A program made the position numbers and the translations under genes. Shown piece after piece: positions 1-37,827 of a DNA stretch of 37,827 nucleotides (positions within the stretch are counted from its first letter, which is position 1; every line of letters starts with the position of its first letter). The notes beneath the pieces are model-generated. The model had not been told where the DNA came from and did not search any database. It saw only the letters and a program-made list of their open reading frames with translations. This stretch comes from an uncultured Bacilli bacterium (GTDB taxonomy: Bacteria; Bacillota_I; Bacilli_A; RF39; UBA660). The stretch spans positions 1 to 37,827 of the forward strand of contig CANQKN010000005.1 of assembly GCA_947624515.1 (NCBI GenBank), in the 5' to 3' direction.

Positions 1-96
1 CTGTGATCATAAGTCTACTCCCATCTAAGGGAAATATTTTTTATTTCCCTTACTAGTAATATCTGTTCTTTTTTCGAAATGACTAACTTTTTTTCA

Positions 97-128
97 TAAA
101 AAAAAGAAATCTAGCAATTAGATTTCTT
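97..128 (-). terminator. Rho-independent terminator of rhodanese gene
   Basis: AAGAAATCTA-GCAAT-TAGATTTCTT hairpin followed (minus strand) by a run of T. Confidence 0.7.
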
Positions 129-453
129 AATTATGCTTATGATATTCATCATACCCACCAATTAAATCCACTACATGATATCCTAATTGTGTTAAATGTA
201 GACAAAGTTTTCTACTTTTACTTCCACTATTACAGTAAAGATAGTAGGTTGAATTAAAATTTAGATAATTTTCTGGCATAAGTGCTAAATAATTATAGGG
301 AATATTAACAGAATTTTTAATACTACCTAAAATATATTCATATTTATCTCTAATATCTATTAAAATTCTTTGATTTGCTTCTGTAGTATTTGTGGTAGTT
401 AGGTTAATTTGATCTATCTCATTAATATCAATAGAATCATACATATAATCCAC
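127..453 (-). CDS. Rhodanese-like domain protein
   Basis: 108 aa; 'ILIDIRDKYEYILGSIKNSVNIP' and active-site loop 'YCNSGSKSRK' typical of rhodanese (CxxGxxR). Confidence 0.85.
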   Translation of the reverse strand: MDYMYDSIDINEIDQINLTTTNTTEANQRILIDIRDKYEYILGSIKNSVNIPYNYLALMPENYLNFNSTYYLYCNSGSKSRKLCLHLTQLGYHVVDLIGGYDEYHKHN

Positions 454-461
454 TCCACTAT

Positions 462-467
462 ATTATA
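462..467 (-). promoter_or_regulatory. Candidate -10 box (TATAAT) for rhodanese gene
   Basis: TATAAT on minus strand just upstream of the 453 start; -35 not clear. Confidence 0.4.
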
Positions 468-472
468 TGTAA

Positions 473-508
473 GCAAAAAAAATAAATGCGCATTTCTACG
501 CATTTATT
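473..508 (-). terminator. Rho-independent terminator ending the T4SS/Tad block
   Basis: Perfect 10-bp stem AATAAATGCG/CGCATTTATT with 8-nt loop followed by T-tract on minus strand, directly after VirD4 stop. Confidence 0.8.
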
Positions 509-517
509 GAAGATATT

Positions 518-2761
518 TTAATCATCAAAAAAGTCATCGAAAAATTGATCATCACTAATACTTTCTTGTTTAGGAGGTATTTTTTCCTCATGAATAACTG
601 CTTTTTCTTCATGAGAAAGATTTTTCTTTTCTTCTTCTACAGTAGCATCAATAGGTGTTTCATGAGATTTCAATAAATCATCTGTTGTAAAGTTCTTCTG
701 ATTTTCTGTACTAACTGGACTAGTTTGATTTTTTTCTTCTCTAGCTGTTTCTTCAACCTGTTTCTTTTCTTCAGCTTCAATCTCTGCAATTTTTGCATCG
801 ATTTTCTTAATGATATCATCAACATTTAATCCACCATTCATATTCATTGAATCACGATTAGAAGAAGAACCAGCATTCATCATTTCGCCACCAACAGGAT
901 TTCTACTAGGCATATTTCCCATCATTGGATTAGGCATTCCACCAAACATACCACCAGGCATACCCATACCAGGCATCATATTAGGCATACCTCCATTAGC
1001 ACTACTAGTAGGATCATTCATCATTTGCATTAGTTTTTCTTTTTTCTTTTCTTTCACAAATTCTCTTAAATCAAAAGTATGAACCTCTTCCTTCTCACGA
1101 TGTGGATATTCCGCCTTTGCATATTTCTTACCAAATTCCATCTGATAATAAGGTACAAACTTAGTCTTAAATGGATTTTTTCTCATACGCATAATAATAA
1201 CTTCAAATTGTTTCATACGCTGCAAATCACTAATTGTAACCAAAGGAGTAGAAGCTGTTTTATCATCTTTTTTAGATTTAACTTCTCCACACATTTTTGA
1301 AATTTCTTCTAGAGCTTTTAATTCTGTAGTAATTAAATAAATTGTATTTCCACAGTTACCTTTAATAGTTTCTGCATTTTCTTTTCCATAAACTTGATCC
1401 AATTGAGCAAAGTTTTGAATAATCATAGTAAAACGAATTAAACGACTACGAGCAGCAGTAATCATTGTTGTGATATCTTTTAAAGGTGGCATATTAGCAA
1501 ACTCATCTAGTAAGAAATTAGTTCTAACAGGAAGTTTGCCACCATGCTTTTGAGCTGTTGAAATTAAAGTTTCATAACATTGTTTTAATAAAATTGTAAC
1601 AAGGGGATGTAGAGTTTTCTTTTCATCTTGAATAACGATATATAAAGCTGTAGGTTTTTCACCAATAGTTTCTAAATCAAAATCACTATGACTTAGCATT
1701 TCAGAAAGATTTTCACGAGATGCAAATAATTTAATTTTTTGTTTAAATACAGAAATAATACTACCTTTGGTTTCACTTGGAGCCATGATCGTACCACTAG
1801 CATTAGTATAAGCAGCTCCTCCAGGATCTTTCATATTAAAATATTCTTTGATATAAGTAGATCCTCCAAATTTTTCTTCCCCAACAGTAGTCATTAAACT
1901 AATACTATTAATATTAATCTTATCTTCTGTTGTATCTTCAAACATACCTAAAGCAAGACCAGCAAAATAATCAGCAGATGTTTTTTCCCAGAAAGGATCA
2001 GCATTTCCTGATTTTTCTTCATAAAGAATATTGGCAGCCAAATCATCTAATAATTCGATTGCTTTATCCTGTTTTCCTTCTTTATACATACGATAAGGTA
2101 AAGCAAGCGGATTCCAAGCACTACCTTCTTGTGGATCACGGAAATTTAAAACTAAAACATCATAACCTCTAGCACGAAGCATATTAGAAGTCTGTTCATA
2201 AATTTCACCCTTAGGGTCTGTAATAATCATAGATTCTTTATTTTTAGCTAACATTTCAACAGTGGGAAAAATAACAGTTTGTGTTTTACCACTACCAGTT
2301 GCTCCTATTACTAAAGAGTGATATTCACCATTATCTACCCATACTTCATCTTTTTTAATAATTAATGGTACCCCTGCAACATTAGAATTTTCTTGTCCAG
2401 GTTTTACCATTTCTACCCCTTTATCTTCTTTAATTTCTTTTTCCTTTGCCCAATGGCTATAACCTTTTGAAGATTTCTCTGTTGAAAAACCAAAGCCACT
2501 TTCTCTTTCAAAAAAGTAACTAGAAACAGATGCAAATATAGCACCTAAAAATATAAAATAAAAAACTAAAGTAGGTAAAATTTTACCCGGAGCTAAAGCA
2601 GGAAGAGGATTTAATCCATAAAAATGCCCATTTACAGCAAGTTCTGGAAAATTAAGTACTCCTAAACAAACAATATAAAATAAAAATATCGCAAACAATA
2701 TAAATATTAATACATCTTGTGCATCTGCTTTAAATTTTAATTTCATCTTCCTCACTCCCAT
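518..2761 (-). CDS. VirD4/TraG-family type IV secretion coupling ATPase
   Basis: Walker A 'GATGSGKTQTVIFP', 'SMIITDPKGEIYEQT', 'NFLLDEFANMPPL' Walker B, 'AARSRLIRFTMIIQNFAQL'; N-terminal TM segments; Met/Gly/Pro-rich C-terminal extension. Confidence 0.93.
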   Translation of the reverse strand: MGVRKMKLKFKADAQDVLIFILFAIFLFYIVCLGVLNFPELAVNGHFYGLNPLPALAPGKILPTLVFYFIFLGAIFASVSSYFFERESGFGFSTEKSSKGYSHWAKEKEIKEDKGVEMVKPGQENSNVAGVPLIIKKDEVWVDNGEYHSLVIGATGSGKTQTVIFPTVEMLAKNKESMIITDPKGEIYEQTSNMLRARGYDVLVLNFRDPQEGSAWNPLALPYRMYKEGKQDKAIELLDDLAANILYEEKSGNADPFWEKTSADYFAGLALGMFEDTTEDKININSISLMTTVGEEKFGGSTYIKEYFNMKDPGGAAYTNASGTIMAPSETKGSIISVFKQKIKLFASRENLSEMLSHSDFDLETIGEKPTALYIVIQDEKKTLHPLVTILLKQCYETLISTAQKHGGKLPVRTNFLLDEFANMPPLKDITTMITAARSRLIRFTMIIQNFAQLDQVYGKENAETIKGNCGNTIYLITTELKALEEISKMCGEVKSKKDDKTASTPLVTISDLQRMKQFEVIIMRMRKNPFKTKFVPYYQMEFGKKYAKAEYPHREKEEVHTFDLREFVKEKKKEKLMQMMNDPTSSANGGMPNMMPGMGMPGGMFGGMPNPMMGNMPSRNPVGGEMMNAGSSSNRDSMNMNGGLNVDDIIKKIDAKIAEIEAEEKKQVEETAREEKNQTSPVSTENQKNFTTDDLLKSHETPIDATVEEEKKNLSHEEKAVIHEEKIPPKQESISDDQFFDDFFDD

Positions 2762-3495
2762 TAAATTTCATTAATCTTTTTTCTTTTATTTTTAGCATAT
2801 AAATATACAATGCCACTAACACATAGTATTATACCAATAATTAAGCCAATGTACATTATTTTTTTTAAAAATTCATTTTCATAATTAAAAATATAATCAT
2901 CTTTTTTTATAGTAAGTAGAATTGCAGCATCATCCTGCTCTTCTCTACGAATATTCCATGTATAATGATATCCATCTACGAAATCTGCATTACTACTGAC
3001 TACTTTATGATTTGTTTTTAATCTTACTGTAATTTGATCCAACATTGGATAAGCATCAAAACATAAATTTTTTAAAGAAGTAGACAAAATAATATTATCA
3101 TCTTGTTGAATAACATTAAAATATTGATAGCATTTTCTAACAATAGAAGAATTAGAAAAATTAGAAAAATTAAATTTTTGATAATCCAAACGCTGACCTA
3201 AAGAAGTAGCATTAGAAATTAAAGTATTTTGATAATAATCTACTCCCTCTAATTTAATAGTATCATTTTCATCTAATACTGTATTATAAAAAATAGGATA
3301 AGGATATTCATAAGAAGCAAGTACTAAATCACGATAGCTAAGTCCATATTGTACAGTATCATCCCAAGTCGCGATATCGTTACTAACATATTCCATTTGT
3401 TCTTTAATCTGATCATTGTAGATTTCTATTTCATAATCAGCAGTACATCCAGTTAAGAAAAATAGAACCATAAATAATAAAATAATTTTTTTCAT
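2761..3495 (-). CDS. Putative lipoprotein with C-terminal TM anchor, T4SS-associated
   Basis: Track ORF starts at 3543 but SD (AGGAGGGA) precedes ATG at 3495 giving 'MKKIILLFMVLFFLTGC' lipobox; C-terminal 'IMYIGLIIGIILCVSGIVYLYAKNKRKK'. Confidence 0.7.
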   Translation of the reverse strand: MKKIILLFMVLFFLTGCTADYEIEIYNDQIKEQMEYVSNDIATWDDTVQYGLSYRDLVLASYEYPYPIFYNTVLDENDTIKLEGVDYYQNTLISNATSLGQRLDYQKFNFSNFSNSSIVRKCYQYFNVIQQDDNIILSTSLKNLCFDAYPMLDQITVRLKTNHKVVSSNADFVDGYHYTWNIRREEQDDAAILLTIKKDDYIFNYENEFLKKIMYIGLIIGIILCVSGIVYLYAKNKRKKINEI

Positions 3496-3505
3496 TCTAT
3501 CCCTC

Positions 3506-6163
3506 CTAACTTGGATAATCACTAACAACCGATGCATTTGCATAATAATTAGTCATATCTACTAAAGAATATGGTCCAGTACTAGTAAAAGAAACATTTG
3601 TAATTCTAATACCATTATTTCTGCTACTTGCCTCTGCTACAACATATCCATCACTAGTAACAGCAACTATCATTTTAATATGACCTGTAGTTCCATTAGC
3701 ACTTTGTGGTGCATTAAAGATTAAATCACCTGGTTGTGCTGCATCATCATATTTACCTTTACTCCATGATCTACTATTACTAGCTTTTCCCCAACCTTGT
3801 GCACTTCTAGTATCATAGGTAAATCCTCCATTATGAATAGCCCAAGAAATAAAACCACTACAATCGAGACCATTCATTGGGTAATCACTTCTACCGGTAT
3901 TTGTACCCCAAGTACTATCTATACCATAACCGTTATATTTACCACTTGGATACAATTCATAAGGTAATTTATAGCCAGTTTCTTGATAAAAACCAGAAAC
4001 TAAAGATACTGCAGCAGCAACAACACCCTCACGAGTACCTACACCTGCTTTTCGAACCTGTGAAAAAATATATTGATTCATATCTGAAACCGAAGAACTA
4101 ACATTACTTAAATAAGTTTCAACAGCACCTTGAATAATAGAAGCACCATCAGTAGTAGTTGCTGATTGAACTAAACTAATAGTCACTCCATCAGAATAAA
4201 AGTAAGATAAAATTTCTTGATAAGTCTTTCCCTCTTTTGCCATTTGATAAGATACTAACTGACTCATACCATGAGCATGACCCTGTCCAGAAAGAATTCT
4301 ACCATACTGCTTTGAATCACTTAAAGTAATAGTATGTTTCTCACCATTAGGAAGTTTTGTATAAGTAACACTATAGGTACCATCACTATTTCTTTTAGCA
4401 TCAGGACAATCTTTATCTTCATAACAGAAAGAGTCATATTGGCTAGCAAATATATTTCCATCTTTATCAATTAAAATTTCTCCACTAGTTTCATTTACAG
4501 CTTGTCTAGCATAATCATTAATGTTTTTTGTAAATGTTTGAGCATTTGTACTGTTTTGAATAGGATTTTTACAGTAATCAGTATTTTTTAATGCATAGGT
4601 TCTAGCAGCAACGGCTTGTGCTTTTAAAGCTTCCATTCCTTCAGAAGTATAAGCTTCATTAGATACAACACCAGCAACATATTCTTCAAAATCTAATGTA
4701 CCAACATTTTCTACAACAATTCCATTAGGACATAAACTAGAAGGACCAATATAACTAGCACCACAAGTTTGTGAAGGACCTAAATCTTCATATAAAAGAT
4801 AAATTTCATCTGCCATCTTTTTAACCTTATCTATATAAGTAGGGTCATCTTTATCAGGCAAATATTCTTCATAATAATCGGGAATAAAAGAATTTACTAA
4901 ATTCCAGTAATAAACAGATTCCGTTCTAGTAGCAGAATCCCCTATACTAATTTTCGGAACATCTTCAGGTAATAGATTTTCTGCATAACTGTCACTACAA
5001 GTACCATCGCTAGCAAAAGAAGGATAATATAAATAATAAGCATAGTTTCTTTCATCATTTTCCTTTCTCGTAAAAAAGGCTCTAGTAGCAAATAATTCTA
5101 AACCATCAATATCATGGCTAGCAATTAATTCATAAGTAGAACTATCTATATTAGAACCTTCACTCATCCAAGAAAAAAGTTGTCTTTTAAAAGCACTTTG
5201 ATTATTTGCCGTGACAAGTTCTGATGCAGTTTCATTACGACAGTAGCTACCAGTTTCTGATTTCAAATTTTGATCTAAACTATACTTTTGATTCATAATC
5301 TGCATATTAGCAAGTAATTTAACTTGTTTTTCCATTTTTTTATAAGGAACTTCTGAAGTAGAACCATCGTCATTGGTAACAGTTTCTGGATCAAGAGATT
5401 CATTTCCTTCTTCTACAAAATCATCTGGACTAGTATTAATTGTCAAAGTAGCAGTGATTAGATTAACATCAATACAAATACTATATTTACGATTGATATC
5501 TGTTTGAACTTTACTTAATGTTTTATAATAATCATCCATTAACTCTTGTTGGTCTTTGGTAAAAAAGTCTATAATCCCATTAACAACACCAGAGAAAAAA
5601 TCAATAACAGTACCGCTAACAGCACCAATAATAAGGAAAATTAAAACAATGAAAAATAATAGAAAGAAAATAGAGCCACAAATAGCTATAAATAAAAATA
5701 TATGTTTATGAATAAAAGAAAAAAATTTACTGGAAAAACTTCCATCAGAAAATGTACTATCATTTACTGCATCATGATTTGAATCTACTGAAGAATTTCC
5801 AATAGAATTATTTTTTCCCTTTTTGGCATTTGAATTTGTTTTTTCTTGATGATTGGTATTAGAATTAGCTAAATTTCCATTAGAAACATTCACCGCTTTA
5901 TCAGCAACATCTAAAGCACCTACTTTGTCAGCTGTATTTGTTAGCTTTCCAACACCAGGAACAAAATTAGCTGCTTGGGATCCTTTGGTTAATAAAGTAT
6001 CCCCTACTTTTGTTTTACTAGCAACATCTACTAATTTTCCACCAGCAGGACCCAATGGGGAAGCAGTAGCAGCTGCTTTAGCCGCTGTAGTTAATGTCTT
6101 TTTTGTAGATTGTTCTTCTGATTTTTTTTGTAAATCATTATTTTCTTCACCCATATATGTCAC
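3506..6163 (-). CDS. Bifunctional cell-wall hydrolase: TM anchor + SpoIID-like domain + C-terminal NlpC/P60 peptidase
   Basis: 'FEEYVAGVVSNEAYTSEGMEALKAQAVAARTYALKN...GHAHGMSQ' (SpoIID/LytB); 'PMNGLDCSGFISWAIHNGG...GDLIFN...TGHIKMIVAV' (NlpC/P60 Cys/His); N-terminal TM near 'FLFIAICGSIFFLLFFIVLIFLIIGAV'. Confidence 0.88.
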   Translation of the reverse strand: MTYMGEENNDLQKKSEEQSTKKTLTTAAKAAATASPLGPAGGKLVDVASKTKVGDTLLTKGSQAANFVPGVGKLTNTADKVGALDVADKAVNVSNGNLANSNTNHQEKTNSNAKKGKNNSIGNSSVDSNHDAVNDSTFSDGSFSSKFFSFIHKHIFLFIAICGSIFFLLFFIVLIFLIIGAVSGTVIDFFSGVVNGIIDFFTKDQQELMDDYYKTLSKVQTDINRKYSICIDVNLITATLTINTSPDDFVEEGNESLDPETVTNDDGSTSEVPYKKMEKQVKLLANMQIMNQKYSLDQNLKSETGSYCRNETASELVTANNQSAFKRQLFSWMSEGSNIDSSTYELIASHDIDGLELFATRAFFTRKENDERNYAYYLYYPSFASDGTCSDSYAENLLPEDVPKISIGDSATRTESVYYWNLVNSFIPDYYEEYLPDKDDPTYIDKVKKMADEIYLLYEDLGPSQTCGASYIGPSSLCPNGIVVENVGTLDFEEYVAGVVSNEAYTSEGMEALKAQAVAARTYALKNTDYCKNPIQNSTNAQTFTKNINDYARQAVNETSGEILIDKDGNIFASQYDSFCYEDKDCPDAKRNSDGTYSVTYTKLPNGEKHTITLSDSKQYGRILSGQGHAHGMSQLVSYQMAKEGKTYQEILSYFYSDGVTISLVQSATTTDGASIIQGAVETYLSNVSSSVSDMNQYIFSQVRKAGVGTREGVVAAAVSLVSGFYQETGYKLPYELYPSGKYNGYGIDSTWGTNTGRSDYPMNGLDCSGFISWAIHNGGFTYDTRSAQGWGKASNSRSWSKGKYDDAAQPGDLIFNAPQSANGTTGHIKMIVAVTSDGYVVAEASSRNNGIRITNVSFTSTGPYSLVDMTNYYANASVVSDYPS

Positions 6164-6184
6164 CTGCCTTTACTTCAACTTATT

Positions 6185-7972
6185 CTATAGACCTCCACCA
6201 GAACCAAAAGATTCTAATTCTTCTGGAGTTACTACTATATTAATTCTCATACGTCGATTTCCACAAACAAATAATGCTTCACCCTGTGAATAACGTTTAA
6301 TACTTTCTTTTTCATTTTCATTTAAATCGATTAAGGTACCTAAATCATCAACAGCTTGTTTTTTAAGTCCCATAATTAAATAATAAGACGCATTATCAAA
6401 AATAGCTTTACCATGAATAATAACCCCTGGCGCAGCAAAATCACTAGGTTGCTGTGTAATGATAATAGATCCTGTGTTATATTTACGAGCACGTCTTTGA
6501 ACTTGTGCTAAGAATTCAGCACCAAGTGCATTATTACCAGATAATAATACATGTGCTTCATCTACAATAAGACAAGTATTAATACTACTATCTAGACATA
6601 ATCCCCAAGCATATTTCAAGATATTAAAGAATAAAGCATTTCGAATATTATCTGCAGAATTCATTAATTCCTTAATATTAAATACAATAAAATCTGTATT
6701 AGGATTGACTGTAGTATGACCATCAAAATAATATTTTAACTCTTGTGTTAATGGTCTAATCTTTAACTCCAATTTTTCCATAATTGCTCTTTCTTGTGTT
6801 TGTTCTGTCATAGATAATAATCTACCTTTAATAGTTGCATAAACATCAGAAAAAGTTGGATAATCATTAGCAGTGTAATGATAAAAATCACTATTAAAAT
6901 CAATTCCAAATCTACGATAAGTATCTTGTACAATTTCACTAAACATCGTAAGAACATCTTCTTCGATTGATGGATCATAATACCTCATAAAACCTTTTAA
7001 GAATTGTAAAGTACGAGTTAGAACAGTATATCCTAAACCTTGTTTAATTTCTTCCTCATCAGCATCAATAACGATTTGTAATGGATTAACCATTCCATAT
7101 TCTCCACCTTTACCAAGGTCAATTGATTCTCCACCAAAGTTGGTTGCCATTTCATGAAATTCATCTTCGGGATCAATAGCTACAATTTGATATCCGTTAC
7201 GAATATGACTTCTAAGCATTAATTTTGCAGCGGTAGATTTACCACTACCTGATGTACCTAAAATAATTAAATTTGCATTATTACGGTTATTTTCTTTTTT
7301 AATTTGATATAAGAATTGATTAAAAAGAATAACTCCTCCAGAAAAATCTACTCCAAGTAAAGTAGAAAGCCCTGGATCTTTGATGCTATCAAAAATAAAT
7401 GGATACATAGCAGCAATTGTTGGTGAAGGAATAGGTATACCAATTCTGTTTTCTATATCTTGTTTTGGAAAAATAGGAACGATAGACTTTAATATCTTTT
7501 CCTGTTCAAATCGAAGAGAAATTCCTCTCATTTCCATAGCATCTAAATAGTTTTTAACATTTACTTTCTTTAATTCTAATTCTTCTTTCGTATTAGCAGT
7601 AATCATAATATGCATCTGATAATCAAAAATTTTAGATTGACTACTAGCTAACATCGTAATAAATTGTTCCAAAGATTCATAATCTAGACGAATACGTTCA
7701 CGAACTGTATTATCCTTCTCATCTTGATATCTAGTTCTTAAATCAGCAATCTGCTTATTAATCATTTTAGACATAGTTGAAAAAGGAACAGGAATATGTT
7801 TTGCTACTACTTTAATTCCAGACATACTAGTTAAAGAAGCTAAATAACCAGGATAAATATATTTAGGATAAGATACTACTGTAATGATCGTTGCATACTT
7901 ATCACTAACTACAAAATCACTTGGATTAAATTGTAACCCCTTAGGAGCCACTTCAGATTTAAATAAACTCAT
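6185..7972 (-). CDS. VirB4-family ATPase, catalytic part
   Basis: Walker A 'LGTSGSGKSTAAKLML', Walker B 'TCLIVDEAHVLL', 'VQRRARKYNTGSIIITQQPSDF' typical of VirB4/TraE. Confidence 0.92.
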   Translation of the reverse strand: MSLFKSEVAPKGLQFNPSDFVVSDKYATIITVVSYPKYIYPGYLASLTSMSGIKVVAKHIPVPFSTMSKMINKQIADLRTRYQDEKDNTVRERIRLDYESLEQFITMLASSQSKIFDYQMHIMITANTKEELELKKVNVKNYLDAMEMRGISLRFEQEKILKSIVPIFPKQDIENRIGIPIPSPTIAAMYPFIFDSIKDPGLSTLLGVDFSGGVILFNQFLYQIKKENNRNNANLIILGTSGSGKSTAAKLMLRSHIRNGYQIVAIDPEDEFHEMATNFGGESIDLGKGGEYGMVNPLQIVIDADEEEIKQGLGYTVLTRTLQFLKGFMRYYDPSIEEDVLTMFSEIVQDTYRRFGIDFNSDFYHYTANDYPTFSDVYATIKGRLLSMTEQTQERAIMEKLELKIRPLTQELKYYFDGHTTVNPNTDFIVFNIKELMNSADNIRNALFFNILKYAWGLCLDSSINTCLIVDEAHVLLSGNNALGAEFLAQVQRRARKYNTGSIIITQQPSDFAAPGVIIHGKAIFDNASYYLIMGLKKQAVDDLGTLIDLNENEKESIKRYSQGEALFVCGNRRMRINIVVTPEELESFGSGGGL

Positions 7973-8517
7973 AACATCACCGTCCCAAATGTAGTTGCAG
8001 CTCCACCATTTAAGAAATTATCTAAAATGATTCTTAAGTCCTCATTACTCGTCTGACTAGCAACTAAGCCTGCTGTAGAAAGTCCACTAATAAGAGAACG
8101 AATTTTCTTCTGTAGAAGTTCTACATTTTTTTCTTTAAATAAAATAAAGTATTCTGTATCTACAACATTATTATTCATAAAGTAATTACCTTTTTGAAGA
8201 TCCTGACTAAGTAATTTACGAATTTGTGGATTTAATTGATTTTGGTATTGAAGTTGAAGTTGAGATAAATATACAGAAATATCTACCGGTCTATCAGCAA
8301 CAACTAACCAAAATTCATAATCGATAGTATTATAAAAATTTCTAAGAGCAAGTAAAACATTATTCTGACTATCCTCATCTAAAATAAAGATATTTCTAGG
8401 ATTAATTTTAACACCCGAAACTTTATCTTGATTAGGAAGAATAATCATACCGTTCGTAATAGATTGGATATTAATCCAATCTTCTGTCCATTTACTTTGA
8501 CTTTGATTCTGATTCAT
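7969..8517 (-). CDS. VirB4 N-terminal domain as a separate ORF
   Basis: 182 aa, immediately upstream with ATGA overlap to the ATPase ORF; TrsE/VirB4 N-terminal-like '...NVLLALRNFYNTIDYEFWLVVADRPVDI...' ; 182+595 aa approximates a full VirB4. Confidence 0.7.
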   Translation of the reverse strand: MNQNQSQSKWTEDWINIQSITNGMIILPNQDKVSGVKINPRNIFILDEDSQNNVLLALRNFYNTIDYEFWLVVADRPVDISVYLSQLQLQYQNQLNPQIRKLLSQDLQKGNYFMNNNVVDTEYFILFKEKNVELLQKKIRSLISGLSTAGLVASQTSNEDLRIILDNFLNGGAATTFGTVML

Positions 8518-8815
8518 CTAGATAACACCAACCTTTCCATACATAACGATTCCTTTTTGTAAAATATTGATAAATCTCTATAAGTAGTTGCCTAACATTA
8601 TGGTAATAAGCAACTGGAGCTACCAATAATGAACATACAATTCCCGGAGAAATTGCCAAAATAGCTACCCAAGTAATCTCCATTGGTAATATTGTAACTA
8701 ATAGAAAAGTAACACCTAATCCAACTAAGAAAATAATTAAATCAATTGGATAAAATAATCCAAAAATAAGTTGACCTCTTTTCGTATTAGCAGGGATTAA
8801 ATAATTATTATTCAC
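8492..8815 (-). CDS. PrgI-family (VirB3-like) T4SS membrane protein
   Basis: 107 aa, 'YLIPANTKRGQLIFGLFYPIDLIIFLVGLGVTFLLV...' two TM; located directly upstream of VirB4. Confidence 0.8.
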   Translation of the reverse strand: MNNNYLIPANTKRGQLIFGLFYPIDLIIFLVGLGVTFLLVTILPMEITWVAILAISPGIVCSLLVAPVAYYHNVRQLLIEIYQYFTKRNRYVWKGWCYLDESESKSK

Positions 8816-8846
8816 TTATATCACACTTTCCTTTCTAAATCTTTTA

Positions 8847-10841
8847 TTATTTTCCACCACTACCGCTAAATCTATCATTTTGTTCTTTTTTGGCATTTTC
8901 ACGTTTAGCAGTAGCAATTTCAACAGATAAATTATCAATTGTACCATTAACAGAATCTCTATTAGTAACATGCAAGCCAAGTGCCTCAGCTTCACTAATA
9001 TCAGCAGCTAAAATCTTATCTTGACTAGCTCCATGAGTTAAGTAGTAATCTTCATTTCCTTTTAAGATTAATCCTTGATATCTTTCTGCATCCGTCATAG
9101 TAATTTTTTGTATACCGTTAGAAGTCATAATCTCGAATTCACGTTCACCTGCTGCAGCTGCTGCATTTTTACGTGCCATAAAGTCTTTATAATTAATAGA
9201 TCCTGTAACATCCGCACCAGAAACATCTTTCATTAAAGCATTACCATTCTTATCCAATAGGAAAGCTTGAGTCCAATCTTGCTTTACCATTTCTCCACTT
9301 ACACGTGATTTAATAGTTTCAAGAGCACTCTTTTGAGCTTCTAATGCTGCAATATTTCTTTTTCCTGCTGATGCCGCAGTTTCACCACCAATTAATCCTG
9401 TTAAAGTAGATCCAACTCTTCCAAATAAAGTTGACCCTGCAGCACCTGCTGCCAATGCTCTAGAATTTCTTTTAGCATAGGCGTCCATAACAGCTCTTGC
9501 ATTATGATCCTTTGCATTAATACCAGCACTAATACCTGCTCCTAATCCTGTTGCTCCACCTAAAAGACCAGCACCTACATTTTTTAATATATTAAGCCCA
9601 CCATGTCCAGTTCTATTTTCCTCATCAGCCATGTAACTACCTCTTGCAGATGCAATCCCAGCACCAATTGCTCCAGCACCAATTGCTCCTGCCGCCATAA
9701 TTTTACCTAATCCTCCAAATAACTTATTATTTTCACCTAATTTAATTCCTAAGGCATCTGTAATAAATTTTGGAGCATCTTTAGCAAAAAATAATAGCCC
9801 AATAATTAAAGCACACAAAATTAATCCTGAACGTTGAATACCAATACCAACCCCATTTTGAGCAATTTGTCCACCAACAATATTAATATATATATTGGTA
9901 ATAACATCATTAGTAATTAATTGATTAATAACTAAAAGTACAAAATAGATAACTCCTAATTTAATAAATAAATCTAAATAAACGCTACCAACCATTTTCA
10001 ACCATTTGGAAAAAGCACCATCTTTAGAAGATTTAGGATCAATATAACTTATAATGGGAATTGGAGCGATGATTTGTAGAATAATTAACTTAAATACACG
10101 AATAGCTACATCAATACAAAAACCAATCAAAATAATAGACATAATAATAGCTGTAACAAATCCGCAGATAGGAAAATAATCATATTTATATGTAGAATCA
10201 TCACTCTCTATAGGATCATTAATATGTTCTAAAATGGCATTAAAAGTATTTCCATATAAAAAGCATTCATTTGTACCATTACTACTGATTACATTATAAT
10301 CAACACAGTTACTATTAAACCATACACCATTGTAAGTATTAAAAGCCATTTCTTGTCCAATGTTATCCATACCAGAAATTCCGTTAAAGGAAGAAGCACC
10401 ATTATCAGTAGTAGATACAGAAGAAGTACCTAATATAACTCTTGGTAATGCTTCCATAATATGTGGTTGTATGCGATTTAAAAATTGAAATGCGTTTGGA
10501 AAAGCAATTAGCATAATCAGTGAAACAATAACCCTAGTTGCCATCTTTCCCATTCCGCGTTCTTTATCATTAATAGTATCTGGATTAACCAAATATGTTA
10601 ACATAGAGATGGTAATTTTAAATAGCATAAAAATTGCTAATACTGCATAAATTCTTGAATGAATTTGATCATAAAAACTATTGAAAGCTGGATCTGAAGT
10701 TATTGCAGCAATATCAAAGATTAATTGCATCATCCAAGAAAAAACACTATATGCCACAGAATCAAGCCAAGCAAAGAAAGATCGAATGATATTCCATACC
10801 CAACCTCGAGAAACAGCTGAGATTAAAACTAAATTATTCAT
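8847..10841 (-). CDS. VirB6/TrbL-like polytopic T4SS membrane protein with long C-terminal cytosolic extension
   Basis: 664 aa; multiple TM segments, 'FKLIILQIIAPIPIISYIDPKSSKDGAFSKWLKMVGSVYLDLFIKLGVIYF', Gly/Ala-rich region then ~250 aa hydrophilic tail. Confidence 0.8.
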   Translation of the reverse strand: MNNLVLISAVSRGWVWNIIRSFFAWLDSVAYSVFSWMMQLIFDIAAITSDPAFNSFYDQIHSRIYAVLAIFMLFKITISMLTYLVNPDTINDKERGMGKMATRVIVSLIMLIAFPNAFQFLNRIQPHIMEALPRVILGTSSVSTTDNGASSFNGISGMDNIGQEMAFNTYNGVWFNSNCVDYNVISSNGTNECFLYGNTFNAILEHINDPIESDDSTYKYDYFPICGFVTAIIMSIILIGFCIDVAIRVFKLIILQIIAPIPIISYIDPKSSKDGAFSKWLKMVGSVYLDLFIKLGVIYFVLLVINQLITNDVITNIYINIVGGQIAQNGVGIGIQRSGLILCALIIGLLFFAKDAPKFITDALGIKLGENNKLFGGLGKIMAAGAIGAGAIGAGIASARGSYMADEENRTGHGGLNILKNVGAGLLGGATGLGAGISAGINAKDHNARAVMDAYAKRNSRALAAGAAGSTLFGRVGSTLTGLIGGETAASAGKRNIAALEAQKSALETIKSRVSGEMVKQDWTQAFLLDKNGNALMKDVSGADVTGSINYKDFMARKNAAAAAGEREFEIMTSNGIQKITMTDAERYQGLILKGNEDYYLTHGASQDKILAADISEAEALGLHVTNRDSVNGTIDNLSVEIATAKRENAKKEQNDRFSGSGGK
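9658..9687. repeat. Perfect 2 x 15-bp tandem repeat (CCAGCACCAATTGCT) in the VirB6-like gene
   Basis: Direct reading; encodes the GAIGAGAIGAG stretch. Confidence 0.9.
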
Positions 10842-10845
10842 ATTA

Positions 10846-12222
10846 TCACCATAACCTTATATCGCAGGATACATCATTAATTTTATCAATAAAACTAAGT
10901 AAATACATAATAATACTTGGAATAAAGAAAATTGCAATAGCTACAATACATCTTTTTACAAAACGACTTCCTGCTTTTTTCAATTCTTGCTGATCATCTG
11001 ATAATACTGCTCTAGAAAAGTCTACACTACCGAGGATTATTACCATAATAGGAACAACTATTCTAATCCAAGTTAAAACCAAAGAAATATCATCTAATAA
11101 ATTAGGTCCCAACAAACCTTCGCATGTTTTTTCAGCACCAGTAATTGACGTACCAAAATCAATAGTTCCAACATATGTTACCCATTCTTCAAAAGTATTA
11201 TCAAGTTCACTTAATGATTGATCAATGTTATTTAAAATTTCTTTTCCGGCAACCATTTCTGAATCAGTATCATCAAGATCATTTTTATTTGCGTAATTCA
11301 TCAATTGGATTTCCAATGCTGCATAATAACTTTTTAATGTTTTTTTTGCAGCATATAATAATCCGGAATCCTCATTCAACCATTTTTCATATTCATCATT
11401 TAAAGCCGGGCAATAATTTTTCTTAGAAATGTCTATTGCTTTTAATTCAGTAAAAGTATTATCAATAAGCTTTGCAAGACCATTATACAAACGTTCTGCC
11501 TCTTTAAGGTTTTTTTCAGAATACTCACTACCTGTTACTGTCATTCTAGCTAAAGGTCCATTATAAATGGGTAACATTTTTTGATAATTACCAATAATCT
11601 TGTTAAACTCAGCTAATTTTTCATCACATTGTAAAGGTGTACCATAATGAGTTCCAGAATAGGAAGCATTAGCAGATTTAAGAGCATTTAAGTCATATTC
11701 CACTGATTCTTTATCTTGTGGCATACTTAAGGAATTTATTTTATCCTGCCAATTTTTTTCTGAATCAATCATTAAAGTACTATTATCTGTAATAACATAA
11801 AAGAATAAATTATCACAATTCATTTTACCATTTTCATCAATTAGAAAATCATATAAATTTTTATCAAAATCAATAAATTTTTTACTAAACCACTTATCAA
11901 GCCATTTATATATAGTTACATTAGAATTATCAAGTAAGATAGCACCTTCATTTGGAGTTAAAAATCGTATTTTTCCTTCTGCTTCATCATGAATAAAAAT
12001 ATACTTTACATTACTATATAAATCATTATCTTCCATTTTATAAGAAGCAAAATTATAGATATTGTTAGGTTGATATACACAATATTCATATTTTTGAAAA
12101 GCTTGAGGAATATCATTTTCATTACCACCAGCAAAAGTAGCAGCATATGTCTTATCCTGAAATGCTAAAAATATAATAAACGCAACAATAAAATATTTAA
12201 TAATTCCCATACTTTTTTTCAT
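10846..12222 (-). CDS. Secreted/membrane protein with large extracytoplasmic domain and C-terminal VirB2-like two-TM domain
   Basis: Signal peptide 'MKKSMGIIKYFIVAFIIFLAFQDKTYAA'; SD AAGGAGTG supports ATG at 12222 rather than track start 12243; C-terminal 'WIRIVVPIMVIILGSVDFSRAVLSDDQQELKKAGSRFVKRCIVAIAIFFIPSIIMYLL' aligns with the 107-aa protein at 12320. Confidence 0.75.
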   Translation of the reverse strand: MKKSMGIIKYFIVAFIIFLAFQDKTYAATFAGGNENDIPQAFQKYEYCVYQPNNIYNFASYKMEDNDLYSNVKYIFIHDEAEGKIRFLTPNEGAILLDNSNVTIYKWLDKWFSKKFIDFDKNLYDFLIDENGKMNCDNLFFYVITDNSTLMIDSEKNWQDKINSLSMPQDKESVEYDLNALKSANASYSGTHYGTPLQCDEKLAEFNKIIGNYQKMLPIYNGPLARMTVTGSEYSEKNLKEAERLYNGLAKLIDNTFTELKAIDISKKNYCPALNDEYEKWLNEDSGLLYAAKKTLKSYYAALEIQLMNYANKNDLDDTDSEMVAGKEILNNIDQSLSELDNTFEEWVTYVGTIDFGTSITGAEKTCEGLLGPNLLDDISLVLTWIRIVVPIMVIILGSVDFSRAVLSDDQQELKKAGSRFVKRCIVAIAIFFIPSIIMYLLSFIDKINDVSCDIRLW

Positions 12223-12257
12223 AATTACACTCCTTGTAGACACAATAATCCAAGTTT

Positions 12258-12266
12258 ATTATAACA
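12258..12266 (-). promoter_or_regulatory. Extended -10 (TGTTATAAT) for the 10846..12222 gene and downstream T4SS genes
   Basis: Minus-strand TGTTATAAT directly after the terminator of the 107-aa gene. Confidence 0.5.
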
Positions 12267-12303
12267 CAAAAAAAATAATAGCAAAACCTATTTTGCTATT
12301 ATT
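12266..12303 (-). terminator. Rho-independent terminator after VirB2-like gene
   Basis: Perfect 13-bp stem AATAATAGCAAAA/TTTTGCTATTATT, loop of 4, then T8 on minus strand. Confidence 0.8.
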
Positions 12304-12319
12304 ATTAAACTTTTTTTTA

Positions 12320-12643
12320 TTATGCAGCTTCTTCCCAGCAATCTTGCCAACTTGTTGTATCTCCTTGTACTGTAGTTTTTGAGAATAATCCCATCAATAA
12401 AGTTACAATCGTTGTAACAAAGAATACAGCAACAGCAGCAATTGCACGTTTAATTAATTTACCAGTTGCTCCTTTAATTTCTTTATCATCACTTGATAAT
12501 ACAGCTTTTCCTAAATCAATCGTTCCCATTACAATTAAAATAATTGGAATTCCAATTTGAATAATTGGGAAAATACCTCTTCTTATAAATTGAATAACAG
12601 GCAATAAATTTTCGTCACAAGCCAAAATTTGTATTAAATTCAT
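12320..12643 (-). CDS. VirB2/TrbC-like small two-TM protein (candidate T4SS pilin)
   Basis: 107 aa, two TM flanking basic loop 'SSDDKEIKGATGKLIKR'; SD AAGGAGGAAG upstream; own promoter and terminator. Confidence 0.7.
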   Translation of the reverse strand: MNLIQILACDENLLPVIQFIRRGIFPIIQIGIPIILIVMGTIDLGKAVLSSDDKEIKGATGKLIKRAIAAVAVFFVTTIVTLLMGLFSKTTVQGDTTSWQDCWEEAA

Positions 12644-12672
12644 CTAAAACTTCCTCCTTAATTCATAGACTA

Positions 12673-12701
12673 ATCATATAATAAATACTGATTTTAGTCA
12701 A
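12673..12701 (-). promoter_or_regulatory. Sigma-A type promoter for VirB2-like gene
   Basis: Minus strand TTGACT - 17 nt - TATGAT. Confidence 0.7.
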
Positions 12702-12732
12702 CATATTCTATTTTTATTTACAATTTTTTACA

Positions 12733-13707
12733 TTAATATTCATTAATACCAAGTCTGTTTAATAAATCTGATAATACTTCATGATTATTATTTCTTTCTT
12801 CAAGAGGTGGCATAACAAAAAATACTTTAATATTTGCTTCATATTCAAATTGTTTAACATCACTATCAGATAAAAGACTCTGTGCTAATACGACCTTCTT
12901 ACCAGCCAATTTTTCAAAGGCTTTGCGATCTCTTCTCATTAGTTTATTTAACTTAATCGTAGATGGTTCAATTAAATATAAAACCTCATTACATAACTCA
13001 GTACTACCATCTTTATTTAAATCAAGTAAAAGAATGTTAATATCTTTATGCTTTAAAATTTCAGTAGCCAAATTACTATGATCAACAGAAATCATTTCTT
13101 TATCATTAAAATAAATAAAATCATTCTTATCTACTTCCATTGCTAAAACATTTTTACCCATATTTTTAAGAACACTTTTTAACATATAAATTAACATAGT
13201 AGCGCCGGAATGATCAGTTACATCTTTTACTCCCAAAATATAAGTTCCTGTAGAAATTACTTGTTGTCCTCCATTATTATTAGTAACAATTGAAGAAGCA
13301 GTTCCTACATTAGAATTGATAGGTTCCTCAATTTGATGTAAATGAGCAACATCACGATAAGTATTTGGATTATTAATTAAATAATTTACGCCTTCTAAGT
13401 TAGTAGTAAAATTATAGATTCCCATAGAAATCAATCCAGATAGAAATTTAGGTGCTAAACATTCTGGAGTATCTGGAAGTAAAACAATAATTTTTTCAAC
13501 ATCAAGCGACATAGATAATTTTTGTAAATTACGCACATCTTTATAATCTTTTAATGCTGTTAAATCTAAAATCATTCTACCAAAAAAGAAATTTGAAAAT
13601 GTTTGAACCAATTCATCAGCATCAAAAACACCATGAATAGATTTAATAATTTCAATATCTAAATTTGCTAATTCTGCTTGTCTTTCATTAGATACAATAA
13701 CATTCAT
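12733..13707 (-). CDS. TadZ/CpaE-like protein with degenerate ATPase domain
   Basis: N-terminal receiver-like half ('IIVLLPDTPECLAPKFLSGLISMGIYNF'), then ParA/MinD-like fold with non-canonical P-loop 'GVKDVTDHSGATML'; between VirB2-like and Tad genes. Confidence 0.65.
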   Translation of the reverse strand: MNVIVSNERQAELANLDIEIIKSIHGVFDADELVQTFSNFFFGRMILDLTALKDYKDVRNLQKLSMSLDVEKIIVLLPDTPECLAPKFLSGLISMGIYNFTTNLEGVNYLINNPNTYRDVAHLHQIEEPINSNVGTASSIVTNNNGGQQVISTGTYILGVKDVTDHSGATMLIYMLKSVLKNMGKNVLAMEVDKNDFIYFNDKEMISVDHSNLATEILKHKDINILLLDLNKDGSTELCNEVLYLIEPSTIKLNKLMRRDRKAFEKLAGKKVVLAQSLLSDSDVKQFEYEANIKVFFVMPPLEERNNNHEVLSDLLNRLGINEY

Positions 13708-13730
13708 TCTTTTTCACCCTATTTCTACCC

Positions 13731-14225
13731 TTAATAAACACATCCACTAACTTCACTATTATTACCAGACGAATATATTTGTGCTGTTTCACCTTTTACC
13801 AAAAATAATCTACCAGCAAATGGTAAAACATTATTAATAAGTGGAATATCAACATTAACAAAAGTAGCTACTGTATAATAAGCTCCTTTATATAAATTAT
13901 TTTGATTAGAAGTTCCAACAACATCTATTTTTTGATATTTATAGCAGAAACTACCTGCATTAGTAGTGGCAACAGTATAACCATTATTGTTACACCAAAC
14001 TTCAAATTGATCATTCATTTTATAATTTGTCTTAAGCATTAAATCATTAATTTGACTCATAGCAGAACAAGTAAGTCCTTCATTTTTCTCAATGATACTA
14101 CGAATCTCATTTTTAACACGAAATGCTTTTGTATAATTTACACTAAATGCAAGGTAACAATTAATAATAATCATAAAAATTACGATAATCTGTAATGTCA
14201 TTGCTCCACTAATCGCATCTCTCAT
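13731..14225 (-). CDS. TadE-like / pseudopilin-like protein
   Basis: N-terminal 'MRDAISGAMTLQIIVIFMIIINCYLAFSVNYTKAFRVKNEIRSIIEKNEG', single N-terminal TM, within Tad cluster. Confidence 0.6.
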   Translation of the reverse strand: MRDAISGAMTLQIIVIFMIIINCYLAFSVNYTKAFRVKNEIRSIIEKNEGLTCSAMSQINDLMLKTNYKMNDQFEVWCNNNGYTVATTNAGSFCYKYQKIDVVGTSNQNNLYKGAYYTVATFVNVDIPLINNVLPFAGRLFLVKGETAQIYSSGNNSEVSGCVY

Positions 14226-14250
14226 ACTATCACCACTCTTTTAAATCTAA

Positions 14251-14415
14251 TTATTCTATAATTCCATTATTATCTTCTGGAGTAGAAATGTCATCCCAGG
14301 TATTATTAATAGTTTCCTGAATTTTTGGCCACATAACCCAGAAAAAGGCAATAACAGCTCCAATTGCAATAATAGTTACTACAGTCATATTTAATTCTCC
14401 GGTTGCTTCTTTCAT
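14251..14415 (-). CDS. 54-aa candidate Flp/pilin-like protein (absent from ORF track)
   Basis: Manual translation: MKEATGELNMTVVTIIAIGAVIAFFWVMWPKIQETINNTWDDISTPEDNNGIIE*; strong SD TAAGGAGGATTG; promoter upstream; between TadC and TadE-like. Confidence 0.7.
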   Translation of the reverse strand: MKEATGELNMTVVTIIAIGAVIAFFWVMWPKIQETINNTWDDISTPEDNNGIIE

Positions 14416-14438
14416 TTTCTCAATCCTCCTTATTATTC

Positions 14439-14466
14439 ATTATACCATATTTTTATTGGTAAGCAA
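14439..14466 (-). promoter_or_regulatory. Promoter for the 54-aa pilin-like gene
   Basis: Minus strand TTGCTT - 16 nt - TATAAT with upstream TGG (extended -10). Confidence 0.6.
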
Positions 14467-14565
14467 CCTAGTTTTTATTACTTTACAACTAAAATTGACT
14501 TTTCAATAAAAAGATAGTCTATTCCAATTAATAGAATATCCAAAATTTTATTTTTAATACAAAAA

Positions 14566-14592
14566 GAAAAAAGAAAGAAATTCTTTCTTTCT
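14566..14592 (-). terminator. Candidate terminator after TadC
   Basis: AAGAAAGAA/TTCTTTCTT inverted repeat followed by TTTTTTC on minus strand; very short loop. Confidence 0.5.
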
Positions 14593-15376
14593 ACATATTC
14601 GCAAACATATAAATCATAGAAATTAAAATTAAGATCATTACACCACCACCAGTAGCAATTAACATAATCATAGTCTGTCCTTCCATATGATTTAATCTTT
14701 CTTTATATTTTTGTTCTCTTGCCTTACTCTGTAAGTTTGAAACAGTTCTAGAAAACATCAATAATCGTTCTTGTTTTCTTTCTTGACTACCAAGTCCTAA
14801 ACGATATAATAAACGCATCATTCTCATAGAATCTCTAACAGGATATTGATTTGCAAATTCCATATAAGGATCAATACTAGAATCACCTGCATCAATTTTA
14901 GCAATTAATTCTCTTAATCCAGGTTTAAATATTTCTGGAGCATCATCAATAGATTTAGCAATTGCAACAGGAACTGTATAATGTTGAACTAATATTTCTA
15001 GTCCTTTTAAATAATATGGTAACATAACATCAATATCATGTAAGTGTTTTTTATAATATTTTTTTAAAGAAGAATAATTAGATTTAAATACTAAATATCC
15101 AACAAAAATAGAAAGTACAATATTAATAACATTCAATTCTGCTAAAAAGATAAATAGAAATACTACAATCGTAATAAATGCTGTTTGTAATCTTTTTTGA
15201 AAAAGAACATTGGGATCTACTTTTTCTCCATATTTTGCTGCAACTAGAAAATCATAATCACTTTCTCGTAATAAACGAAAAACTCCTTCATTATCTTTAA
15301 TAAATTTCTTTCCATCTACTGTTTTATTATAAAGCAAAACTCCTAATATTAGAACACCACAAATAATAACTTCCAT
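14591..15376 (-). CDS. TadC-like inner-membrane platform protein (GspF family)
   Basis: T2SSF-like layout, 'DVMLPYYLKGLEILVQHYTVPVAIAKSIDDAPEIFKPGLRELIAKI', C-terminal TM; paired with TadB-like. Confidence 0.7.
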   Translation of the reverse strand: MEVIICGVLILGVLLYNKTVDGKKFIKDNEGVFRLLRESDYDFLVAAKYGEKVDPNVLFQKRLQTAFITIVVFLFIFLAELNVINIVLSIFVGYLVFKSNYSSLKKYYKKHLHDIDVMLPYYLKGLEILVQHYTVPVAIAKSIDDAPEIFKPGLRELIAKIDAGDSSIDPYMEFANQYPVRDSMRMMRLLYRLGLGSQERKQERLLMFSRTVSNLQSKAREQKYKERLNHMEGQTMIMLIATGGGVMILILISMIYMFANM

Positions 15377-16269
15377 TATTCAGCACCTACATTCTCGTTA
15401 TAATATTTTTCTCCCTTAAGAAGAAAATAACTATTGACGATCAACACAGCATGTAATATGACTAACATAAAAGGATTACCTAAAATCGCAATATAAGTTT
15501 CCCTACCTAATAAATACTGAACTAACATTACCATTAAATAAAGCATAACACCATATTTTAAGAAGGATTTATGGAAATTAGCACGATCTAATCGATCACG
15601 ATAAACACTTTCTACTAACATATCGATATCCAATTGCATATTTTCTAAAGATTCTCCAGAATCCTTAGCACCTTCTTTTGTAATCTGTAAAAACAATTGA
15701 TGCATATTTTTAACAATATAATAAGGATATTTAGCTGTCATAAACTCAATAGATTCATCAATTGAACCATTTTGATATGCCATAGAAATCATCATATTGA
15801 CATCAGTCAAAACAGGATCCTCCAATACTCCACTTGCTACAACACCCTCTAAAGCTTTTACGAAACTTTGTGTAGTAGCAAATTCCATAATAGTATTGGT
15901 TGTATAAATTTGAACTTGTTCAAAGATAAATTCACTATATACTCTTTTACATCTTAAAAATGCTAAATAAGGAATACAGGCATTAGCAATTAGAATATAA
16001 ATAAGAGAAATAAATAAATTATAGAAATATAAATAAGAAATAACACCAGCAAAAATAGTAAAAACTAATACTTGTGTAATATACTGTCTTGGTGTATATT
16101 CTTGACCTAATTCTTTGGTTTTTTCTCTTACTACTTTAAAGGAATAAGGAGCAAATTTATCATAAATCACACCCGCTTGTTCAGTAATAAATTTATATAC
16201 ATTTTGTCCCCGATATTGACGATATAATATCACAAATAATGCAATTGCTAATAATATAATTAATTCCAT
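15376..16269 (-). CDS. TadB-like inner-membrane platform protein
   Basis: N-terminal and C-terminal TM segments, 'QVQIYTTNTIMEFATTQSFVKALEGVVASG...' ; directly downstream of TadA ATPase. Confidence 0.7.
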   Translation of the reverse strand: MELIILLAIALFVILYRQYRGQNVYKFITEQAGVIYDKFAPYSFKVVREKTKELGQEYTPRQYITQVLVFTIFAGVISYLYFYNLFISLIYILIANACIPYLAFLRCKRVYSEFIFEQVQIYTTNTIMEFATTQSFVKALEGVVASGVLEDPVLTDVNMMISMAYQNGSIDESIEFMTAKYPYYIVKNMHQLFLQITKEGAKDSGESLENMQLDIDMLVESVYRDRLDRANFHKSFLKYGVMLYLMVMLVQYLLGRETYIAILGNPFMLVILHAVLIVNSYFLLKGEKYYNENVGAE

Positions 16270-16281
16270 AGGTTACCTCCT

Positions 16282-17658
16282 TTATGAACTGATATTTTGA
16301 TTGGAATTGATCGGAATATGAACAGTAGTGTTAGTACTTGCCTTAGGTATCGTAGATGGTGTATTAAATGTAGATGGCGATGGATTAGATATAGTTGATG
16401 ATGAACTAGCTAGATTGGTAGGTGATTTTGGAGATATTGGAATAGCTGGAATGACAGTAGAATGAGATTGATGATTACCTAATACCTCTATTGTTGATGG
16501 ATTCATAGTAGAAGGATTCGTTTGTTGTACTGATGTATCAGAATATTTTTGTTGCTCTTCTACTATCTTATCCAAATTAATTTCTCCATCAGAACTAGAA
16601 TCATCTCCAAAAGCAGTTCCATTTAAATCAATATTTTGTCCTAATAAATAATCCATTAAATGACGACTCGGATTTTTCTTAATCACCTTTCCTGTCATTG
16701 TTTTTTGATAAATAACATTATAAATTGGTTTATTGGTTTCTTCATCAATATAAAATTCTGTAATTTCATCTATTTCTCGATGAAACTTTCCATATTTTGG
16801 ACTATAGTAAGCTTTAATATGAACACCCAATTGAACATATCGATAAATGGTATTTAAAAACTGTTCTACATCAATATCTGTTTCCATTAAGGAATACATT
16901 CTATGTGGAATAGCACTAGCTTTATCAGAGTGGATCGTAGATAAAATATTATGTCCAGATGAGATAGAGTTACGTACAGCACTAACAGCTTCTGCACTAC
17001 GAACTTCTGAAAGTAAAATCCATTTTGGATTTTGTCTCATACAAGTAACTAATACATCGGAGTAAGATGCAATATTATTGGTCTTCATTGCTACAATATC
17101 ACGATGTGGATAAATACGATCCAAATGTAGTTCCAAAGTATCCTCAATCGTAATTAACTTTTCATCTTCTTTGGTATGACTAGCTAAATACTTTACAAAC
17201 TCTGTTTTACCACTACCAGTTTCACCACAAACAATAATATTACAGTGTCCTAAAACACATTTAATCAAAAAGTCATGAATATCTTTTGTTACATAATCTT
17301 CCTGCAATAAAGTCTCTTCTTTTAAACGAATCTTAGCAGGAGTTTTACGAATAACTAAAGCAATTCCATTAGTAGCAATAGACTCATGCACAAAATTCAT
17401 ACGAAGTTCAGGACTTTCTGCATCTAAAAAGGGATTGGCATTATTAAAAGTAGTACCCATTACATTAGAACATTGAAATGCTAACTTTTCTACAACTGCA
17501 TTATTAATGTTAGGATTTTCAACACGATAAGAACCTTTTTCCAAAGAACGAATCCATATTTGTCCATTATTTGTATAAGAAATATCTGTAATATCATCAT
17601 TATCAATATATTCTTTAAAGGCACCAAAATCTAATTGTTCAAACATATTTTCTTTCAT
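16282..17658 (-). CDS. TadA/CpaF (VirB11-like) secretion ATPase with Ser/Thr/Pro/Asn-rich tail
   Basis: Walker A 'VCGETGSGKTEFVKYLASH', 'EDTLELHL', 'LLSEVRSAEAVSAVRNSISSGHNILSTIHSD'. Confidence 0.92.
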   Translation of the reverse strand: MKENMFEQLDFGAFKEYIDNDDITDISYTNNGQIWIRSLEKGSYRVENPNINNAVVEKLAFQCSNVMGTTFNNANPFLDAESPELRMNFVHESIATNGIALVIRKTPAKIRLKEETLLQEDYVTKDIHDFLIKCVLGHCNIIVCGETGSGKTEFVKYLASHTKEDEKLITIEDTLELHLDRIYPHRDIVAMKTNNIASYSDVLVTCMRQNPKWILLSEVRSAEAVSAVRNSISSGHNILSTIHSDKASAIPHRMYSLMETDIDVEQFLNTIYRYVQLGVHIKAYYSPKYGKFHREIDEITEFYIDEETNKPIYNVIYQKTMTGKVIKKNPSRHLMDYLLGQNIDLNGTAFGDDSSSDGEINLDKIVEEQQKYSDTSVQQTNPSTMNPSTIEVLGNHQSHSTVIPAIPISPKSPTNLASSSSTISNPSPSTFNTPSTIPKASTNTTVHIPINSNQNISS

Positions 17659-17698
17659 AATGATTTCCCCTTTTATTGATTACTACTTTTATTCTTTT

Positions 17699-18544
17699 TT
17701 ATTGTACGGTATTTACATTTGTTCCTGGATCAGGAATAGATTCATCCCAAACAGTAACTTTATTAATAAAGTCTTTAATTGCTTCACTACTAACTCTTAC
17801 TTCACCAGGATTTTCTTTTAAGCTTTCAGCTGTTGGTACTGGTATTAATGTAACTTCATAAGTTCTTAAATACATTGCTTTACGAAGTAAGATATGATAT
17901 TCTTCTGGTACTGCAAAAATAATTTGTGCAGGTGTCTTTTTCTCTTCTAGATTTTCAAATACATAATCACCATTTGCATCTTGTACATCTAATACTTTGA
18001 CATTTTCTAATAGCATTCCTACCATGATTTTATCTTCGGTTGCACTGGTAATATTTTCTTCATCAATTTTATTATTAGCCTTTAAATAAATATTAATATA
18101 ATTTCCTGGGTAAATCTTATTACCATAAGAACTTTGTGTTGTAACAGGCATATTAACTAGTACATATCCATCTGGATAATTATAAATAATAGAATCTGGT
18201 AGATCACTAGCAGAAACAACAACATCATTATAGAATAAACTTCCCTGTGGAATAATCGTATCTGCACGTACATATTTTCCAACAATTTGTGATACTTCAG
18301 TAATAGCTTTTCCTGCTATCATTGCTGGTGGTACTTGAATACTACCAATCATATCACTTGTGATTTTTGTTTTTGGATTAATTGTCTGTCTTGCATATGG
18401 AACTGTAATTGGATTAATAGCCGCTTTAATACGATAATTATATCCAACATATAGAATCACTATAGCAAGAAGCACACCTACTATAGTAACAGTGTTCTTA
18501 TTCGTAAAGAACTTTTTAATACTCATAGAAAAATTACCTTTCAT
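17699..18544 (-). CDS. CpaB/RcpC-like SAF-domain pilus assembly protein
   Basis: N-terminal TM then 'VPYARQTINPKTKITSDMIGSIQVPPAMI...GKYVRADTIIPQGSLFYNDVV'. Confidence 0.8.
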   Translation of the reverse strand: MKGNFSMSIKKFFTNKNTVTIVGVLLAIVILYVGYNYRIKAAINPITVPYARQTINPKTKITSDMIGSIQVPPAMIAGKAITEVSQIVGKYVRADTIIPQGSLFYNDVVVSASDLPDSIIYNYPDGYVLVNMPVTTQSSYGNKIYPGNYINIYLKANNKIDEENITSATEDKIMVGMLLENVKVLDVQDANGDYVFENLEEKKTPAQIIFAVPEEYHILLRKAMYLRTYEVTLIPVPTAESLKENPGEVRVSSEAIKDFINKVTVWDESIPDPGTNVNTVQ

Positions 18545-18568
18545 TTTATTTCCTCCCTTTCAATTTCT

Positions 18569-18997
18569 CTATTCTACTTCTCCAAGTAAACGATCTTCAT
18601 AATATTTTGTCTCTAAAATAGCATCTATTTTATGAACAATATCAAAATCATCACCTGCAAAAGTTGCTACTGTACTAGAACCCACCTGAATACTAACTTT
18701 TGGTGGTGTTTCGTTAAAATCTAAAATTCTAACTTTATAATTTCGATCTCTATTTACACTTTCAGCAAATCTTCTTACAAAACTTTCTAAAAATTTTTCA
18801 CGATCTACTCTTAAAATTCCACCACTAATACGATAATAACCTAAATCAACTGCATCAATCATAGCAGCTTCAGTAGTTTCTTCTAAAAGATAATAATCTA
18901 ATTCACTACCACTTTGATAATTCTGAATAATGTTGACAACCCCTAAGGTTAATACCCCTAATATAATAATTCCAACAATAACCATTCCTTTACTCAT
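18569..18997 (-). CDS. Uncharacterised single-TM pilus-cluster protein
   Basis: 142 aa; 'MSKGMVIVGIIILGVLTLGVVNIIQNY' N-terminal TM, small exported-looking domain; cluster context. Confidence 0.5.
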   Translation of the reverse strand: MSKGMVIVGIIILGVLTLGVVNIIQNYQSGSELDYYLLEETTEAAMIDAVDLGYYRISGGILRVDREKFLESFVRRFAESVNRDRNYKVRILDFNETPPKVSIQVGSSTVATFAGDDFDIVHKIDAILETKYYEDRLLGEVE

Positions 18998-19006
18998 AAT
19001 GACCTC

Positions 19007-21841
19007 CTACTTAACATCAACACAACTACCACTCTTACTATTGTTACATCCGGCAATATCTTTTCTAGCATCAATAGTAAATCCTGGAACACTATAAGTA
19101 ATAAAATTAGAACTTGCTTCAGTACCAGAATTGCCATTAATATTATCCATAAATCTACTTGTACAAATTTCTTTTCCACTACTATTAGTGTAACAACTCA
19201 TATTATAGTCTGCATAATTATGATAGCCATCACCATTATAATCATAGACATTTTTGTTATAGGCACGAATATTTCTTAAATTTTCCGTGGTAAGAACAAA
19301 TTCATAATCTACTTCAGAAGCATCAGTTTTTACATTATAAATAGTATATCCCTTTGTTTCAATTTCATTAGTTAAAGCAATTGGATCGATATTATATTTT
19401 AGATAAGTATCTTTTGCAAATCTAGCAGCACCAGTATAAGTACTATTACTACGATTTAAGGTACCTGTCCAATTCCATCTTGGATTACGATCATTAGGAA
19501 AGACATCTTCCAAATCAATTACACGATAAATCCATTGAATTCCTGTAGGATCTAAATTAGAATTTCCTGAATTAGGGCCTCCTGAATTAGGACCACCTGA
19601 ATTAGGTGTTTCTGGACAATCTTCTGGATCCTCACAATAAAAATTATTATATACACCATAGTAACAATCAATATCTGAACCAAAAGATCCAGCACCAACA
19701 TTAGAACTTTTTACTTTGATATTATAATCAGAATTTCTAAGTAATTGAACTTTGCCATCTACGACAATGGTATTAATATTACTACTCCAAATACTAGTAT
19801 AATACTTGCGTTCATTTTGATTATAATATTTAACAGCATCAAATTGATCTACTACTTCTAAACGGTTTTGAAGATGATTAGCACGATATGCTTGTTTAGA
19901 ATCAGTTGATGTTTTATAAACAGCATCACCATTAACTCTATCAATATAAGAAAGTGGTAAATTTACTGTAATATTAGCTTTTACAGTTACAGAAGGATTA
20001 TAACCAGCTTGCCTTCCTCCACTATTTCCAAGATTGGCAGTAGCATTAGAAGAACTAACTGTCGATTGAGAAGAAGAAACTTGGACTATAGGATTACTTT
20101 GACTATTTACCGTAAATACATAAGGTTGTCCACCTTCCGTTTTTAAATAAGAGTCTGTAATTTGATAAGTATAATTACCAGTTGGTATTACTTCAGTTTG
20201 TTTTGCTTTCAAACGATTTAGTTCAGCTTCTGAAGCGTTTAAAGCAGCTTGATATTCTGCTTCTGGATTATCACTACAACCAGCAGGACCTTTGTATACA
20301 TTGAAAGTACACTGTCCACCATTATTACCACACCATGTACTAAAACATGCACTATCACAAACACCATTTTCACAATACTGGGTAATTCTACCTGGGCGGC
20401 CATGATCAGTAGTACAACCATATCCAGTATTAGGACCTGAAAAAGTAACAGAAGAAACAAATTTAGTTTTTGTTCCTCTAGTAGTCGTAACAAATTTATC
20501 TACGAAACTAATATCACGACTATTTTGATATACTTGAGAATAACATGAATTAATACAGCTTTGAGAATAGATACCACCATCACAAGAATAAATACAGTTA
20601 TCAAATTCTTCGGTAGGACCTGCATCGTTTCCAGATTTAGTTCCACTTTTTTCAATCCAAGAACAATTATGAGAAATGCTAGTTACACATTGAGCTTTTT
20701 TAGTTGGCTTAGCAATTTGACTAATAGCACAAGTTCTAGTAACAGAATAATTAGTTTGGTAACTAAAACCATCCCCTGCTTTTACCAATTTTGGAGTATC
20801 TCCTTGAGCAGTATATGATTCCCAACAAGTCATAGCCCAATAGCTGCCAGCACTAGAATAGGTAATTTTACTGCCACTAGAATACTGGTCTGTACAAATT
20901 TTACTTCCCGTAGCCACAGATCCTGTATAACTAGAAAACATTTCTTGCAAATGAGTTAATTTCTGTTGAATTTGAGAAGCTAATTCTAATTTTTCACCAT
21001 AGGTAATTTTGGCATTACTATAGCATTCATGAATATAAGTTTTTTTAACTGATTCCAACTGTTGTAAATCATCTGTTCTTGTCATTCCGGCAGGACGATA
21101 ATTTTTTACTGCAGTACATCCATAAGAATCAGGATTAGTAAGAGCAGGATTATCTACTTCATAGTCGTAAGGATTTGGTGTTTCAAAAGAAATATATCCA
21201 ATATAAGAACCACTACAACCGCCAGCTTTTTTAATATAAAATTCCAAAGTAATGGATGTTCTACCAGCAACACCAGAAATACTATAAGTTCCATTAGCAT
21301 TTCTAGTTAAAAATTGACCAGCAAAATGAGAAGCATCTAAGCCTTCTTTTATATTGGATACTCGATTCCCATAAACATATCTCACATATAATTCATCATG
21401 AAACACATCTTTTATATTAATTGTAAAATTACCTGCTGCATCATTAAACTGAAAAGTAATCTTATCAGATATTCCACTATCACTATTAGAAAGATAAGTT
21501 TCTATAATATTGTATTTATCAAGATCAGCATTACTTGGACAAAAAGTAATCTCTTCACCACTTTGATAACATTTACTAGCTAGTCCAGAAACAGTAAATT
21601 CATATTGTTTTTTTTCAGAATTACTAATACCATCTGGATAAGGAATATGTCCATCTACTACTGCTTGATAATCAATTTTTTCTTTTGTTACCTCAGTTGC
21701 TACACTATCATCATAAGTAATACTATAAGCACCATTTTCTCCAAAGCATAGAGTAAACTGCACCGTTTGTGCATGAGCATAAATAGGAAAAATACCCATC
21801 AATAATATAAAAAATAACATATTACGCTTAATTTTTTTCAT
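19007..21841 (-). CDS. Large secreted Cys-rich protein (candidate pilus-associated adhesin/structural subunit)
   Basis: Signal peptide 'MKKIKRNMLFFILLMGIFPIYAHAQ'; SD AGAGGTG supports ATG at 21841; about 29 Cys residues counted by eye; no C-terminal anchor. Confidence 0.65.
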   Translation of the reverse strand: MKKIKRNMLFFILLMGIFPIYAHAQTVQFTLCFGENGAYSITYDDSVATEVTKEKIDYQAVVDGHIPYPDGISNSEKKQYEFTVSGLASKCYQSGEEITFCPSNADLDKYNIIETYLSNSDSGISDKITFQFNDAAGNFTINIKDVFHDELYVRYVYGNRVSNIKEGLDASHFAGQFLTRNANGTYSISGVAGRTSITLEFYIKKAGGCSGSYIGYISFETPNPYDYEVDNPALTNPDSYGCTAVKNYRPAGMTRTDDLQQLESVKKTYIHECYSNAKITYGEKLELASQIQQKLTHLQEMFSSYTGSVATGSKICTDQYSSGSKITYSSAGSYWAMTCWESYTAQGDTPKLVKAGDGFSYQTNYSVTRTCAISQIAKPTKKAQCVTSISHNCSWIEKSGTKSGNDAGPTEEFDNCIYSCDGGIYSQSCINSCYSQVYQNSRDISFVDKFVTTTRGTKTKFVSSVTFSGPNTGYGCTTDHGRPGRITQYCENGVCDSACFSTWCGNNGGQCTFNVYKGPAGCSDNPEAEYQAALNASEAELNRLKAKQTEVIPTGNYTYQITDSYLKTEGGQPYVFTVNSQSNPIVQVSSSQSTVSSSNATANLGNSGGRQAGYNPSVTVKANITVNLPLSYIDRVNGDAVYKTSTDSKQAYRANHLQNRLEVVDQFDAVKYYNQNERKYYTSIWSSNINTIVVDGKVQLLRNSDYNIKVKSSNVGAGSFGSDIDCYYGVYNNFYCEDPEDCPETPNSGGPNSGGPNSGNSNLDPTGIQWIYRVIDLEDVFPNDRNPRWNWTGTLNRSNSTYTGAARFAKDTYLKYNIDPIALTNEIETKGYTIYNVKTDASEVDYEFVLTTENLRNIRAYNKNVYDYNGDGYHNYADYNMSCYTNSSGKEICTSRFMDNINGNSGTEASSNFITYSVPGFTIDARKDIAGCNNSKSGSCVDVK
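19566..19610. repeat. 3 x 15-bp imperfect tandem repeat (CCTGAATTAGG-NNNN) in secreted protein gene
   Basis: Direct reading; encodes NSGGPNSGGPNSG-type linker. Confidence 0.85.
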
Positions 21842-21863
21842 ACGCACCTCTATATTCTAAATA

Positions 21864-21872
21864 AGTATATCA
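21864..21872 (-). promoter_or_regulatory. Extended -10 (TGATATACT) upstream of secreted Cys-rich protein gene
   Basis: Minus strand TG-A-TATACT; weak -35. Confidence 0.45.
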
Positions 21873-21898
21873 CACTTTTTTCCTAATTTAAATCTTTT

Positions 21899-22687
21899 TT
21901 AATCGATTTCATAAGAAGATGAAATCAATTCATCAAAAAGTTCCGTTTTTAATACCGAATATTTTAAAATTTCTTCACCATCTCTTACTTTTCTAGCATC
22001 AATAATAAACTGTTGTTTTTCATTTACACCAAAATATCTAGTACAAGTTTTTACCGTTAATAAAGTATCTTGTTCTGATACATCAACATTATAACGATAA
22101 ATACTATTATTGCGTACCTTTTGAATATATTGTTTAATCTGTTTAGAATCAGAAAAACTTTCTGAAGAATCAAAAGTATAATCATAAAACCCAATTGCAT
22201 AAATCAAATAAAGTTCATCTTTTCCATCTTTTGTATATTGAATATATAAATTATCTTTTGCAAAATCATAATAACTATAAGACATTAATGCTTCAAAATC
22301 TCTTAAATTATCATTAGAAGACATTGGTGTAGAAGAAACATTTAAAACATTGTGTCCTAATAAAACTTCTCTATTCTCACCTGTTGTATAAGAAGGACTT
22401 CGCCATCCAAAAGAATAAGCTAAGCTATCATTACTAGCAGTAGCATCTAAAATAGGAACATCAATATTTGTACCCTGTACTTGTAGCCAACCTATTTTAT
22501 AATAATTTTCACTATCAAAATTAGCTAATTGCTCTACTCTACTTTCAAAATCTAAAGTCATCTCTATAACTTTTTTAGGATGTAATATAGAATATAAAAA
22601 AATTCCGCCAATTATAATAATTCCTACTACAATGAAACAAAAATAATTAATTTGCTTTTTTTTCCACTTCATAACTTTCCCCTGCAT
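21899..22687 (-). CDS. Sortase, class B-type
   Basis: 'IGWLQVQGTNIDVPIL', 'VLLGHNV' (His), 'LLTVKTCTRYFG' (Cys), 'QQFIIDARKV' (Arg); N-terminal TM. Confidence 0.85.
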   Translation of the reverse strand: MQGKVMKWKKKQINYFCFIVVGIIIIGGIFLYSILHPKKVIEMTLDFESRVEQLANFDSENYYKIGWLQVQGTNIDVPILDATASNDSLAYSFGWRSPSYTTGENREVLLGHNVLNVSSTPMSSNDNLRDFEALMSYSYYDFAKDNLYIQYTKDGKDELYLIYAIGFYDYTFDSSESFSDSKQIKQYIQKVRNNSIYRYNVDVSEQDTLLTVKTCTRYFGVNEKQQFIIDARKVRDGEEILKYSVLKTELFDELISSSYEID

Positions 22688-22690
22688 TTA

Positions 22691-24526
22691 CTATTTTACT
22701 AAATATGGTTTATTTACAGTTCCATTTCCTGATGTAATTTTTAAAGTTCCCTTTAAAGTTAATACAGCACGAATCGAATAAAGATTAAATTCATTTTTAT
22801 TTAACTCAAACATCTTACCATTTACGCCATTAACCATATAAAGTAATTCTTCATTAGAAGATTGATCAAGATATAAGAAACTACTGGTACGATTAATACT
22901 TTGATTACCTGATGCAGAAAATAGTTCATAACTAACTGGTAACAAAATCTTAGCTGTAACTTTTTCTGTTTCATATTCATAGTATTTCTTACCAATAGTA
23001 TTAGTAGGTATTTCATATTCTGTATCTACAATAGCATTCGTATTAATATAATCTAAATAATCATGATTTAAAAAATAAGCAATACTTTGAGAATCAGATA
23101 CTTTAAATTTAGTATTTTCAAATTGAGAAACATCAACTTGAACCAATTGATTATTAGGCTGAACCGTCCAAGGATAAGCCATAATCACTTTTACATTTTG
23201 ATTAGAGTCAACACCGATAATTCTAAAAGTTAATCCAGAATATGTTAAATATTCTCCAATCAATCTAGTATTAATTGTATCATTAGCATTTCCATATTGA
23301 TAATCATCTAATTTATAGGGATTATTAAGACTACCATCACCAGTTAATAAATATAAATCACTTCGTAAAGTTATAACAGGACGAATAGGAGCTAATATTC
23401 CAGTAGGAACACCACTTCCAGTAGTATCTGCTCCAATTCCAGCGTCGGCATAATTATTTCCTATTTTATGAGAAAGTAGAAAACTTGTAGCAAAAATAGA
23501 ACTATCTTCCCCTTGAAAAGTATTTACATAATCACTAATATTTAATAAACCAATTTTAGAAGTGATAGTTTCACTACACTCATCACCATAATCGGTCATA
23601 GATTGAATATTACCAACACAATAAGTACTGTTGATTAAATAATTATCTGGATTATGTAAAGCAGGATAAAATACATTTTGTAACCATTCATCAACATTAG
23701 AATTTTGATAATGATCATAGTCAGCTCTTAAATTCGTAATAGCTTCTTCACTAATCATTTTAATACTGCCATCTTCATTAACTTTCACAATTCTCCATAA
23801 CATTCCTGAGAATAGTAAAAAATTATTTGCCGAACCTCCCTTATAATAATTAGTATCATCCGTTGCATTTCTAACAATCTCTGTTAAGTTATAAGCAACA
23901 ATCACATTTCTAGTAACTACGGTTTTATTATACATTTGATCATAAACAGTATAAGTAACAGGGTAACTTCCTACCTTAGAAGTATCCACTTTACTAGAAT
24001 CGATGATTACCTTTTCAGAATCTATTTTTCCATCTTCTTGATCTACTACACTCTTAACTCCTAATTCTTGATAAGTAGTGCCAATTGGTACAATAGACTG
24101 AATACTACCATTCAAAGTAATTTCAGGTCCTGTATGATCTACTTTAGATTCAAATTTTCCACATTTTAAATAAGTAGTATATTCATACTCACCATCTTCG
24201 TTTTGATAGACACGCACCCAACTATTACTATCACATAATTTTTTCGTTTTCGGAATATATAAATCAGTAATATGGTTTCCATCATATAAATCTTGTAGTG
24301 TCATTTCCCTAGTTTCTTTTAATTTAGGTAAATATTGAGGGTTTAAACTATAAAAACGAGTAACAGCTTCTAAAAAAGCTTTCTCCTGTTGATGAAAGAT
24401 TTGATATTTAGAAAAATACAAATTCCAAGATAAAATTCCCCCAAATAATAGAAGAAAACCTACACCAACTAATATTATAATTTTTAAAAAATCTTTTTTC
24501 TTCATATTCTTTAAATAAACTTTCAT
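22691..24526 (-). CDS. N-terminally anchored surface protein: Ig-like (DUF5011-type) domain plus two copies of a C-terminal module
   Basis: 'DHTGPEITLNGSIQSIVPIGTTYQELGVKSVVDQEDGKI...VGSYPVTYTVYDQMYNKTVVTRNVIV'; repeated 'RPVITLRSDLYLLTGDGSLNNPYKL' / 'RAVLTLKGTLKITSGNGTVNKPYLVK'. Confidence 0.7.
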   Translation of the reverse strand: MKVYLKNMKKKDFLKIIILVGVGFLLLFGGILSWNLYFSKYQIFHQQEKAFLEAVTRFYSLNPQYLPKLKETREMTLQDLYDGNHITDLYIPKTKKLCDSNSWVRVYQNEDGEYEYTTYLKCGKFESKVDHTGPEITLNGSIQSIVPIGTTYQELGVKSVVDQEDGKIDSEKVIIDSSKVDTSKVGSYPVTYTVYDQMYNKTVVTRNVIVAYNLTEIVRNATDDTNYYKGGSANNFLLFSGMLWRIVKVNEDGSIKMISEEAITNLRADYDHYQNSNVDEWLQNVFYPALHNPDNYLINSTYCVGNIQSMTDYGDECSETITSKIGLLNISDYVNTFQGEDSSIFATSFLLSHKIGNNYADAGIGADTTGSGVPTGILAPIRPVITLRSDLYLLTGDGSLNNPYKLDDYQYGNANDTINTRLIGEYLTYSGLTFRIIGVDSNQNVKVIMAYPWTVQPNNQLVQVDVSQFENTKFKVSDSQSIAYFLNHDYLDYINTNAIVDTEYEIPTNTIGKKYYEYETEKVTAKILLPVSYELFSASGNQSINRTSSFLYLDQSSNEELLYMVNGVNGKMFELNKNEFNLYSIRAVLTLKGTLKITSGNGTVNKPYLVK

Positions 24527-26094
24527 GAGTTTCCTCCTTTTAATTGATAGATATATTGATAAGTACGAATCGTAAAAATAATAGAAATAGAATCTGCTTC
24601 TGCTATTTGCTTAGGAATCGTTAAATAAATATGATTTCCTTGATAAGAATCTTGAACTGCAAAATTCAAATCAGCTTCTAAAGTTTCTCCGTCTTTTTGA
24701 TAACGAATCCGTCCATATTTTCTTAAAAAAGATAAGAACTGCTGGGTAGAATAATCACCATAATCACCCTTTAAATATAAGATTTGATATCCTTCTTTGG
24801 CAGTAATAGTGCTTTCGTAAATAGGACAAGAAGTAGGCGAACAACGTTGATATCGATAAGTGGTAGAATCTACAATTTCAGAAGTAGTAAATTGAAAAGT
24901 AACAGATTCATTTTCATTAATAGGAATCGTTGCTTGCTCTGAAAAAGCATATTCTCCTTTTGTTTTAAAAGTACTAATATCTAATACTTTTATTTTAACT
25001 CGAATTAGCTTACTATCACTACTAGTTAAATCTTGATATTTTAATAAAAAATTAGCTTGATCGCTCGGTTTATTGATCTCATATATCAAAAGATAGGAAA
25101 CACTCTCTTTAGGAGCAATACTTCTACCATCATATAGATTTCCCATATCTAAAAAATATGAGTTAAATCTAGTTGTTGGAAAATAATAATCATTATCAAC
25201 AAAAAGCATAACTTTACCAATATCAAAATTTCTAGAAACAGATAATAAATTATCAATTTTTAAATCCACTAACACGAAATATCTACCATTTTCAGAGACA
25301 ACTTTACCAGCATAATCTTTATCTGTTAAATAAGTATTTCGAATCGTAATATGGTAATTATTACTACGAAGAGCTTCATTCATAGAATAAATTCTATGAT
25401 CTACATAAAAATAATGATAAAAATTATAACTCAAAAGACCAAACATAATGATAAAAACAATAGATAGAGAAAATTTATGTTCCAAAAAGAAATATTTTAA
25501 ATAACGAATACGATATTTAATTTTTCTAAGATAACGATCTTTATCAAAACCAACTTGAACTTCTACTTCTTCTCTATCTAATTCATTAATTTCAGCAAAT
25601 TCTTTATCTTGTTGAAATCCAAAACTTTTTAAATCAATTCCCAAAGAACGAATTAAAAGAATAAAAAGAACAGGATAATAAGGAAGTGTAGAAATAAATA
25701 ATAAATCTCTAACAATTCTAATAGCAACTAAATTATAACCCTCTAAAGCATTATAGGTAAAATAATGAGAGGTATATAAAAAGAAAAGAAAAGTAATAAG
25801 ATTAGCTAATAAAATAAAAATATAACTAATATAAGGTTTTTCTTTATAGCGCAACAAATAAGCTAAAATAGCAGAAATCGCAAAAATACATAAAAAAGCA
25901 AAGTAAGTATAAAAACTAGCATAATTCGTAATAGGATCGATCGTAGCATTATAAATTCCTGTAGCTAAATAATCTTTTACAAACTGATATATTTGTAAAT
26001 CTTTATAAAATACAAAGGCAACAAGAAGAAGTAATAATATATTTATTCTTTTGAAATATTTGATTAAAAAAGCATACGGTTTTCTAAGAATCAT
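24523..26094 (-). CDS. Uncharacterised polytopic membrane protein with large C-terminal extracytoplasmic domain
   Basis: 523 aa; several N-terminal TM, further TM at 'FSLSIVFIIMFGLLSYNFYHYFYV', then ~280 aa beta-rich-looking region; first gene of the block. Confidence 0.55.
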   Translation of the reverse strand: MILRKPYAFLIKYFKRINILLLLLVAFVFYKDLQIYQFVKDYLATGIYNATIDPITNYASFYTYFAFLCIFAISAILAYLLRYKEKPYISYIFILLANLITFLFFLYTSHYFTYNALEGYNLVAIRIVRDLLFISTLPYYPVLFILLIRSLGIDLKSFGFQQDKEFAEINELDREEVEVQVGFDKDRYLRKIKYRIRYLKYFFLEHKFSLSIVFIIMFGLLSYNFYHYFYVDHRIYSMNEALRSNNYHITIRNTYLTDKDYAGKVVSENGRYFVLVDLKIDNLLSVSRNFDIGKVMLFVDNDYYFPTTRFNSYFLDMGNLYDGRSIAPKESVSYLLIYEINKPSDQANFLLKYQDLTSSDSKLIRVKIKVLDISTFKTKGEYAFSEQATIPINENESVTFQFTTSEIVDSTTYRYQRCSPTSCPIYESTITAKEGYQILYLKGDYGDYSTQQFLSFLRKYGRIRYQKDGETLEADLNFAVQDSYQGNHIYLTIPKQIAEADSISIIFTIRTYQYIYQLKGGNS

Positions 26095-26119
26095 TATACT
26101 CCCTCCCTATTCTAGTTAA

Positions 26120-26128
26120 ATTATAACA
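26120..26128 (-). promoter_or_regulatory. Extended -10 (TGTTATAAT) for the 26094 -> 518 block
   Basis: Minus strand TGTTATAAT about 26 nt upstream of the ATG; SD GGGAGGG downstream. Confidence 0.55.
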
Positions 26129-26166
26129 TAAGTTCATAAAAAATAGAGAAAAAAAATAGAATTTTA

Positions 26167-26175
26167 TGTTATACT
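26167..26175 (+). promoter_or_regulatory. Extended -10 (TGTTATACT) for thioredoxin-like lipoprotein
   Basis: Plus strand TG-T-TATACT upstream of 26197. Confidence 0.5.
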
Positions 26176-26196
26176 GAAATAGTATGAGGTGAAAAT

Positions 26197-26622
26197 ATGA
26201 AAAAAATAATAAAATTAACTATTATTTTATTAACCATTTTAACAGTATCGGGTTGCCAAAAAAACTATATGCAAGAAATAAGTTATCAAGAATATAAACA
26301 ATTATTAAAAGAAAAAGAAACCTTTATATTAGAAATTATGAGAACTGAGTGTAGTGCCTGTATTGATTTTAAGCCAAAAATTGAGCAAGTAGTCAAAGAT
26401 TATCAAATAGAAATCAAGTATATCAATACTGATCATTTATCTGAAGATGAGTACCAAAGTCTTTATCAAGAAACAGGAATTACCGGAACTCCTACAGTGA
26501 TCTTCTATCACGATGGAAATGAAGAAACAGTAGCATCTAGAATTAAAGGCAGTGTATCCGTAGATAAAATTATTTCCAAATTTAAAACAAATGGTTTTAT
26601 TAAAACAGAAGAAAAAGATTGA
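26197..26622 (+). CDS. Thioredoxin-like lipoprotein
   Basis: Lipobox 'LTVSGC'; 'TECSACIDFKPKIEQV' CxxC; 'GITGTPTVIFYHDG' cis-Pro. Confidence 0.85.
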   Translation: MKKIIKLTIILLTILTVSGCQKNYMQEISYQEYKQLLKEKETFILEIMRTECSACIDFKPKIEQVVKDYQIEIKYINTDHLSEDEYQSLYQETGITGTPTVIFYHDGNEETVASRIKGSVSVDKIISKFKTNGFIKTEEKD

Positions 26623-26646
26623 TAATTTCAATTATCAATCTTTTTT
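26612..26646. terminator. Bidirectional terminator between convergent genes
   Basis: AAAAA-GATTGATAAT-TTCA-ATTATCAATC-TTTTTT, perfect 10-bp stem. Confidence 0.8.
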
Positions 26647-26649
26647 ATA

Positions 26650-27696
26650 TTAGAATAGCTTTAAAATATCATTAAATGTAATATAAATCATAAGAGCAAG
26701 CAACAATACAAATCCAATAGTATGAATTTTATTTTCTGTTTCTGGTTTTACAGGACTTCCTTTTATCTTTTCAATAATTAAAAATAAAATTCTACCACCG
26801 TCAAACGCAGGAAAAGGAATCAAATTAATAAATCCAACATTGATACTAAGTAAAGCAATCAAATATAAAATATTTTGAAAACCTGCTTTGGCCTGATCAC
26901 CAACAATATTATAAATACCAACCGGTCCACTTAATTGATTTACAGAAAGTCCACCAGTAAATAATCCTTTAAAAGTAATCATCATTTGTCGAAATAAAGA
27001 TCCCATTTTCGTAAATGCATAGCGAACAGATGCCATAAATCCTCTTTCTACTTCTCCCTGAGAAACAATACCGACACGATATATTTTGCTACCATCTACT
27101 TCCTCTTCTTTAGGAACTACATCAAAATCTAATGTTTTTCCATTACGTTCTACTGTAAAAATAATTGGTTTACTCTTATCTTCAACTTGCAAATAAATTG
27201 ATACATCATCACTAGTTTTTACTTTATGACCATTAATTTCTAGAATGGTATCCCCTACTTGCAATCCTGCTTGTACAGCTGGATTATTTTCCACTAACTC
27301 AGAAATAATTGGTTTTGAAGAAACAGCACCCCATCCAAAAGCAATTACTAATAATAATAAAAAAGCTAAAATAAAATTGTTACCTGCTCCGAAGAACATT
27401 ACTAAAAAGCGTTGCCAAACTGGTTTTGATTGTAAGCGTCTATTTTCAGGAATTTTTTCCTGATCATCACTATCTAAATCCTCTCCAGCAAGAGAACAAA
27501 ATCCGCCAATGGGAATAGCTCGAATAGAATATACCGTTTCATCTTTTTTACTTTTCCAAGAAAATAATTTAGGTCCCATACCAATCGCAAATTCATATAC
27601 ATAGATACCAAATATCTTAGCAAAGATAAAATGTCCAAATTCATGAACTAACACAATAATACCTAAAACAATAACGAAGTAAATTAAATTTAACAT
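26650..27696 (-). CDS. rseP: RIP zinc metalloprotease (site-2 protease) RseP/RasP
   Basis: 'HEFGHFIFAK', PDZ 'NNPAVQAGLQVGDTILEINGH', 'NLIPFPAFDGGR'. Confidence 0.95.
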   Translation of the reverse strand: MLNLIYFVIVLGIIVLVHEFGHFIFAKIFGIYVYEFAIGMGPKLFSWKSKKDETVYSIRAIPIGGFCSLAGEDLDSDDQEKIPENRRLQSKPVWQRFLVMFFGAGNNFILAFLLLLVIAFGWGAVSSKPIISELVENNPAVQAGLQVGDTILEINGHKVKTSDDVSIYLQVEDKSKPIIFTVERNGKTLDFDVVPKEEEVDGSKIYRVGIVSQGEVERGFMASVRYAFTKMGSLFRQMMITFKGLFTGGLSVNQLSGPVGIYNIVGDQAKAGFQNILYLIALLSINVGFINLIPFPAFDGGRILFLIIEKIKGSPVKPETENKIHTIGFVLLLALMIYITFNDILKLF

Positions 27697-27704
27697 AAGT
27701 CCTC

Positions 27705-28505
27705 CTATAAAATATTCATAAATAAAATAATGGTAATGACAGCAAATATCATACTATCAAATAAATCTAAAATTCCTCCATGACCAGGAATAAAATGAGA
27801 GAAATCTTTTTTATGATAATATCTTTTAATTTGAGAAAAAATAAGATCTCCAATTTGTCCTACCGTAGATAATGTAATTGTGATAATCAATAATTGAGTA
27901 AAAGGAATACTATTAGAAATCATAGTAACATAATAAACAATACCTATAAAAGTACCCATTACTAATCCACCAATAAACCCTTCCAGAGTTTTATTAGGAG
28001 ATATGATTTCTGCCAATTTAATTTTTCCAATAAGTTTACCAGTCGCAAAAGCAAAAATATCAGTAAAACAAGTTATCAATAATAAATAAATAAAATGATG
28101 AATAGAAAAATTACGAATTAAAATGACTAAATTAAAAGATAATCCAATAAATAAAACACTTCCTAATAAATATAATGCATCCTGTAAATTATATTTATCA
28201 TTATTACCAATTATCACAAGTGGAATCATAAAAATAAATAATAGAAAGGTTAAAATACGATAATCTAACACTAACATTAATTCCTTACTTTGATAATTAT
28301 TTAAAATAAGAAAACCAACTGCTAAATAAGAAAGAACTTCTAGTAACAAACTTAATTTCTTTTCTTTTAATTTTAAATCAAATAATTCTTTAAAAGCAAT
28401 TAAACCAACTATTAAAATCAATCCTGCAAAAAACAAGCCACCTTTTACTATAAAAGGAATAAAGATTAGTACTAATAAAAGAGAACTTAGTATTCTATTT
28501 TTCAT
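27705..28505 (-). CDS. cdsA: Phosphatidate cytidylyltransferase
   Basis: 'LIGKIKLAEIISPNKTLEGFIGG', 'IGDLIFSQIKRYYHKKDFSHFIPGHGGILDLFDSMIF'. Confidence 0.95.
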   Translation of the reverse strand: MKNRILSSLLLVLIFIPFIVKGGLFFAGLILIVGLIAFKELFDLKLKEKKLSLLLEVLSYLAVGFLILNNYQSKELMLVLDYRILTFLLFIFMIPLVIIGNNDKYNLQDALYLLGSVLFIGLSFNLVILIRNFSIHHFIYLLLITCFTDIFAFATGKLIGKIKLAEIISPNKTLEGFIGGLVMGTFIGIVYYVTMISNSIPFTQLLIITITLSTVGQIGDLIFSQIKRYYHKKDFSHFIPGHGGILDLFDSMIFAVITIILFMNIL

Positions 28506-29202
28506 TCTTTACTCCTCCAAACTTTCTATCTCTTTGATAATAGGCTTCCATAATCTGATCAAGCTCTTCCTCTTTAAAATCTGGAAACAAAGTATTTGTG
28601 AAATAGAACTCACTATAAGATATTTGCCATAGCATAAAATTACTAATACGATATTCACCACTAGTACGAATCAATAAATCGATGGGTGGAATTTCTTGAT
28701 ACAAATTCTTTTCAAAAATTTCTTCATTGATATCGTCAATATTGATTGTTCCTTCCAAAACTTTTTGACATAGTTTTTTAGTAGTATCAACAATTTCACT
28801 ATGACCACCATAATTCAAACAAATATTAAGAACCAATCTAGTATTATTCTTTGTTTTTTCTGTAATGTCTACCATACTATCTAAAACATCTTGTCGTAAT
28901 GGTTCTTGTCTACCTGAAAAAATGACCCTAACTCCTTTTTCATCAAGAACTTTAAATTCTTTTCGAAACATTTCAATAAACAAATCCATTAAATAGTCAA
29001 CTTCTTCTTGACTTCTTTTAAAATTTTCAGTAGAAAAAGCAAATACAGATAAATAAGGAATTCCTACATCAGCAAGATGTAAGCAAAGTTTCTTTAAAGT
29101 CTTTGAACCTTCTTTATGACCGAAACTCCTTTTTAATCCTCTCTTTTTAGCCCATCTACCATTTCCATCCATGATAATTCCAATATGTTTTAATTCTTCC
29201 AT
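28495..29202 (-). CDS. uppS: Isoprenyl transferase / undecaprenyl diphosphate synthase
   Basis: 'HIGIIMDGNGRWAKKRGLKRSFGHKEG', 'LLIRTSGEYRISNFMLWQISYSEFYFT'. Confidence 0.95.
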   Translation of the reverse strand: MEELKHIGIIMDGNGRWAKKRGLKRSFGHKEGSKTLKKLCLHLADVGIPYLSVFAFSTENFKRSQEEVDYLMDLFIEMFRKEFKVLDEKGVRVIFSGRQEPLRQDVLDSMVDITEKTKNNTRLVLNICLNYGGHSEIVDTTKKLCQKVLEGTINIDDINEEIFEKNLYQEIPPIDLLIRTSGEYRISNFMLWQISYSEFYFTNTLFPDFKEEELDQIMEAYYQRDRKFGGVKNEK

Positions 29203-29224
29203 TATTATTTCACTCCTAATATGT

Positions 29225-29253
29225 ATTATAATACACTTTCAAAAATCACTCAA
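29225..29253 (-). promoter_or_regulatory. Sigma-A type promoter for uppS-cdsA-rseP
   Basis: Minus strand TTGAGT - 17 nt - TATAAT. Confidence 0.7.
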
Positions 29254-29360
29254 TGAGAAATAAAAAAAGAAAGTAAAAATTCGTGAAATTGTATTGGCAT
29301 TCATCCAATAATACTCTTATAAACGCTGAAATATTGGGTATTATAATATAGGGTGATTAG

Positions 29361-29849
29361 ATGTACTATATCAATTATTTTTTCCTTTATTCGATTTTAG
29401 GACACCTTATAGAAACCATTTTTGTTCCTAATTTTAACAGTGGAATTCTTTATGGTTGGTGGACACCAGTCTATGGATTTGGAGTAGTATGTATTTTAAT
29501 CATTGGTTCTATCATTGAACATATTCCACTAACCAAAAAGAAATTATTCAAGATCTTTATTACCTATTTCTCTTGTATGATCATTTTAACATTATTAGAA
29601 TTATTAGGTGGTTATTTGATTGAATGGATTTTTCATCAAGAATTTTGGAATTATGAAAAGTATCGTTTTCACATTGGACCATACATTTCTTTAGAAATGG
29701 CTAATATTTGGGGAATAGCTGGAATTATAGTTTTATATATTTTAAAACCAATTACTGACTACTTAATTTCCTATATTCCCAAATGGCTTACTTACTTATT
29801 ACTCTTTTTATTTTTTCTTGATGTTAGTAGCAAAATATTATCAAAATAA
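29361..29849 (+). CDS. Putative ABC-transporter type IV membrane protein (PF06541-like)
   Basis: 'NYFFLYSILGHLIETIFV...GILYGWWTPVYGFG', four or more TM. Confidence 0.65.
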   Translation: MYYINYFFLYSILGHLIETIFVPNFNSGILYGWWTPVYGFGVVCILIIGSIIEHIPLTKKKLFKIFITYFSCMIILTLLELLGGYLIEWIFHQEFWNYEKYRFHIGPYISLEMANIWGIAGIIVLYILKPITDYLISYIPKWLTYLLLFLFFLDVSSKILSK

Positions 29850-29864
29850 AAAATCAATTCGATC

Positions 29865-30113
29865 TTAAAAACTATCGATATTGATTCTTACTTTTTTATT
29901 ATCTTTGATATAACTGCTTGCTTGTACTAAAGTTCTAACAGCATTGGCTAGTTTTCCACCTTTTCCAATAACTCTTCCCATATCCTCACTATTTACTAGA
30001 ACTTGAATTAAAACAGTGTTCTCTTCATCACTTTCAAATTCCTTTACAGATACATCATCCTTATTTACAACAAGCGATTTTACGATAAATTCGGTTAACT
30101 CTACTAAACTCAT
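29865..30113 (-). CDS. khpA: KH-domain RNA-binding protein KhpA
   Basis: 'DMGRVIGKGGKLANAVRTLVQA'; adjacent to rpsP. Confidence 0.9.
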   Translation of the reverse strand: MSLVELTEFIVKSLVVNKDDVSVKEFESDEENTVLIQVLVNSEDMGRVIGKGGKLANAVRTLVQASSYIKDNKKVRINIDSF

Positions 30114-30115
30114 AA

Positions 30116-30382
30116 TTATTTACCCTTTTTCTCTTCAGCGAATTTCTTCATGATTCCAGCCTTTGAAAATAAGTTTCTAACAGTATCAGAAGGTTGTGCA
30201 CCAGTTCTTAACCATTTTAAAGCAACTTCTTCATTAATTTTCGTTTCATCAGCAATAGGATTATAAGTTCCTACTAATTCTAGGTATTGTCCATCTCTTT
30301 TTTGTCTAGAATCACTAGCTACAATACGATAACTAGGTCTTTTTTTAGCACCCATTCTTGTAAGTCTTAATTTAACTGCCAT
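30116..30382 (-). CDS. rpsP: 30S ribosomal protein S16
   Basis: '[42 protein letters not shown]'. Confidence 0.98.
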
Positions 30383-30411
30383 AATATCCCTCCATTTCTA
30401 AATCTAAAACC

Positions 30412-30440
30412 ATTATACATAAGTTTTTTATTACTGTCAA
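30412..30440 (-). promoter_or_regulatory. Consensus sigma-A promoter for rpsP-khpA
   Basis: Minus strand TTGACA - 17 nt - TATAAT, exact consensus. Confidence 0.85.
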
Positions 30441-30450
30441 CTCTTTTTTG

Positions 30451-30966
30451 TTAACAGATACTATTTTTTTCTGATTCTATTAATAATGTCTGAAAACATT
30501 GAATATGTATAACTTCATCTTCTATAATACGATTTAGTAAATTTCGAATATAAGGATCATCAATCATGGCTATATGTCGTTGATAATTTAAAATAGTATT
30601 TTGTTCCAATCGAATATTATATCTTAACATTTCTCTAATATTAGTATCATAGTTGATAAAACTACTATTCCAATTAATGAGCTGATTGTAAGAATCTACA
30701 AACTGATATTTAGGTTCTAGTCCTAATAAAGTAATCGTTTCACCTAGTAATGCTAGATGTTTCATTTCAACAATCGCTATTTTTAATAATACATCAGAAA
30801 ATAACTGATTACTTTGAAATTTGACCATTTTTTGATAAACATACTGATAGACTGCAGTTGATTCACTAATCATACCAGCATAATCTTCTGATAATAATTG
30901 AGCATAAAAAAGATTTTTTGCTTTCACTTCTACCTTTGGATAAGGTTTATTTGCAGCATATTCCAT
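30451..30966 (-). CDS. Ferritin-like (di-iron type) four-helix protein
   Basis: 'SEDYAGMISESTAVYQYVYQ', 'IVEMKHLALL', 'IRLEQNTILNYQRH', 'IIEDEVIHIQCF' Glu/His spacing. Confidence 0.65.
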   Translation of the reverse strand: MEYAANKPYPKVEVKAKNLFYAQLLSEDYAGMISESTAVYQYVYQKMVKFQSNQLFSDVLLKIAIVEMKHLALLGETITLLGLEPKYQFVDSYNQLINWNSSFINYDTNIREMLRYNIRLEQNTILNYQRHIAMIDDPYIRNLLNRIIEDEVIHIQCFQTLLIESEKNSIC

Positions 30967-31009
30967 ATAATCACCTAATTCATTCTATGTAGAAATGAAA
31001 AAATCTATT

Positions 31010-31035
31010 AAAAAAAGCATCTAGCTAATCTAGAT
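31010..31035 (-). terminator. Candidate terminator of cotE
   Basis: ATCTAG/CTAGAT stem followed by GCTTTTTTT on minus strand, overlapping the gene end. Confidence 0.5.
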
Positions 31036-31573
31036 ACTCTTCGTTCACTTCTTGTTCAATTTGTTGTTCTGCGTTTTGGATATCACTATCATCGACATCA
31101 TCGGCAATAACTTCCCATGGATCTTCTTCTTCGTCATAAGCAATCTTTACTTTGACATCACCAACGATTTCAACGCCTAATTCCTTTTGAACAGTATATT
31201 CAATTTTACCATCTACAATTTCAGCTCTAGTACATGATGGTTGTTTCAAACTACGAATAATTACATCTTCATTCGTAATATCACTATCATTTACTGCAGA
31301 TGTTGGTACATTTACCTCTTCATTATAATTTGTAGTTTCACGAACAACCTCTGTTTTCGTATCACCTGAACAAGAATACCAGATATTCACATCATAGCTA
31401 CCTTCGATATTTATTTTATTACCTTTTCGATATCCTTTAAAGTTATGATTAATAACCCAACATCCTAATATCGTTGTTGGAACGCATTCAGGAGTTATTG
31501 CTTTGGTCGTAGTAAATGTCTTTTTTCCTTTTCCAACAACCGCCTTTGTTACAATTTCTCTCGTATTAGCCAT
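31025..31573 (-). CDS. cotE: Spore coat morphogenetic protein CotE homologue
   Basis: 'REIVTKAVVGKGKKTFTTTKAITPECVPTTILGCWVINHNF...INIEGSYDVNIWYSCSGDTKTEVVRET...LKQPSC' strongly resembles B. subtilis CotE; acidic C-terminus. Confidence 0.92.
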   Translation of the reverse strand: MANTREIVTKAVVGKGKKTFTTTKAITPECVPTTILGCWVINHNFKGYRKGNKINIEGSYDVNIWYSCSGDTKTEVVRETTNYNEEVNVPTSAVNDSDITNEDVIIRSLKQPSCTRAEIVDGKIEYTVQKELGVEIVGDVKVKIAYDEEEDPWEVIADDVDDSDIQNAEQQIEQEVNEEYLD

Positions 31574-31591
31574 AATATCCCTCCTCTAGTT

Positions 31592-31600
31592 TAATGTATG
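31592..31600 (-). promoter_or_regulatory. Candidate mother-cell sigma (SigE/SigK-type) -10 for cotE
   Basis: Minus strand CATACATTA fits both CATACAnT (SigE) and CATAnnnTA (SigK); -35 less clear. Confidence 0.4.
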
Positions 31601-31742
31601 CTAACTAGGTAAAATGTTTACAAAAATAAAGTTTTAGATACAATATTACTATCAACTAAAAATTTACCTTTTTTACTAAACGAAGAGTTGATTGTTTTTT
31701 CAAGAAGCTAATGATAAATTGAGATGGAAAGGAGGGAAAAAA

Positions 31743-33092
31743 ATGGATTATGAAAAAATAGGAAAATTTATTTATGAATTAAGAAAAGAAAAACAAATTA
31801 CTCAAAAAGAATTAGCAGATATATTATCGGTAACTACTCAAGCTGTATCAAAATGGGAACGAGGATTAGGATGTCCTGATATTTCTTTACTACGTCCCAT
31901 TGCTGACTATTTTCATATCAGTATCGGTGAATTACTAAATGGAGAAAAAATCAATCAAAAAGAAATGTTAGAAAAGGTGGATGATATTTTAATGAAAAAT
32001 TTAGAAACGATGCAAGAAAAAAGAAAAAAAGATCGGATTTTATTGATTTCTATTGTTATAGGAATACTGTTACTATTTATGGTTTTTAGCAGTAACTTAA
32101 TAATTTCTAATAAAGTCATCTTATTACTCTTAATTACTAGTATGATATGCTATTTACCAATGATAGTTGAGAAAAAGTTTAAAATAAGATATTTAAGTAT
32201 TCTATTACTGTTATTAATAGGTATGTTTGGAGTTGATATCTTTTGTGTTTTAGATACTCATAAAGAACCTTTTTTCTATTTTCATAAATGGCAAGAACAG
32301 TCTGGAGAAGTAAGATATGATAGTATTCTTTATTCCATTTATACCTGCAACAATTATGATAATCTTATTAGTTTAAAGAAAGAAAAAGCAGATGAATATT
32401 GTCGTTATTATTATAGTCCTAATCGTAGTAAACAGGCTAGTATCGAAACTGAGGATGGAATTATTTATTTAGCGATGTCTTATAGTGATAATCCTAACTA
32501 TAAGGGAAAAAATACTTATACGATTAATGGATTCAATCTTGATACTTTATATGAACAGGAAATGATAAAAAAGAGACAAAATATCGATTACAGTGGGATT
32601 ATCAAAAATGAAGAAAGAACCAATGAGGAAATAGATGATTTTATGAATTCCGTACATCCTTTTTTGGAAGTTGGCTCTTATGTTCCAGAAATTGATAACG
32701 ATTTAACAAACCTTTATCATTACCTATCTGATAAGCAATTCAAACAGAAAATTACAGTAGCAGACTTAAAAGATTTATCACTTGAAAAAATGAACAAGGA
32801 AACAATTGTAACCTTATTTAATCAAATGATAGATAGCACCAAAGATCAATTTGGATATACTATCCATAAAAAAGAAAACTCCGATTATGAAGTTATTTAT
32901 GTTTATGAAGGTACAGAACTTGCTTATGTTAGGATTCATATCAAAAATCAAAATCTTTCTTTAGATTCTAATACTGTAAAGGAAATCGAAAATACCATTG
33001 TAGGAATACAAAGTTTTGATGTTACCCAAAAATTAACATTAGGAAAAGAGTATCAAGAATTAACTACTTTTTTAAAAAGCATAATGCAATAA
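31743..33092 (+). CDS. XRE-family HTH regulator fused to membrane segments and extracytoplasmic domain
   Basis: 'IGKFIYELRKEKQITQKELADILSVTTQAVSKWERGLGCPDISLL'; SD GGAGGG supports ATG at 31743 (track start 31692); TM at 'ILLISIVIGILLLFMVF' and onward. Confidence 0.85.
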   Translation: MDYEKIGKFIYELRKEKQITQKELADILSVTTQAVSKWERGLGCPDISLLRPIADYFHISIGELLNGEKINQKEMLEKVDDILMKNLETMQEKRKKDRILLISIVIGILLLFMVFSSNLIISNKVILLLLITSMICYLPMIVEKKFKIRYLSILLLLLIGMFGVDIFCVLDTHKEPFFYFHKWQEQSGEVRYDSILYSIYTCNNYDNLISLKKEKADEYCRYYYSPNRSKQASIETEDGIIYLAMSYSDNPNYKGKNTYTINGFNLDTLYEQEMIKKRQNIDYSGIIKNEERTNEEIDDFMNSVHPFLEVGSYVPEIDNDLTNLYHYLSDKQFKQKITVADLKDLSLEKMNKETIVTLFNQMIDSTKDQFGYTIHKKENSDYEVIYVYEGTELAYVRIHIKNQNLSLDSNTVKEIENTIVGIQSFDVTQKLTLGKEYQELTTFLKSIMQ

Positions 33093-33129
33093 TAAAAAAA
33101 ACGTTTATCGTTATCATTAAAAATATTTT

Positions 33130-33228
33130 TTAAGATATCATATTATCAATATGATGTCTTTTTTTAGTAAAATCTAATGCATTTTTGTATTCATCAGTAA
33201 GTTCTATTCTTGCAGGTATTCCTTGCAT
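33130..33228 (-). pseudogene. Possible 32-aa gene remnant
   Basis: Minus strand ATG ORF: MQGIPARIELTDEYKNALDFTKKRHHIDNMIS*; protein-like composition, no SD, overlaps terminator. Confidence 0.25.
33133..33165 (+). terminator. Terminator of HTH gene
   Basis: AGATATCATATT-ATC-AATATGATGTCT (one G.U) followed by T7. Confidence 0.7.
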
Positions 33229-33304
33229 TCTAGTATTTTAACCACTTAGCATTTATTAAATTTAATATTTGATAAATAACTGCTATCCAATGATATAATT
33301 ATTT

Positions 33305-34216
33305 TTATTTTGTATTTTCTTTACTATCTAAATACTTCATATTGCATTCTGATAAAATCTTCATTTGTGAAATAGCAATTTTATTTAATCTTTCGAGTCT
33401 TTCTGCTTGAGTTAATCCATCATTGATAAATACTGAATTTAAATTTTCTAAATTTGCTAAACATATAAGTTCATCTATAGAAGCATAATCTCTTATATTA
33501 CCATTTAAGTTAGAATTTTCTTCTCTCCATTCTTTTGCTGTCATACCGAATAAAGCCATATTCAGCACATCTGCTTCTTCTGCGTAAATAAAGTTTATTT
33601 GTTCTTTACTTAATTCTTTTGGTATTAAATTATTTTTAATTGCATTCGTATGAATTTTATAATTAATTTTAGATAATTCTCTTTTAGCATTCCATCCTAA
33701 TTGTTTTTGTTCTTCTTGTTTTAGTCTCTCAAATTCTTTAATTAACAGTAGTTTAAATTTGGGACTAATCCACATTCCAAATTCAAAAGCAATATCCTTA
33801 TGAGCGTATGTTCCTCCATATCTTCCAGCCTTGGATATTATACCAATTGCATTTGTTTTACTCGTCCATTCTTTAACGCTAATTTTATAACTATTTAAAC
33901 CAGCTTGACTTTTAATTATGGCGAATTCGCCATAATTAAAATTAGGATTATGAAGTTCTTCCCAAATTCCTAAAAATTCAATAGTATTTCTATTCCTGAG
34001 CCAATCTGATACAAAAAAATCCCCATCTTTTGATTTCAGCATATCAGTAATAGAAATGTAATCTTCATTATATATTTTAGTATAATTAATAATTTGATTA
34101 TCTACTTTTAATTCTAACAACTTTAATCCCCCTTCTAATTTTGATAAGTTTAATTTATAAATTTTTTCTATATTTTTTATACAAAATACCTCAGCATTCT
34201 GATTTATTATTTTCAA
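33305..34216 (-). CDS. KilA-N domain protein
   Basis: 'NEDYISITDMLKSK...VSDWLRNRNTIEFLGIWEELHNPNFNYGEFAIIKSQAGLNSYKISVKEW...TYAHKDIAFEFGMWISPKFKLLLIKEFERLK'; track start is TTG, true start uncertain. Confidence 0.85.
   Translation of the reverse strand: MKIINQNAEVFCIKNIEKIYKLNLSKLEGGLKLLELKVDNQIINYTKIYNEDYISITDMLKSKDGDFFVSDWLRNRNTIEFLGIWEELHNPNFNYGEFAIIKSQAGLNSYKISVKEWTSKTNAIGIISKAGRYGGTYAHKDIAFEFGMWISPKFKLLLIKEFERLKQEEQKQLGWNAKRELSKINYKIHTNAIKNNLIPKELSKEQINFIYAEEADVLNMALFGMTAKEWREENSNLNGNIRDYASIDELICLANLENLNSVFINDGLTQAERLERLNKIAISQMKILSECNMKYLDSKENTK
33910..33941. repeat. Perfect 32-bp palindrome inside KilA-N gene
   Basis: TTTTAATTATGGCGAATTCGCCATAATTAAAA is its own reverse complement. 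Confidence 0.97.
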
Positions 34217-34222
34217 ATCATA

Positions 34223-35158
34223 CTAAATAAGTTGCTCTTTTCTAGCTATATTGATTACTTTAGCATGTCTTTTAGAAAGACCTGTCATGTCTATAAAATC
34301 TAATTTTCTCTCTTGATCTGTATGAGGAACTCTTCGTAATTTTTTTCTCTTTGCTACATAACCATTAGAAATATAATAATTACTACTGACATAGATTAAA
34401 TCATTTTCTAGTAAACATTGAAGAACTCTTAATAACTTTTCAAAATTTCTCGTAATATATTTAAAAGAATGAGTAACAAAAGGGCGATTATACTGTAGAT
34501 AAGCTTGAAGCGCTTTTGTTAATTCCAAACCAATTTCTTTGCTATAACCATCTTCTGTTACTGTCATCTTTCTTTCACTAGTAGTATTCATACCTTGAAT
34601 GCAAATATTACTACACTTCGTTACTTTTAGTTTTTCAAAATATTCCTCATTTTTCTTAGTATTTGCTAGTCTTTTTAATACTTGATAACTATCCGGATAC
34701 TTGGTTAAAATATTTAGATAATAGTCTTCTTCTTTTTTTAAATGAATTTGTGTTGATAAAGAAGTAAAATCTAATTCTTTAAAATACTGTATTGCACGAG
34801 AAGTAATCATCTTCATCTCATTTTTGATATTCTTAGTTTCATCTTCATAATCAAAAATTTGTTTTTCAAATCCATATTGTTGATAAAAAATAGAACCAGC
34901 CGATTCAATATAACTATTGCGAATAGCTACAACCACAAAACTGCGAATAAGGTTATTAGCCTCTGGCAAATAATAACTACCTTCTTCTAATCCTGTTAAT
35001 AAAATCGTATTTCTTATTTCTTCTTCATTCCAATGAGATAATAAAGAATAAATTTGATGACGAACATTTTCTAAAATTATTTGATTATGATGAATGCCAA
35101 AATCTAATAACTGTTTCTTTAAAATTTGATCGATATAATATTCTACTTCTTCTACCAT
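34223..35158 (-). CDS. Conserved-looking hypothetical protein downstream of ymcA
   Basis: 311 aa open frame with protein-like composition, 9 bp from ymcA; family not recognised. Confidence 0.6.
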   Translation of the reverse strand: MVEEVEYYIDQILKKQLLDFGIHHNQIILENVRHQIYSLLSHWNEEEIRNTILLTGLEEGSYYLPEANNLIRSFVVVAIRNSYIESAGSIFYQQYGFEKQIFDYEDETKNIKNEMKMITSRAIQYFKELDFTSLSTQIHLKKEEDYYLNILTKYPDSYQVLKRLANTKKNEEYFEKLKVTKCSNICIQGMNTTSERKMTVTEDGYSKEIGLELTKALQAYLQYNRPFVTHSFKYITRNFEKLLRVLQCLLENDLIYVSSNYYISNGYVAKRKKLRRVPHTDQERKLDFIDMTGLSKRHAKVINIARKEQLI

Positions 35159-35167
35159 CTTATACTC

Positions 35168-35506
35168 CTAATTAAAAACTTGATCAAAGTAATCATCAAA
35201 TCGTTCTTTAATGGTTTGATAGATTTCATTTAAATTACTTTGTGTATGTTTAAAATCTACATATAAAGGAATTTGATTTAACATCTCTAAAAGATGAAAA
35301 TATTCTGTTTCTAATTCACTAGTATCCATTTTACTGGCTTCTTTTTTAACTAATTCCTTCTGAATCTTTTTAATCTGTTCTATTAAAGTAGTGGCTTTCT
35401 TATTCTTTTTCATTTTTTCTTTTAACATAAGATATTGCTGATACTCTTCACTATTTTTGATTATAGAAACAATTTCTTCTACCTTTTCTATAACAGAATC
35501 ATTCAT
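35168..35506 (-). CDS. ymcA: YlbF/YmcA-family protein
   Basis: 'VEEIVSIIKNSEEYQQYLMLKEKMKKNKKATTLIEQIKKIQKELVKKEA'; next to miaB as in B. subtilis; ATG at 35506 overlaps miaB stop. Confidence 0.8.
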   Translation of the reverse strand: MNDSVIEKVEEIVSIIKNSEEYQQYLMLKEKMKKNKKATTLIEQIKKIQKELVKKEASKMDTSELETEYFHLLEMLNQIPLYVDFKHTQSNLNEIYQTIKERFDDYFDQVFN

Positions 35507-36917
35507 ATAGTTCTCCATCCAAACTCCAAGTTTTCGCATCCGTTACTTTGATAGAAACGATTTTTCCGGTTAAAGATGGATCCCCCATAAAATTAATCAA
35601 TTTATTGGTATCTGTGTAGCCATATAGACCATCTTTCCCATTTGTATTGATTCCTTCTACTAAAACAGGAACTACTTTCCCTATCCATTTCTGATTATTG
35701 ACTAAAAAATAGTGATTTACAATTTCATTTAAACGATATAATCTCTTTTCTTTTTCTTCTAAAGAAACATTATCTTCTAATTTACTAGCAGGTGTATTTT
35801 CACGAGGAGAATAAATAAAAGTAAAAGCATTATCAAACTGACATTCTTCTACTAAAGAAAGAGTTTCCATAAAATCTTCTTCAGTCTCTCCAGGAAAACC
35901 AACAATAATATCAGTTGAAATACTAACATTAGGAATTGTATCTTTAATCTTATGAAACAACTCTAAATAACTTTCTTTCGTATAACGCCTTCCCATTAAC
36001 TTTAAAATACGACTAGATCCAGATTGTACAGGTAAATGAACACTTGGCATAACATTTGGATATTTGGCAATAACTTCAATCATCTGATCCGTAAAATCCC
36101 AAGGATGACTAGTCATGAAACGAACGCGTGGTATCCCTGTTTTGGCTACATCTTCTAATAAGTTTTCCATCCTATAATCATAATCAAAGTCTTTACCATA
36201 GGCATTTACATTCTGTCCAAGTAAAGTTACTTCCTGATATCCTTCTCTTACTAAAGTTTCTACTTCTTTTAAAATATCTTCTTTTTTTCTACTTCTTTGC
36301 TTTCCTCTAGTATAAGGAACGATACAGTAAGTACAAAATTTATCACAACCATAAATAATATTTACAAAAGCTTTATAAGAATTAGCTCGTTTTACAGGAA
36401 GTCCCTCTATTAAATTACCTTCCTTACTATATACTTCAATTTCCTGATGATTACTTTTTAAATTCTTACTTAATAAATTAGGAAGACTATGCAAATTATG
36501 AGTTCCAAACACAAAATTCACAAACTTGTATTTATGAAGGATATCTTCTATAACACCTTCTTCTTGAGCCATGCATCCACAAAGGCCAATAATTAAATCT
36601 TTATTTTCTTCCTTTAAATGTTTCAATCTCCCTAACATTCCAAAAGCTTTATTATGAGCATTTTCACGAATACTACAAGTGTTTAATAATACTAAATCTG
36701 CTTTTTCATAATCATTTTCTTCTTGAAAACCTAATTCTTCTAATAGAGCTTTTATATTTTCACTATCATGTTCATTCATTTGACAACCATAGGTTTTGAC
36801 ATGATAAGTTTTTCCTACACCAATATTTTTTAAACTAGAATCAAATTTATATTCTTCACGAATCACTTGTTCTTTGTTTCTTACCTTTGCTTCCTTATAA
36901 TTTGGTAATTGCATCAT
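35499..36917 (-). CDS. miaB: tRNA-2-methylthio-N6-dimethylallyladenosine synthase
   Basis: 'YHVKTYGCQMNEHDSENI', radical SAM 'IYGCDKFCTYCIVPYTRGKQRSR', TRAM domain. Confidence 0.97.
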   Translation of the reverse strand: MMQLPNYKEAKVRNKEQVIREEYKFDSSLKNIGVGKTYHVKTYGCQMNEHDSENIKALLEELGFQEENDYEKADLVLLNTCSIRENAHNKAFGMLGRLKHLKEENKDLIIGLCGCMAQEEGVIEDILHKYKFVNFVFGTHNLHSLPNLLSKNLKSNHQEIEVYSKEGNLIEGLPVKRANSYKAFVNIIYGCDKFCTYCIVPYTRGKQRSRKKEDILKEVETLVREGYQEVTLLGQNVNAYGKDFDYDYRMENLLEDVAKTGIPRVRFMTSHPWDFTDQMIEVIAKYPNVMPSVHLPVQSGSSRILKLMGRRYTKESYLELFHKIKDTIPNVSISTDIIVGFPGETEEDFMETLSLVEECQFDNAFTFIYSPRENTPASKLEDNVSLEEKEKRLYRLNEIVNHYFLVNNQKWIGKVVPVLVEGINTNGKDGLYGYTDTNKLINFMGDPSLTGKIVSIKVTDAKTWSLDGELYE

Positions 36918-36963
36918 ACCACTTCCTTACATCCATATTATATAATAAACTTGCTACAATTCA

Positions 36964-36990
36964 AACAAAAACAATGCATTAAGCATTGCT
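36964..36990 (-). terminator. Terminator of ankyrin gene
   Basis: CAATGC/GCATTG stem followed by TTTTTG on minus strand. Confidence 0.45.
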
Positions 36991-37674
36991 TTCTTGTAAG
37001 ACATCATTAATGATAAAATCTATTTTTGTTGATTTTTGACTATTCAATACTTCCTGTTTAATAAGTTCAAAATTATTTTTTATAAATTCAATTAATTTTT
37101 GCATTCTTGGAAGTAATTCTTTTTCTGTTAAATTGTTAATAATAATCTCTAGATTTGTTAATTTTGAATATTTCCCGTATTTATTACTTTTGATATAAGT
37201 ATCATATAAATGTTTAAAGGATACTACATCAATATTATTAAATCTAGAATCTTCCAAAATTTTAACAGTTGTATAAATATAATTTTCGTTAATAGATTTA
37301 TCTAAAATTGTCTCCCCATTATTATTTTTTATATTTGGTAAAAAATCTTTATTCTTTCTTAATTTTGAAATAATATCAATAACATTTACATAGTTCATAG
37401 ATACTAGAATGTGAGCAAATGTGTTTCCATCTAAGTTTTGGTGGTTAACATCCCAATCTTTATTGCTCATATGATAAAGTACTGTATCATAAGCACCACA
37501 TTTTAATAATCTTACTAGAATATTATTTCCTGCTTCATCGCAAATATTGATATCTACTTTTTTCTTTTTTAGTAACATATCAACAAATTCGATATGATCC
37601 TCTTTAATTAGTTCAAATACCAGGGACGGATCCTCTTCCACTAGTTCCATTGTCTTTGTCTCATTATAAAACAT
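36979..37674 (-). CDS. Ankyrin-repeat protein
   Basis: 'DINICDEAGNNILVRLLKCGAYDTVLYHM...DVNHQNLDGNTFAHILVSMNYVNVIDII...NIKNNNGETILDKSI'. Confidence 0.8.
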   Translation of the reverse strand: MFYNETKTMELVEEDPSLVFELIKEDHIEFVDMLLKKKKVDINICDEAGNNILVRLLKCGAYDTVLYHMSNKDWDVNHQNLDGNTFAHILVSMNYVNVIDIISKLRKNKDFLPNIKNNNGETILDKSINENYIYTTVKILEDSRFNNIDVVSFKHLYDTYIKSNKYGKYSKLTNLEIIINNLTEKELLPRMQKLIEFIKNNFELIKQEVLNSQKSTKIDFIINDVLQESNA

Positions 37675-37706
37675 TTTAACACCTCTTATACACGGGACAA
37701 TTCATT

Positions 37707-37735
37707 ATTCTACCAAAAAAAGAGGTCCTTGTCAA
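37707..37735 (-). promoter_or_regulatory. Sigma-A type promoter for ankyrin gene
   Basis: Minus strand TTGACA - 17 nt - TAGAAT. Confidence 0.7.
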
Positions 37736-37827
37736 ATTATACATTTACTTTGATGTAGTAAACTAGATGTGGGAAAATAAAAAATTATATAAAAAAAGAG
37801 AAAACACTCAAAAACTAAAAACTGTTA

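Follow-up and report, generated by a model that had tools for sequence, protein, structure and literature searches.

Adjacent T4SS_pilin-type paralogues in uncultured gut Bacilli, one of them carrying an exchangeable extracytoplasmic head

Results

Two pilin-type genes in a fixed order

An entire family of uncultured, small-genome Bacilli from the gut keeps a T4SS locus with two pilin-type genes, and a variable part of the machine is built on the pilin itself. The first gene encodes a small free protein, P1. The second encodes P2, whose C-terminal domain (the stem) is homologous to P1 and in most cases follows a large extracytoplasmic domain (the head) that has been exchanged both between close relatives and between tandem copies. 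We give an even chance to the reading in which P1 is the major subunit and P2 a VirB6-coupled nucleator or tip with an exchangeable recognition head. We call the whole stretch of DNA analysed, 37 827 nucleotides from one such bacterium, the window (Table 1).

Table 1. Features of the T4SS and Tad-like cluster in the window.
Feature	Position	Strand	Remarks
VirD4-like coupling protein	518..2761	−	CD1115 family, above cut-off
Wall enzyme, VirB1-like role	3506..6163	−	SpoIID and NlpC/P60-CHAP regions
PrgI/VirB3-like, VirB4 N-part, VirB4 C-part	6185..8815	−	three genes
VirB6-like protein	8847..10841	−	664 aa, gap of 4 nt to P2; matches to NCBIfam conjugation TM families (E 1e-8 to 1e-4)
P2, headed T4SS_pilin-type protein	10846..12222	−	458 aa from ATG 12222
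P2, alternative start	10846..12243	−	465 aa from GTG 12243, as in the ORF list
P2 stem, T4SS_pilin domain homologous to P1	10849..11124	−	sequence and profile comparison
P2 head, extracytoplasmic domain	11125..12141	−	predicted (AF2 model): beta part, residues 53–161, then helix-rich part, 206–360
P2 signal-peptide-like N-terminus	12142..12222	−	sequence
Hairpin and T run between P1 and P2	12268..12303	−	terminator/attenuator-like
P1, free T4SS_pilin-type protein	12320..12643	−	107 aa, two TM helices; proposed major subunit
Promoter-like match before P1	12673..12701	−	10/12, consensus match only
Tad-like block: CpaE-like, TadE-like, TadC/TadB-like, CpaF (T2SSE), CpaB (RcpC/SAF)	12733..18544	−	

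The initial annotation had placed two related ORFs side by side, and both lie where it put them, on the minus strand. The larger, listed at 465 aa, keeps its place; its length is probably 458 aa, because an AAGGAG box just precedes ATG 12222. The likeness between P1 and the C-terminal end of the large protein had been attributed to duplication, and their homology was confirmed by sequence and profile comparison: a search of the own genome with P2 found P1 at E 7.4e-13 with 38% identity (residues 390–455), and the profile of 49 P1 proteins aligned to that of 50 P2 stems with 99.8% probability and E 4e-30 (hhalign). An HMM comparison of the two TM pairs had been set beforehand as the test, and the contrary claim of no homology fails because the two profiles align in this way.

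P1 and P2 alike have Cys on the outer side at both ends of the TM pair, in P1 before TM1 and after TM2. By a lenient test (one Cys among the 26 residues N-terminal to the domain and another C-terminal to it), flanking Cys were found in 68/68 P1 and 79/80 P2 family members, the exception, in L112, being a protein that starts at a contig end. In both paralogues the outer cysteines flanking the hairpin may form a disulfide. A thioredoxin-like lipoprotein with a CSAC motif, read by eye at 26197–26622 (+), adjoins the cluster on the opposite strand and is a candidate disulfide maker for its Cys-rich outer proteins.

Family assignment and predicted structure

The term 'VirB2-like', applied to both proteins at the outset, holds for size, topology and gene position, but not for sequence. 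TrbC/VirB2 (PF04956), searched against the own genome, matched neither P1 nor P2, and P1 aligned to the one TrwL sequence of R388 that was compared with an hhalign probability of 0.2%, that is, without homology. The family that appears to fit both proteins is T4SS_pilin (PF18895), not PF04956. Matches to it at E ≤ 0.1 were obtained for 35 of the 49 P1 proteins (best 5e-7) and 43 of the 50 P2 stems (best 6e-8). The window P1 scores 23–24 bits and P2 14–19 bits against a curated cut-off of 26.6, which is passed by relatives in other genomes, including the large headed ORFs G121 (a 475-aa frame, 33.2 bits) and G033. Neither PHROGs nor NCBIfam gave a pilin model matching P1 or P2, a plasmid collection searched with P1 gave zero matches, and a sequence search of the PDB with P1 and P2 profiles returned nothing meaningful.

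The AF2 model of P1 is a helical hairpin (pLDDT 82), and synteny places this small two-helix protein beside T4SS core genes. The P2 model (pLDDT 81, pTM 0.55) starts with a beta domain, which is followed by a helix-rich region and then the hairpin. A fold search of both models against the PDB gave no match at E ≤ 0.001, two-helix hairpins not being diagnostic in such a search; the VirB5 fold is absent among the PDB matches listed for the P2 model, and the head is unlike any solved structure. A Flp-type pilin with a prepilin peptidase site was considered for P1 and P2 and rejected, as both match T4SS_pilin and form a two-helix hairpin.

Conservation of the pair and ancient paralogy

Among the relatives matched are two uncultured Bacilli of the gut, Ca. 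Onthousia and Ca. Faecimonas, which we take to belong to the GTDB order RF39. Of 69 family genomes, the own genome among them, 66 gave pilin-domain matches to P2, and the other Bacilli searched gave none. The P2-stem profile matched 50 family genomes, missing four listed ones, and outside the family it reached two other Bacilli only, at marginal E. That the order of the pair would be kept across relatives was borne out, P1 and P2 lying between CpaE and VirB6, as CpaE–P1–P2–VirB6, in 62 of the 69 loci that show both flanking genes. In six of the seven exceptions a membrane-anchored DUF6273-like protein is encoded directly before VirB6 and no P2 is recognisable; in a further five loci a DUF6273-like gene separates P1 from a headless P2. 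The window contains a 611-aa Ig-like/DUF6273 protein (22691–24526), and its layout, an N-terminal TM helix followed by a polar, repeat-free domain, is common to the DUF6273-like proteins of ~390 aa found elsewhere between P1 and P2 or in place of P2 (L061, L065, L074, L096). Masked bases or a feature of the assembly probably account for an open frame of at least 3310 aa that replaces P1 and the Tad block upstream of P2 in L038 (G016:C42).

A tree of 171 stem domains separates a P1 side of 82 rows from a P2 side of 89 rows with SH-aLRT 94, and the P1/P2 label requires two changes on it. When the lone pilin-type proteins of other Bacilli are included, P1 forms one clade (97/95) and P2 as a single clade is not rejected (p-AU 0.20); the rooting is tentative, because columns are few and the outgroup branches long. 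On these trees P1 and P2 form two ancient paralogue groups. A single small T4SS_pilin-type gene is found directly before a recognisable VirB6 in three loci of other Bacilli, and several more have a lone pilin-type gene, then an unassigned gene, then VirB4. Because a lone pilin gene precedes VirB6 in these bacteria, the position of P2 looks ancestral and P1 is apparently the added copy.

Heads are exchanged on a constant stem

A free pilin-like subunit and a variant carrying an extracytoplasmic domain had been proposed for the window and are indeed what it encodes, the domain spanning roughly 340 aa. Head fusion as a one-off of this genome could be ruled out: 49 of the 80 P2s are headed (whole protein 214–661 aa) and 31 are headless (104–174 aa). 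By BLAST, 44 heads, including some from tandem copies outside the 80 P2s, form one loose cluster, the others being unlinked.

Tandem P2s in L041, L084, L106 and L116 have stems that are 91–99% identical and heads that are 27–46% identical; those of L060 are less extreme (stem 51%, head 27%). In the DNA of tandem P2s, identity rises from ~48% in the heads to ~80–100% in the stems over a short stretch. The same pattern is seen between genomes. L107 and L108 share 99% identity in VirB4, 96% in the stem and 33% in the head, and L103 and L117 share 99% in VirB4, CpaE and the small membrane protein, 76% in the stem and 29%, over a third of its length, in the head. Against its genus-mate L032, the window has 79% in the P2 stem and 30% in the head. 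As judged from these alignments, heads have been exchanged on a constant stem.

Headed pilin proteins are also encoded away from the main cluster, in arrays or scattered (L145, L156–L158, L161); such arrays have up to four members and a free pilin (L157). The proteins of L153–L155 and L161 have the pilin domain N-terminal and the large part C-terminal, and the reversed-order proteins of L153–L155 adjoin a relative of the small membrane protein.

Replacement between close relatives also affects VirB6, in its C-terminal part (residues about 390–664; L099/L103, L107/L108): in the first pair the initial ~390 residues are mostly 96–100% identical and the remainder mostly <40%. This part is a second exchangeable module of the machine, independent of the P2 head. 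Co-variation of the two was considered and dropped because they vary independently, L099 and L103 having heads 93% identical with unrelated VirB6 tails, and L097 and L100 heads 26% identical with mostly conserved tails.

Spacing and export signals

Gaps of 40–200 nt between P1 and P2 were available from 36 relatives, and 34 of them contained a hairpin with a T run, as against 1–4 of 36 in dinucleotide shuffles; the hairpin core is often ATAGCAA...TTGCTAT. The P2–VirB6 gap, by comparison, is usually <40 nt in relatives. A signal-peptide-like hydrophobic start was found in 79 of 80 P2s, headless ones included, and on P2 only; P1 has no evident signal peptide. An abundant P1 and a scarce P2 that is made together with VirB6 would fit this arrangement, because the terminator follows P1 and P2 adjoins VirB6.

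The surrounding T4SS and Tad-like block

On the minus strand the genes run in the order Tad-like block, P1, P2, VirB6, PrgI, split VirB4, wall enzyme, small membrane protein and VirD4, and the cluster lies near uppS, cdsA, rseP, rpsP and miaB. The T4SS is chromosomal and related to Mollicutes ICE machines. As in the T4SSs of Mollicutes/Bacilli ICEs, VirB4 matches the Mbov_0397 ICE family (E 4e-105), VirB6 matches the MMCAP2_0566 family (1e-8) and a pilin-type gene precedes VirB6. PrgI and the VirB4 N- and C-parts align in order to the fused Mollicutes ICE protein NF045975 (2–96, 97–276 and 297–893), the PrgI match being weak (E 0.02); the VirB4 ATPase is therefore either split here or fused there. 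Unlike the present locus, those ICEs have one pilin, with no P1/P2 pair and no Tad block recognised. A further difference is that no relaxase of the PF03432 class was found in the own genome, which is about 89% complete; a PF03432 relaxase is present in a minority of relatives.

In nearly every locus of the family, the Tad-like block is linked to the T4SS. CpaF and CpaB were named by Pfam, and the CpaE-, TadE-, TadB- and TadC-like genes, for which Pfam gave no match, by order and size. A 54-aa ORF within the block (about 14273–14414) is Flp-like by eye. A prepilin peptidase is present elsewhere in the genome.

Discussion

In the reading that we favour, P1 would be the abundant major subunit, and P2 a minor, low-copy subunit that uses its signal peptide for export, is produced along with VirB6 and docks onto VirB6. 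There P2 would nucleate a P1 filament or channel and hence sit at its outer end, where a headed P2 would display the exchangeable domain and bind a partner on the outside, whether mucus, a surface or another cell. P2 would thereby play the part of VirB5 while using a VirB2-like stem, and the machine would be a contact apparatus. Such an apparatus with a minor-pilin nucleator fits the data because the stem is constant, the head exchangeable, P2 adjacent to VirB6 and equipped with an export signal, the P1 and P2 doses separated, and the genome without a PF03432 relaxase. The suggestion of the initial annotation that P2 is perhaps a tip or base initiator is a plausible one. A broader proposal, which we put forward tentatively and a little short of an even chance, is that the tip subunit of this monoderm T4SS is modular, a single polypeptide in which a pilin stem (VirB2-like role) bears a recognition head (VirB5-like role); heads would be recombined onto a conserved stem between species and tandem copies, and these host-associated bacteria would gain partner-specific contact pili without conjugation. 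If the favoured reading is true, the head names the target, so that a single domain could reveal which partner a T4SS chooses, and the start of a pilus from a dedicated pilin paralogue could be tested directly.

The head is not essential to the machine, because 31 P2s lack one and six loci have no recognisable P2, and its replacement is by itself no proof of surface exposure, because the VirB6 C-terminal domain is replaced too. Also counting against the favoured reading are the dissimilarity of the head to any solved structure, VirB5 included, and the pilin-domain proteins that carry their large part C-terminally.

The TrwL/TrwJ-type VirB2 and VirB5 of R388 are analogous, as a major pilin and a minor tip or initiator protein. 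The VirB5 gene of R388 lies shortly before VirB6, as P2 does here, and P2 would thus have two VirB5-type traits, this gene position and an export signal. In contrast to R388, P1 has no sequence link to TrwL and no TrbC match, the head has no VirB5 fold match, and stem and head are one protein. That a VirB5 pentamer starts the pilus on VirB6 is a published model, called untested in PMC12857230. The same review describes Bartonella Trw, in which variable copies of VirB2 and VirB5, exposed on a conserved machine, are believed to attach to different hosts (PMC12857230). Trw is a diderm system with pilin and VirB5 as two distinct proteins, whereas the monoderm lineage studied here has head and stem in a single polypeptide. 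VirB2 and VirB5 are, according to this recent review, absent from Gram-positive T4SSs except those of Patescibacteria (PMC12857230).

T4SS_pilin proteins and the Patescibacteria arrays of VirB2-like pilins are already known (PMC12102498). These arrays resemble the present locus in their domain family, PF18895, which P1 and P2 appear to fit, and in a chromosomal T4SS, rarity of relaxases and several divergent pilins together. In the accessible part of that paper the Patescibacteria pilins are small variable copies and heads go unmentioned (PMC12102498), whereas here P1 and P2 have a fixed order, P2 is tied to VirB6, a terminator lies between them and P2 bears large exchangeable heads. In the open-access literature found, as far as its text was available, the ordered pair, the P2–VirB6 coupling and the exchangeable heads are not described, and that literature contained no relevant paper on the T4SS of RF39-type bacteria.

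The main rival to a tip position is a base-anchored adhesin. P2 would then belong permanently to the base or channel of the VirB6 complex and never reach the tip; its head would stand at the cell surface or within the wall zone, act as adhesin or receptor and fill in for the missing VirB8, VirB10 and VirB5, while P1 would line a short channel without a long pilus. We regard this as unlikely, though worth serious attention: P2 is coupled to VirB6, headless P2s are still conserved beside it, and Gram-positive T4SSs are described as relying on adhesins, with pili known only from the Patescibacteria case (PMC12857230, PMC12102498). However, the stem is a pilin paralogue, the terminator separates the doses of P1 and P2 as expected of a polymer and its capping subunit, and the head is replaced more freely than a structural scaffold would be.

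The tandem P2 arrays and scattered headed copies of some genomes speak for a further reading. The P2 variants could be interchangeable or mixed subunits that decorate the length of the filament and vary under pressure from phages or immunity, not through the choice of a partner, and pilin arrays in Patescibacteria and Bartonella are read in this way in the literature (PMC12102498, PMC12857230). We think this quite improbable, as in most genomes a single P2 lies next to VirB6 and the terminator after P1 implies a low P2 dose. It is very improbable that either protein, or both, work for the adjacent Tad-like machine in place of the T4SS. P1 comes directly after the CpaE-like gene at nearly every locus, but both proteins belong with T4SS_pilin, the lone pilin-type gene of other Bacilli precedes VirB6 or VirB4 in stretches where no Tad genes were recognised, and the Tad block has a Flp-like ORF of its own in a genome that encodes its own prepilin peptidase.
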